A stretch of DNA of 64,000 bases from Leuctra nigra (Eukaryota; Arthropoda; Insecta; Plecoptera; Leuctridae): the NCBI GenBank assembly GCA_934045905.1, contig OW203768.1, forward strand, positions 21,776,770 to 21,840,769, in the 5' to 3' direction. The notes beneath the pieces are model-generated. The model saw nothing but the letters and a program-made list of their open reading frames with translations, ran no database searches and had not been told where the DNA came from. How positions within the stretch are numbered: the first letter of the stretch is position 1; the number at the start of each line of letters is the position of its first letter. A program made the translations under genes and the position numbers. This document shows, in pieces, positions 1-64,000 of this stretch.

Positions 1-207
1 TCCTGTGATTTTTGAAAATTAACACGGAACCGTTCAATCAAAAGGTTCAATCGATCAACTTAAAACTTTGCATAGTTATTTGGACCAATATTTAAGGAGT
101 TTTTGGATATTTTTATACAAGTCTGTGACGAAATTCAAAAATTATTGGCTTTTAATGACATTTTCGAATTCGAAAGACAGAATTTCGGTTCAAGGTGTTG
201 CGCGTTT

Positions 208-249
208 CCGTGCTCGCTCATCAACGCGTTACACAGAGCGTTTTCCTAG
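208..249 (-). repeat. Terminus of CTAGGAAAACGC repeat family
   Basis: On the minus strand this reads CTAGGAAAACGC followed by AACGCGTTGATGAGCGAGCA with small changes. The same terminus recurs at 1687-1729, 42990-43031 and 44833-44872 on the minus strand and at 15539, 43577, 44331, 60217, 60474, 62577 and 63760 on the plus strand. The body of this copy would lie to the left, toward the window edge. No gene is seen in 1-330. Confidence 0.7.
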
Positions 250-334
250 TTAATAATCTAATACAATAAGTTTGAATGTTCCGTTGACACAAAATTGGTA
301 TATTTAGAACAAACTGTACTACGATAATTGTTTG

Positions 335-815
335 TATTGTACTTCATACTTCCTTCCTTTGATCGAGCCCCGCTCAGCTGGATAATTTTTACGTCATTCA
401 TTGATTTCATTGGAACTTACCATAAAAACAATATTTTGTCGAACAATCTGTGTTCATAGTATTTTCCTTCGATTATTTAATAATTGATATAGATAAGTAT
501 ACCTACTTATTATAAAAATAATAATTCTTAATCCCGTCACTCAAAAGTTCTTCATGTCCAATACTCCCTGTTGATGAGTTTTCATATGAAACTCATAGTA
601 AATGTAACGATCCGATCCACTGATTGCACTCCAACCACGTTTTTGCATGCAGTTTCTCCATCATAAAATGATTTACCTAAATAAAGTTATTTGTGTGAAA
701 ATAATTTGATGTTGATAAAAGAGTAAACCAATTGCAATCCAGTGGTGATGTATTGGTTTACTATCTTTGGCTATCAACTGGTGACTAATTGGTTAGCATT
801 GGTTTACAAAAAAAA
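335..815. repeat. AACCAAT-rich interspersed repeat, copy 1
   Basis: The stretch around 700-815 is rich in AACCAAT/ATTGGTT words in phrases such as 'accaattgcaatccagtggtgatg'-like blocks. The 335-530 and 600-815 parts reappear in the opposite orientation at 10495-11110 and 11700-11740. No coding potential is seen. It looks like a non-coding interspersed repeat of unknown class. Confidence 0.55.
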
Positions 816-885
816 AAATAGTAAAATATAAATGTTTTGACTTAGCCCATTTTTTGATATATCAAAAAATGAATAAGAGATCAAC

Positions 886-1394
886 GTACACTCGGCACAT
901 TTAAAAATGATCGTCGATTTTCCTTCAGAGTCCCACATGGTCCTACGTTTGTTGTATACCCCTAGGTATACCGACCGGTTAGATCACGTGACTTCCTTAT
1001 CAGTTCTCTCGCAACAATGGGAGGGGGTAGTTCGTCGTCAATAGGAAACAAGTAATAATCTCTTTCAATTTTATCTGATCGACATTGCATTACGAGGCCT
1101 TCATTCGAATCCCACTTCAGTGCGTCGGATCGTGGTTTCACGTGATTTTGACGCAAAGTTGCCCATTAACTTCCTAGTTCCGACACACTGAAGTGGGATT
1201 CGAAAGAAGGCCTCGTAATGCATGTCGATCTGTTATTGAAAGAGAATATTACTTGTTTCCTATTGACGCAGAACTACCCCCTCCCCTTGTTGCGAGAGAA
1301 CTGATAAGGAAGTCACGTGATCTAACCGGTCCGTATACCTAGGGGTATACAACGTGGGACCATCGACGATCATTTTTAAATGTGCCGAGTGTAC
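886..1394. repeat. Foldback (long inverted repeat) element
   Basis: The left arm beginning GTACACTCGGCACATTTAAA is repeated as its reverse complement, ending at 1394. Arms of about 210-250 bp include matching blocks (GTATACC, the GATCACGTGACTTCC block, the CCCACTTCAGTG block) around a centre near 1150-1175. There is no ORF of note, so this is a MITE-like foldback element. Arm identity is high but not perfect. Confidence 0.8.
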
Positions 1395-1489
1395 TACATA
1401 GCATGAAGTTGTTAATTTTCGATCAATATGTTTCTATCGAATTTCAAACTCATAAAAAGCAAATATTTTGTAATTACTTGACCCTATAA

Positions 1490-1575
1490 AAACACTCCGT
1501 GTATAAAAATACCAGCTAAGTCTCTTTAACTAAAATAAATTAAAGGAATGTACAAATTCAGCACTGAAAAGTAGT
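1490..1575 (+). repeat. Fragment of CACTCCGTG-headed repeat
   Basis: It begins with AACACTCCGTGTA and continues into an 'agctaagtctcttt'-like block, the same head seen at 4868, 10112 and 54551 and inverted at about 8530. Here only the head is present, next to 'cagcactgaaaag' sequence also found in the 54551 copy. Confidence 0.6.
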
Positions 1576-1686
1576 TTTATGTTATATCTCTTATTCATTT
1601 GTTTTAGAGTTTATAGATTGGAAAGTTGAAATGAAAATTAGTAATGATCAGTAGTTGTCGTTTATTAAGTGGATTGTTAGCGCGTG

Positions 1687-1729
1687 TTCGTGCTTGCTCA
1701 TCAACGCGTTACACTGAGCGTTTTCCTAG
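1687..1729 (-). repeat. Terminus of CTAGGAAAACGC repeat family
   Basis: Reverse complement of the family head (AACGCGTTGATGAGC core), close to the copy at 208-249. The body of this copy is not clearly recognisable. Confidence 0.65.
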
Positions 1730-1919
1730 ATTTAGAAATGTTATGGTATATTTAAATTAAAACACTTTAAATTTAAATTAAAACACACAATGTGTGACAC
1801 TTCATTTTATAATTAATTTATGTCTAAGTGGCAAGTAGACAAGAAAATGATTGGTTATTTCTGTACGAAATCAGCATTGTTCATTGATAATCAATAAATG
1901 AAGTCAAGCAACATACACA

Positions 1920-1925
1920 TTTATT
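1920..1925 (-). terminator. Candidate poly(A) signal AATAAA
   Basis: TTTATT on the plus strand gives AATAAA on the minus strand, 84 bp past the stop codon at 2009-2011. The spacing suits the end of the transcript that would use the candidate terminal exon at 2009-2199. In AT-rich DNA this hexamer is common, so alone it is weak evidence. Confidence 0.35.
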
Positions 1926-2008
1926 TCCTTGTATGAAGTCTTTCATATTTAATCATACAAACAATATATTTGAATTAAACATACAAATATGCACCAACAA
2001 AACTAGCT

Positions 2009-2199
2009 TCACTGACAGAATGGAACACAGAGGCCATTTGCATTTACGTCTCCGGCCAATGGTATAGGCATATAGGTACATTTTTCGCCGTTGGAGCGCT
2101 GTAAAACCTGACACTGAACATCAGGTTCTTGTAGCAGGAAGTTTTCTCGCTTTAAACAAAATGCCCCCGTCGAGATGTTTGAGAAGGAAACAGAGTGTG
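2009..2199 (-). CDS. Candidate terminal exon of an unidentified cysteine-containing protein
   Basis: On the minus strand a long pyrimidine tract (ttctgttctgtcccccacc, then ttcttcaag) runs into an AG acceptor at 2201-2200. It is followed by an open frame of 62 codons to a TGA at 2011-2009. The peptide starts HSVSFSNISTGAFCLK and ends NGLCVPFCQ, with five cysteines. I do not recognise the family. The acceptor splits a codon after its first base (phase 1), so it cannot follow exon 5 of the serine protease homologue (phase 0) but could follow any of its exons 1-4, or an exon outside the window. It could be an alternative last exon, the end of a neighbouring gene, or chance. The AATAAA at 1925-1920 is consistent with a transcript end. 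Confidence 0.4.
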
Positions 2200-2388
2200 C
2201 TTGAAGAAGGTGGGGGACAGAACAGAACTGGGTAACTATAAGTATAATGGAATAAAATAACACTTCAAATGCAGCAACATTTAATTTCATCAAAAAGCAA
2301 TTACATATTTTCAAATGATGAAAAAATATTATTTCTAAGTTGATTAATTCATATACTTATCGAAGAGCATGTCCTAAAATCATCCTAA

Positions 2389-2703
2389 AGCCGTAGTGGA
2401 CCCTCCCCCCTCCCCCTGCTGCGGAAGGTCTAAAAGTGGTTTTGGTTATCTCAAGGTACGCACATTACACTTTTACTTGTTTGACATCTGCCCTTTGGTG
2501 GAACAATACCCAGGGCGGCCCAAATGGTGATTTTTGGGTAATTTCTTAACACGTTTGATTTTTTGCGTTTAGTTAAATAGTTAAATGTTAAAGTGAAAGT
2601 GAAATTAAAGTGTAATGTGCGTACCTTGAGGTACCCAAAACCACTTTCAGATCTTCCGCAACAAGGGGGGGGGGGGGGGGGTAGGGGAGGGTCCACTACG
2701 GCT
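2389..2703. repeat. Foldback element with AGCCGTAGTGGACCC ends
   Basis: AGCCGTAGTGGACCCTCCC at the left end is matched by its reverse complement at the right end. Further paired blocks are TCAAGGTACGCACATTACAC and its partner near 2610-2630. A poly-G tract near 2665-2685 pairs with the C-rich left arm. MITE-like; no coding sequence. Confidence 0.8.
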
Positions 2704-2765
2704 GGCTCATGGTCTAAGAAAGTAAGGATCCCATGAATCGCAAATCCTCAAGTTCCGCGATTTTA

Positions 2766-3920
2766 AAGGCCCTGTTAACCTGGACACCATAATTTTTGTC
2801 AATCACTACCGTTGTTGATCAATAGTTTTTGATTTGTGATAAGCAGAAAATTAAAAAAAAAATTATAAACTTGAAAATTGTGTTTGAAAAGAATAACTTT
2901 GTGTGCTATTTTTCGATTCATTGAGTGTATATTTAAAATACAGACATTGCGTCGTTGACGTTCATAAAATGTGTTTAAATACCCTCAATAATGATCTCAT
3001 TTCGATCGTAAATTCATATGTGTTGACTTTTATGCTCTGATATTCTTGTAAATTGGGTCTCTGGTTGTGATAGCGACACAAATTCCCAGACTCAGCCGGG
3101 ATCAAGAGGTTGCGAGTATGTAGAATTCATAACAAAACGCGATATTTACACTCTCAAGTACCAGCTGGTAAAACATAAAGTGGAGCTTAATAAGAGATTT
3201 TATTAATTGCAGGTAAATGATAAGCGCTATAATTTTGAATAAAATATGGTTAAGACCCCCCTTCAAAGTGAAAATTGTCATATTTATGGATGTGTCAGAA
3301 TAATGTCAGAATAATGCGTCAGAATAATGTTGAAAGATCGACGAATCTATCTACATTATTTTTTTAATCGAATAATTATTATTTGCTTACCCCCAAATTT
3401 ACAAACAACCCTTAAATTTTAGAAAAAACTGTGTTTTTTTAGTGATTTATTGCGTCTCTCACAGAACGAGTATCAACATTTCGCAAATGGTGGCCTCAAG
3501 AGACATCTTTTGGGAATCTACATAAAAAAAATCAGGTCAATCGGAGACATATTGACCGGACAATATTTGATTAAGTATTCGATTATCTTGGGCAATTCTG
3601 ACGAACTGGAAGGAAGCTCTATTACACTGATAGCTAAATTTTTGACTTGCTCTCTCGGTGAAAAACCCACTTAAGAAGAGGAGATGTGTACGTTATTTCA
3701 TCATTAAGCTTAATCCTGGGTTGCACTTAGTTTGCTCACACCGAAAATTTGAAGATGAAAATCGATGTACCACTCTAATACTGACTGCCAAGTGGCGCAA
3801 GGTCATTTTTGATGTATCATTTCAAGACCATACGCGTTAGGCTGGATGTTTCATCACTGCGTCAATGTGCTTAATCCCTGAACACGAATGATATTAAAAT
3901 TTTGATTTTTGGGTTGACTG
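2766..3920 (+). repeat. Duplicated segment, copy A
   Basis: Starts 'ccctgttaacctggacacca' and matches 56046-57800 through most of its length, including the block around 3060-3260 and the block around 3690-3900. Copy B is broken by a foldback insertion at 56734-57757. The segment contains a short open frame (3075-3206) followed by AATAAA near 3239, so it is probably part of a transposable element or a retroposed gene end. Confidence 0.7.
3075..3206 (+). pseudogene. 43-codon open frame shared by the two segment copies
   Basis: The frame reads DTNSQTQPGSRGCEY and so on, ending NKRFY then TAA. The copy at 56370-56501 has the same length and the same stop with five amino-acid changes (T/A, V/A, H/Y, L/I, F/L). 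Most nucleotide differences change the residue, so there is no sign of protein-level constraint. Most likely the end of a TE-encoded protein; I do not recognise the family. Confidence 0.4.
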
Positions 3921-4157
3921 GTCCTTTAAATTTGGAAAACAACGAAAAAGTGTCGAAGTCAGGGTCGCGCGATTCGCGAAGAAAAGTAAATAAATCGCAC
4001 GATTGCCGTGCAATAATCGTTCGTGTTGTGCGTGTTTCTGATAATGGTGGTTGTCAGTACGGGTGTCAAAATGCCAAGTTTGTCACTCAGTATGGAAACA
4101 GCAATCGCGTCCCGCGTGCATTTATGATTCATGAGAACCTTACTTAAGCCGATGTAA

Positions 4158-4520
4158 CTATAATGTGGAGACGGTAACATTCTTCAACCATCCCATGTAC
4201 ATCTTCAAATCAGAGAAAGTGCTCAATCTGTTTATCAGACATCCATTCGCAGTACGTAAGCAGGTGATATCAGCAGTGTAAATCCCCACCAGATAGTACC
4301 TGGTGCCATATTTTGTAGGAAATTGGTACATAAGACCGGCGCCAGGTACGTCATCACACGTACTGTCTCCTAATGTAATGGCGCACAGGTGGTCGGGAGC
4401 TATGCGGTCAGCAGTGCTCGGGACGACAGCGTCCTGGCAATCGGAATGTGGAAGCATGACACGGGGCTGCGTGGAGAACACACGACTGCGTACGTTTACT
4501 CCTAGCTTTTCACCGGTAAC
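4158..4520 (-). CDS. Exon 6: C-terminal half of the serine protease homologue domain
   Basis: The acceptor is 'tgtatttcag' before 4520, phase 0, reading VTGEKLG, which lines up with the VTGWG strand of trypsin-like enzymes directly after exon 5 (GHSLT). It encodes residues 330-449 and ends in TAG at 4160-4158. Cysteines at 357, 375, 384, 406 and 413 fit the usual disulphide positions of the C-terminal lobe. The GDSGGP motif is replaced by DVPGAG, so the nucleophile position is Pro388 and the oxyanion/Asp194 position is Val387. The terminal helix reads MYMGWLKN, with an N-glycosylation sequon NVT at 443-445. No clear poly(A) signal lies close behind the stop. Confidence 0.85.
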   Translation of the reverse strand, partial: VTGEKLGVNVRSRVFSTQPRVMLPHSDCQDAVVPSTADRIAPDHLCAITLGDSTCDDVPGAGLMYQFPTKYGTRYYLVGIYTADITCLRTANGCLINRLSTFSDLKMYMGWLKNVTVSTL

Positions 4521-7500
4521 CTGAAATACACATGTGGGTTTATTAGAAATCGATACCTTAACTGCAAAATCTCTTACGCGCACTCTTCAAAATTGTTTTG
4601 GAGATAGTTAATCATATTTAATAAATTTTACCGGAACGTTTTCAAAATACCAACGAATAATATGTCGATCATACATTTACAAGACAAAAAAAATCGAATT
4701 CTCTAATTACTGAAGTCAGTCTGCAGACATCAATATTACGGTTTGAGATACGACTTTTCCATATTTTCCTTACATTTTCAAATACAAAGTTTTAAAGAAT
4801 AAAGAAATGTCTTTCGTCTGCGAACAACATAGTTTTTGAATCATCCCTAGTAAAAGGAACAGAAAAAAACACTCCGTGTAAAAAAGGCAGCCAAGTCTCT
4901 TTACTTTAAAAAAATTCAACACCGAAAAGGAGTGATATCAAAAAAGGAGCCAAGTCAATGACATTTCCAAATATTTAATCGTATCTTTGAAATAAAAGTA
5001 TAAACACCGAGAAATACTTTACAAAAGGACTTGGCGCATCGTTTTTTTAAAGACATCATTCTATCCTAAAAGTGGAAAGAAATTTACAAGTAGGTACATT
5101 TTCCTCTTTCTATTAGAGCCAGAATCTATGAATCAAGCTACTTTTAGTAATGACTATTTTATAGTTTTGTCAATGGCGATAGAAGCATGATTTTATGCTG
5201 TAATATATAAGTAATATAAGGGTGAAAGAATTACATAACAATTGGAAATGGTGAGAATGTAGGTTTCTTTGGAAAACTTCCATGGAGTCAGGAGTCAGGA
5301 TCCTCATCAGTGTGTTGTGTCTAATGTCCGCCCGTCCGATCGGGTAGCTCAGTTGGTAGAGCTCTCGCCCGGCAAGTGAGAGGTCCCAAGTTCGTGCCCC
5401 GGTTCGGTCGGATATTTTTCACAACACACATCCCTTCATATCAATTGGAAGTGGGCTCATACATATTCTTGCAGTAAGGTCCTAGGGGGGAACAAGGCCC
5501 AGTGGGGAACAAGGCCCACTACCAATATATCACAGGGTTTAAATCTGGCGCTCAATTTATCCATTCGCGTTTGTGAGGTACCACTAGAGTGATCTATTGG
5601 CGTAATTTTGTACCGATGGTCCAAACCGTTTAGAAAGCAAAGATAAAAAACCCGTGTTGACAGGTTCTCAGTGCCGCTCTTCTTGTTGAAGGACACATGT
5701 AAGTATTTTTATTTTCTTATTAAAACACATTTTATATTTATTTATCCTATTTATTTGTATTAACTATCATGTTTTCGTAAATAAATAACACTTTACTTAC
5801 ACGCAGTGTGAAATACGAACTGTAAATACTTAATTTATTATATTTAGAGACAAAAGGGGAACAAGGCCCATTTTAGTTGAGCTATTATTTTAGGTTATGT
5901 TCGCCTGTTAATTTCACAATTTATTTGCAATTAGTGTAAAAGAGTAACCTATTCTATTTTGCAGGCCAAGATGGCAAGAAAAAGTTTGGGTTTGAGGGCA
6001 AGATGGACTGCAAATCAGCTAAGAGAAGCACTCGACGAAATAAAGAAGGGAGTTTCGCAGCGGATCGTTTCCAGTCGTCACGGAATTCCACGTAGAACAC
6101 TTCGAAACCATTTGAAGACTGGTGTTATTGACAAAGTAATTGGAAGGACGTCTCTTCTTACCCATCAGCAAGAACAAGACCTTGCTGCGCGAATTACACG
6201 GTTTGCTGACATTGGTCTACCGCTGACTTCAAGGTTGCTGCGACATAATGTTTTTCGCTTTTGCGAAATGAACAACATTCGCCATTCTTTTAATAAACAA
6301 GAAGAGATGGCTGGTCTGGACTGGCTGAAAGGGTTTTTAAAGCGCAATCCTAACATTGCTAAAAGAAAAGCGCAGAAGATGAACCCTGCCCGCGCCCAAA
6401 AATTGAACAGATTCATCGTTGCAGACCATTTTGAGAAATTGAACAACATAATGACAGAGCTGGATCTTTTATCAAAGCCTGAGTTAATTTACAATATGGA
6501 TGAAAAAGGATGCAGACTCACTCTGCACAATCAACAACAAGTTTTTGCTCTCAAAGGATCCAAGCGAGTGCACATGGTAGCACCCGAACATGCTGAAAAT
6601 GTTACCGTAGTTGCTTGCGGAAATGCACTCGGCAATGTCATTCCCCCAATGGTCATTTTCAAAGGGAAGCGCCTCAAACCGGAGTTTGCTGACAACTTAC
6701 CAACTGGTAGTTCCGTTGCCATGGCTCCGAAAGGGAGCATGACAGCGGATATTTTTGTCCAGTGGTTGAAACATTTCAATAAATACAGGACAGCAGGTCC
6801 AGTGTTGCTGGTATTTGATGGAGCGTCGAGCCACCTAAGCTTCACCATCGTGGAAGCCGCTGAGAATATGGGAATTCGTCTCTATTGTCTGCCGTCAAAT
6901 ACAACGCATGAGTTGCAACCTCTCGACAAATCCGTCTTTCGTTCCTTTGAACATAATTGGGATCAACAACTGCTTCGATTTTGGAACCAACATCCTGACC
7001 GGAAGTTGACGAAGGAAAGATTCGGTGTTGTTTTATGTGAAGTCTGGAAGCGTTGCATGACAATGAGTAATGTCGCAAATGGTTTTCTGGCAACGGGGAT
7101 CTACCCGTTCAACAAGGACATTCTCCCCGATTATGCTTTTGCGCCCAGCGAAATAACCGAGCAGCCAATGCCGTCATTGGCCGAAGAAGTGGAAGCCGAA
7201 GAAGAGGAAGAGGATACCATTCCACTTGCTCGATTGCAGGCACGAATGGGAGTCATACCAATCGTTGTGCAAGAGACTCCTGGATCAAGCGAGTCTGGGG
7301 CCTCATCGTTTGCATCCGTAATGTCGACGCCTCGAGCGGCAAGTAAGAAATCATTGCGCGCGCCCCGTAAAAAGGCTATTAATTATAAGGCCCAGACCTT
7401 AAGTAAGGAACTTTTCAAGTCAGTGCCACTAACCGAGAAAACGAAGCCCAAGAAGAAGAAAAATTTGAGTGCTCCGTCTACGTCTGCCGGCGACGGGGAG

Positions 7501-10500
7501 TCATGGCTCTGCACTGCCTGCGGAGACGACAGGCAAGAGAGCATGCGCTCATGTGTCAAGTGTCATAGTTGGTACCATGAAGAATGTGTGGGACTGGAGG
7601 AAGATGATACAGATGACTTTGTATGTCCCGATTGTTCTGATTAGTAATTAGAATTAGCGGGCCTTGTTCCCCTCATATGGGGGGAACAAGGCCCGAATGC
7701 AACTTTTCATTAACTTTAAATTTTCAATGTCATATTTTTTTTTTTTTTTTTTAAAATCAATTGAATATTGTACTTAATAGATGACTTGTCAATATTTAAC
7801 TGTGTACACACTTATTTTGTACCTACATTAATAAATATTAATTAAAACAATTAAGGTGGGCCTTATTCCCCCCTAGGACCTTACTGTTAATATGGCGATA
7901 TTAGACTGGTATCTTTTCATAATTTGATCTTGACTGAAGGAAATCATGAAACGTTGTCAAATAATTACTAACTAATGGAACACAATTATATATTTTTGAA
8001 GTGTCAAGTGTATAAAGTTAAATTTTTTAATAGAAATTCAATATGACTGTCTTCTTTGTGAAATGTATTTTTATAAAATGTGTATTAATAGAAATTGTTA
8101 CATGATGAGAAGGTATAACGCATGAGACTTAATTATATTCACCACGAAACAATATTACGAAGATAACTATTGTGTATATTTATAGAAAGCATAGACAACA
8201 AGTTTCATAGCGTATATAATCATATAGAAAATATTTTACAGAAGGTATGTATAATATGTACCTAATTGAAAGATGTTTCCCTATTATTCTAAACATTCAA
8301 AATGACGGTTGTATATAAATGGCACATGCTTATGAATAGAAAAATGTCTTTAAAAAAACGATGCGCCAAGTCCTTTTGTAAAGTATTTCTCGGTGTTTAT
8401 ACTTTTATTTCAAAGATACGATTAAATATTTGGAAATGTCATTGACTTGGCTCCTTTTTTGATATCACTCCTTTTCGGTGTTGAATTTTTTTAAAGTAAA
8501 GAGACTTGGCTGCCTTTTTTACACGGAGTGTTTTTTTCTGGGATATCACTTCTTTTGTTAGTTTATTCATACAGCTTGTAGCACAGCTTGTGTCCGTGCA
8601 AGAACTTATTTCTTTAAAAAAATACGCCTATGCCGATTTGGATACTTAGAAAAGTTGCGTTTGGTATATAAGATTAAAATAATTATCCAAGAAGAATAGC
8701 TTTAAGTTTCGTTACAATCGGTCCAGCCGTTTTCGATATATGACGTCACTTCCGGTTTTAGCAATGGCGGCCGAAAATAATGTCGTCTTGAATTCATAAT
8801 TATTACTCCTACACATTTCCAAAATTTGGTTGCAATCGGTACAGCCGTTTTTGATATATGACGTCACTTCCGGTTTTAACAATGGCGGCCGAAAATAATG
8901 TCGTCTTGAATTCATAATTATTAGTACAACACATTTCCAAAATTTGGTTGCAATCGGTACAGCCATTTTCGATATATGACGTCACTTCCGGTTTTAACAA
9001 TGGCGGCCGAAAATAATGTCGTCTTGAATTCATAATTATTAGTCCAACACATTTCCAAACTTAGGTTGCAATCGGTACAACCGTTTACGATATATGACGT
9101 CACTTCCGGTTTTAAAAATGGCCGCCGAGAACACTGCAACCTTGAATTTATAATTATTTACAAAGTACGTTTACTTATATCTATTTTAAAGTATAAAGTG
9201 GTGAATTTAGCGTCATTTAGCATATTTATGACGTCATTTCCGGTATAGGTCATAAAATGTGTGACGTCATTTCCGGTTTCGATATTTGAATCATCAAATA
9301 TTACTGATTACATAAAGTTGACCGTCTAAATCGTTTAGCGCTGGTTTTGTTCTAATCTGTTTAGCCGTTTTTGAGACATGATGTCACTTCCGGTTTAAAA
9401 ATGGCGGCTTCCGGTTGGTTTTATAACAAGTCAAATGAAATATCAAAAGTACAAACGTTACATAAATATCAAGACAATCGGATCAACAGTTGTTGCTGAA
9501 ATGCAAATCGATGTATATTAAATTTCATGACGTCATTTCCGGTTTATTAAAAATAATGTTCAGTCTTTTGATATTGATAATCCATATAGATGACCGTCTG
9601 AAACGATTGGCGCAAATTTAGTTCCGATCGGTCCAACCGTTGACGAGATATGACGTCACTTCCGGTTTCAAAATGGCGGCACAAAAAATTCATGGGGACA
9701 AGGTTAAATCAGACGCCAAAAGTGCACACGTGGTAAAAATGTGAGATCAATCGGTTCAGCCGTTTAGGCTGTGGCCTGTTTACCGGATTTTAGCTCCAGC
9801 CTACTACTACTAAGATTATTATTATGAAAACCGCCCTAAAACACAGTTTTCACGGCCCTCTAGCGCGCAAAGGGCGTAACCTATTGTTCCCAAATTTGGT
9901 ATATGTTGTAGGGTGGGCCATAGCTCGAAATTAAGATATTTCGCAACAATGTGAGATTTCTCAATTTTAAGATCCAGTAGGCCGAAAATGCCACTTTGAT
10001 GCTTACAGTAAAAGTGGGTTTGCTCCAGCCTTTATATGAGAGTGTGCGCGCGCCGTACGACTTGGCTGGCGTGGAGCGACCGCTCCACTAGATATTCCAG
10101 AAAAAACACTCCGTGTAAAAAAGGCAGCCAAGTCTCTTTACTTTAAAAAAATTCAACAGCGAAAAGGAGTGAAATCAAAAAAGGAGCCAAGTTAATGACA
10201 TTTCCAAATATTTAATCGTATTTTTGAAATAAAAGTATAAACACCGAGAAATACTTGACAAAAGGACTTGGCGCATCGTTTTTTTAAAGACATCATTCTA
10301 TCCTAAAAGTATAAAGAAATTTACAAGTAAGTACATTTTCCTCTTTCTATTAGAGCCAGTATCTATGAATCAAGCTTCTTTTAGTAATGGCTATTTTATA
10401 GTTTTGTCAAAAGCGATTGAAGAAAGATGTCATGCTGTTATAGATAAGTAATATAAGGGCGGAAGAATTCAATAACAAGGAAGTCGGCTCTTATACACTC

Positions 10501-13500
10501 TTATAGGACTAACCAATGCTAACCAATTAGTCACCATTTGATAGCCAAATATAATAAACCAACACATCACCACTGGTTTGCTATTGGTTTACTCTTTCGT
10601 AAACCAATTCTAACCAATTAGTCACCATTTAACAGCCAAAGAGGAGTAAACAAACACATTACCAATGGTTTGCAGTTAGTTCACCCTTAAGAGAAGAATA
10701 AACCAATACATCACCACTGGTTTGCAATTGGATTACTCTTTTATCAACATCAAAATATTTTCACAAACATATCTTTCCACAATTTAGGTAATATATTAGT
10801 CACCATTTAACAGCCAAAGAAGAGTAAACCAACACCAAACGGAGAAACCATGGAGAACCATGGAGATGGAGAAACCAAAGACCTTACAATTGGTTGAGAA
10901 ACAGCATCAAAAACGTGGTTGGAGTAGAATCAGTTGATCGGACCGTTAGATTTAATATGAGTTTCATATGAAAACACATCGACACGGAGTTTTGGACAAC
11001 TTTTCAAATGAGCGCGTACTTATTATTTCGAAGAACTATTGAGTGACGAGAGAGAGTCAGATGTATTATTATTAAAAGTAACTATCTATATCAATTATTA
11101 AATAATCGAAGGAAAATAAAATGAGCACAGCTTGATTCGACATTGGTTTTTATGGATTAAAGCCTGATGCACAATTGAATTAAGGTTTATGGTACTATAT
11201 GGTGTAGTGATGTGTTTATAGTGTTTAAGAGAAATGAAAGGTGCTGTTATAACGTTATCATGCACAACTGTCACAAGCGTCACAAGGTTATGGTTTAAGG
11301 TATAAGCTGAAATAAGAAATGAACTAAATCCATTTCTTATTGCAAAACACTATTTTACCTTATCACGAACCAATCAGAAGAGAGCAGAGTAAATGTCAAT
11401 GTCAAATTCGTACGGAAAAATGAATAGTCTTCTGAATTAATGTCATTGGAAGCATTATAATTTGATATTTGTGCCTAGTCTTGCTCATATTTTTGTTTCC
11501 ATTCATTTTTCGATCAATTATTTAATTTTATCATGTTGAAATAACCTGGTGAAATAAGCAATTGTGCACTGGACCCTGTTATAACATCTTAAACACTGAA
11601 CACTAAACCTTAAACCATAAACATTAATTCAATTGTGCATCAAGCTTAATCAATCAATCAATTAATCAAATAAATCAATGAACGATGTGAAAATTATCCG
11701 GCCGAGTGGGGCTCGATCAAAGGAAGTTATGAAGTACAATAGCCTCTCGCCCGGCAAGTGAGAGGTCCCGGGTTCGAGCCCCGGTTCGGTCGGATATTTT
11801 TCACAACACACATCCCTTCATATCATCCTGACTCCATGGAAGTTTTCCAAAGAAACCTACATTCCCTACAATAGGTATACAAATTAAATAATTATCGTAA
11901 TACAGTATGTTCTAGTCGCCTTCTCAAGTCATGTGCCCCTCTAATCTGTGTGCCCTTAGCCGAGATAATCAATGCTTCACTCTCTCAAGGAACATTTCCC
12001 AGAGGTTTAAAAACAGCCAAGATTGTGCCAGTATTCAAAAAGGGCAGCAAATGTAAGCGAGAAAACTACAGACCAATTGCGCTATTATCGTCGTTCTCTA
12101 AGATCTTCAAAGTTGTCATGCACAATCGTATCTTGGACTTCCTGGAGAAATATAAACTTCTCTCCAGGATGCAATATGGATTTCAAAAGGGCAAACCCAC
12201 CATCCTTGCTATTGATAGTTTCCTAAACCAGGTGTACAAGGCTCTTGATAATAAATTGCCAGCCATTGGCATTTACTATGACATGTCCAAGGCGTTTGAC
12301 AGCCTCGATCATGCACTTCTACTAAGATCTCTGATGGGCCTTAACATTAGGGGCTTAGCACTTAGTTGGATAGAATCATTCTTATCTGACCGTTGTCAAT
12401 ATGTGTCAATCCACGACAGAGCAAGTAGTACATATTCAAATTCCGAGTCAAGAGATACTCACATAGGAGTACCGCAAGGCACTGTCCTGGGCCCGCTCCT
12501 CTACATCCTTTATGTAAACGGTCTGCCTGAGGCCTTAGGCCCGGGCACTGTTGCAAGCTTTGCAGATGACACGAGTCACCTCGTTACAGGCAAGAATCGG
12601 GAAGAGCTCGTCCAGATAGCAAATGTCGCCGTCCAAAACATGGCTTATTGGTGCAAGTCAGCCAAACTTATCCTGAGTGGAAGCAAAACTACATTTCTAC
12701 AGTTCCGAACAAGACAGCGGCACATCGACTCAAGCCCGTTAATAAAACTTGGCAGCAAGACACTAGCGGAGAGCGAGAGCACCAAATTCCTAGGCATCAC
12801 TATAAGCAATACACTTGACTGGACTGGGCATGTTGACGTCATCGCTAAGAAGATGGCCTCATCCATTTATCTCTTACGGAATCTTGTTAACCAGACCAGC
12901 CTATCGGTCCGTAGGGTAGCCTATTTTGCAAATGTTGAGTCCCATCTCAGCTATGGAGTGTGTTTTTGGGGATATGCACCTCCAGCTAAAAGGCTAATTA
13001 CAAAAAAAGGCCATAAGAATAATGATAGGAGCTTCGTATGGTGCAACGTGCAAGACACTATTTAAAAAATTAGAGATTTTAACCTTTCCTTGTCTTTATT
13101 TGTACCATACCATCATGTTAACCAGAACCACGCTTGACAACACACCGACCAACTCCCATGTACATGCCCATGCCACACGCACTCATGATGACATCCATGT
13201 AGAGGCACATGCACTATACCTGTATGGAAACAGCCATAATTATGCAGGCGCAAAATTTTATAATAGATTGCCGAAAATTTTAAAGGAAGAAAAATGCGAC
13301 AAACTGTTCAAATATAGACTTAGAAAGATTTTAATTGATAATTGTTTTTATTCTGTTACAGAATTTCTCGAGTATTTCGGCTGATGAATCGTTTTATTTA
13401 CTACATGCCATTGTGTATCATTATTTTATATTCTACATTGTTACCCTCACTTACCTGATTTGACTATGTATAGTTACTATGTACCTATTATTACTATGTA

Positions 13501-16500
13501 TTATTTATATTATTATTATGTATATTAATGTTTTATATTGACTTGTTCTATAACATTGTTTGTTAAGAGGCAAACGGAAGCGAACGGGAATCGCACGGTT
13601 TGTCAGAGCGTTTTTTGAAATTGTGTCTTCCCACTTAATAATTTTAAAAAATCAGATAGTAACGACCCATTACAGCCTTATAGACTAAATAATGCCGCAC
13701 ACTGGAGTTCATTATGACCTCTGGTACGACCTCAAAGTGTTAAATACGATATTTAAAAAAAAAAAAATTTGTGTTAAATACGATATTTTTAAAAAAATAA
13801 TCGTATTTTACACTGTGAGGTCGCACCAGAGGTCATAATGAACTCCAGTGTGCGGCATTATTTAGTCTATAAGGCTGTAATGGGTCGTTACTATCTGATT
13901 TTTTAAAATTATTAAGTGGGAAGACACAATTTCAAAAAACGCTCTGACAAAGCGTGTGATTCCCGTTCGCTTCCGTTTGCCTCTTAAATGGAATAAAATA
14001 TATTTGATTTGATTTGATTTGACTTAAGTTGCCAATTTTGAGTCAACGAAATTTCTCATTAGTATATTGACAGTTTTGGGAATCAAAATTATACTAAAAC
14101 GATCGTTGATGTTGATGTGAATAGGGAAGTCTCGTGAAGATTAGAATTCAGAATAATATTTATTTTATGAAAGTTGAGATGTTGCTGAACACAGATGTGG
14201 TATTATTTTTGTTGTTGGACGAATAGTTCTCATGTAATTAATTTACAAAGTTTGATAGATCTCCTCTCATTTAAAAACAGGAAAATTGGCAATGACATCA
14301 CAGTTTGCTATATTGCCATGGCAACAAGGGAATCCCCATGTCAACACAATGTTCAAGACTTGGAAATGACATCACATTTCTGATTCTTGTTAAAGGCCGT
14401 TTTTCCCGCCAAAAATCATATGATATTTGAACTCGATTTTTATGAATGAAAATTTAAGATTTCACAGGTAATAAGTGTATTTGTCATTTGTGTGTTTATT
14501 TATATAAATTTTCTAGAATAAAATTTCATGAGACTTCCCTCTTGTGCAGAGATGCAGACTTGATATCATCAGGAGGCAAGTAAGATCGCGTGACAGATCT
14601 CAGCCGATGAGATAGCTGCTCTGGTTTCATCTAAACTTGATAGAGTATCTCATGTTTTCTTAGAAACTTTTTTACAATAATTTTACTAGTTTTTCATTTG
14701 TCATTACTTGTGTATTCATTTGGTCGTAATTTTTTTTGTCGCGTATTTGTTTCTGAATAATTAACTCATTTATGATTTCAAATTTGGAACTTGGATTCGT
14801 TTAGATTAATTCGTACTTTTAATCTGTTGTAGATTTGTAATATTCCAAGTAGGTATTAATTGTTTTAGTAGTATTTAACGTTGCACTGTTCTGCATCTAA
14901 CCTAATGGCGACGGACTAATGATGATGATGATGATGATGATGGGAGATGATGGTGAATAGTAGGTAAAGATGGAAGGTGGGAAGGAGACGGTCGTGGTCT
15001 ATTAGTTGGGTATACCTTCCCGGCATTTGCTTATCGACTGAGCTAATACCACGAACAAAACCCTCAGGAATGACGCTTTTTAACATTTCCTAAACTTTGG
15101 TAGTTAGTGATAAATTAATCATAAATGCGAATCACACAACTTACAATTTGTAGGCGAGTCCCTCTTGTTCAAACTTATTGTATTAGATTATTAATTATGT
15201 AATAGGTTATCAGTTTTCTTGTACACAAATTATGATGGTTCGATCTGTGTAAAATGCCTAGTAATAAAATACGATTAAAAATCACAGTTTACTGAAAACT
15301 ATAGGTTAAATAAATGTTTAATGTTAGTTAACAGCAGACCAGCCGTTTCAGTGCAAGAAAAGTCATCTGCCTCCATGACGCAGAGCGTACGCTGTGAGAT
15401 GTCACGCAGAGGGATCCGCATTCAAATCTTCGTCGAAGCAAAATAATTTAAATTAGCATGCTAATAATAAATGTCCAGTTCTCCACATATATGTGGTAAA
15501 AATGTGCTTACCAATGTTAATTAAGCTGTAGTCATTAACTAGGAAAACAGTGTAACACGCTGATAAGCGAGCACCGGTGTGCAGCACATCTAACCATGAT
15601 CTAACCGAAATTCCGTAAATAATCCACAAATAATCACTTGCAGAATCACATCAGAGTTCAAATTTTCTTCAAAAACTGGTAAGATTGCCACAAAACCTTG
15701 AAAAATAAATCCAAGAGAAGCAAAAGACTTTCCCATCACTCCCAGGATCACAGAAATGTTAAAATTTTCTACAAACAATAGCTAGTCCACAAAACCTTAC
15801 GTTTACTAAAAAAAACCTCCAAGAAAGCATCGCCAAACAGCAAGAATAATCACTGGCAGAATATAAAAATAGTTTAACAACTGTCAATGTCAAAATATTT
15901 GTGAAAACATAATGTCACTGCCAACTGATATACAGAAATGCGGTAATCATGGTCCATAGGTATTTTTTATGAACATTTCGCAGAAGATTTCGTTGCTACG
16001 ATACAAAAATCAATTTCCGATGAAACCAATGGACCCAACTTGCTGAAAATCATTTTGTCCACAACCAGAATAGTAATATAAGTTTTGTGAAAAAATTGGC
16101 CTGATCCCTTACATTGTTTGGCAGGAGACGCCAAATGCACAAATAAACACACAAAAAAACAGAGATTCGAGCCATAAGTTTCAAGTCGTGACGCTCGCTA
16201 CGCTCGCTTGATTAAACATTTGAATTTTGTTATAAATTCTTGTAGTGCATTGGTGATTAAATTTATCAGTTGGTTTGTTTTGGTGACCAATTGGTTTATA
16301 AAGGTAATGAATTGATGTGTTTTGGCCGTCAGTTGGTTTGTGTTAGCCGAGAGCTTGGCTTGGCCTTTCCACTGAGTGGAAAGGGGGGGGGGGGGGGGGG
16401 GGGAGTTTAGGTGTGTGTCTGTTGATGGGTTAAGGTACGTTTACAGCTCGACGCGCCGATGCGTCGAAGCGCCGACCTTGAATCTTATCGGCGCTACGGC

Positions 16501-19500
16501 TCTTCGGCGTGTCCGAGCTGGAGCCACCTGATTAGTGATTGGCTATAGCGTCAAAGCGTCGAGCGCTTGTTGCCGAGCTGTAAGCTTACCTTTAGGTTGG
16601 ACGCGAGCCTATCAGTGGTGAAAGGGGGGGGGGGGGGGTACTCAGCCTGAGGCCATTGGCGTAAAACTGATCACCAATACATCACATTTTGAAACAAATG
16701 TGACGTATTGGTAATGAAAATGGTTTACAATTGGTGATGAAAATGGTTTACAAAATGTTTCAGTTGGTGATCAGTTGGTGAGCAGTCAATGTGAGTGAAA
16801 ATTATTCACCGTCCTTGGTGAGCAGTATTTTCTACTAGGGTTGTTACTCCTATTGGTTGATTAGTTCAGCTCATTAAGTTAGTTAGTCCATGGGCGTCAG
16901 CAGGATTCTGCCAGGAGGGAGCAACGTTTTAAAGTTCACTATACTTGCGGGGCGAGGGCCCCCAACATATTACGATTTCGGAGGGCACAGCCCGGGTTAT
17001 TTTTCGAACATTTTAACTCGATTCCAAGCATTTTGATGCGTTTTTGCATTCACTGTATTCTAGATAAGGATGTGTTAAAAGGAACATAGCCTAAAACAGA
17101 TATTTTCTTTATATTTCAGCAATATTTACAAACTTTCTAAGCATCATGAATCTACACTAAGTAAGAAATTATCCCGAAAATATCAGTGAGTCTAAGTCAC
17201 TTTCATCGAATAGGTAAAAAAAAAAACATATATATTTTTAAAAAACCAGGGAGGCGCAAGCGCCCCCTCCCCTTGTTATACTCACGAAAAATCTAAATGG
17301 GCCTGCATCCTACCCGTCCAGTCAATACAGTCGACTTTTACGTTACATGATAGTTGATAGTGTTTGTTACTTACGGTTAAGCTGTGGCCTGGGGATGGCG
17401 CCTGCACTCTACCCGTCCAGTCAATACAGTCGACTTTTACGTTACATGATAGTTGATAGTGTTTGTTACTTACGGTTAAGCTGTGGCCTGGGGATGGCGC
17501 CTGCACTCTACCCGTCCAGTCAATACAGTCGACTTTTACGTTACATGATAGTTGATAGTGTTTGTTACTTACGGTTAAGCTGTGGCCTGGGGATGGCGCC
17601 AGCACTCTACCCGTCCAGTCAATACAGTCGACTTTTACGTTACATGATAGTTGATAGTGTTTGTTACTTACGGTTAAGCTGTGGCCTGGGGATGGCGCCT
17701 GCACTCTACCCGTCCAGTCAATACAGTCGACTTTTACGTTACATGATAGTTGATAGTGTTTGTTACTTACGGTTAAGCTGTGGCCTGGGGATGGCGCCTG
17801 CACTCTACCCGTCCAGTCAATACAGTCGACTTTTACGTTACATGATAGTTGATAGTGTTTGTTACTTACGATTAAGCTGTGGCCTGGGGATGGCGCCAGC
17901 ACTCTACCCGTCCAGTCAATACAGTCGACTTTTACGTTACATGATAGTTGATAGTGTTTGTTACTTACGGTTAAGCTGTGGCCTGGGGATGGCGCCTGCA
18001 CTCTACCCGTCCAGTCAATACAGTCGACTTTTACGTTACATGATAGTTGATAGTGTTTGTTACTTACGGTTAAGCTGTGGCCTGGGGATGGCGCCAGCAC
18101 TCTACCCGTCCAGTCAATACAGTCGACTTTTACGTTACATGATAGTTGATAGTGTTTGTTACTTACGGTTAAGCTGTGGCCTGGGGATGGCGCCAGCACC
18201 CTACCCGTCCAGTCAATACAGTCGACTTTTACGTTACATGATAGTTGATAGTGTTTGTTACTTACGGTTAAGCTGTGGCCTGGGGATGGCGCCAGCACTC
18301 TACCCGTCCAGTCAATACAGTCGACTTTTACGTTACATGATAGTTGATAGTGTTTGTTACTTACGGTTAAGCTGTGGCCTGGGGATGGCGCCTGCCCCTA
18401 CCCGTCCAGTCAACACAGTCGACTTTTACGTTACATGATAGTTGATAGTGTTTGTTACTTACGGTTAAGCTGTGGCCTGGGGATGGCGCCTGCACTCTAC
18501 CCGTCCAGTTAATACAGTCGACTTTTACGTTACATGATAGTTGATAGTGTTTGTTACTTACGGTTAAGCTGTGGCCTGGGGATGGCGCCAGCACTCTACC
18601 CGTCCAGTCAATACAGTCGACTTTTACGTTACATGATAGTTGATAGTGTTTGTTAATTACGGTTAAGCTGTGGCCTGGGGATGGCGCCTGCACTCTACCC
18701 GTCCAGTCAATACAGTCGACTTTTACGTTACATGATAGTTGATAGTGTTTGTTACTTACGGTTAAGCTGTGGCCTGGGGATGGCGCCTGCACCCTACCCG
18801 TCCAGTCAACACAGTCGACTTTTACGTTACATGATAGTTGATAGTGTTTGTTACTTACGGTTAAGCTGTGGCCTGGGGATGGCGCCTGCCCCTACCCGTC
18901 CAGTCAACACAGTCGACTTTTACGTTACATGATAGTTGATAGTGTTTGTTACTTACGGTTAAGCTGTGGCCTGGGGATGGCGCCTGCACTCTACCCGTCC
19001 AGTCAATACAGTCGACTTTTACGTTACATGATAGTTGATAGTGTTTGTTACTTACGGTTAAGCTGTGGCCTGGGGATGGCGCCTGCACTCTACCCGTCCA
19101 GTCAACACAGTCGACTTTTACGTTACATGATAGTTGATAGTGTTTGTTACTTACGGTTAAGCTGTGGCCTGGGGATGGCGCCAGCACTCTACCCGTCCAG
19201 TCAATACAGCCGACTTTTACGTTACATGATAGTTGATAGTGTTTGTTACTTACGGTTAAGCTGTGGCCTGGGGTTGGCGCCTGCACTCTACCCGTCCAGT
19301 CAATACAGTCGACTTTTACGTTACATGATAGTTGATAGTGTTTGTTACTTACGGTTAAGCTGTGGCCTGGGGATGGCGCCTGCACTCTACCCGTCCAGTC
19401 AATACAGTCGACTTTTACGTTACATGATAGTTGATAGTGTTTGTTACTTACGGTTAAGCTGTGGCCTGGGGATGGCGCCAGCACCCTACCCGTCCAGTCA

Positions 19501-22500
19501 ATACAGTCGACTTTTACGTTACATGATAGTTGATAGTGTTTGTTACTTACGGTTAAGCTGTGGCCTGGGGATGGCGCCAGCACTCTACCCGTCCAGTCAA
19601 TACAGTCGACTTTTACGTTACATGATAGTTGATACTGTGTGTTACTTACGGTTAAGCTGTGGCCTGGGGTTGGCGCCAGCACCCTACCCGTCCAGTCAAT
19701 ACAGTCGACTTTTACGTTACATGATAGTTGATAGTGTTTGTTACTTACGGTTAAGCTGTGGCCTGGGGATGGCGCCTGCACTCTACCCGTCCAGTCAATA
19801 CAGTCGACTTTTACGTTACATGATAGTTGATAGTGTTTGTTACTTACGGTTAAGCTGTGGCCTGGGGATGGCGCCTGCACTCTACCCGTCCAGTCAATAC
19901 AGTCGACTTTTACGTTACATGATAGTTGATAGTGTTTGTTACTTACGGTTAAGCTGTGGCCTGGGGATGGCGCCTGCACTCTACCCGTCCAGTCAATACA
20001 GTCGACTTTTACGTTACATGATAGTTGAATGTGTTTGTTACTTACGGTTAAGCTGTGGCCTGGAGATGGCGCCTGCACTCTACCCGTCCAGTTAATACAG
20101 TCGACTTTTACGTTACATGATAGTTGATAGTGTTTGTTACTTACGGTTAAGCTGTGGCCTGGGGATGGCGCCTGCATCCTACCCGTCCAGTCAATACAGT
20201 CGACTTTTACGTTACATGATAGTTGATATTGTGTGTTACTTACGGTTAAGCTGTGGCCTGGGGTTGGCGCCTGCACCCTACCCGTCCAGTCAATACAGTC
20301 GACTTTTACGTTACATGATAGTTGATAGTGTTTGTTACTTACGGTTAAGCTGTGGCCTGGGGTTGGCGCCAGCACTCTACCCGTCCAGTCAATACAGTCG
20401 ACTTTTACGTTACATGATAGTTGATAGTGTTTGTTACTTACGGTTAAGCTGTGGCCTGGGGATGGCGCCTGCACTCTACCCGTCCAGTCAATACAGTCGA
20501 CTTTTACGTTACATGATAGTTGATAGTGTTTGTTACTTACGGTTAAGCTGTGGCCTGGGGTTGGCGCCTGCACTCTACCCGTCCAGTCAACACAGTCGAC
20601 TTTTACGTTACATGATAGTTGATAGTGTTTGTTACTTACGGTTAAGCTGTGGCCTGGGGATGGCGCCAGCACTCTACCCGTCCAGTCAATACAGTCGACT
20701 TTTACGTTACATGATAGTTGATAGTGTTTGTTACTTACGGTTAAGCTGTGGCCTGGGGATGGCGCCTGCCCCTACCCGTCCAGTCAACACAGTCGACTTT
20801 TACGTTACATGATAGTTGATAGTGTTTGTTACTTACGGTTAAGCTGTGGCCTGGGGATGGCGCCTGCACTCTACCCGTCCAGTCAATACAGTCGACTTTT
20901 ACGTTACATGATAGTTGATAGTGTTTGTTACTTACGGTTAAGCTGTGGCCTGGGGATGGCGCCAGCACTCTACCCGTCCAGTCAATACAGTCGACTTTTA
21001 CGTTACATGATAGTTGATACTGTGTGTTACTTACGGTTAAGCTGTGGCCTGGGGTTGGCGCCAGCACCCTACCCGTCCAGTCAATACAGTCGACTTTTAC
21101 GTTACATGATAGTTGATAGTGTTTGTTACTTACGGTTAAGCTGTGGCCTGGGGATGGCGCCTGCACTCTACCCGTCCAGTCAATACAGTCGACTTTTACG
21201 TTACATGATAGTTGATAGTGTTTGTTACTTACGGTTAAGCTGTGGCCTGGGGATGGCGCCTGCACTCTACCCGTCCAGTCAATACAGTCGACTTTTACGT
21301 TACATGATAGTTGATAGTGTTTGTTACTTACGGTTAAGCTGTGGCCTGGGGTTGGCGCCAGCACTCTACCCGTCCAGTCAATACAGTCGACTTTTACGTT
21401 ACATGATAGTTGATAGTGTTTGTTACTTACGGTTAAGCTGTGGCCTGGGGATGGCGCCTGCACTCTACCCGTCCAGTCAATACAGTCGACTTTTACGTTA
21501 CATGATAGTTGATAGTGTTTGTTACTTACGGTTAAGCTGTGGCCTGGGGATGGCGCCTGCACTCTACCCGTCCAGTCAATACAGTCGACTTTTACGTTAC
21601 ATGATAGTTGATAGTGTTTGTTACTTACGGTTAAGCTGTGGCCTGGGGATGGCGCCTGCACTCTACCCGTCCAGTCAATACAGTCGACTTTTACGTTACA
21701 TGATAGTTGATAGTGTTTGTTACTTACGGTTAAGCTGTGGCCTGGGGATGGCGCCTGCACTCTACCCGTCCAGTCAACACAGTCGACTTTTACGTTACAT
21801 GATAGTTGATAGTGTTTGTTACTTACGGTTAAGCTGTGGCCTGGGGATGGCGCCTGCACTCTACCCGTCCAGTCAATACAGCCGACTTTTACGTTACATG
21901 ATAGTTGATAGTGTTTGTTACTTACGGTTAAGCTGTGGCCTGGGGATGGCGCCTGCCCCTACCCGTCCAGTCAACACAGTCGACTTTTACGTTACATGAT
22001 AGTTGATAGTGTTTGTTACTTACGGTTAAGCTGTGGCCTGGGGATGGCGCCTGCACTCTACCCGTCCAGTCAATACAGTCGACTTTTACGTTACATGATA
22101 GTTGATAGTGTTTGTTACTTACGGTTAAGCTGTGGCCTGGGGATGGCGCCTGCACTCTACCCGTCCAGTCAACACAGTCGACTTTTACGTTACATGATAG
22201 TTGATAGTGTTTGTTACTTACGGTTAAGCTGTGGCCTGGGGATGGCGCCTGCACTCTACCCGTCCAGTCAATACAGCCGACTTTTACGTTACATGATAGT
22301 TGATAGTGTTTGTTACTTACGGTTAAGCTGTGGCCTGGGGATGGCGCCTGCCCCTACCCGTCCAGTCAACACAGTCGACTTTTACGTTACATGATAGTTG
22401 ATAGTGTTTGTTACTTACGGTTAAGCTGTGGCCTGGGGTTGGCGCCTGCACTCTACCCGTCCAGTCAATACAGTCGACTTTTACGTTACATGATAGTTGA

Positions 22501-25500
22501 TAGTGTTTGTTACTTACGGTTAAGCTGTGGCCTGGGGATGGCGCCTGCACTCTACCCGTCCAGTCAATACAGTCGACTTTTACGTTACATGATAGTTGAT
22601 AGTGTTTGTTACTTACGGTTAAGCTGTGGCCTGGGGTTGGCGCCTGCACTCTACCCGTCCAGTCAATACAGTCGACTTTTACGTTACATGATAGTTGATA
22701 GTGTTTGTTACTTACGGTTAAGCTGTGGCCTGGGGATGGCGCCTGCCCCTACCCGTCCAGTCAACACAGTCGACTTTTACGTTACATGATAGTTGATAGT
22801 GTTTGTTACTTACGGTTAAGCTGTGGCCTGGGGATGGCGCCTGCACTCTACCCGTCCAGTCAATACAGTCGACTTTTACGTTACATGATAGTTGATAGTG
22901 TTTGTTACTTACGGTTAAGCTGTGGCCTGGGGATGGCGCCTGCACTCTACCCGTCCAGTCAACACAGTCGACTTTTACGTTACATGATAGTTGATAGTGT
23001 TTGTTACTTACGGTTAAGCTGTGGCCTGGGGATGGCGCCAGCACTCTACCCGTCCAGTCAATACAGCCGACTTTTACGTTACATGATAGTTGATAGTGTT
23101 TGTTACTTACGGTTAAGCTGTGGCCTGGGGTTGGCGCCTGCACTCTACCCGTCCAGTCAATACAGTCGACTTTTACGTTACATGATAGTTGATAGTGTTT
23201 GTTACTTACGGTTAAGCTGTGGCCTGGGGATGGCGCCTGCACTCTACCCGTCCAGTCAATACAGTCGACTTTTACGTTACATGATAGTTGATAGTGTTTG
23301 TTACTTACGGTTAAGCTGTGGCCTGGGGATGGCGCCAGCACCCTACCCGTCCAGTCAATACAGTCGACTTTTACGTTACATGATAGTTGATAGTGTTTGT
23401 TACTTACGGTTAAGCTGTGGCCTGGGGATGGCGCCAGCACTCTACCCGTCCAGTCAATACAGTCGACTTTTACGTTACATGATAGTTGATACTGTGTGTT
23501 ACTTACGGTTAAGCTGTGGCCTGGGGTTGGCGCCAGCACCCTACCCGTCCAGTCAATACAGTCGACTTTTACGTTACATGATAGTTGATAGTGTTTGTTA
23601 CTTACGGTTAAGCTGTGGCCTGGGGATGGCGCCTGCACTCTACCCGTCCAGTCAATACAGTCGACTTTTACGTTACATGATAGTTGATAGTGTTTGTTAC
23701 TTACGGTTAAGCTGTGGCCTGGGGATGGCGCCTGCACTCTACCCGTCCAGTCAATACAGTCGACTTTTACGTTACATGATAGTTGATAGTGTTTGTTACT
23801 TACGGTTAAGCTGTGGCCTGGGGATGGCGCCTGCACTCTACCCGTCCAGTCAATACAGTCGACTTTTACGTTACATGATAGTTGAATGTGTTTGTTACTT
23901 ACGGTTAAGCTGTGGCCTGGAGATGGCGCCTGCACTCTACCCGTCCAGTTAATACAGTCGACTTTTACGTTACATGATAGTTGATAGTGTTTGTTACTTA
24001 CGGTTAAGCTGTGGCCTGGGGATGGCGCCTGCATCCTACCCGTCCAGTCAATACAGTCGACTTTTACGTTACATGATAGTTGATATTGTGTGTTACTTAC
24101 GGTTAAGCTGTGGCCTGGGGATGGCGCCTGCACTCTACCCGTCCAGTCAATACAGTCGACTTTTACGTAACATGATAGTTGATAGTGTTTGTTACTTACG
24201 GTTAAGCTGTGGCCTGGGGTTGGCGCCAGCACTCTACCCGTCCAGTCAATACAGTCGACTTTTACGTTACATGATAGTTGATAGTGTTTGTTACTTACGG
24301 TTAAGCTGTGGCCTGGGGATGGCGCCTGCACTCTACCCGTCCAGTCAATACAGTCGACTTTTACGTTACATGATAGTTGATAGTGTTTGTTACTTACGGT
24401 TAAGCTGTGGCCTGGGGTTGGCGCCTGCACTCTACCCGTCCAGTCAACACAGTCGACTTTTACGTTACATGATAGTTGATAGTGTTTGTTACTTACGGTT
24501 AAGCTGTGGCCTGGGGATGGCGCCAGCACTCTACCCGTCCAGTCAATACAGTCGACTTTTACGTTACATGATAGTTGATAGTGTTTGTTACTTACGGTTA
24601 AGCTGTGGCCTGGGGATGGCGCCAGCACCCTACCCGTCCAGTCAATACAGTCGACTTTTACGTTACATGATAGTTGAATGTGTTTGTTACTTACGGTTAA
24701 GCTGTGGCCTGGGGATGGCGCCAGCACCCTAGCCGTCCAGTCAATACAGTCGACTTTTACGTTACATGATAGTTGATAGTGTTTGTTACTTACGGTTAAG
24801 CTGTGGCCTGGGGATGGCGCCTGCACTCTACCCGTCCAGTCAATACAGTCGACTTTTACGTTACATGATAGTTGATAGTGTTTGTTACTTACGGTTAAGC
24901 TGTGGCCTGGGGATGGCGCCTGCACTCTACCCGTCCAGTCAATACAGTCGACTTTTACGTTACATGATAGTTGATAGTGTTTGTTACTTACGGTTAAGCT
25001 GTGGCCTGGGGATGGCGCCTGCACTCTACCCGTCCAGTCAATACAGTCGACTTTTACGTTACATGATAGTTGATAGTGTTTGTTACTTACGGTTAAGCTG
25101 TGGCCTGGGGATGGCGCCTGCACTCTACCCGTCCAGTCAATACAGTCGACTTTTACGTTACATGATAGTTGATAGTGTTTGTTACTTACGGTTAAGCTGT
25201 GGCCTGGGGATGGCGCCTGCACTCTACCCGTCCAGTCAATACAGTCGACTTTTACGTTACATGATAGTTGATAGTGTTTGTTACTTACGGTTAAGCTGTG
25301 GCCTGGGGTTGGCGCCAGCACTCTACCCGTCCAGTCAATACAGTCGACTTTTACGTTACATGATAGTTGATAGTGTTTGTTACTTACGGTTAAGCTGTGG
25401 CCTGGGGATGGCGCCTGCACTCTACCCGTCCAGTCAATACAGTCGACTTTTACGTTACATGATAGTTGATAGTGTTTGTTACTTACGGTTAAGCTGTGGC

Positions 25501-28500
25501 CTGGGGATGGCGCCTGCACTCTACCCGTCCAGTCAATACAGTCGACTTTTACGTTACATGATAGTTGATAGTGTTTGTTACTTACGGTTAAGCTGTGGCC
25601 TGGGGATGGCGCCTGCACTCTACCCGTCCAGTCAACACAGTCGACTTTTACGTTACATGATAGTTGATAGTGTTTGTTACTTACGGTTAAGCTGTGGCCT
25701 GGGGATGGCGCCTGCACTCTACCCGTCCAGTCAATACAGTCGACTTTTACGTTACATGATAGTTGATAGTGTTTGTTACTTACGGTTAAGCTGTGGCCTG
25801 GGGTTGGCGCCTGCACTCTACCCGTCCAGTCAATACAGCCGACTTTTACGTTACATGATAGTTGATAGTGTTTGTTACTTACGGTTAAGCTGTGGCCTGG
25901 GGATGGCGCCTGCCCCTACCCGTCCAGTCAACACAGTCGACTTTTACGTTACATGATAGTTGATAGTGTTTGTTACTTACGGTTAAGCTGTGGCCTGGGG
26001 ATGGCGCCTGCACTCTACCCGTCCAGTCAATACAGTCGACTTTTACGTTACATGATAGTTGATAGTGTTTGTTACTTACGGTTAAGCTGTGGCCTGGGGA
26101 TGGCGCCTGCACTCTACCCGTCCAGTCAACACAGTCGACTTTTACGTTACATGATAGTTGATAGTGTTTGTTACTTACGGTTAAGCTGTGGCCTGGGGAT
26201 GGCGCCTGCACTCTACCCGTCCAGTCAATACAGCCGACTTTTACGTTACATGATAGTTGATAGTGTTTGTTACTTACGGTTAAGCTGTGGCCTGGGGATG
26301 GCGCCTGCCCCTACCCGTCCAGTCAACACAGTCGACTTTTACGTTACATGATAGTTGATAGTGTTTGTTACTTACGGTTAAGCTGTGGCCTGGGGTTGGC
26401 GCCTGCACTCTACCCGTCCAGTCAATACAGTCGACTTTTACGTTACATGATAGTTGATAGTGTTTGTTACTTACGGTTAAGCTGTGGCCTGGGGATGGCG
26501 CCTGCACTCTACCCGTCCAGTCAATACAGTCGACTTTTACGTTACATGATAGTTGATAGTGTTTGTTACTTACGGTTAAGCTGTGGCCTGGGGTTGGCGC
26601 CTGCACTCTACCCGTCCAGTCAATACAGTCGACTTTTACGTTACATGATAGTTGATAGTGTTTGTTACTTACGGTTAAGCTGTGGCCTGGGGTTGGCGCC
26701 TGCACTCTACCCGTCCAGTCAATACAGTCGACTTTTACGTTACATGATAGTTGATAGTGTTTGTTACTTACGGTTAAGCTGTGGCCTGGGGATGGCGCCT
26801 GCACCCTACCCGTCCAGTCAATACAGTCGACTTTTACGTTACATGATAGTTGATAGTGTTTGTTACTTACGGTTAAGCTGTGGCCTGGGGATGGCGCCAG
26901 CACTCTACCCGTCCAGTCAATACAGTCGACTTTTACGTTACATGATAGTTGATAGTGTTTGTTACTTACGGTTAAGCTGTGGCCTGGGGATGGCGCCTGC
27001 ACTCTACCCGTCCAGTCAATACAGTCGACTTTTACGTTACATGATAGTTGATAGTGTTTGTTACTTACGGTTAAGCTGTGGCCTGGGGATGGCGCCTGCA
27101 CTCTACCCGTCCAGTCAATACAGCCGACTTTTACGTTACATGATAGTTGATAGTGTTTGTTACTTACGGTTAAGCTGTGGCCTGGGGTTGGCGCCTGCAC
27201 TCTACCCGTCCAGTCAATACAGTCGACTTTTACGTTACATGATAGTTGATAGTGTTTGTTACTTACGGTTAAGCTGTGGCCTGGGGATGGCGCCTGCACT
27301 CTACCCGTCCAGTCAATACAGTCGACTTTTACGTTACATGATAGTTGATAGTGTTTGTTACTTACGGTTAAGCTGTGGCCTGGGGTTGGCGCCTGCACTC
27401 TACCCGTCCAGTCAATACAGTCGACTTTTACGTTACATGATAGTTGATAGTGTTTGTTACTTACGGTTAAGCTGTGGCCTGGGGATGGCGCCTGCACTCT
27501 ACCCGTCCAGTCAATACAGTCGACTTTTACGTTACATGATAGTTGATAGTGTTTGTTACTTACGGTTAAGCTGTGGCCTGGGGATGGCGCCTGCACTCTA
27601 CCCGTCCAGTCAATACAGTCGACTTTTACGTTACATGATAGTTGATAGTGTTTGTTACTTACGGTTAAGCTGTGGCCTGGGGATGGCGCCTGCACTCTAC
27701 CCGTCCAGTCAATACAGTCGACTTTTACGTTACATGATAGTTGATAGTGTTTGTTACTTACGGTTAAGCTGTGGCCTGGGGATGGCGCCTGCACTCTACC
27801 CGTCCAGTCAATACAGTCGACTTTTACGTTACATGATAGTTGATAGTGTTTGTTACTTACGGTTAAGCTGTGGCCTGGGGATGGCGCCTGCACTCTACCC
27901 GTCCAGTCAATACAGTCGACTTTTACGTTACATGATAGTTGATAGTGTTTGTTACTTACGGTTAAGCTGTGGCCTGGGGATGGCGCCTGCACTCTACCCG
28001 TCCAGTCAATACAGTCGACTTTTACGTTACATGATAGTTGATAGTGTTTGTTACTTACGGTTAAGCTGTGGCCTGGGGATGGCGCCTGCACTCTACCCGT
28101 CCAGTCAATACAGTCGACTTTTACGTTACATGATAGTTGATAGTGTTTGTTACTTACGGTTAAGCTGTGGCCTGGGGATGGCGCCTGCACCCTACCCGTC
28201 CAGTCAGTACAGTAGACTTTTACGTTACATGATAGTTGATAGTGTTTGTTACTTACGGTTAAGCTGTGGCCTGGGGATGGCGCCTGCACTCTACCCGTCC
28301 AGTCAACACAGTCGACTTTTACGTTACATGATAGTTGATAGTGTTTGTTACTTACGGTTAAGCTGTGGCCTGGGGTTGGCGCCTGCACTCTACCCGTCCA
28401 GTCAATACAGTCGACTTTTACGTTACATGATAGTTGATAGTGTTTGTTACTTACGGTTAAGCTGTGGCCTGGGGATGGCGCCTGCACTCTACCCGTCCAG

Positions 28501-31500
28501 TCAATACAGTCGACTTTTACGTTACATGATAGTTGATAGTGTTTGTTACTTACGGTTAAGCTGTGGCCTGGGGTTGGCGCCTGCACTCTACCCGTCCAGT
28601 CAATACAGTCGACTTTTACGTTACATGATAGTTGATAGTGTTTGTTACTTACGGTTAAGCTGTGGCCTGGGGTTGGCGCCTGCACTCTACCCGTCCAGTC
28701 AATACAGTCGACTTTTACGTTACATGATAGTTGATAGTGTTTGTTACTTACGGTTAAGCTGTGGCCTGGGGATGGCGCCAGCACTCTACCCGTCCAGTCA
28801 ATACAGTCGACTTTTACGTTACATGATAGTTGATAGTGTTTGTTACTTACGGTTAAGCTGTGGCCTGGGGATGGCGCCTGCACTCTACCCGTCCAGTCAA
28901 TACAGTCGACTTTTACGTTACATGATAGTTGATAGTGTTTGTTACTTACGGTTAAGCTGTGGCCTGGGGATGGCGCCTGCACTCTACCCGTCCAGTCAAC
29001 ACAGTCGACTTTTACGTTACATGATAGTTGATAGTGTTTGTTACTTACGGTTAAGCTGTGGCCTGGGGATGGCGCCTGCACTCTACCCGTCCAGTCAACA
29101 CAGTCGACTTTTACGTTACATGATAGTTGATAGTGTTTGTTACTTACGGTTAAGCTGTGGCCTGGGGATGGCGCCTGCACTCTACCCGTCCAGTCAATAC
29201 AGTCGACTTTTACGTTACATGATAGTTGATAGTGTTTGTTACTTACGGTTAAGCTGTGGCCTGGGGATGGCGCCTGCACTCTACCCGTCCAGTCAACACA
29301 ATCGACTTTTACGTTACATGATAGTTGATAGTGTTTGTTACTTACGGTTAAGCTGTGGCCTGGGGATGGCGCCTGCACTCTACCCGTCCAGTCAATACAG
29401 TCGACTTTTACGTTACATGATAGTTGATAGTGTTTGTTACTTACGGTTAAGCTGTGGCCTGGGGTTGGCGCCTGCACTCTACCCGTCCAGTCAATACAGT
29501 CGACTTTTACGTTACATGATAGTTGATAGTGTTTGTTACTTACGGTTAAGCTGTGGCCTGGGGTTGGCGCCTGCACTCTACCCGTCCAGTCAATACAGTC
29601 GACTTTTACGTTACATGATAGTTGATAGTGTTTGTTACTTACGGTTAAGCTGTGGCCTGGGGATGGCGCCAGCACTCTACCCGTCCAGTCAATACAGTCG
29701 ACTTTTACGTTACATGATAGTTGATAGTGTTTGTTACTTACGGTTAAGCTGTGGCCTGGGGATGGCGCCTGCACTCTACCCGTCCAGTCAATACAGTCGA
29801 CTTTTACGTTACATGATAGTTGATAGTGTTTGTTACTTACGGTTAAGCTGTGGCCTGGGGATGGCGCCTGCACTCTACCCGTCCAGTCAACACAGTCGAC
29901 TTTTACGTTACATGATAGTTGATAGTGTTTGTTACTTACGGTTAAGCTGTGGCCTGGGGATGGCGCCTGCACTCTACCCGTCCAGTCAACACAGTCGACT
30001 TTTACGTTACATGATAGTTGATAGTGTTTGTTACTTACGGTTAAGCTGTGGCCTGGGGATGGCGCCTGCACTCTACCCGTCCAGTCAATACAGTCGACTT
30101 TTACGTTACATGATAGTTGATAGTGTTTGTTACTTACGGTTAAGCTGTGGCCTGGGGATGGCGCCTGCACTCTACCCGTCCAGTCAACACAATCGACTTT
30201 TACGTTACATGATAGTTGATAGTGTTTGTTACTTACGGTTAAGCTGTGGCCTGGGGATGGCGCCAGCACCCTACCCGTCCAGTCAATACAGTCGACTTTT
30301 ACGTTACATGATAGTTGATAGTGTTTGTTACTTACGGTTAAGCTGTGGCCTGGGGTTGGCGCCTGCACCCTACCTGTCCAGTCAACACAGGCGATCCGGA
30401 CGGTTGCAGACAGATCGAAGGATCTTTCAGCCACGAGTAAAGCTATGTTGTGGATGCGACTCCCCACAACGTACTGATCGTTGAGGATGATTGACTTGAC
30501 GTTCCGGCTTTGTGCGTTGGGTTCATTGACGTTGTAATCCATCATATGCTTCCCAGCCATGAGTAGAAACTGAGACGTGGGATATACCTTACCGTCATCG
30601 TCTGTCAGTCTCCACGCATCTGAAACAATCAAAGGCGACAATAATAATATTACATTAGTCATTTGTTTAAAACTGAGGTTATTGCTTTAAAATAGAGTGG
30701 TGGTCTATTTACAGTCTCTTTAAATTTAAACTAGGAAAACGCTTAGTGTATGCTTTACCTTGCATACACATTTTTAAGTCTTAGATAACTAATTCAAGAA
30801 GCATAATGAATGCATGGTAATTTGATGATTTTTTTTGTGTGAATATGTGAACAATATGTGAATCAATGAAAAACCGTCTTCTTGTCCTTCCTGAAAAGAT
30901 TTGCAGCTGCTGCTTAGTTCCTTTGAACTCGATGTATTATGAACATGCATTTCTTCTTAATTTAACGACACATTATTTTCATCGGAAAATCATGACCTTT
31001 ATCAGGTACTACGCAAGACAGGCGTATATGAATTATGATTACTGTGTAACAGTGTAAAAATTAATAAATTTTGACAATGTCAATAAAAAAAAATATTTTC
31101 GGAGACCTTTACACAATTTTTTATATCTTTGAACATTGGTTAGGAGAAGGAATGGGGAACGGAAGGAAGGAGGAACGGAAGGAATGAGGAACGGGAGGAA
31201 GGAGGATTGGAAGGAAGTCTTAACGGAAAGATGGAGGAACGGTAGGATGGAGGAACGGTTCTCGATTTGTTGGCTACATGTTAGTATCGGCCTCCATCTC
31301 GTTCTTTCTCACACTTGTATACATTATTCTATTAGTAAACTGTCCTTATACTTACATGAAATCACATGCGTTTTGGTTATTAGAGTGCCAGTTGTTGAGT
31401 ATCCCCAATCGTTGCTGGTAGCACTCGATCTCTTGTAGCCCACGACAAACCATGGCCTATCAGAAGTTACCCACTCTCCGGCCACTTGAGACTCAGTTGT

Positions 31501-34500
31501 CTCCGATTGTTTGCCACATTCTGAAAAGGAAGTGATAAATATATGAGTATGTATTCTCAATAATAAACCTCAGTCTCCCAAACATTTTTATTTGATACTG
31601 TAGGACATAATTTACGGTGCCGAATCTTCATATAGAGTCCTGGGGACCGCTATGGAAACTGACGGATTGTGTCAAATTTTCCCAAAATACCTAAGTCTTC
31701 CCAAGGCTCATTATTTACTCCACTGTTATGCAACTTTGGGAGGTAGTTTGATACCCATTTTCTCGTAATACTATTGAGAAATTTTAAGAAATACTTGAAA
31801 CAAAAAGAGTTATTTTTCGTTTTTTTTCATGAAAATTTATGTGAGAAATAAAACTTTTTATTTTAATATTTTTTAAATTTTCTCAATAGTATTACGAGAA
31901 AATGGGTATCAAAACTACCTCCCAAAGTTGCATAACAGTGGAGTAAATAATGAGCCTTGGGGAGACTTAGGTATTTTGGGAAAATTTGACACAATCCGTC
32001 AGTTTCCATACCCCAGGACTGTTAAACGTGAAATATTGAAAGAATGTCTAGGATGTATAAAACAAACATTGTGGCATGAACAGATTTCAAGAAATTGAAG
32101 GGTCGCGTCGATAAACCAGCTAATGATATTAGTTAACTTGTTTAGACGCGCATAGCAAGCCATGTTCAGTGGTGGGGTTTACTTTAACTCCTTACTGTTG
32201 AAACCTGTGTTATTCCTTCCATAATTATTTTAAAACGAATTAAAATGTCTAGGTTGTCGTACTTCGTTGCATTGTATTTGTAATATTGAAGTTTGTCACC
32301 AAATATCTCAGTTAGCCAACCGGTTAGTTAGAGGGTTATCGACGCGACGGGGCCCCTCAATTGATTTTTTTATTTTTTCATGGGCTTATAGGTGATACAA
32401 GCGCTCGGCCGTTTTAGAAAATTGAGAGAGAAAATTGTTTCATAAGTGAGTGTAACTTTTACAGGATGTTCACATGATCAGTCTGATTGTATATAAGTAG
32501 CACTTTTTAATTTTTGCTCATTGCATCGTTAATTAGGCGCCGGTTATTCAACAAAACCGCGCAAAACTATGAAATTTGCGATACGATTGGAGACCAAACC
32601 CGTAAACCAATTGATCTCAAATTTTAATCATGATTAGATGAAAGACAAACTTAGGGTTATCACTTGGCACATTTTTGAAATTTAATTTAATACGGCACCC
32701 AGGGAGACAAGAAAATAGCTAATTTTTCATCCAAAATCCACTAATTATTACAAAAATTAACTAAAAAAAAATTAAAAATGTACCAAGGGATAACCCTAAG
32801 TTTGTCTTTTATATAATTACGATTAAAATTTCAAATAATTTGGTCTACCCATTTAGTCTCCAATCGTATCGGAAAAAGTGTCTACAAAAAGCAGCAAAAT
32901 CGCTTGCGTTGCAGCACCGTTCTGCAGTGAGGCTACCTAATGGCAACGGATGAATGGTTATGAAGACGTACCTACTTACTGTTTGGACTACGATCAACAC
33001 TTTACAGGGATTAGCAACCAGTCTGCGCATGTGACGTCATTCCCATAAGACCAATGTTAAATCAGAGTTGGGTAAGTTACTTGTAAAAAGGAACTAGTTA
33101 CTCTGTAAGTTAATCAATATCATAATCATAATATTTACCTAAATGTGTTATATTATAGTTGTAGCATATCTATAGATATTAATTTATTTTAATTTCAATG
33201 CTATTTAATTATAATATGCTAGGTTACTAGATTTAGTTCGATGTAACCTTTCCGTATACCCCGTTAAATGGTGTCAACCATAGGGGTCTTTTCAATGTAC
33301 CTCTTTAAAATGTACTTTTGATTTTGGAAATAAACTGAACTGAACTGAACCTGATCTCAAAAGGAACTAAGTTACTTGGTAAGTTACTTGATTTGAAAAG
33401 TAACTGAGTTACTTTTAAGTTACTTTAAAGTTACTTTTCGGATATTTTTTCGACAAAAAACAAACGTGATTGAACTCCGCCGAGGGTTTAACTTGTTCGT
33501 CTAATAGGCGAGCAAAGCAATTTTATTATTTGTATTTACTCACAGTCATCGTGCTCACAGTCAAAAAAATAAATTTAAATTGCACTCGCGGTAACTGGTA
33601 AATTTATTGCATGCACCTCGTTCTCTTCACTTCTTTAAATGGTCCATCCATGTGACAATCGCTTTGATTTGTGAAAGACTGCATCTGATTGGGTATAGGT
33701 ACATTTTATGTAAAAACGACCCTTATTGGCTAGTAATGAATGACGTCATACTTGTTTTCACTTTGGATATAGGTATGATTCTCGGAAAAATTTGCTGCTG
33801 CACCTGCAATCATCCCCCAGCCCAACTACCTGCTAATGACTTGTGGAAGGAAATAGATCAATGGGAAGGAAGGACACACATTTCATTTCCTGTGATTTGT
33901 TGTCTGGGTTTATGATTTTCTCTCAAGAGATAGATAGATAGGGAGTTTGTAGACTGTGAAAATATTATATTTTTGTCAAATTATTTCACCTAAAAGTAAC
34001 TTTTAAAGTAACGAAAATTAAGTTACAAGTTCCTGTAAAATTGTAACTTAGTTACTCACAAAGTTACTGAGGATGAAAAGTAACTAGTTACCCCAAAAGT
34101 TACCTTAAAAGTAACTAGTTACCAGTAACTAGTTACTTTCGTTAAGTTACTACCCAACTCTGTGTTAAATGGACGCGGTGAATGTATAGTTTTAAATTTC
34201 GTTTTGCACACGCCGGCATTGCACACGCATTGCACACACACTTTCGGAGCTTCGCGTATTAAGCCGCCAGAGTGAAAAACATGCTACCATCACATGACGT
34301 GTATTCGCGCGCATTACATAATTTCATATTACTTGAATCACAAAATAATGGAAATGTTTGCGTGATATTTGATTAATTTTTTTTTAAACATTCACATTTT
34401 ATCCTTCAAAGCCTCGAAGGGCTTATCTGAAGGTTTCTTAATCATTAAACATTTTCAAGAGGTCGAACATGAAACAATGAATATCAATAGTAGGTATAAT

Positions 34501-37500
34501 ATTAACAGGTTAAATTGTAGTTTAAGCAAAACAAAATTATACTACATAATTTCAATACACAGCACAAATTATAGATACATTCGGTTACATAAGTAACTTA
34601 TTGAATTATTACCATTATTATCTCAAGCTTCAACAAACTGTGCCGATCATTACTACATTTTGATTTTGACAGGTCATTGACACAGAAAAAGCAAAGACAT
34701 CTGACGGTATTCAGTGCCTCTTGAAAGATAAAGACATGTGTCACGAGAGTGGAATATTATGCGTGTTTTGTTCAATGACCAAGCTATTCCCACAAATAAG
34801 TGATACGTGATGGAGCCCCTTCTGACAAGATGGCTACTATTAGGTTCACATATTAATTTGTTTGTTTTTAAATTTCGTGTTTCCATAAAGCAGTGAAAAA
34901 CCAAAAAAACAAATGAAATTGATATTTAGCTATAAATTTACTTTTTTGGCCATAACACACAACTATATCAAATGTTTGTATTTTATATGTATGCAAATGC
35001 GCCCTTGATAGCCGCCATTTACCTAGTACCACAAAATCCACCAGAGGTCAGTTGTGTTCCTTATTTTCTCGAATACATCCGGTGATTGGTTTGATTGTTG
35101 CCAATCCCTGTAAAGAGTGGTGATCGTAGGTTTGGATGCATCCATTTTTTACTCTAGTATTATAACACGTGGCTCAATTATTACAAGGAACTTTGGTCAG
35201 ACCCTCTGGAAGATACGCACTTTTCAATGGAAGCGGACACTTCGTATGTAGACCAGTTGGCATTGCAAGAACTTCAAGAAGCCCTAACACATGCGAAAAA
35301 CCGTAAAGCAAGCGGAAATGACGGCATAAGTGTTGAACTAATAAAGTACGGAGGAATTTTTCTTAAGCTCAGGTTTTTACATCTAATGAACATGTGTTGG
35401 AATCAACTGAAAATTCCAGAAACCTGGCTAACGGCTTCGGTCATTCCGTTGTTCAAGAAGGGTGATAGAAGCAAGTGTGACAACTACAGAGGTATCAGTG
35501 TACTAAACTCCGGATACAAAATCTACACAAGAGTAATTAACAACAGAATACGAACAATATCAGAACATTTATTATCCGAAGAACAGAATGGTTTTCGAAG
35601 AGCGCGATCATGTACAGACAATATTTTTACAATCAGACAGATAATTGAAAAGCGAAGAGAATTCAACTTGGAAACCCATCTTGCATTCATCGACTTTGAG
35701 AAGGCTTTTGATAGAGTAAATAGACCTAAGTTGATGGAAGTTCTGAGGTGTCGAGGGTTTCCGGAACATCTGGTCAAAGTAACTGAAAGTCTATATACCA
35801 ACACAAAAATAGAAATAAGGACGGATGACAGGGTTTCAAAGACAACTACAGTAAATAGAGGAGTACGGCAAGGTTGCAGTCTTTCACCTAGTCTTTTTAA
35901 CATTTATATCGACGACATTCTTAGAGAATGAAAACTAATCAATAATGGAGGCATTAGGTTAGGACAAGAGCACACAATTAATTCATTGTTGTTCGCTGAT
36001 GATCTTATAATAATGGAGCAAGATGAGGATGGACTGCAAAGAGCTATATTTACATTGGTACAGCTTGGCCGCCGTTATAATTTGAAATTATCCACAGGGA
36101 AAACGAAAATCATGGCATTCAAGGGAAAATTCCCGGTAAGATCGAAAATTGTAATTGACAATCAGTCTATTGAGCAAGTCTCTCACTTCAAATATTTGGG
36201 CTGTGACATAACATATGCTTTTGAGGAGGACATTACTCAGAAGCTGCACAAGTTTCAGTCTATATGTGGGACTATTCGACGAAATTTAAAAAACAAGACA
36301 AGGAAGGATACCCAAATCAGATTGTATAAGGTAATGGCGGTGCCAGCATTACTTTACGGAAGTGAATCGTGGGTCGACAAGACTCGGGATAAGAGTCGCA
36401 TCCAAGCTGCCGAGATGAAATTCTTAAGGTCGGTGAAGGGATGCACGAGGTTGGATTGTGTAAGGAATGAAGAAATAAGGCAAGAGCTTCATGTTGAGAG
36501 TGTTAATGACACGATGGTGAAGTACAGAAGCAAATGGATTGAACATCTATCCAGAATGCCTCCAGATAGGATCCCCCGGAGTGCCTACCATTACCGACCT
36601 CATGGAAGAAGAGATGTTGGCCGTCCACGGAAGAGGTGGAAGAACCCTTAGATGCCGGAACAGGCTAGAAGCCTACTCCTTGATGGGAAGAAGAAGAAGA
36701 AGAAGAAGAAGAAGAAGAAGATTATAACACGTTTGAAAATAAGAAGATATTTCAATTGCTAAATCAAAATCCATGTAATAACGAGACGACACCCCCTCAG
36801 TTGTTTCATTGTTTCCATTTGCCGTGAGTCTTCAAGAGAGCCTTGGAAACACAAATCATACTGGCAGCTGTCATTACACGATCAAAATATCATTATTACA
36901 CTGCAATATCTAATAATTATCCGCTATTTCCGTAAATAACCAAATATAAACATAAATTTTTAATTATTATTCTCAATTCTTATGAAATACAGTATGGGTA
37001 GCAAGAAATACTTCGATTTAAAAGTGACCTCCCTCGACGCTAGCGCCAACTAGTGACCTCCTATCTTTGCATCGTCCTACCTGCACTAGGCTTTTTTCCT
37101 TCTCAGTACCTTCAAGTTAGACACTGAACTCATTGACAAACAATGTTGCACAACTACAAAAAAATCATGTTACGAACAGCAGGGCTTCAAAGTTTTGGTG
37201 GGTCTGTCAGACCCCAGGTGACTACTCCCGTCACTATTTTTACACAATTATATAAAAAAAATCTATTTTCTGTAAATTTATACTTGTAATTCATTTTAAT
37301 TAGTAATAACATCAATGTTTTGATAAATCCATCCCGCATTATTTATTTTAATTTTTGGCGACGACTTTAACGGATTTTCTAAGAATGTGCTTTTTGGGAA
37401 GAAAATGTTTCCCTGCTAAATGCATTAGAAAATAAGCATAATTCAATGGCCATGGAAGCATTCATGCAACTAATTTATTATATATATTTTCCTATTATGT

Positions 37501-40500
37501 GATCAATGTATCCATAGAGTTTACAAATAAAAATATAATATGCTTAAATTAACCGATTTAAATATATTTATTTAAAATAAAAGCAAGGATCGTTTAAAAT
37601 TTCATATTTTTCCGTTTTTCATTCAAATCAATAACAAAAATATAAAGCAAAATTAATATGTCAATAAATGTGGTCACAACAATGACATAAAAATAAATGG
37701 ACACTCTACCTTCCAAATGTCCAAATGTACATGGGTCTGTCAGACCCAGGTGACCACGCGTTACAAAATGACAGGTGACTATACCGGCGGGTTAAAAGTG
37801 GATAGGAAGATTCGTACTAGAGGTGACCGCGTGACGTGAGTCACGCGTGACTTACGGGTGACTCACGAATTTTATCGTGAGTGTGCGTGAGTGTGCATTT
37901 TTATGAAAATGCCGTGCGTGCGTGAGCGTGCAAAGTTGATACTCACGCGTGAATCGTGTCACGCGTGATTGTACGTGACACGAGTAATGCTGTGCCAGTA
38001 TTGAATGATTCTTTAATATTCAAAAGACAAGCATAAAAAATATTTAAAAAAAATTATTTAATTTGCAATCAGAGAATTGTGACTTTGGGTGTGTGTGTGT
38101 TTGTTATTGTTGTGTGCCACTGCCAGCAGTACTGTGCGTGGGTATGAAATGATCTCAGCTTCCTCCAGTCCAGCCAGACTCTATAGAGGTATATACCGGG
38201 TGGCGCAAAAAAATCCCCCTGATTGAGAGGTCACTTTATCGAAACTATTATAGATGGGTTACAGCTGGTCAAATTTGATTGTCAAAAAATTGATTAAACG
38301 GAGCTCAAATAGCGCGCGTCGATAAAACTTCCAATGGCCGGGACGCTGTTTCTTCACAACTACTTACGATAGCAAGCTGAAAATTTCAAATTATATTAAA
38401 AATATATTAAGATCGATTGTGTAAAGTTTCAGTCAATTTGAATGAATGGAACGAAAATTATGGAATCTTGAAGTTCCAGGATCCTATCTATAATAGTTTT
38501 GATATAGTGACCTCTCAATCAGGGGGATTTTTTTTTTGCGCCACCCGGTATAATCTATTTATATACTAGGTAGATTGTAGACCGGGCTAGACTACATCAT
38601 GGCTAGTGCGGAAAATACGATAGTAAGTCACAACTCAAAATGACTAAAATAAATTGAATTGCGTGATTAATCGTGAGCTGTCACTGCGTGAGTGTGCGTG
38701 AGTGTGCATTAAATAGGAAATTGTCTGCGTGAGTGTGCGTGATCGTGCAACATTAGGGGAACTGGCGTGCGTGAGTGTGCGTGAAAAATAAAAATGATTT
38801 CGTCACGTGACCCGACGTGAGTGGAAATCCACTCACGCGGTCACCTCTAACGTACTGACATTTTGACGTTTTGAAAAGACAGTTGGATCAAATTCCATTG
38901 TAGGACATGCGTACCTATGGGGCACACGGATCCCAGAAAGTGTACATTATGTAAGAGGATTTCCCCGCAAAATGTCATATGAAATTTCAATTTAATATTT
39001 TTATGAATGAAAAGGTTAATTTTGTCGAGTGAAAAGTGTATTTGTCATTATTTTTTCGGTGAACGGATATCTTGCCGACGGACGTTTTGCCGAAATCTCG
39101 TCGACCGAGGACATTTTGCCGAAAACATTTCTCGTTTCCGGACATTTTGCCGAAAATTGAAAATTGATTTGTGGAAGTATGTTTTCAAAATATGAAATTC
39201 CTGCGATTTGAATGCAAATTTATTAAATGAAATGAATAATGAATCATTTACCTTTTCATGTAAAAAATTATGTTAAATTATATGTTATTTTTACTAAAAG
39301 ATTTTATTTTACTAACTCGATAGGAAAATAAAAAGAGAAGTAGGAAGAGAAGGGGCGACGGATAGGGTAAAATGTTACCATCCCCCTACACATTTTGTGC
39401 AATATTAAATTTTTTATATATTATTTGAAACTGTTTTTCGCATGTTAATTGACATTTTATATTTGTACAATTCATTTGAATTAATATTTATATGAAATCA
39501 TCCCCAAAACTTTGAACCCATGCCACCCCCGAACGGGGGTATTTATAAGATCCCCCTTAAGAATCAAATCGAATGGATTTTATTTCGCTACAACATATCC
39601 AAAATCCACGCTTTTATCACTAAGCCCTGAATTTTGACGTAAAATGCAGCTGGACTAATGCAAGCGATTCGGGCTTCCAGATTTGCACCTGCCTGGCTGC
39701 GAAATTCCACTAGGTTATCCCGGCTCAGCGGCATCAATGCATCCTGGTTGACGTTGACGTGTTTTTCGAGGTACCATTGTTTACTTTAAACCCAGGTTTA
39801 AATCCAGGTTTTTCTCAAACTTCGTTCCCCCTTCTCTTTTTATTTTCCCATAGAGTTTTTATTTCCACATGATTTTTCGAATACTTATTTTTATTTTATT
39901 ATGTTTTAAAATTATTTTACTTTACATCATTTACTATTTTTTTTAAATTCATTATTCATTTAATTTAATAAATTTGCATTCAAATCGCATGAATTTCATC
40001 TTTTCGTATCACAAAAATATCGTATCACATTGTGATATTCATATCATTTCACAATTCAATTTTCGGCAAAATGTCCGGAAACGAGAAATGCTGTCGGCAA
40101 GACGTTCGGGGATGTCGGCAAAATGTCCTCGGTCGACGAGTTTTCGGCAAAATGTCCGTCGGCAAAACGTCCTACCACATATTTTTTCTGTTGATTTACA
40201 AATTTACAATAAAAAATATAATGAGACTTCCTGGCTTTGTCCACATACTCAACATTAATTTACCTCCTATCCCGCTTTGTACATCTGCTGTCTTCCGATC
40301 AATTTCATCCGCAGACAAATATCCATCATTGTTAAAATCAAGAGCTTGAAAATCAACGATGTCGTATTTTTGTCCCAAATAAGCTCGCGCTTCCTCGTAG
40401 TTAATGCGACCATCTCCATCCACGTCGACCCTCTTCATGGTTTGGTGAACCGAGCGTTGGGTTGTTTTCTTCACTAGACACTGGCCATCGGGCGGAGGAG

Positions 40501-43500
40501 GGACACAGGAATCCTCATAGCAAAAGCACGATTCAGAGATTTCGCGACACTCACAATTGCATCCAAAATTGTTGCAAATGTTGACACCGCAAAACGGGGT
40601 GCCATCGGTACAGTCGCCACACTTGGTCCATGTCCAGTTGAAACCTATGGACAGATGTTGAGAAATGATGAAATAGATTTTTTCTCGACGAGTGTAACAT
40701 GAGGGGTTAACAATTTCTCCATTTTAGTGCAACAGAAATTATTGTTTATTTCATATTATTCATGTTGGACCATTTGATTTCCTTATAGGCCCGATATTGC
40801 GAAAGTTAAAACGTCCGGATTAACTATAACTTTTGGGGTAAATTCAACTAATAATTTTGAATATCTATTTAGCTGTGTTTTAGTCCAAAATGTAATCCGA
40901 AATATCTAAACTATGGTAATACCGGCCGTTAATTGAATTTTTATTTTAATAATTTGTTTTCGTATATTTTTCTAATTTTATGTACCTAATGTTCTTTTAT
41001 AATATTTTTTTTTTATAAATTTTACTATGATAATTTTTCCTGCGATGTTATTTATTTTTCAACTGCGTTCTATTTGATTTTTTTATATGATTCTTTTCAA
41101 AATGTACACTGATTTTGTTTGCTTGTTTACCCCTCGGTGTAACAACTAATCTCCATTTCCACTTCGAATTAACCTCAATTTTGCGTCATTTCAGCGGCTA
41201 TCATTTCGGCACAAGGCAATGAATGCATGTGATGTTCATCATCAGTCAATGAATCACCAATGTATTTGGACGAGGAATAGAATACAAATAATTTCTGAAG
41301 AAGATTTTACCCCATTTAATAATGCAAACACGTTGTCACACGCACAAACAAATGGGAATTCATATAATGACCAATTTCAAATTGGAGCGCCAAGCGTCTA
41401 GCCAACCACAGCGCTGGAAATAAATTTATTGCAAAGGGTATTTTATTCGAGGTTTCTAATCAGTTGGGATTCGAATACAGTCCACAAAATTTGCAACAAA
41501 CATATGAAGAACAGTCTTAAAAAATATATATGTTTCGGCAAGAAATTTTGAAATATTTCACAACTTTTATACTTCATGAAAAATTTCATTTTAAATATTT
41601 CAGTGCCCACATACGACTCACCGTAATTTTGGAGGGTGGCTTTGTGTGTTCCTGCTGGGGGACAACCCTCTACTCTGTTGGCGAAGAAGGGCATTGGGTC
41701 ACAACAATCGCCGGCAACTAGCAGAGAGAAAGAGACGTACAATAATAGGTATAACAAGGAACGATCCGCCAGCAATGCTGCTCTCAATAGAGTACCGGGA
41801 ATAGACCTGGTTACTTACTAGGTAACAGTCTCTGTTTTGTTTGTTTCACTGGTTCACAGGCATTTTTTTTTTATAATTTAACCGTATTTTTACCGAAAGC
41901 ATCTGTGCACCAGTGAGATTTTGGACAGAGCTGTGACGTCATATGTATAGTTATCAGTGTTGTGATTTATTTATCTAGATAATTATCTAGATAATTAATC
42001 TTTATCTATTATTTTATCTAGATCAAAAAAATTGGTTATCTTCATCTTTAACTAGATACAAATATTGTTGAGCGAGCGTAGCGAGCGTCACCACGGTACT
42101 CTTATGGCACTTTCTCTGTGTGTGTGTTTTTTTTGTCTGCACTACCCAGGTCAAACCGCACAACCAATCGATCTGAAATTTTGCACACATACTAACGTAA
42201 TCTATGCGGTCTCTGGGATCGTTTTTGAACGGAAACCTGTGATTGGTTCAAATTTAAGAAAAATTATCTTTCGATTGGTTCGTCCAATCAATTTGAAATT
42301 TAGCAAAGTCACTGCAACTAACATTGTACCCAATCATAATAAATTTCAGCCAAATCCTTCCATTGGTTCAAATTTAAAACCATTTTTTCTGGTGATTTTT
42401 ACTAGAACCGATTGACCGACCAACTTCAAACTTCGCATGGCCATTGGTACCAACATTTTAGGTATTTTTGCCAATTTTCAGTCTAATCTGTAGTTATTTT
42501 CAAAAGTTTTTGTCATTTTAGTGACATTTTATTCCATAGTCTTGAAATATTTACTACATTTTCATCCCTGCCTTCTTTATAAGCTTCTGCTCCAAGGCCT
42601 GTAGAGCAGCCAAGCGGTCCACAATTTACAGTAAAACTAGCGCATATCCAATCGGATGCAGTAAGAAGGCCGAATCCTCCAATTGGTTTAAGTATAAATA
42701 ATATCTTCTGATTGGTCGACAATCAAAATGTTCCGATTAAGTTCAAATTTTGCATGGTGATCAAGACCAAAATAATCTAAAATTGTACACATGTTAAGCC
42801 AAATCAGTCAAGTATTAATTGTCATTTTACGAGTTTTGTATGGGTTGTCAAAAGCTGGAAAAAGTATGTAGGAAAGTCACGACACAATGGATCTAATATT
42901 CATCCAGAGTATTTATATGGAGATTGGAAAGTTTCAGAGAAAATCGTCTTGTGCCGTGTCGTTTATCGTGACTGGGGATGTTGCATGTTCTGTGCTCGCT
43001 CATCAACGCGTTACACTAAGCGTTTTCCTAGTTATCTATTGGCAATTATCTCGATAAAAAATATAAAATTCGAGTTTCGACAGGTGATTCTTCTAGTAAT
43101 TTATTTTCTCTTTATATTGTATCCCTGAAGATGGTAGATGTAATTTTATCGAAACATTGGATAAATAAGATTGTCCAAGAGATAATTCTACACGAACTTA
43201 TTCCCGAAAGAATAACGTAGCACAAAATGCATGTGTGTGTGTATGGACATTCACGAACCTCAAATGTCAGACGATATGAAAAAAGAAAATCATCTCCGTT
43301 TAGTCGCATTAGTTGTCTTGTTTTGACGGCCCATTTTTAAAAAACTAGAGTTCCGATTTTAGGTTTTGAAAATAATTAGGAAACAGTAGTAGGTAGTATT
43401 TGGTAAAATATATATATAGCAATTCAGGGACGTGGGTTCGAACCCCACAGTAGGCAAATATTTTCAATTTGCAGTTGGTATTAATTATCATCACCCCATC

Positions 43501-44985
43501 TGAAGTCATCAGAAAAAAACAAGTTTGACATATATCTAAATTATCTATAGATAATTATTTTTTATCTTTATCTACTAGGAAAACGCACAGGATAACGCGT
43601 TGATGAGCGAGCACGGGTACTTGCAAATTCTCCAACAGGAAATGCGTACACAACGCACATAAAACATGCACATCCATATTGAATTGAAATATAAGCCACT
43701 CAAGCAACATAAAAGTATATGTTTTTCATCGAAACTTGAAAATAGCATCTAAGCACCCTGGTACATATAGCAAATCAGATACAATTCAATTGGCACTGGA
43801 AAACATTCATTTCGATACTTCATCTCTGACAGCTATTAAAAATGTCAATAAGTTCATACGTTCTTAACTGATTGGGATGAAAATTTGTAAAATAAGAGAC
43901 AATGTTGGCCTTAACCATGTAAAATATGAGTTTGATCAGATTTATCGAAGACTATTTTCATTTTTCAACCTATCAGGAGATGTGTATTTAAATTTTAACC
44001 AATGAATGGATTTCAAAAAAATTAGGGTCTGCAAACAGAAAAGGTTGTCTCTACATGTGTGCAAAATTTCAGCTCGATCGAAGAAACACTGTGATCTGTA
44101 TAGCCTCAGGTAACAGAAAAAAATAAAAAAGAGGTCCGTGCCAAAAGAGCCAAAGGGAGTCGCTCGCTTTGCTCGCTCAATTATCTAGATGGTTTCTTGA
44201 ATATGTATCTTTTATCTTATCTAGATACATTTTTGGCAGGTTATATTTATCTTCATCTAGATAAAAATAAAATTATCAAATCACAACATTGGCAGGTAAT
44301 CTATAGCCTCAAATAATATACCTAAACACTAGGAAAACGCTCTGTGTAACGCAACGCGTTGATGAGCGAGCATTTGGATGCGATTTGTTATACGTTTGCA
44401 AGATTCCTCTCTCCACGGTACTCTGGAAAAGAGCCAAAACGAAATGCGTCGAAGAAGCAGTGATAAAATATCTTAATTATAATTTTCCTACTAGAAATTT
44501 TACAAATATTTCAAAAGACGCTTAAAATGTCCGTAAAATGTCAATTACTTTCGAAGATAAGGCCAGATTGCTATTAGTACGAAAATTATAACAAACCTAA
44601 AATGTTGGTCCCGATGACATTCAAAATCTTAAGTTGAACGGTCAAACGTTTCCTCAAAAATCCTTAATGTTAATCCTTATAACCGTGACCGGATTTCATT
44701 AAACAAACAAACAAACAAACAAACAAACAAACAAACAGAGAAAAAGTCATAAGAGTACCGTGGTGACGTCCGTGGTGACGCTCGCTATCACGCCATCAGA
44801 GTGCCAATGAAAAGCATTGTCTTGCACTTATCAGTGCTCGCTCATCAACGCGTTACACGGAGCGTTTTCCTAGTATTAATACGCATCAACTTGTGTTGTC
44901 TGTGTTAAATTATTTGTAACTCACCGCCCTCCATATGCCAAGCAGCCAGTCCCAGAGTCAGCATCATCACGTGTATTGCAGCCAT
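4158..44985 (-). CDS. Secreted Diedel-like / EF-hand / serine protease homologue fusion, six exons
   Basis: Spliced gene on the minus strand: exons 44985-44925, 41717-41622, 40644-40264, 31520-31356, 30619-30336, 4520-4158. Every junction has GT/AG and agreeing phases (1,1,1,1,0), and the exons total 1350 nt (449 residues). Order: signal peptide about 1-20; Diedel-like cysteine domain about 24-100, starting at the CC pair 25-26 and containing CNNFGCNC at 76-83; two EF-hand loops at 126-137 and 155-166, both with acidic or oxygen ligands at 1, 3, 5, 9 and 12; trypsin-like domain about 192-445. In that domain the catalytic His, Asp and Ser positions are Trp237, Asn292 and Pro388, so it should be inactive. 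It is likely extracellular, with Ca2+ binding by the EF-hands. Its partner and process are unknown; an immune role is only inferred from the family names. Intron 5 is 25.8 kb and carries the 99-bp array. Confidence 0.85.
4864..5160 (+). repeat. CACTCCGTG-headed repeat, arm 1
   Basis: Starts AAACACTCCGTGTAAAAAAG and runs through a 'cttggcgcatcg' block. An almost exact reverse complement lies at 8340-8535, and a second direct copy lies at 10108-10460. Together the first two flank the pogo-like transposon region as inverted arms about 3.2 kb apart. It shares its head with the 54551-55051 element. Confidence 0.75.
5338..5410 (+). repeat. tRNA-Ala-like head of a tRNA-derived repeat (SINE-type)
   Basis: Folds as a cloverleaf: acceptor GATCGGG with TTCGGTC, D-arm GCTC/GAGC, anticodon stem CTCGC/GTGAG with loop CCGGCAA (anticodon GGC, alanine). 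The A box GTAGCTCAGTTGG is good. The T arm is degraded (CCAAG against CCCGG), and position 33 is C instead of the universal T. A better T arm (CCGGG TTCGAGC CCCGG) is in the partial copy at 11743-11791. I call it a tRNA-derived repeat, not a working tRNA gene. Both copies are followed by the same 'acaacacacatcccttc' sequence. Confidence 0.7.
5487..7871. promoter_or_regulatory. Six GGGGAACAAGGCCC subterminal motifs of the pogo-like element
   Basis: The 14-mer occurs forward at 5487-5500, 5504-5517, 5856-5869 and 7681-7694, and reversed at 7659-7672 and (one mismatch) 7858-7871. Two copies sit inside the terminal inverted repeats and four are subterminal. The arrangement resembles repeated transposase-binding sites; that role is inferred. 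Confidence 0.7.
5971..7644 (+). CDS. Pogo/Tigger-like transposase with C-terminal PHD finger
   Basis: 557 residues from the ATG at 5971 (AAG ATG G). The frame extends 12 bp further upstream, but the bases before it ('tctattttgcag') look like a 3' splice site, so the ATG is preferred. Residues about 5-55 form a Psq-type helix-turn-helix (RWTANQLREALDEIKKG). A CENP-B-type DNA-binding domain follows to about residue 140 (GLDWLKGFLKRNP). The DDE_1 catalytic core has acidic positions in YNMDEKG, LLVFDGASSH and LQPLDKSVF. After an acidic stretch (EEVEAEEEEED) and a lysine-rich linker comes a C4HC3 PHD finger (WLCTACGDD, CVKCHSWYHEEC, FVCPDCSD). The element would be cut and pasted by this enzyme; the PHD finger could bind histone tails. 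No break is visible. Confidence 0.9.
   Translation: MARKSLGLRARWTANQLREALDEIKKGVSQRIVSSRHGIPRRTLRNHLKTGVIDKVIGRTSLLTHQQEQDLAARITRFADIGLPLTSRLLRHNVFRFCEMNNIRHSFNKQEEMAGLDWLKGFLKRNPNIAKRKAQKMNPARAQKLNRFIVADHFEKLNNIMTELDLLSKPELIYNMDEKGCRLTLHNQQQVFALKGSKRVHMVAPEHAENVTVVACGNALGNVIPPMVIFKGKRLKPEFADNLPTGSSVAMAPKGSMTADIFVQWLKHFNKYRTAGPVLLVFDGASSHLSFTIVEAAENMGIRLYCLPSNTTHELQPLDKSVFRSFEHNWDQQLLRFWNQHPDRKLTKERFGVVLCEVWKRCMTMSNVANGFLATGIYPFNKDILPDYAFAPSEITEQPMPSLAEEVEAEEEEEDTIPLARLQARMGVIPIVVQETPGSSESGASSFASVMSTPRAASKKSLRAPRKKAINYKAQTLSKELFKSVPLTEKTKPKKKKNLSAPSTSAGDGESWLCTACGDDRQESMRSCVKCHSWYHEECVGLEEDDTDDFVCPDCSD
7887..8339. other. AT-rich non-coding stretch
   Basis: AT-rich sequence between the transposon and the inverted repeat arm. 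I see no ORF, repeat end or RNA gene that I can support. Confidence 0.5.
8340..8535 (-). repeat. CACTCCGTG-headed repeat, inverted arm
   Basis: Near-exact reverse complement of 4869-5070, ending ACACGGAGTG then a T run. It pairs with arm 1 across the pogo-like insertion. Confidence 0.75.
8700..9135. repeat. 118-bp tandem repeat carrying TGACGTCA, ACTTCCGG and ATGGCGGC
   Basis: Four near-identical units start with an 'aatcggt(a)cagccg' block at a spacing of exactly 118 bp (the same base at 8710, 8828, 8946, 9064). Each unit has TGACGTCACTTCCGGTTTTA, at 8741, 8859, 8977 and 9095, followed by an (A)ATGGCGGCCG-like core, or GCCGCC in the last unit. No convincing protein: the minus-strand reading frames simply follow the repeat. 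Confidence 0.85.
9136..9790. repeat. Diverged continuation of the TGACGTCA repeat
   Basis: The same core recurs at irregular spacing: TGACGTCATTTCCGG at 9229, 9262 and 9528, TGATGTCACTTCCGG at 9379, and TGACGTCACTTCCGG at 9651, several followed by AAAATGGCGGC. It looks like older, drifted units of the same family. A related 'ggcggcacaaaaaattcat' block is in the element at 54551-55051. Confidence 0.7.
9791..10091 (+). mobile_element. Helitron-like 3' end (hairpin followed by CTAG)
   Basis: Ends with the perfect 8-bp hairpin GTGGAGCGACCGCTCCAC running straight into TAG, so the terminus reads CTAG. The same last 200 bp occur at 54840-55051. A hairpin just before a CTRR end is typical of Helitron/Helentron elements. 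No Rep/helicase gene is present, so this is non-autonomous. The left end of this copy is uncertain. Confidence 0.5.
10108..10460 (+). repeat. CACTCCGTG-headed repeat, direct copy
   Basis: Direct copy of 4864-5160 with scattered substitutions, starting a few bases after the Helitron-like end at 10091. Confidence 0.75.
10495..11120. repeat. AACCAAT-rich interspersed repeat, copy 2 (inverted)
   Basis: Contains several 'ctaaccaattagtcaccatt' blocks about 100 bp apart and the reverse complement of much of 467-815. Its ends are interrupted by the TTAA element at 11161-11645. Non-coding. Confidence 0.55.
11161..11645. mobile_element. TTAA-flanked foldback MITE (piggyBac-type target)
   Basis: TTAA at 11157-11160 and 11646-11649 flank ends AGCCTGATGCACAATTGAAT and the reverse complement of GCTTGATGCACAATTGAATT. 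Exact TTAA duplication is the signature of piggyBac-superfamily insertion. No transposase. Confidence 0.7.
11743..11870 (+). repeat. Partial tRNA-derived repeat
   Basis: Carries the anticodon arm to 3' end of the same tRNA-Ala-like sequence as 5338-5410, with a perfect T arm (CCGGG/CCCGG, loop TTCGAGC). The trailing part ends in a block (ccatggaagttttccaaag) that is present as its reverse complement upstream of the first tRNA-like copy, at 5256-5290. Confidence 0.65.
11950..13384 (+). pseudogene. LINE reverse transcriptase, truncated and frameshifted
   Basis: Motifs in order: IVPVFKKG, YRPIALLSSFSKIFK, YGFQKGKPT, IYYDMSKAFDSLDH, GVPQGTVLGPLLYILYVN and the catalytic FADDT. After a frameshift near 13020-13060 the tail (AKFYNRLPKILKEE, then LIDNCFYSVTEF) is typical of the C-terminus of non-LTR retrotransposon proteins. 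The missing endonuclease and the frameshift make it non-functional. The order and spacing of motifs suit the Jockey/CR1 side of the LINE tree; exact clade is not certain. Confidence 0.82.
13567..13983. mobile_element. 417-bp foldback MITE with TTAA target duplication
   Basis: Arms of about 200 bp are nearly perfect inverted copies. The end is GAGGCAAACGGAAGCGAACG and its complement closes the element at 13983. TTAA lies at 13563-13566 and 13984-13987. It interrupts the LINE 3' end, so it is younger than the LINE insertion. piggyBac-type target preference. Confidence 0.88.
14124..14540. repeat. MITE-like element with GGGAAGTCTCGTGAA ends
   Basis: GGGAAGTCTCGTGAA at the left and TTTCATGAGACTTCCC at the right are inverted. 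Internal blocks (such as 'tttttatgaatgaaaa') recur at 38990-39055 and 40200-40230, where the same family surrounds the GGCAAAATGTCC element. Confidence 0.6.
14541..15538. other. AT-rich non-coding stretch with a GAT microsatellite
   Basis: A (GAT)n run lies at about 14917-14942. Otherwise I see no gene or repeat end I can support. It is intron sequence of the minus-strand host gene. Confidence 0.5.
15539..16209 (+). repeat. CTAGGAAAACGC-family element, diverged copy
   Basis: Begins CTAGGAAAAC with an altered head (GATAAGCGAGCACC) and ends with GACGCTCGCTACGCTCGCTT, matching the two ends of the family seen at 62577-63371. The interior is strongly diverged. Confidence 0.6.
16372..16645. repeat. 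Poly-G flanked foldback element
   Basis: Poly-G runs lie near 16385-16404 and 16624-16638. Between them, 16428-16594 starts TTAAGGTACGTTTACAGCTC and ends with the near reverse complement (GAGCTGTAAGCTTACCTTTA), with GC-rich inner repeats of GCGTCGA. MITE-like; non-coding. Confidence 0.6.
16890..17295. repeat. Relic of a 'gggcgt' GC-ended repeat
   Basis: Left part 'gggcgtcagcaggattctgc' and right part 'ggcgcaagcgccccctcccc' resemble the ends and C/G-rich interior of the element at 51893-52351. It directly abuts the 99-bp array. No coding sequence. Confidence 0.4.
17301..30335 (-). repeat. Tandem array of a 99-bp unit copied from the exon 5/intron 5 junction
   Basis: Read on the minus strand, each unit holds 54 bp matching the last 54 bp of exon 5 (TGTATTGACTGGAC through CACAGCTTAACC) followed by 45 bp matching the start of intron 5 (GTAAGTAACAAACACTATCA through GTCGAC). 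The donor hexamer runs from 30335-30330 to 17374-17369. That distance fits 131 periods if eight units are 98 bp, and those eight can be seen: their CCTGCCCC variant lies at 18391, 18885, 20765, 21952, 22347, 22742, 25909 and 26304. Only the donor at 18660-18655 is visibly mutated (GTAATT). Both strands stay open for long runs, which follows from the period being a multiple of three. Near-identity between units points to recent expansion or homogenisation. There are no spacers, so it is not a CRISPR. Confidence 0.97.
30336..30619 (-). CDS. Exon 5: middle of the serine protease homologue domain
   Basis: The acceptor is 'gattgtttcag' before 30619. It encodes the end of residue 235 to residue 329. 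It begins YAWRLTDD, where active trypsins have AAHC, so the catalytic His position is Trp237 and its cysteine partner Arg238. HNIALLVAERSF matches the NDIALL motif with the catalytic Asp replaced by Asn292. The last part reads ACVDWTGRVQAPTPGHSLT. The donor GTAAGT at 30335-30330 is chosen because PGHSLT joined to VTGEK of exon 6 follows the family alignment without gap, in phase 0. If the first donor is skipped the frame stays open into the 99-bp array down to about 26280. Confidence 0.88.
30620..31355. other. Intron 4, with a fragment of CTAGGAAAACGC repeat and a GGAA-rich tract
   Basis: 'ctaggaaaacgcttagtgta' at 30732 is a short head of the CTAGG family. A purine-rich (GGAA)n-like tract (31136-31260) is a simple-sequence run; its plus-strand reading frame is not credible as a gene. 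Confidence 0.55.
31356..31520 (-). CDS. Exon 4: N-terminal part of the serine protease homologue domain
   Basis: The acceptor is 'cacttccttttcag' before 31520; the donor is GTAAGT after 31356 (phase 1). It encodes residues 180-235, starting ECGKQ, the cysteine that in clip-type and related proteases links the pro-region to the catalytic domain. The expected activation site (Arg or Lys before IVGG) reads ESQVAGEW, with no basic residue at the cleavage position. STTGTLITKTHVIS matches the CGGSLI..VLTA strand, but the usual cysteine is missing. This supports a non-activatable pseudo-protease. Confidence 0.85.
31636..32020. repeat. 385-bp foldback element with AGTCCTGGGG ends
   Basis: Long near-perfect arms: the left begins AGTCCTGGGG and the right ends CCCCAGGACT, with paired blocks such as TATTTACTCCACTGTTATGC and its complement. 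No clear target duplication. Non-coding, inside intron 3. Confidence 0.85.
32385..32990. repeat. Interspersed repeat, uninterrupted copy
   Basis: Starts 'ggtgatacaagcgctcggcc' and matches 59184-59517 and then 63723-63759, where a 4.2-kb element has been inserted. The copy here gives the empty site for that insertion (GAAAATAGCTAATTTTT). Inverted internal blocks (aaacttagggttatc and partner, 32645-32815) suggest a foldback element. Confidence 0.65.
33063..34162. mobile_element. Non-autonomous hAT-type element, 8-bp target duplication
   Basis: Ends CAGAGTTGGGTAAGTTACTT and GTTACTACCCAACTCTG are inverted, and TGTTAAAT flanks both sides (33055-33062, 34163-34170). The ends are filled with AGTTACTTT-like repeats typical of hAT subterminal sites. 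A fragment ending in 'ggaaataaactgaactgaac' near 33340 looks like a nested retroelement tail. No transposase frame. Confidence 0.78.
34171..35158. other. AT-rich intron 3 sequence
   Basis: I see only short frames with no recognisable product and no clear repeat ends here. Confidence 0.5.
35171..36651 (+). pseudogene. RTE-like reverse transcriptase with one in-frame stop
   Basis: The frame opens at about 35227 and reads KNRKASGNDGISVELIKYGG, then VIPLFKKGDRSKCDNYRGIS, FIDFEKAFDRVNR and GVRQGCSLSPSLFNIYIDDI. It is stopped by TGA at 35929-35931. The same frame then continues with FADDLIIM, YLGCDIT and a C-terminal part (WIEHLSRMPPDRIPR, then GRRDVGRPRKRW) to TAG at 36649-36651. One nonsense change and the missing 5' half make it inactive. 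The motifs fit the RTE clade. Confidence 0.88.
35171..36720 (+). mobile_element. 5'-truncated RTE-like LINE with perfect 12-bp target duplication
   Basis: ATTATAACACGT is present at 35159-35170 and 36721-36732, directly flanking the insert. The 3' end is an (AAG)n run. It encodes reverse transcriptase and the C-terminal region but lacks the endonuclease. The exact duplication suggests a young insertion. It is inserted opposite to the host gene. Confidence 0.92.
36733..37818. repeat. AT-rich sequence with two GGGTCTGTCAGACCC palindromes
   Basis: The 15-bp palindrome lies near 37200 and 37734, each followed by (C)AGGTGACnAC. The two probably mark ends or internal sites of an element of unknown class. 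There is no coding sequence. Confidence 0.45.
37819..38849. mobile_element. Element with AGAGGTGACCGCG ends and TGCGTGAG repeats
   Basis: AGAGGTGACCGCGTGACGTG at the left and CACTCACGCGGTCACCTCT at the right are inverted. Inside, GTGCGTGAGTGTGCG repeats occur near both ends. CGTACT is found beside both ends but not as a clean 8-bp duplication. The mariner-type MITE 38196-38548 is nested inside. hAT-like, low certainty. Confidence 0.6.
38196..38548. mobile_element. Mariner-type foldback MITE, TA target
   Basis: CCGGGTGGCGCAAAAAAA ends in inverted orientation, TA on both sides (38194-38195, 38549-38550), and a following shared block (CCCTGATTGAGAGGTCACT). A longer member of the same family is split by the LTR element at 45134-50447. 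Confidence 0.85.
39057..40180. mobile_element. Element with inverted GGACATTTTGCCGAAA-rich ends
   Basis: The left end carries several 'acgttttgccgaaa'/'cattttgccgaaaa' blocks around a TCGTCGACCGAGGACAT core. The right end (40066-40180) has the reverse complements. It sits inside a copy of the 14124-14540 family and ends only about 84 bp from exon 3. No transposase is seen. Confidence 0.65.
40264..40644 (-). CDS. Exon 3: second half of Diedel-like domain, linker and two EF-hands
   Basis: The acceptor is 'ctgtccatag' before 40644; the donor is GTAAAT after 40264 (phase 1). It encodes residues 53-180. GFNWTWTKCGDCTDG, then FCGVNICNNFGCNCECR, has the spacing C-DG-(Y/F)CG-x-x-CN-x-FGCNC that I associate with Diedel-family proteins. 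A proline-rich linker (VPPPPDG) follows, then EF loops DVDGDGRINYEE (126-137) and DFNNDGYLSADE (155-166), with Asp/Asn at 1, 3 and 5 and Glu at 12, so both should bind calcium. An N-glycosylation sequon is at 55-57. The Diedel assignment is by motif memory and should be tested by profile search. Confidence 0.85.
40645..41621. other. Intron 2
   Basis: AT-rich; I see no repeat ends or ORFs that I can support. Confidence 0.5.
41622..41717 (-). CDS. Exon 2: start of the mature protein, first half of the Diedel-like domain
   Basis: The acceptor is 'tctttctctctgctag' before 41717; the donor is GTGAGT after 41622; phase 1 at both ends. It encodes residues 21-53, reading VAGDCCDPMPFF, then VEGCPPAGTHKATLQNY. 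The CC pair close to the predicted signal-peptide cleavage site is where Diedel-type proteins also have a CC pair. Confidence 0.82.
42069..43031 (-). repeat. CTAGGAAAACGC-family element
   Basis: On the minus strand it begins CTAGGAAAACGC at 43031 and ends GACGCTCGCTACGCTCGCTC near 42069. The interior contains repeated 'aaccaat' and 'gatcgg' phrases. Confidence 0.75.
43430..43456 (+). repeat. tRNA 3'-arm-like fragment
   Basis: GTGGGTTCGAACCCCAC is a perfect T arm with a consensus B box (GGTTCGAACCC). No A box or anticodon arm is seen in front of it, so it is a tRNA or SINE relic, not a tRNA gene. Confidence 0.45.
43577..44184 (+). repeat. CTAGGAAAACGC-family element
   Basis: Starts CTAGGAAAACGCACAG and ends CGCTCGCTTTGCTCGCTC, within the TATCTAGATA element. 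Body matches 62577-63371 (for example 'catcgaaactt', 'aatagcatctaagcacc'). Confidence 0.75.
44331..44872. repeat. Two facing CTAGGAAAACGC termini with a CAAA microsatellite
   Basis: A plus-strand head at 44331 and a minus-strand head ending at 44872 face each other. Between them lie a (CAAA)n run at about 44700-44737 and a 'gacgctcgctatcacg' tail near 44775. Confidence 0.65.
44925..44985 (-). CDS. Exon 1: start codon and signal peptide
   Basis: ATG at 44985 in the context GACAAGATGG, encoding MAAIHVMMLTLGLAAWHMEG. The hydrophobic core suits a secretory signal peptide, cleaved probably around residues 16-23. The donor GTGAGT follows 44925 in phase 1, matching exon 2. In-frame Met codons at 7 and 8 would give a shorter signal. 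No TATA box or other promoter element could be recognised upstream, where a TE begins at 45134. Confidence 0.82.
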
Positions 44986-45177
44986 CTTGTCGGGTACTCT
45001 TGAGATTATCTGGTACAGAAGGGACAGATGAGAAGCGAGGTCATTGCCCTGCTTGAACATAATCGAGCACCAACAGAACATAATTTTGAAAGTGTGGAAG
45101 GTAGGTATGTAGTTTTTGAAAGCAATTCAAATACCGGGTGGCGCAAAAAAATAACCCTGATTGAGAGGTCACTATAT

Positions 45178-45925
45178 TGTTACGCGGCTACGTCTCCTCC
45201 ACCAGTGTTACGCGGCTACGTCTCCTCCACCAGTGTTACGCGGCTACGTCTCCTCCACCAGTGTTACGCGGCTACGTCTCCTCCACCAGTGTTACGCGCA
45301 GCTCAGTTATAGCCACGTATGGTACCGAGTTTATTAGGGATCTTGGGAGATTATTCTGGTGTACAAATTATTCAGTAACCCTTAGAATGAATTTAAGAAT
45401 GAGTTTATTTGAATGACTTTACACAAAGAGTTTAGTTGTGACTGCGTGGGTTTACACTTTAACCTATTGACTTATCTGAATGTCGGCATGGGCGCAGAGT
45501 CCCTCTCCCCTGATGTTCTTGGGTCTGCGTCGTCCAGCCTTCCTTCCGTCCCGTGGTCTCGAGCTCTTCTCTCCTTGTCGTCTCGTTCGCTTCTCTCGTC
45601 GTTCCATCGGTCAAGTCCTGGGTAGCGTGTGATTTGCATAGTCAACGCTTACCACGCTAGAATCCTGCCTATTGTTCGTCCAGCGCGGCCGAGGCTCTTG
45701 ATGCTCTAGCACGGTCTTGCAGTAGATGTTTATGCAAGACCGGCTTATGTCCACTGGTGATGTTGGACCTGGACGAACAATAGCCGCGTAGAAGCCAGGA
45801 CTTGCCGAGTTGCAGATCTTGTTGCATTGACGTCATTTATCTGACATCCGACACACGTCGCCTCTAGAGGCAGGAAATCACGAGGACCCAAACCAAAATC
45901 GACCATCTTCTTGGTCCTCGTAACA
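45178..45925 (-). repeat. LTR (3' LTR in the element's orientation), 748 bp
   Basis: Starts TGTTACGCGG and ends TCGTAACA on the plus strand. It has four copies of a 28-bp unit (TGTTACGCGGCTACGTCTCC and so on), against one in the other LTR, explaining the 84-bp length difference. The plus-strand C tract at 45926-45943 is a purine tract on the minus strand directly beside this LTR, as expected for a polypurine primer. Confidence 0.88.
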
Positions 45926-48900
45926 ATCCCCCTTCCCCTCCAGAAAGCGACCCGGCTTTCTAGACAGGTGTGTCGGATTCAGAATACCGAATTGTCAAAA
46001 CTCAAAAGTCAAAAGTTCTAAAAGTCCAATTGCCGTTTCGCCAAAATTTCGCATCTTCTTTCTTCCTATCGCCAATAATCAAGTCCGTCTTCACCAATTT
46101 GTAATGTTCTCCATAGGCCTCCAGCCATCTCGCAATGTCTCTCATCAAAATTATTTCAACCAGTGTAATTGTAAATACCAATTAAAATACCCCTACAGCC
46201 ACAACTCAAACCCAAAAACCAAAAATATGTCAAATTCAACATTCAAAATTTCCAGTTTCATAGACTCAAACAAACAACATCTCAATTCTCAACAAAAATA
46301 TAACAATAAAATTAAAATCACGTGTCTGCTAAGAGTTACCAATAATTTTCGTAAACAGCCAAGTCTGTTGTGTGAATATCTATTTCTTGGATTTTAATGA
46401 AATACTGCTAACAACTTATCAAACTACTACTCATGTTGCTTAGAATCTACAATCTCGATGCTACAAGTTCGAGAACTCGGTTTACTTCTCGGTCCGAAGA
46501 CACAACACAGCGCTGCACTCTCAAAACACTGCACCCGACGACGTCCTCACGCACTCTTCACACTCCTCATGTCAACGCGCTGCGCAGGTGGTATCTTGCA
46601 GGCGTGAATATCCAAACTGAGCGCGTTTCCCAAGTCGTCGGTGGCTCAGCAGTGGAGTTCCAGAACTGTGATGCGCCTCCCGTCCCGAGAGCTCCCCGGT
46701 CCTCGATCTCGCATGACATCCATCTCTCCCAATGATACCTCATCTCTAAAATGGAAAACACCATCTATAAGTAAACTCTTATTTTTATATAATAAAACCT
46801 ATACTTATCATTAAACTTTACACCTGAACAGAGATGGCATAAAAACTTTTACAGCATCAAGATGAAAATTTATTTTTTAACATGCAACCCTGTAATTTAA
46901 ACTGAACAATCTCAAACTGAAACAATGAAGCCATAACAACAACAATATTTTTTTTGAACATTTTTCTCATAACAATTTATCTCACTCTAGAGAATTGACA
47001 AAGTCTGGAAGAGACAAAACTCAAATTAATCATTGATGCCGTCCATCTCTGTTTGCAACACCATGACCTCCCGGAAAGTTGGAATGTCACAATCTCCATT
47101 TTCGTAGAAGACGATACCGGTAACTCTTGCACATCTGCCAAACGGTAGTGTGTCTAACTACACCCCCCCTATCTAACTAGATTTATGTCTCTCACACACA
47201 GCCAAAGCTGAGGAGGTATCCCAAATAATTTTTTATCACACACACATTCACACATTTCCCTTGCATACTTCCATGTCTTGAACCCCCGGAAATCTTTTCC
47301 AAAATCAACAATTTTGCTAAAACTCTCTTTACCAATTATTAATCTCTCCATGAAGACTCAAATTTAAAATGACCTGGCAATTCAGAATAATTACCCGTGA
47401 CTGGCAATGACACAGGTGACCTGTCTTGGCGGAGTGCATATCGGAGGGTAGAAGCTTCAGTCCCAGTCAGACCACAAACCACCATCATAAAGAACACCCT
47501 AAAGTCGGTCCATCCCCAAAACTCCAAAATAGCTCCATGAACCTCTACTCTGGCCATCCCCAACCTATTTGATGCTGACCTTGCAGTGAATCATGAAACA
47601 AACCCCTTATGTCAAACTCGCTGACTTCGCATACAATCAGCTCACAATTTACCCGGGATAATTTCCGTTTGAGAAAAAGTTTTTGTATCTTTCTGAAACA
47701 CTACAAGTCGCCAAATAACACACAGCCAGAGCGAGTCGAAAACGCGTGTTGGGCCCTCCCTATCGGGTAACCAACAAACAACACACCTGAGCAACTTTTG
47801 GGGACCTCGACGAAATCGTGGTCTGACGGACTAATCCCCTTGGACAACATAAAACTCAACACGAAGCAACCCCATTCTACCCTCGGCAATGACTCGATCA
47901 AATCGCCATGCACCCCATGACGAGATCACCCATAAACCCACAAGAATAACAACATCGAATTTGCCTTCATGTCACGTTAATATCTTTCACACGAAGATCC
48001 AATTATGCCCCCTGCATATGTGTGCCCTCACACTTGCATTGGTTTACCCCTTGTAAGTATACAAAACAATGTCCTAGATTTCCGGGTTCAAGCATTCAAT
48101 GTGCCCTAGATTAGCATCGTCCTTGCACACGTTCTTACTCCTACGCTTCAAGTGTCATCACACACAATCTCACCTAGTTGCAAAAGTGCAACCTTGCACG
48201 TGTAATGACACCTGCACAGCTGCAAGAGTTCTGGACGTTGATCTTTGTATGCAACTATCATAGAAGACGACCGCTGTGTAGTGAACTGCTTTACTACACA
48301 CGCACGCTCGCATCATATAAATCCCGATAAACCACAATCCTGATAGGCTTTCCAGAGAATCGAACTCCGGCCTTTCTACCTTGAAATCAATCATTTAACA
48401 CCCGCACAATTACACACAGTATATAAACACTATAATGAGCACTAAAGACGCTCCAAACTGCTACAAAAACCTAGTAAAAGCCAATATTTACACCAAACAC
48501 CTGCACAATTACACTGTTGTGTTTGTTTTGCCTCTCAAAGTTAGTTAAACCTTTCCTCGATCTTTTCATTCGAGTAACTCTTGTACAGTACATTCACCAA
48601 TTTAGGACAATTTAATACCATTCACATTTTGTCTCAAGTAACACTTCTTCGTTCCCACACTAACAAAAAGACCGTTTAAATTTTGATTACACATTTTTTT
48701 TTTACAATTTTTTTTTTCTCCATACCCTTTTTCCAATACCTCAATGATGAACTTTTCCCGTGTAAAAACTATCATCCTGGACCAATCCTGTTCCCGTTGT
48801 TACCTAGAGTTGACCCTTTACTTGACCCTTTACCCACCGTTGTGTAACCCGGCCCCGCAGCCACAACATTTTTGAAAACAAATTTAAATAGCAACTTCAC

Positions 48901-49006
48901 GTTTCTTAGTTGACTTGAATTTACGAAACCTAATACTTTGCACACCAAAACACCAAATACCTCCCTTGCAGGGACAGAACCCACGCAAAAACGGCGCCTC
49001 CACCAG

Positions 49007-49670
49007 TGTTACGCGGCTACGTCTCCTCCACCAGTGTTACGCGCAGCTCAGTTATAGCCACGTATGGTACCGAGTTTACTAGGGATCTTGGGAGTTTATT
49101 CTGGTGTACAAATTATTCAGTAACCCTTAGAATGAATTTAAGAATGAGTTTATTTAAATAATATTACACAAAGAGTTTAGTTGTGACTGCGTGGGTTTAC
49201 ACTTTAGCCTATTGACTTATCTGAATGTCGGCATGGGCGCAGAGTCCCTCTCCCCTGATGTTCTTGGGTCTGCGTCGTCCAGCCTTCCTTCCGTCCCGTG
49301 GTCTCGAGCTCTTCTCTCGTTGTCGTCTCGTTCGCTTCTCTCGTCGTTCCATCGGTCAAGTCCTGGGTAGCGTGTGATTTGCATAGTCAACGCTTACCAC
49401 GCTAGAATCCTGCCTATTGTTCGTCCAGCGCGGCCGAGGCTCTTGATGCTCTAGCACGGTCTTGCAGTAGATGTTTATGCAAGACCGGCTTATGTCCACT
49501 GGTGATGTTGGACCTGGACGAACAATAGCCGCGTAGAAGCCAGGACTTGCCGAGTTGCAGATCTTGTTGCATTGACGTCATTTATCTGACATCCGACACA
49601 CGTCGCCTCTAGAGGCAGGAAATCACGAGGACCCAAACCAAAATCGACCATCTTCTTGGTCCTCGTAACA
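49007..49670 (-). repeat. LTR (5' LTR in the element's orientation), 664 bp
   Basis: One 28-bp TGTTACGCGG unit, then sequence nearly identical to 45262-45925 (a few substitutions and a short length change near 49160). High identity indicates a recent insertion. Confidence 0.88.
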
Positions 49671-50449
49671 ATATCGAAACTTATAGATAGGATTCTGATA
49701 TTTGTACACATATTAGAAAACATACCAAAATTTTATAAGTGCAAGTTTCAAAAACATAACTATTGTAGGAAAAAAGTTACAGCTGTTCAAATTTGGTTGT
49801 CAAAAAATTGATTACGGAGCTCAAATAGCGCGCGTCCAGAAAACTTCCAATGGCCGGAACGCTGTTTCTTCAAAACTACGTACGATATCAAGCTGAAAAT
49901 TTCAAATTATATTGAAAATATGTTAAGATCGATTGTGTAAAAATGTCAATTAATTTGAATGAATAGAACGAAATATATTAATCTTGAAGTAGAGCTTGAA
50001 AACAGAATAGTGGGAAAAAATTCACTTAAATAACGTGTGTAATAAAAGTGTAGAAATAATTTACATATTCTGATTTTACGCTCAACTTCAAGATTCCATA
50101 AATTTCGTTCTATTAATTCAAATAGTTTGACAATTTTACACAATCAATAATAATATATTTTTAATATAATTTGAAATTTTCAGCTTGATATCGCACTTAG
50201 TTTTGAAGATACAGCGTTCCGCCATTGGAAGTTTTCTGGACGCGCGCTATTTGAGCTCCGTAATCAATATTTTGACAACCAAATTTGAACAGCTGTAACT
50301 TTTTTCCTACAATAGTAATGTTTTTGAAACTTGCACATATTAAATTTTGGTATGTTTTCTAATATGTGTACAAATTTCAGAATCCTTTCTCTAATATTTT
50401 TGATCAAGTGACCTCTCAATCAGGATGATTTTTTTTGCGCCACCCGGTA

Positions 50450-51239
50450 TAATTGCAATTAAGCAATAGATACAATACACAGACACGCATCACATCTCCA
50501 ATCAAATACGATCCATTCAATCAAAATTAAATAACTATAGGTATTATTATTTTCATTGCAACTTTCCATCTTAGTGGAGTTTGCGCGTGACGTCATCACA
50601 AAGTTGCGCTACATGTTTGTATTCAAAGTGAGAATGTGCTTTCGTATATTGTGTAATAAATTATTGGTTACCTAGGTTGCGATTCTACAACTATTTTCGA
50701 TTGCTGGCGGAATTGCAATCTGTTGAAAGCTTATGGCAAAATCTTATTGCTATAACGCAATTGCTAGAAGTTTTTATAGGTAAACAAACCACCTCATTTA
50801 CTAAATATCATCGATTAACGGATAATAATATTTTAAGCCACTTTGTAAAAGGTTTAATTTCCACTTTGTTTGTTACCTACACAAAATACACTTTTTACAT
50901 TGTTGATGCAAAATGAAAGACGTTCATGCAAACCATGAGCACATAGGTACACTCTGAAACAAGTGAATAATATATCAATGTGCCCCTTTTTGCTGGTAGC
51001 TATTTGAAAACTCGTGAATGGCATTATGTATGTAAATACTTGACCGATTGGGATGACAATTTGTAAAATATTGTAGTTAATGTACGTATTGATCTTCACT
51101 CAAAATTTGAACCTAATCGGAACATTAATTGGGGTTTGACCAATCAGAATTGATATTCTTGAAATAATTGGAGGATTTGGCCTAAACTTTCTCAAATCTG
51201 ACAAAATATTAATCTTTGATTGAATCAACCATTCAGAAT
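50450..51239. other. AT-rich intergenic sequence
   Basis: Short frames only; parts near 51040-51230 resemble the interior of the CTAGG family ('aaccaatcag', 'gattggg'). No gene seen. Confidence 0.45.
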
Positions 51240-51616
51240 AAATATTTTATTTTAATTATTATTATTATTATTATCATTATTATTATTAAGTCTTTATTGT
51301 AACAGGACAATGCCCCACAAGTACAATATAATAGATCATTACATAATTATAAATATAAATACAACATAAATAATGAAAAGCAACTATTTGAAAGATAAAT
51401 AAGAGTCATGTATAAAAGAACAAATAACAAATTATTGCATATCACAAATTATTTTATGAATAACAGTTTTAAATTCAGGTAAGGATAAGTGATACATGTC
51501 AACATGGTTAAAAACGGGGTTATTAAAAAAGGATTGTAAGCGATAGAGACATGAGTTTTTACAGACATTGATCCTACTTCTACCTGGAGTAAACATCTCC
51601 CGACTTCTTGTGTCTC

Positions 51617-52709
51617 TAGGGTTGCCAACTTTGTAAGAATTGAATTCCGGACAATGTAGTTCTAAAATTCTCTGGGAATAAATATCCTCACAATACGGTA
51701 TTATGGGTAAATTCGTATGCACGAAAAGACGATCTCGCAGGAAATCAATGGGGGGTCTGGGGTGAGGGCCCTCCAGCACCATGCGGGTCCGGGCCGCACA
51801 GGCCCGGGAAAATTATGAATTTCGAAAGTGTATTTGGGTCATTTTTATGCGTTCTGGACTACAATATTCAGCGATTTGATATTTGGGAACCAAGGGCGTA
51901 TCCAGGATGAAATTTCCGGGGGGGGGGGGGGGGGGGGGGAACATTATTAATATTTCGAAAAATCACAGTGGAAAACATGGGGTTCGGGGACGCAGCCCCC
52001 GAGAAAATTTTGGATCAAGGTCATTCATTAAGATGCAATTTTGAATCGCAGTGTATAGCTATTTTGGGGAATTATAAATTACAAAATATCCAAAAATTGG
52101 TCGAAGAGGTTGAAGACATTTATTGAACTTATTAGGATATTCAAGACCGGGGCGTATAGCCCCGGAAATTTTTTTGATTTTTTTCTCAATTCTAACCATT
52201 TTGGAACGTTTTTGACATGATCTGTATATTTTTAAATTGTTTTTTTACAAATTATTTTAAATGTGGTTATTTTCTTAGATGAAATTTTGATTTCGGGGGG
52301 GGGGGGGGGGGCATGGCCCCCTCGCCCCTCCCCCCCCCCTGAATACGCCCTTGTTGAGAACTTTGAAAATTTCTTTACAATTATAGCAAACAGACTTGAA
52401 TTTAACTCAAGATAATAATTAGATTGCTCTCATAATATTATTTCCATGAAGTTGAAATTGATAAATATGTAGTAAAAATTGTAAATTAATGGGCGAAAGT
52501 GAACTAAGTGTTTTCTACCAACCCTACCTGCAAAACTTAATTTGCAAAAGTTATGATGTATCATTGATTATTGAATTAGAGCGTAAGTTTCATGAACCAA
52601 TTGAACAATTCCGGACATTATGCTGTCCGGAATGAGGTAATTCCGACATCCGGACAATATTGTCCAATTCCGGAGTGTCCGGAGAAATTCCGGACAGTTG
52701 GCAACCCTA
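51617..52709. mobile_element. Non-autonomous hAT-type element, 8-bp target duplication
   Basis: TAGGGTTGCCAACT ends in inverted orientation; TGTGTCTC at 51609-51616 and 52710-52717. Both ends carry AATTCCGGACA motifs as likely subterminal sites. A second element (51893-52351) is nested within. No transposase frame. Confidence 0.88.
51893..52351. mobile_element. Nested element with AAGGGCGTATCCAGG ends and poly-G arms
   Basis: AAGGGCGTATCCAGGATG at the left and CCCTGAATACGCCCTT at the right are inverted. Poly-G runs lie near 51919-51939 and 52296-52311 and poly-C near 52329-52338. A related relic abuts the 99-bp array at 16890-17295. Confidence 0.65.
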
Positions 52710-53236
52710 TGTGTCTCTGATGGGGACACGAAACTGAATATTGCTTAGCAAATCGCCCCTAAATTTGAACCCATAACGGATTTAGAAAAAATGGATGTGC
52801 AAACCCGAGAGGCGTTATATATGTGTTCAAAATTTGCTCGATCGGAAAACCACGAGCACGAACAAGAAAAAGGGAAAAAAATCCCTTGCCAACAGCGAAA
52901 AGGAGACTCTCGCCCTAATGAAATCATATTGTTATGCTCACCCCTGTGTGTTGTTCTGTGCTGCCTCGAGTGTCACAGGACTTGCCGATTAGATATTTGG
53001 CGTTCGATTAGCATGTTTATATCACTCTCACTACCATACCAACATAATAATCGGTCATACGTCATCATGAACTTTGTAATCATTCCTTCACTTGAAGAGA
53101 TCATATTGGAGCATTAAGTTGTTCACAACGACCTTCGGGTCACTGCTACATTATAGTTTAATATGGAAGATTTTATTCTGGAAACAGATTTAATTTATAG
53201 GAGCGGTCGCTCCACACAGCCAAACTGTTACACTAT

Positions 53237-53806
53237 AGTAAGGTTTCCAAGGGCGGAATTTTGACGCGTTGCGGGAAATATTTCGCGACGGATTTGTTCC
53301 GCGGAAGTACCCCGTTTCCAAGCGCGAATTTTTCTCTGCCTAGTTTGTAGTGGTACCTAGCGGCCAAATTAGACAGCGCTGAAATAAGTCGATCTATCGA
53401 GATCGAGATCTTAAAATCGTAAAGACAAGGATTGTCCTGGACCACTTAAATAAAATATTCTGGATCATATTCCATGATAAGTACATATTTTATTAATAAA
53501 CAAATATAAACTTGCCAACACATGTCACTACCTGACGGCAGACAACATATTTGATTTATATCGAATATCGATATCGAAAGTCGACTGAAAAACGGAAACT
53601 ATAACACCACGAACCTGGCGGTAATCGTGAAAAAACTACCAGCTTCCGGTGCGCGGAACGAATTTCGTCCCGCTAAAGTAGGAGTAGATTCAACATTCTC
53701 GGCGGCGACTTCGCCGCTGGGTTTCTGGCTTGTGATTGGTCAAAGTCGGCCATTTTGCGGAATTTCTCCCGCAACGCGGCGAAATTCCGCCCTTGGAAAC
53801 CTTACT
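53237..53806. mobile_element. Element with AGTAAGGTTTCCAAGGGCGG ends
   Basis: About 40-bp inverted ends: AGTAAGGTTTCCAAGGGCGG at the left and CCGCCCTTGGAAACCTTACT at the right, continuing into GCGTTGCGGGA/TCCCGCAACGC. Additional inner copies of GCGGAA(A)T words. No transposase; target duplication unclear. Confidence 0.75.
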
Positions 53807-53809
53807 TAA

Positions 53810-53981
53810 AGGCCGACGCGGACGGACGACGCGGACGGACGACGGAGACGGATACGATGTTTAGGTATGACATATTCACTCTGCTGTTCACAATTCGGAC
53901 GCGGACGGACGACGACCTTAACATTGTATCCGTCTCCGTCGTCCGTCCGCGTCGTCCGTCCGCGTCAATTGTACATCGGCC
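53810..53981. mobile_element. TTAA-flanked foldback with GACGCGGACG repeats
   Basis: TTAA at 53806-53809 and 53982-53985. Ends GGCCGA/TCGGCC are inverted, and each arm carries tandem GACGCGGACG words. It is placed against the right end of the 53237-53806 element. piggyBac-type target. Confidence 0.75.
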
Positions 53982-54281
53982 TTAAGCCCACTGTGGTGTT
54001 ACAAAATCTTTACCTGTAATACTAACATGGAATTTCGGCAAGTGACAACAATTCTTTTCCAATTGATCCCTGCCGGCATTGTGCATTGCAGTTGCAACAA
54101 TGTATATGTATATTCCGGGGAAAATTTTTATGCGGAAGCAAAGAAATGTTTAATTTAGTATAATGCACTCAGTTCATTGTAGGACACACAATGTATTGTG
54201 TACTCTAATCTGGAATGTTTGCTTGTCCTATAACGTTGGCATTTTGGAAGGACAAATTTAGTTAAATTTTAAAATAATTAA

Positions 54282-54300
54282 GCGAGCGTAGCGAGCTTAA
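54282..54300 (-). repeat. Tail of CTAGGAAAACGC family
   Basis: AGCGAGCGTAGCGAGCTTA is the tail motif (GCTCGCTACGCTCGCT) on the minus strand, as an isolated end. Confidence 0.5.
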
Positions 54301-54550
54301 TGAGTCTTGGAAGGCTTGGAAGGAGGGGTAAGGAGGCAGGAGGCTTGGGTAAGGAGGCTTGGAATGAGGTGGCGAGTAGGTTTGCGATGCCGGACTACTA
54401 TACAGCAGGAACGGCCATCCGTGGAAGATCAAGGAGAGAAGGTCGCGAACTGAGGGTGGTATAGGCATTCGTTCGTGAACCGAACCATTAGGGAATGGAA
54501 CTCGATTGAACTCCGGGAATTGAAGTACAGGTCATAGCTATCCCCATAAA

Positions 54551-55051
54551 AAACACTCCGTGTAAAAAATACCAGCAAAGTCTTTTCAACTATAAAAAAA
54601 TAGAAGAAATCTAAAAATTCAGCACTGAATGGCGGTGGCGGTTCAAAATGGCGGCACAAAAAATTCATAAGGGCAAGGTATCATCAGGCAGACCAGTTGG
54701 ATACGTGGTGAAAATTTCAGGCTAATCGGCCCAGCCGTGTAGGCTGTGGCGGAGACCGCGGAATTTATTGGAAGATGATTATAATCATTATCTGAAAGCC
54801 GTACAATTTCACGACTTTCACGGTCCTCCAGCTCGCAAACGGCATAACTTATTATTGCCAAACTTGTAATATATGGGTAGGGTGGGCCAAAGCTCTAAAT
54901 TAACATATTTCGCAACAATGTGAGATTTCCCATTTTTAAGAACCAGTATGGGCCGAAAATGCCACTTTGATGCTTACAGTTGCTCCAGCCTTTTTATATG
55001 AGAGTGTGCGCGCCGTACGACTTGGCTGGCGTGGAGCGACCGCTCCACTAG
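54551..55051 (+). mobile_element. Helitron-like non-autonomous element, short complete copy
   Basis: Head AAACACTCCGTGTAAAAAAT; end GTGGAGCGACCGCTCCAC followed by TAG, as at 10091. About 500 bp. It joins the CACTCCGTG head to the hairpin-CTAG end in one short element, which suggests that the two sequences seen separately at 4864-10460 are the two ends of one family. Confidence 0.55.
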
Positions 55052-55079
55052 ATATCAATAACATTGCTGGACTAGCCTT

Positions 55080-56040
55080 GGACTAGGAGAACAATGCTAG
55101 TCCATCCACTGAAGTCAGTATGTGACATACTAACAAGACGTCTCTTTGGGATAGTTTTTGAACATGATTGGTTGATAAATGAAATTATGACTGTTACTCC
55201 AGTCACTTTAGCTTTTGACCCCAAACTAATTATTTATACAAATGTTTTTGACGTTAATATTAAGGTCCACTAACGTAACTCATAAACGAAAGTTTACCAA
55301 ATTTTGGGCCGCCATTTTGTTTTTATCAAGAATTTTGTCAAAATCTGTATTTATTTTTTAACTTAATTTGAAGGAATATATTACTGCCAATATTTTTTTT
55401 CCAATGTTTTGTGCCACACACAAAAAATCAGCTTGATCGCATACATTGTTATATAATATATTTGAATTTTAAATAATTACGTCAATTTTATTAATACTGC
55501 TCTAGACGAGTCATTATTTGAGTTAACGACTTCATTTTGCATTGAAATATACCGCACGTCATGATACACTATGACATTTAAAACTTACCAAAATCGGCTT
55601 ATTAGTATAATTAATTTTCTCCTCAACATTTTCGTCTTACAATGCTAAACAATTTGATTCCCCATTCATATTTGAGATTTAAAACGCAAACTAATTGAAA
55701 ATAAGAATAATTTCCTTTCTTTTTTTATACGTTTAATATGGTTAACCAACAAAAAAAATTATAGAATTTTTTGAGCCGCCATTTTGCTTTTACAAACAAT
55801 TTTGTGGAAATCACACATTAATTCAAATTATTGGTTAATTTATTACGTGATTAATTATTAATGAAAATATACACAATAAAAAAAATTTAAAAATCACCAT
55901 TGCGTTTGTTGATTGGTAGTTAATTTCCTTTTTGCAAATAACCTCAAATAAATCAGAATTACTCTAAAACGACAGCCATTTGAGATACCTGTTGGCACAA
56001 AATTTTTAGACATTGTGCATCGCCTGGTGCATTATGACAT
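55080..56040. repeat. AT-rich sequence with an old internal duplication
   Basis: Two blocks about 463 bp apart share 'gccgccattttg', then 'aattttgt' and neighbouring words (55305-55345, 55768-55810). Both halves are strongly drifted. No gene seen. Confidence 0.4.
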
Positions 56041-56369
56041 ACTAAAAGCCCCTGTTAACCTGGACACCATATTTTTTCTAATCGTACCCGACACTAATCA
56101 CTACCGTTATTGGTCATTAGTATTTGATTCGTGAAAGCAGAAAATTAGAAATAATATTTTTAAACTTGAAAATTGTGTTTGAAAAGAATAACATCGTGTG
56201 CTATTTTTCGATTCATTGAGTGTACATTTAAAATACAAACATTGTGTCGTTGATGGTCATAAAGTGTGTTTAAATACCTTCAAAAGTGATCTCATTTTGA
56301 TTGTTAATTCATCTGTGTTCACTTTTATTCGTAAAGATTCTTAGAACTTGGCTTGTGAGGAGGGATGGT

Positions 56370-56501
56370 GACACAAATTCCCAGGCACAGCCGGGGTCAA
56401 GAGGTTGCGAGTATGCAGAATTCATAACAAAACGCGATATTTACACTCTCAAGTACCAGCTGGTAAAATATAAAGTGGAGATTAATAAGAGATTGTATTA
56501 A
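56370..56501 (+). pseudogene. 43-codon open frame, copy B
   Basis: Counterpart of 3075-3206, reading GSRGCEYAEFITKRDIYTLK and ending NKRLY then TAA. The frame extends upstream to 56301 here. Probably a TE protein remnant; family unknown. Confidence 0.4.
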
Positions 56502-56733
56502 TTGCGGGTAAATGATATGGGCTTTAATTTTGAATAAAATATGGTTAGGAAATTTGTTTGTTATTTCATCATAAGCTTAATCCTGGGTTGCACTTAGTTT
56601 ACTCACACCGAATATTTGAAGATGAAAATCGATGAAACACTGTAATACTGACTCGCCACTTGTCGCAAGGTCATTCTTTTATATATCATTTCAAGACTAT
56701 ACGCGTTAGGCTGGATGTATCAACATTGCGTCA

Positions 56734-57757
56734 GAGTCGGCTGTAGTAAAAGGTAAACAATGGTGATAATATTTCCTAAATATCGCCTTAACTTTTCAAT
56801 CATTCAAGATATGAAATATGTGAAAAATAATAAGATAGCTAATTTTTTAGCCGACCTTAGTAATAAACATTAACATTTAATGATAAGATTTGTGCCCACA
56901 CTAGTGGCAAACCTGAAAAAATATAGAATTTTCAGGTTTTCCACGACTTTGGGGACAAATATTATCATTAAGGTGGCTGCATATCACGTGACTTTTTCAA
57001 CCAAAATGCTACAAATGTTCACTTGGAAGAGTTCAGTTTAGTCCGTATTGTCCCTCATCAGATAAGTTAGGACACATCTGTTGGAACTTATCTACGCAAA
57101 AAAGAACTGCGAAAATAACATATACTATGATTTTACTTCCTTGCACCTAAATATTCTCAAAACAAGACCTGAAGTTTAAGGAAATTCTACGAGTTGCCAA
57201 GAACAAGCAATCTTTACTCTAATAAAAGGGTACATATGCATCACAAACCTGACACAATGTTGTCGTCAAAACATGCGCTCTTTCTTCATCATTCCAACGA
57301 AATGTCGAGATATTAATTATATCCACTATTATGAATGTAATGTTTAAACGAACAGCACTTGGTTTTGACAGCTTTCAAACGCGTACGTATACACGAGATT
57401 TGTGTTGTTTTTATTATTAAATCACTGCAAAAATAAATATTATTGACTGAAAATATTGATAAGCTTCAGTATGCAGTGAATTTCCTTCATAAATCACCTT
57501 GGATTACTCAACATGAACGATGTTACTCATGAACGATGTAACGATGTATGTACTCATAGGTAACTATTTCTTTTGATCGGATGTAGAGAAATAAAGTCAC
57601 GTGCTATGCAATGGCCTTAAGTGTTGGTGTTTATATTACTAAGGTTGGCTAGCTATCTTATTATTTTTCACATATTTCATATCTTGAATGATTGAAAAGT
57701 TAAGGCGATATTTAGGAAATATTATCACCATTGTTTACCTTTTACTACAGCCGACTC
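56734..57757. mobile_element. 1-kb foldback element with GAGTCGGCTGTAGTAAAAGG ends
   Basis: Inverted arms of at least 110 bp start GAGTCGGCTGTAGTAAAAGG and close with the complement at 57757. It interrupts copy B of the duplicated segment; copy A (around 3866) shows the unoccupied site. No coding sequence. Confidence 0.82.
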
Positions 57758-58532
57758 TTAAATCCCCGAACATGAATGATAGTAAAATTTTGATTTTTGG
57801 GTTCACTTCTAACTATTGTGAAAAAAACTGTTATTGCACTATTATTGTACTATTATTTGTTATTGTAGTATGTGCATTTGAATTGAAGAATAAAATTCTT
57901 ATAAATTGAATTAGGTATACATTTAAATTGAATTGAAATTGAAATTGAAAATTGAAATTGAATTGAATAAATGAAATTGGTTGACAACATGTGATCAGTT
58001 GGTGATCAGTTGGTGAGCTGTATCTTCTACTAGGAAAGTAGGTAATTGTACTTTGAATGGTAAAGAAACTCAATGAAATGTAATTTCGTTACCGTGGAAT
58101 TACCCAAAAGCATTGTAATACCACATTTACAGTAAGCGTAGATAATTTGAGTATCTATCAAAACATACAATTCTTGACAAATCTTGATATTGCCCCGCTA
58201 ATTCTAGTCAATTTGAGGAAAAGTGAATATTTTTCATTCGTTCCAGAGTTGCGTATTCTGTTATATAAATGTTGATATAAAAGATCACAAGTTCACAGTT
58301 GATAATCAGAAGGTCAACGACAATGTATCTCATATTAGTTCAAGTCACCGTGGTTCAAGTCGAATTTTATTATTGCGGTTTATCGTCGTCCTTATCTGTA
58401 ACTATATATACGCTATTGGCAGCAGAGAACGAGATCGGAGATTAGAACGTAGCAAGTTGGCAGTTGGCACAGGCAGCAAAACTCTCTGTACTTGTCAATG
58501 ACATATAAAGCAACTTACTAATTATCATTGGT
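57758..58532. other. AT-rich intergenic sequence
   Basis: Contains an AATTGAAATTG-rich run (57910-57970) and 'ttggtgatcagttggtgag' words like those at 16760-16800. No gene supported. Confidence 0.45.
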
Positions 58533-58540
58533 ACTTGTAC

Positions 58541-59020
58541 CAGTGTAAGGGTAAGTTCCCCAAAGAAAGGAACTAGTTCCATAGTTCTAGTTCCTTTGAT
58601 CAAAAAGGAACTATAGTTCCAGTTCCTAGGTCCTTTCAAATAAAGGAACTGGAAAGTTAACAGTAAGGAACTAAGTTCCTTTTAAGTTACAATGCACTCC
58701 AAAAACACCCGGGTTTTTTTTTTATTTAACCTACGCTAAATTTGATGATCAAAGCGATCAAGTAGTATATTTTCAGAAATCAGGTTAATTTAGAAAGACA
58801 CAAAAAATGGGTCATAATTCGTTATAAATTCTGTACAAATCATGTCATAAGATACTATATTTCTATTCGAAAGGAACTTAAAAAAATAACGTAAAATAAG
58901 TTCCTAAGTTCCTTAAAAAAAGGAACTTTTTTGTTCCCCTAAAAGTTCCCCTAAAAGTTCCCCAAAAAGGAACTAGTTCCCGGTAACAAGTTCCTAGGAA
59001 CTAGTTCCTCCCCAACAATG
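58541..59020. mobile_element. Small hAT-like element, 8-bp target duplication
   Basis: ACTTGTAC at 58533-58540 and 59021-59028. Ends CAGTGTAAGGGTAAGTTCC and the complement of CATTGTTGGGGAGGAACTAG are imperfect inverted repeats. Both arms are packed with AAGGAACTAGTTCC-type palindromes, the same design as the AGTTACTTT repeats of 33063-34162. Confidence 0.7.
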
Positions 59021-59067
59021 ACTTGTACTCGGGAGATGCCGGCCGCGAATATTTCTCTCTTACCTAC

Positions 59068-59160
59068 GGTCGGTGACAGGCAAAGATGAAACCGCTCTAG
59101 CATGGGCCGGCCTTTACCTGGCCATGCTAAATTGAGTTCATCTTTTCCTGTCACCGACCC
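59068..59160. repeat. Short foldback with TA flanks
   Basis: CGGTCGGTGACAGGCAAAGA at the left and TCTTTTCCTGTCACCGACC at the right, with TA on each side. The centre holds GCCGGCC and GGCC blocks that also pair. Confidence 0.65.
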
Positions 59161-59183
59161 TAGTGTTTAAAATTACACTATTA

Positions 59184-59517
59184 AGGTGATACAAGCGCTC
59201 GGCCGTTTTAGAAAATTGAGAGAGAAAAATTGTTTCATAAGTGGGTGCAACTTTGATAGGATGTTCACATGATCAGTCTGACATGGATATAAGTAGCACT
59301 TTTTCGTTTTTGGTTTTTGCATTTTTAATTAGGCGCCGGTTATTCAACAAAACCGCTCAAAACAAGGAAATTTCTGATACGATTGGAGACTATACCCGTT
59401 AACCAATTGATCTCAAATTTGAATCATGATTAGATAAAATACAAACTTATAGAGTTATCACATGGCACATTTTTAAAATTAAATTTCATACGCCACCCAT
59501 TGAGACAAGAAAATATA
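59184..59517. repeat. Interspersed repeat, left part of interrupted copy
   Basis: Same family as 32385-32990; its continuation is at 63723-63759 beyond the 4.2-kb insertion. Confidence 0.65.
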
Positions 59518-62500
59518 GGGTCACCCGGGGGAAGTGTGGACGCTTTTTAAGTAGTTGGACACAAGTCCTTGAGCAAATCAATCCAAAATTTCAGGAAGTC
59601 TCGAACACATTCCTGGCGTTATGTAAAAAAATTAAAAAAAGTCAGAATTATATTGTCAATGAGTAGGCGATAAGAAAATGTAGCCACACCTTCGTGTCAC
59701 ACTTCCCCCATTAAAATGGGGGAAGTGTGACACGGACTGGGGGAAGTGTGACATGTACTGATAATAAGTGCATTCTAATGTGTAAGGAACCCTCCTTACA
59801 CATTAGAATGCACTTATTATTCTAATATAATGCCTTAATGAGGATGCTTTTTAAGGTCCATAGTTATGAACAATCAAAAATGAAAAAAATTGAATAGTTT
59901 TAATCAGAAATTAATGATAAGACAGCTAGATACAAAATTAATAAAGTTATTCACAAAGTATTCCGGCTCTCGAAAACCAAAGAAACTGATCCAGGGTATT
60001 TGTATCTGATTCTGCAGGCTGTGTTAAACATTATTGGCTCAGGCAAAATCAGTAAAATGTCATCCACACTTACAAGTTTGCAAAAATACCTGACAAAAAA
60101 TAAAAAATTAACAAAAAAATTACATAAATCGACAAAAATCAACAAATTTTATTAAAAAAATAATAAAATCACATGATAATTGATGAGAACCAATTGCCAC
60201 AATAATTTCTTACGTACTAGGAAAACGCTCAATGTAACGCGTTGATGAGCGAGCACAGAATGCAACATTCCCAGTCACGATAAACGACACGGCACAGGAC
60301 GATTTTCTCTGCAACTTTCCAATGTCCATATAAATACTCTGGATGAATATCAGATCCATTGTGTCGTGACTTTCCTACGTCATACTTTTTCCAGCTATTA
60401 ACAACCCGTACTAAACTCGTAAAATGACAATTAATACTTGACTGATTGGGCTTAACATGTGTAAAATTTTAGACTAGGAAAACGCTCAGTGTAACGCGTT
60501 GATAAGCGAGCACGGGTACGTGCAAATTCTCGAACCGGAAATGCGTACACAACGCACAGAAAACATATACATCCATATGGAATTGATTATGATATCAACT
60601 TAAAAGTGTATGCTTTTCATCGAAACTTTAAAATAGCATCTAAGCACCTGGTTCATAAAGCAAATCAGAATCAATTTTCAATTGGCACTGGAAAACATTC
60701 ATTTCGATACTTCATTACTGACAGATATTAAAAATGTAAATAACTTCATACGTTCTTAACTGATTGGGATGAAATTTTGTAAAATAAGAGACAATATTGG
60801 TCTTAATGATCATGCAAAATATGAGTTTGATCAGAATTATCGAAGACCGTTTTCATTTTTCAGCCTATCAGGAGATATTTATTTAAATTTTAACCAATGA
60901 ATCTGAGTAACGCGTTGATGAGCGAGCACGGATACGCGCAACACCTCGAACCGAAATTCTGTCTATCGAAAATGTCATTAAAAGCCAATAATTCTAAAAT
61001 TTCGCCACAGATTTGTATAGAAATCTCAAAACATTCCTAAAATATTGGTCCAAATAACCATGCAAAGCTTTAAGTTGATCAATTGAACCTTTATGATTGA
61101 ACTGTTCCGTGTTAATTTTCAAAAATCACAGGATCTCCTTCAAAAAATATACCTGAGACCACTCATATGATATAAGTGTGTCTACACAATATCAGATCGA
61201 CTGTTGAACGGTCATTATCAGTTTCATTTGCGTTTGAAAGTTTCTGCTCTAACTACCTTGCCTTGAACTGAAGAGTCGAAGTCGCCGTGAATTTGACAGC
61301 CAACACGCTAATAGTCCGTAAAATGTCAATAACGTTTGGATTTAAACACAGATTAGTATGAAAATTGTCAAAAATGCAGATAATGTTGGACCCAACCATC
61401 ATGCGAAGTTATAAGTTGATCGTTCAATCGGTTATAGTTTAAATTTCTAAAAACACAGGAAAGATGGTTTTAAATTTTAACCAATGGGAGGATTTGGCTG
61501 AAACTTTGTTTGATTGGGTACAATGTTGGGGGTAATGACTTGTCAAAATTTCAATTTGATCAAAACAACCAATCGAAAGTTAATTTTTTTTAAATTTGAA
61601 CCAATCAATGGATTTCAAAAAAATTAGGGTCTGCAACAATCAGAAATGTTACGTACATGTGTGCAAAATTTCAGCTCGATCGAAGAAAAACTCTGACCTG
61701 TATATCGTCAGTAACAGAAAAAAAAAAAAAAAAAAAAAAAAAAAAACAGAGGTCCGTGCCAAAAGAGCCAAATGGAGACGCTCGCTTCGCTCGCTCAATT
61801 ATGTTGGTCTTGATCACCATGCAAAATGTGAACTTAATCGGAAAATTTTGATTGTCGACCAATCAGAAGATATTATTTAAACTTAAACAAATTGGAGGAT
61901 TTGGCCTTCGTACTGCATCCGATTTGACTTGCGCTAGTTTTACTGTAAATTGTGAACCGCTTGGCTGCTCTACAGGCCTTGGAGCAGAAGCTTAAAGAAG
62001 GCAGGGATGAAAATGTAGTAAATATTTCAAGATTATGGAATAAAATGTCCCTAAAATTAGACTGAAAATTGGCAAAACTACCTTAAATGTTGGTACCAAT
62101 GACCATGCAAAGTTTTAAGTTGGTCGGTTAATCGGTTCTAGTTTAAATTACAAAAATCACCGGAAAATGGTTTCAAATTTGAACCAATGGGAGGATTTGG
62201 CTGAAATTTATTATGATTGGGTACAATGTTGGTTGCAATGACTTTGCTAAATTTCAAATTGATCGGACCAACCAATCAAAAGATTTTTTTTTTAATGTGA
62301 ACCAATCAGGGGACTTCAAAAATATAAGGGTCTGCAACGCCCGGAAATGGTCAGTACATGTGTGCAAAATTTCAGCTAGATCGAAGAAAAACTGTGACTT
62401 GTATATCGTCAGTAACAGAAAAAAAAACACACACACAAAAAAAAACAGAGGTCCGTGCCAAAAGAGCCAAAAGGAGACGCTCGCTTCGCTCGCTCAATAA

Positions 62501-63722
62501 ATGATGTGAATAGGCCACATTAATACATCTGTACTGTACACCAGCTGTTTAAAAGCATGCACATTTTGGTAAATAACTAGGAAAACGCTCAGTGTAACGC
62601 GTTGATGAGCGAGCACGGATACGCGCAAATTCTCGAACCGGAAATGCGTACACAACGCACAGAAAACATATACATCCATATTGAATTGATTATGATATCA
62701 ACTTAAAAGTGTATGCTTTTCATCGAAACTTTAAAATAGCATCTAAGCACCTGGTTCATAAAGCAAATCAGAATCAATTTTCAATTGGCACTGGAAAACA
62801 TTCATTTCGATACTTCATTACTGACAGATATTAAAAATGTAAATAACTTCATACGTTCTTAACTGATTGGGATGAAATTTTGTAAAATAAGAGACAATAT
62901 TGGTCTTAATGATCATGCAAAATATGAGTTTGATCAGAATTATCGAAGACCGTTTACATTTTTCAGCCTATCAGGAGATATTTATTTAAATTTTAACCAA
63001 TGAATGGATTAAAAAAAAAATTGTATGCAAACAGAGAAGGTTGGTTTTACATGTGTACAACATTTCAGCTCGATCAAAGAAAAACTCTGACCTGTATAGC
63101 CAAAAAATGAGTTTGATCAGATTTATCGAAGACCAGTTTCATTTTTCAACCTACCATCAGGAGATGTTTATTTAAATTTTAACCAATCAATTTTTTTCAA
63201 AAAAATTAGGGGTCAGCAAACAGAAAAGGTTGTCTCCACATGTGTGCAAAATTTCAGCTCGATCGAAGAAAAACTCTGACCTGTATAGCGTCAGTAAACG
63301 GAAAAAAAACAAAAAAAAAACAGAGGTCCGTGCCAAAAGAGCCAAAAGGAGACGCTCGCTTCGCTCGCTCAAAAAGGTACAGATAATGATTTTTCACTTT
63401 CTTTGAATATTTTGTCATTATTAAGACTATTAGTGACAGAATGCATTAAAAAATATATCATATTTTATTTTGTAAAAATTTTATTATAATGCCAACTTTC
63501 TAGAAACTAGTAGAATTATGATTTACAGTTATTTTGCAAGTTGATATTAATGACATTATACAACGAACGGAGCACAAATATTTATACTGGATTTTATGTT
63601 TTAGGAGTCTCAACAAATATCCTAATATAATGCAATTTTTGTTTTTTAATTAAATTTTAAAACGGGATAGTTATAAGGCCGGTGTGACACTTCCCTAGAA
63701 TCACACTTCCCCCGGGTGGCCC
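59518..63722. mobile_element. TA-flanked element with GGGTCACCCGGGGGAAG ends, filled by later insertions
   Basis: GGGTCACCCGGGGGAAGTGT at 59518 and its near complement ending GGGTGGCCC at 63722. TA at 59516-59517 and 63723-63724. Repeated GGGGGAAGTGTGACA motifs near both ends (59700-59755, 63680-63710) resemble the subterminal motif design of the pogo-like element at 5472. The interior 60217-63371 consists of CTAGG-family copies. No transposase is seen. Confidence 0.75.
60217..63371 (+). repeat. Cluster of CTAGGAAAACGC-family copies in one direction
   Basis: Heads at 60217, 60474, 62577 and an incomplete head at about 60905; tails (GACGCTCGCTTCGCTCGCTC) near 61780, 62480 and 63352. The clearest full unit is 62577-63371 (about 795 bp). 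The interior has recurring 'aaccaat', 'gatcgg' and 'tgtgcaaaatttcagctcga' phrases and an A-rich tract before the tail. Non-coding; the class is unknown. Confidence 0.75.
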
Positions 63723-63759
63723 TAATTTTTTTTTCCAAAAACCAACCAATTAATACTTA

Positions 63760-64000
63760 CTAGGAAAACGCTCAGTGTAACGCGTTGATGAGCGAGCACG
63801 GGTACGTGCAAATTCTCGAACCGGAAATGCGTACACAACGCACAGAAAACATATACCTACATCCATATTGAATAGAAATATGATCACTAAATGAACATAA
63901 AAGTATTTAATGCTTTTCATCGAAACTTGAAAATAGCATCAAAGCACCCTGGTAAATATAGCAAATCAGATTCAATTCAAGTGGCACTGGAAAACATTCA
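63760..64000 (+). repeat. CTAGGAAAACGC-family element, cut by the window edge
   Basis: Head CTAGGAAAACGCTCAGTG at 63760, body like 62600-62810, running out of the window. Confidence 0.75.

Follow-up and report, generated by a model that had tools for sequence, protein, structure and literature searches.

Why should a single intron of the stonefly Leuctra nigra carry the splice donor of its upstream exon 132 times? In the window, the whole 64,000-nucleotide stretch of chromosome 7 analysed here, TRF identified a tandem array with a period of 99 bp, 132.4 copies and 98% matches, each unit consisting of the last 54 bp of exon 5 and the first 45 bp of intron 5 (Table 1). Anchoring on the donor reproduced this composition and gave 132 donor positions as assembled, 131 reading GTAAGT and one GTAATT, so that the unit, the count and the single mutated donor given in a preliminary description of the locus all stand. 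In 130 of the 132 units GTAAGT was preceded by ACC, in one further unit it was preceded by ATC (altered -2 base), and the single GTAATT was preceded by ACC. Recursive (zero-length exon) splice sites were rejected, as AG never precedes GT in the 132 donors. Neighbouring donors lie 99 bp apart in 123 of 131 intervals and 98 bp apart in the other 8, and each of the eight 98-bp units carries a 1-bp deletion and hence a frameshift.

Table 1 Features of the junction array and its host gene in the window (all on the minus strand).
Feature	Position	Strand	Basis
Exon 4, 165 nt, trypsin-like gene	31356..31520	-	
Exon 5, 284 nt, trypsin-like gene	30336..30619	-	
Predicted working donor of exon 5, first GTAAGT of the array	30330..30335	-	donor-anchored count, homology
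99-bp tandem array, about 132 units, exon 5 end plus intron 5 start	17297..30394	-	TRF
Unit 42 donor, first base (the earliest of the eight units that lack 1 bp)	26277..26277	-	
Sole mutated donor, GTAATT, unit 119	18655..18660	-	donor-anchored count
Last array donor, first base	17374..17374	-	donor-anchored count
Intron 5, 25,815 bp, half of it array	4521..30335	-	
Exon 6, final exon, carries the stop codon	4158..4520	-	

The array is a real sequence feature, and a chance origin is excluded. That its existence or its unit number is an artefact of assembly appears very unlikely. The 13-kb array measures roughly one HiFi read, and the contig N50 is 0.6 Mb; against an artefact stand the HiFi coverage of 32x at QV 57.2, a window without N bases, the ordered variants and block copies within the array (a 14-unit run, 9 of its units non-consensus, recurs 39 units away), and related loci with similar arrays and intact flanks.

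The host gene is predicted to encode a trypsin-like protein (a serine-protease homologue). Joining exon 5 to exon 6 in phase 0 uses the only one of the three exon 6 frames that is open to the end, and the Pfam Trypsin match continues across the join (22.2 bits), in agreement with the exon model proposed earlier. Likewise, the first donor had been assigned to the real exon, and homology bears this out, because the exon 5 end was followed by GTAAGT, GTGAGT or GTAAGG in all 17 related loci examined, which are the best-scoring set rather than every relative. Homologue searches returned no matches in the protein collection at E <= 0.001 and none in PDB at 0.01, with 18 weak trypsin-fold matches at 10; the NCBIfam search gave none, and the unit pattern had 0 matches in viral_contigs.

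The preliminary description suggested that the array might produce many isoforms or hold U1 snRNP, and neither role is supported by the variation among units. One of the six donor-hexamer columns is variable versus 19 of 93 in the remainder of the unit, and the changes comprise 3 silent, 18 missense and 0 stop; they look neutral. On these counts selection on the donor or the encoded peptide was rejected, with power limited by the few changes, and a coding tandem repeat under purifying selection was rejected on the eight frameshifted units and the 3 silent versus 18 missense changes. In the exon part of unit 1, 4 of the 54 sites depart from consensus, and one of these departures is private to this unit. 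Non-consensus cells number 28 in the intron-derived and 118 in the exon-derived part, a lower intron-part variation that a tolerated minisatellite leaves unexplained.

The unit has an open frame in phase 0, so donors 1-41 are in frame with exon 6, and use of any of them would add n x 33 residues; the frame open from exon 5 stops at 26283, just ahead of the unit 42 donor. The 147-bp unit of one relative is a multiple of three as well, but the 122-, 131- and 149-bp units of three other loci are not (two of five unit lengths in all, the window's included), and a long frame is also open on the opposite strand, which makes the openness of the unit weak evidence. With one unit added to exon 5, the trypsin-domain match dropped from 22.2 to 16.2 bits and stopped within exon 5. 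Together with the frameshifted units and the neutral-looking changes, these observations make such an isoform ladder quite improbable.

Holding of U1 snRNP, which would delay splicing of intron 5 or shield the long intron from premature polyadenylation, is very unlikely. The 131 GTAAGT sites pair with U1 at -7.3 kcal/mol, an energy matched or beaten by only 59 of 2876 minus-strand GT sites outside the array, and AATAAA or ATTAAA occurs 0 times in the array versus 24 times in the remainder of intron 5. The donor is, however, no better conserved than the rest of the unit, and structure prediction leaves most array donors inaccessible (median 0.087 unpaired, compared with 0.009 for the real donor of exon 4). 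Moreover, acceptor and stop-codon arrays exist, so the amplifying process is not about donors alone. Genome-wide, tandem GTAAGT triplets did not outnumber those of the reversed hexamer (6680 vs 10711 and 5974 vs 9892), in overlapping counts that give long arrays heavy weight and against a control that matches composition only.

Comparing the 17 best-scoring relatives showed that amplification of the donor junction recurs, which is new. The exon 5-type junction is amplified in four of them, with other unit lengths (122, 131, 147 and 149 bp), and acceptor-junction arrays are present as well. One intact exon lies upstream of the donor arrays and of a stop-codon array (L034, whose edge is the stop codon rather than a splice site), and downstream of the acceptor arrays. 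All eight arrays in these loci sit at exon edges, seven of them at splice junctions and none purely within an intron; under uniform placement, with exon edges taken from protein matches and undetected edges uncounted, the probability that seven or more of the eight would fall at an exon edge is about 5e-6. This test omits two rows with two copies each (186 and 188 bp; L037 and L039), interpreted as a dispersed element, as well as a 22-bp row in L027 at 78%; the locus start truncates the L026 array, and the locus end those of L031 and L034. A repeat at 62918-63289 of the window has the same size as the two-copy rows. By eye, the L032 unit is joined at a common ACAAC and the intron picks up again past the last unit, and L027, by eye closest to L031 at the junction, has no array within 1.5 kb downstream. 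The exon-side starts in L031, L032 and L042 lie near one another (residues 53-56 of the exon 5 query), so some arrays might share an origin.

Junction arrays also occurred elsewhere in the genome. Eighteen arbitrary 10-kb stretches contained 14 merged arrays covering 19.7 of 180 kb, and four of the 14 spanned junctions (0.004 against an assumed expectation of 5%, 0.04 at 10%). One of these lies in a GMC oxidoreductase gene and two in exons for which neither a family nor a PDB match was found (L003 and L008). One array of 116-bp units spans at least 16.7 kb; among the junction arrays found in this analysis, that of the window is the longest. GC content was higher in the array than in the rest of its stretch in seven of eight cases and equal in one.

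It is possible, though less likely than not, that splice junctions are mutational hotspots of tandem duplication in this genome, for instance because of breaks linked to transcription or of short homology that the exon shares with the intron start. The placement in the related loci, the four junction arrays in arbitrary stretches and the common 5-mer at the L032 breakpoints point this way. The lack of a genome-wide excess of donor-hexamer triplets speaks against it, and since arrays are GC-rich, GC bias and selection against arrays inside exons could yield the same pattern; a shared origin of some of the L031, L032 and L042 arrays would also count against it. Only tentatively can one propose a genome-wide process, with a transcription- or splice-site-linked mutational cause, that keeps turning donors as well as acceptors into arrays; crudely scaled from four arrays in 180 kb of arbitrary sequence, these might number in the thousands.

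The preliminary description knew of no case of a donor amplified on this scale. This was wrong in kind, as comparable arrays are described in human IFI6 (6-16) and in amphioxus, although none of the unit numbers considered here comes near 132. The IFI6 minisatellite reportedly has a 12-bp unit in 26 copies. It is described as providing multiple splice donor sites (Turri et al. 1995), and as in the stonefly a minisatellite over an exon end multiplies the donor; two downstream IFI6 units are reported as used donors, whereas the stonefly unit is 99 bp and its donors are predicted only. Amphioxus mirages are minisatellites at exon-intron boundaries in Adh3, globin, TnC and PGBD5 genes and are said to leave splicing undisturbed (PMC3087553, PMC3902484). 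Several of their traits were found here too: tandem units across a 5' or 3' splice junction, splice signals retained in many units (131 of 132 GTAAGT), an interior homogenised by concerted evolution with distinct boundary units, and several genes of one genome affected (here the related loci, the GMC oxidoreductase gene and the two exons without family match). The amphioxus unit numbers considered here are low, the two haplotypes of BflGb6 having 6 and 3 units and BflGb9 a duplicate, while the window array has 132 units, an insect host and one junction recurring across relatives; on the stonefly side the comparison draws on sequence from a single assembly, for which an alternate haplotype, GCA_934046545.1, exists. 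In human segmental duplications, internal tandem repeats, some of which lie at exon-intron boundaries, likewise alter gene structure, but the gene-modifying ones average four 30-bp units and novel introns are proposed for them (PMC2812944). The hTERT intron 6 VNTR shares repeat number as a splicing variable and influences splicing, but lies more than 1 kb from exon junctions and acts by RNA pairing, not as donors (PMC3948165). For earthworm metallothionein, the available account gives intronic tandem repeats, and no boundary array was found in it (PMC12783039).

We consider it likely that the window array is an unusually large minisatellite of the mirage type, tolerated without function in a minisatellite-rich genome; the kind is known but rarely noticed, and the array is probably spliced out harmlessly. 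The neutral minisatellite mentioned in the preliminary description is thus the best-supported reading, but the phrase "happened to start" understates the case, because junction arrays recur in the gene family and in arbitrary stretches. As read from the units, a segment spanning the exon 5 donor would have been duplicated in tandem and the array would have grown by repeated block duplication and homogenisation. Ahead of the array, exon 5 is complete and has a donor of its own, and the protein should therefore be unaffected provided that this donor is used. With introns 4 (736 nt) and 5 both long, the acceptor of exon 5 should, under exon definition, be matched to the closest donor across the exon, at 30335, and the remaining 131 would leave with intron 5; the array would then be tolerated, not maintained for a function. 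In minigenes that offered two equal donors under exon definition, splicing went only to the upstream one, whereas in human data before filtering the downstream donor is favoured in each of the four intron classes and the upstream preference appears when donors are near-equal in strength (PMC9225289). Counting against the tolerated reading, donor 2 or 3 could be used here, given the two downstream units reported as donors in IFI6. Each unit also contains, 38 bp upstream of its donor, a GT that pairs better with U1 by duplex energy (-8.5 vs -7.3 kcal/mol), an observation that likewise speaks against this reading. Recurrence in the genome may reflect an abundance of GC-rich minisatellites, of which exon-touching ones would persist if one exon and its splice sites stay intact. 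Tolerance alone leaves unexplained why 7 of the 8 arrays in the 17 related loci are junction arrays and none is purely intronic.

With 131 identical donor hexamers behind one exon, the locus is a natural experiment on donor choice, for which exon definition predicts use of the first donor only. Gene finders may mis-model such loci. Since one junction is amplified in several related genes, a preference of tandem repeats for splice junctions becomes testable, and loci with and without an array are available for asking whether new introns arise from duplicated junctions. If junction amplification were indeed genome-wide, the array would be a natural test of how the spliceosome chooses among identical sites.

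The window array lies at the exon 5 donor of a gene whose exons 4-6 specify a trypsin-like domain (PF00089 in Pfam, scoring 22.2 bits against a cut-off of 20.6), with only the phase-0 frame open in exon 6. Because the usual catalytic residues seem absent from the sequence, we refer to the gene as a putative serine-protease homologue. Its relatives are numerous, with at least 204 matches in the genome, a share of which are the window array's own units. In all 17 best-scoring related loci, the homologue of exon 5 stops at the identical position and GTAAGT, GTGAGT or GTAAGG follows, which is array-independent support for the donor at 30335. A recount anchored on the donor gave 132 positions, with GTAAGT at 131 and GTAATT at one, spaced by 99 bp in 123 intervals and by 98 bp in eight, and bore out the coordinates of the preliminary description, which had reported 132 tandem donors. 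Each 99-bp unit joins the final 54 bp of exon 5 to the initial 45 bp of intron 5.

Gene features, arrays and other open frames (window coordinates unless a locus of the Leuctra nigra genome, L, is named; rc, reverse complement)
Feature	Location	Strand	Unit, copies	Content
Exon 4	31520-31356	minus
Exon 5	30619-30336	minus
Exon 6	4520-4158	minus
Window array	17297-30394	minus	99 bp
Exon 5 donor array	L031		147 bp, at least 11 (reaches locus end)	as a rule three GTAAGT per full unit
Exon 5 donor array	L032		122 bp, 12	12 GTAAGT
Exon 5 donor array	L029, 1718-2464	rc	149 bp, 5	4 GTAAGT, one GTAAGC
Exon 5 donor array	L042		131 bp, 4	4 GTAAGT
Exon 5 acceptor array	L038, 333-1554	rc	55 bp, ~22	acceptor and exon start
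Exon 4 donor array	L026		2 copies
Exon 4 donor array	L029, 1-615	rc	3.6 copies
Last coding exon array	L034, 2391-3321		153 bp, at least 6	exon end and stop codon
Putative donor array	L003		43 bp, 18	GTAAGT in 16
Putative acceptor array	L008, 2607-4330 (C6:3002607-3004330)		143 bp, 12	3' splice site and exon start
Junction arrays	L012, 3749-4632 and 7503-7793 (C10, 3,000,001 onward)			acceptor and donor side of one GMC oxidoreductase gene
Minisatellite	L021 + L010 (C8:2990001-3006736)		116 bp, at least 144	reaches left end of stretch examined
DDE/psq transposase frame	5935-7641	plus		ends with PHD finger; antisense within intron 5
Frames resembling non-LTR reverse transcriptases (by eye)	11875-13062; 35158-36648	plus
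Open frame	40199-40723	minus		cysteine-rich part, two EF-hands

The 17 related loci, ~3.3 kb each, were picked by similarity to the gene and not by their arrays. Four carried a donor array at the exon 5 junction, and ten had no array at an exon edge within the ~3.3 kb. In L029, donor arrays occurred at two successive exons. All eight arrays entering the placement test touched an exon edge, seven of them at a splice junction; under uniform placement the probability of touching an exon edge would be 8e-8 for eight of eight and 5e-6 for at least seven of eight. This test leaves out two two-copy repeats of 186 and 188 bp (L037, L039) and a 22-bp repeat (L027).

Beyond the gene family, we surveyed 18 arbitrary 10-kb stretches. 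Merged arrays of 200 bp or more numbered 14 and covered 19.7 of 180 kb; part of these 14 were closely inspected, and four (one at L003, one at L008 and two at L012) were recognised as spanning splice junctions. The exons at L003 and L008 are putative, resting on an open frame plus splice signals, and gave neither a family match nor a clear PDB match; the L008 array precedes one complete exon. Since the 116-bp-unit array across the neighbouring loci L021 and L010 spans at least 16.7 kb, a length of 13 kb is not unusual in this genome. Genome-wide, triplets of GTAAGT numbered 4331 + 2349 at 106-136 bp spacing (reversed hexamer, 5362 + 5349) and 3991 + 1983 at 84-114 bp (5079 + 4813). Tandem GTAAGT as such is thus common without excess, and these counts speak against its enrichment. 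Separately, L043 (C13, about 51.65 Mb, fitting the X chromosome by size) holds a nuclear copy of mitochondrial DNA with the usual order ND2-COI-COII, in full I-Q-M-ND2-W-C-Y-COI-L-COII-K-D, which we take to be the ancestral insect order.

The 132 units comprise 27 distinct whole units, and a 14-unit run (nine non-consensus) recurs 39 units away, indicating growth by block duplication. In unit 1, 4 of 54 exon sites and none of the intron sites depart from the consensus. Among units 2-132, variable columns made up 11/54 of the exon-derived and 9/45 of the intron-derived part, and 1/6 of the donor hexamer against 19/93 elsewhere (Fisher p = 1). Non-consensus cells were fewer in the intron-derived than in the exon-derived part (28 versus 118). 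Coding changes comprised 3 silent, 18 missense and no stops in a small sample (expected, 22-28% silent and about 5% stops). On these variation counts and coding changes, the constant donor is the product of a homogenised array, not measured selection, few changes having been sampled.

Read in phase 0, the unit contains no stop, so splicing from any of donors 1-41 would preserve the frame of exon 6; a deletion in unit 42 is followed by a stop. With one extra unit in place, the Trypsin match falls to 16.2 bits and stops inside exon 5. At the same junction, the unit measures 122, 131, 147 or 149 bp in the remaining arrays of the family, so that two of five, the window unit included, are multiples of three. 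From the open frame, the Trypsin score and the unit lengths we do not read a coding function.

Arrays of this kind are already known from human IFI6/6-16, where a minisatellite multiplies a splice donor, and from the amphioxus mirages, minisatellites of exon-intron boundaries; the window array is of the same kind. Among the papers listed by topical searches of one open library, we found no case of this scale, in an insect, or repeated at one junction across related genes, which leaves absence unproven. As far as the reports describe them, lancelet mirages do not disturb splicing (PMC3087553, PMC3902484). By predicted accessibility, donor 1 has no advantage (0.056; median, 0.087), and by duplex energy another GT present in every unit pairs more strongly with U1, so neither measure singles out the working donor. 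As the introns flanking exon 5 are long, exon definition would most likely select the closest donor on the far side of the exon. In minigenes under exon-definition conditions, the upstream of two equal donors is described as used exclusively, and in unfiltered human data the downstream donor as favoured, with upstream preference confined to donors of closely similar strength (PMC9225289). In human IFI6, nearby downstream repeat units are described as able to serve as donors, and minor use of donor 2 or 3 is therefore possible in the window array as well.
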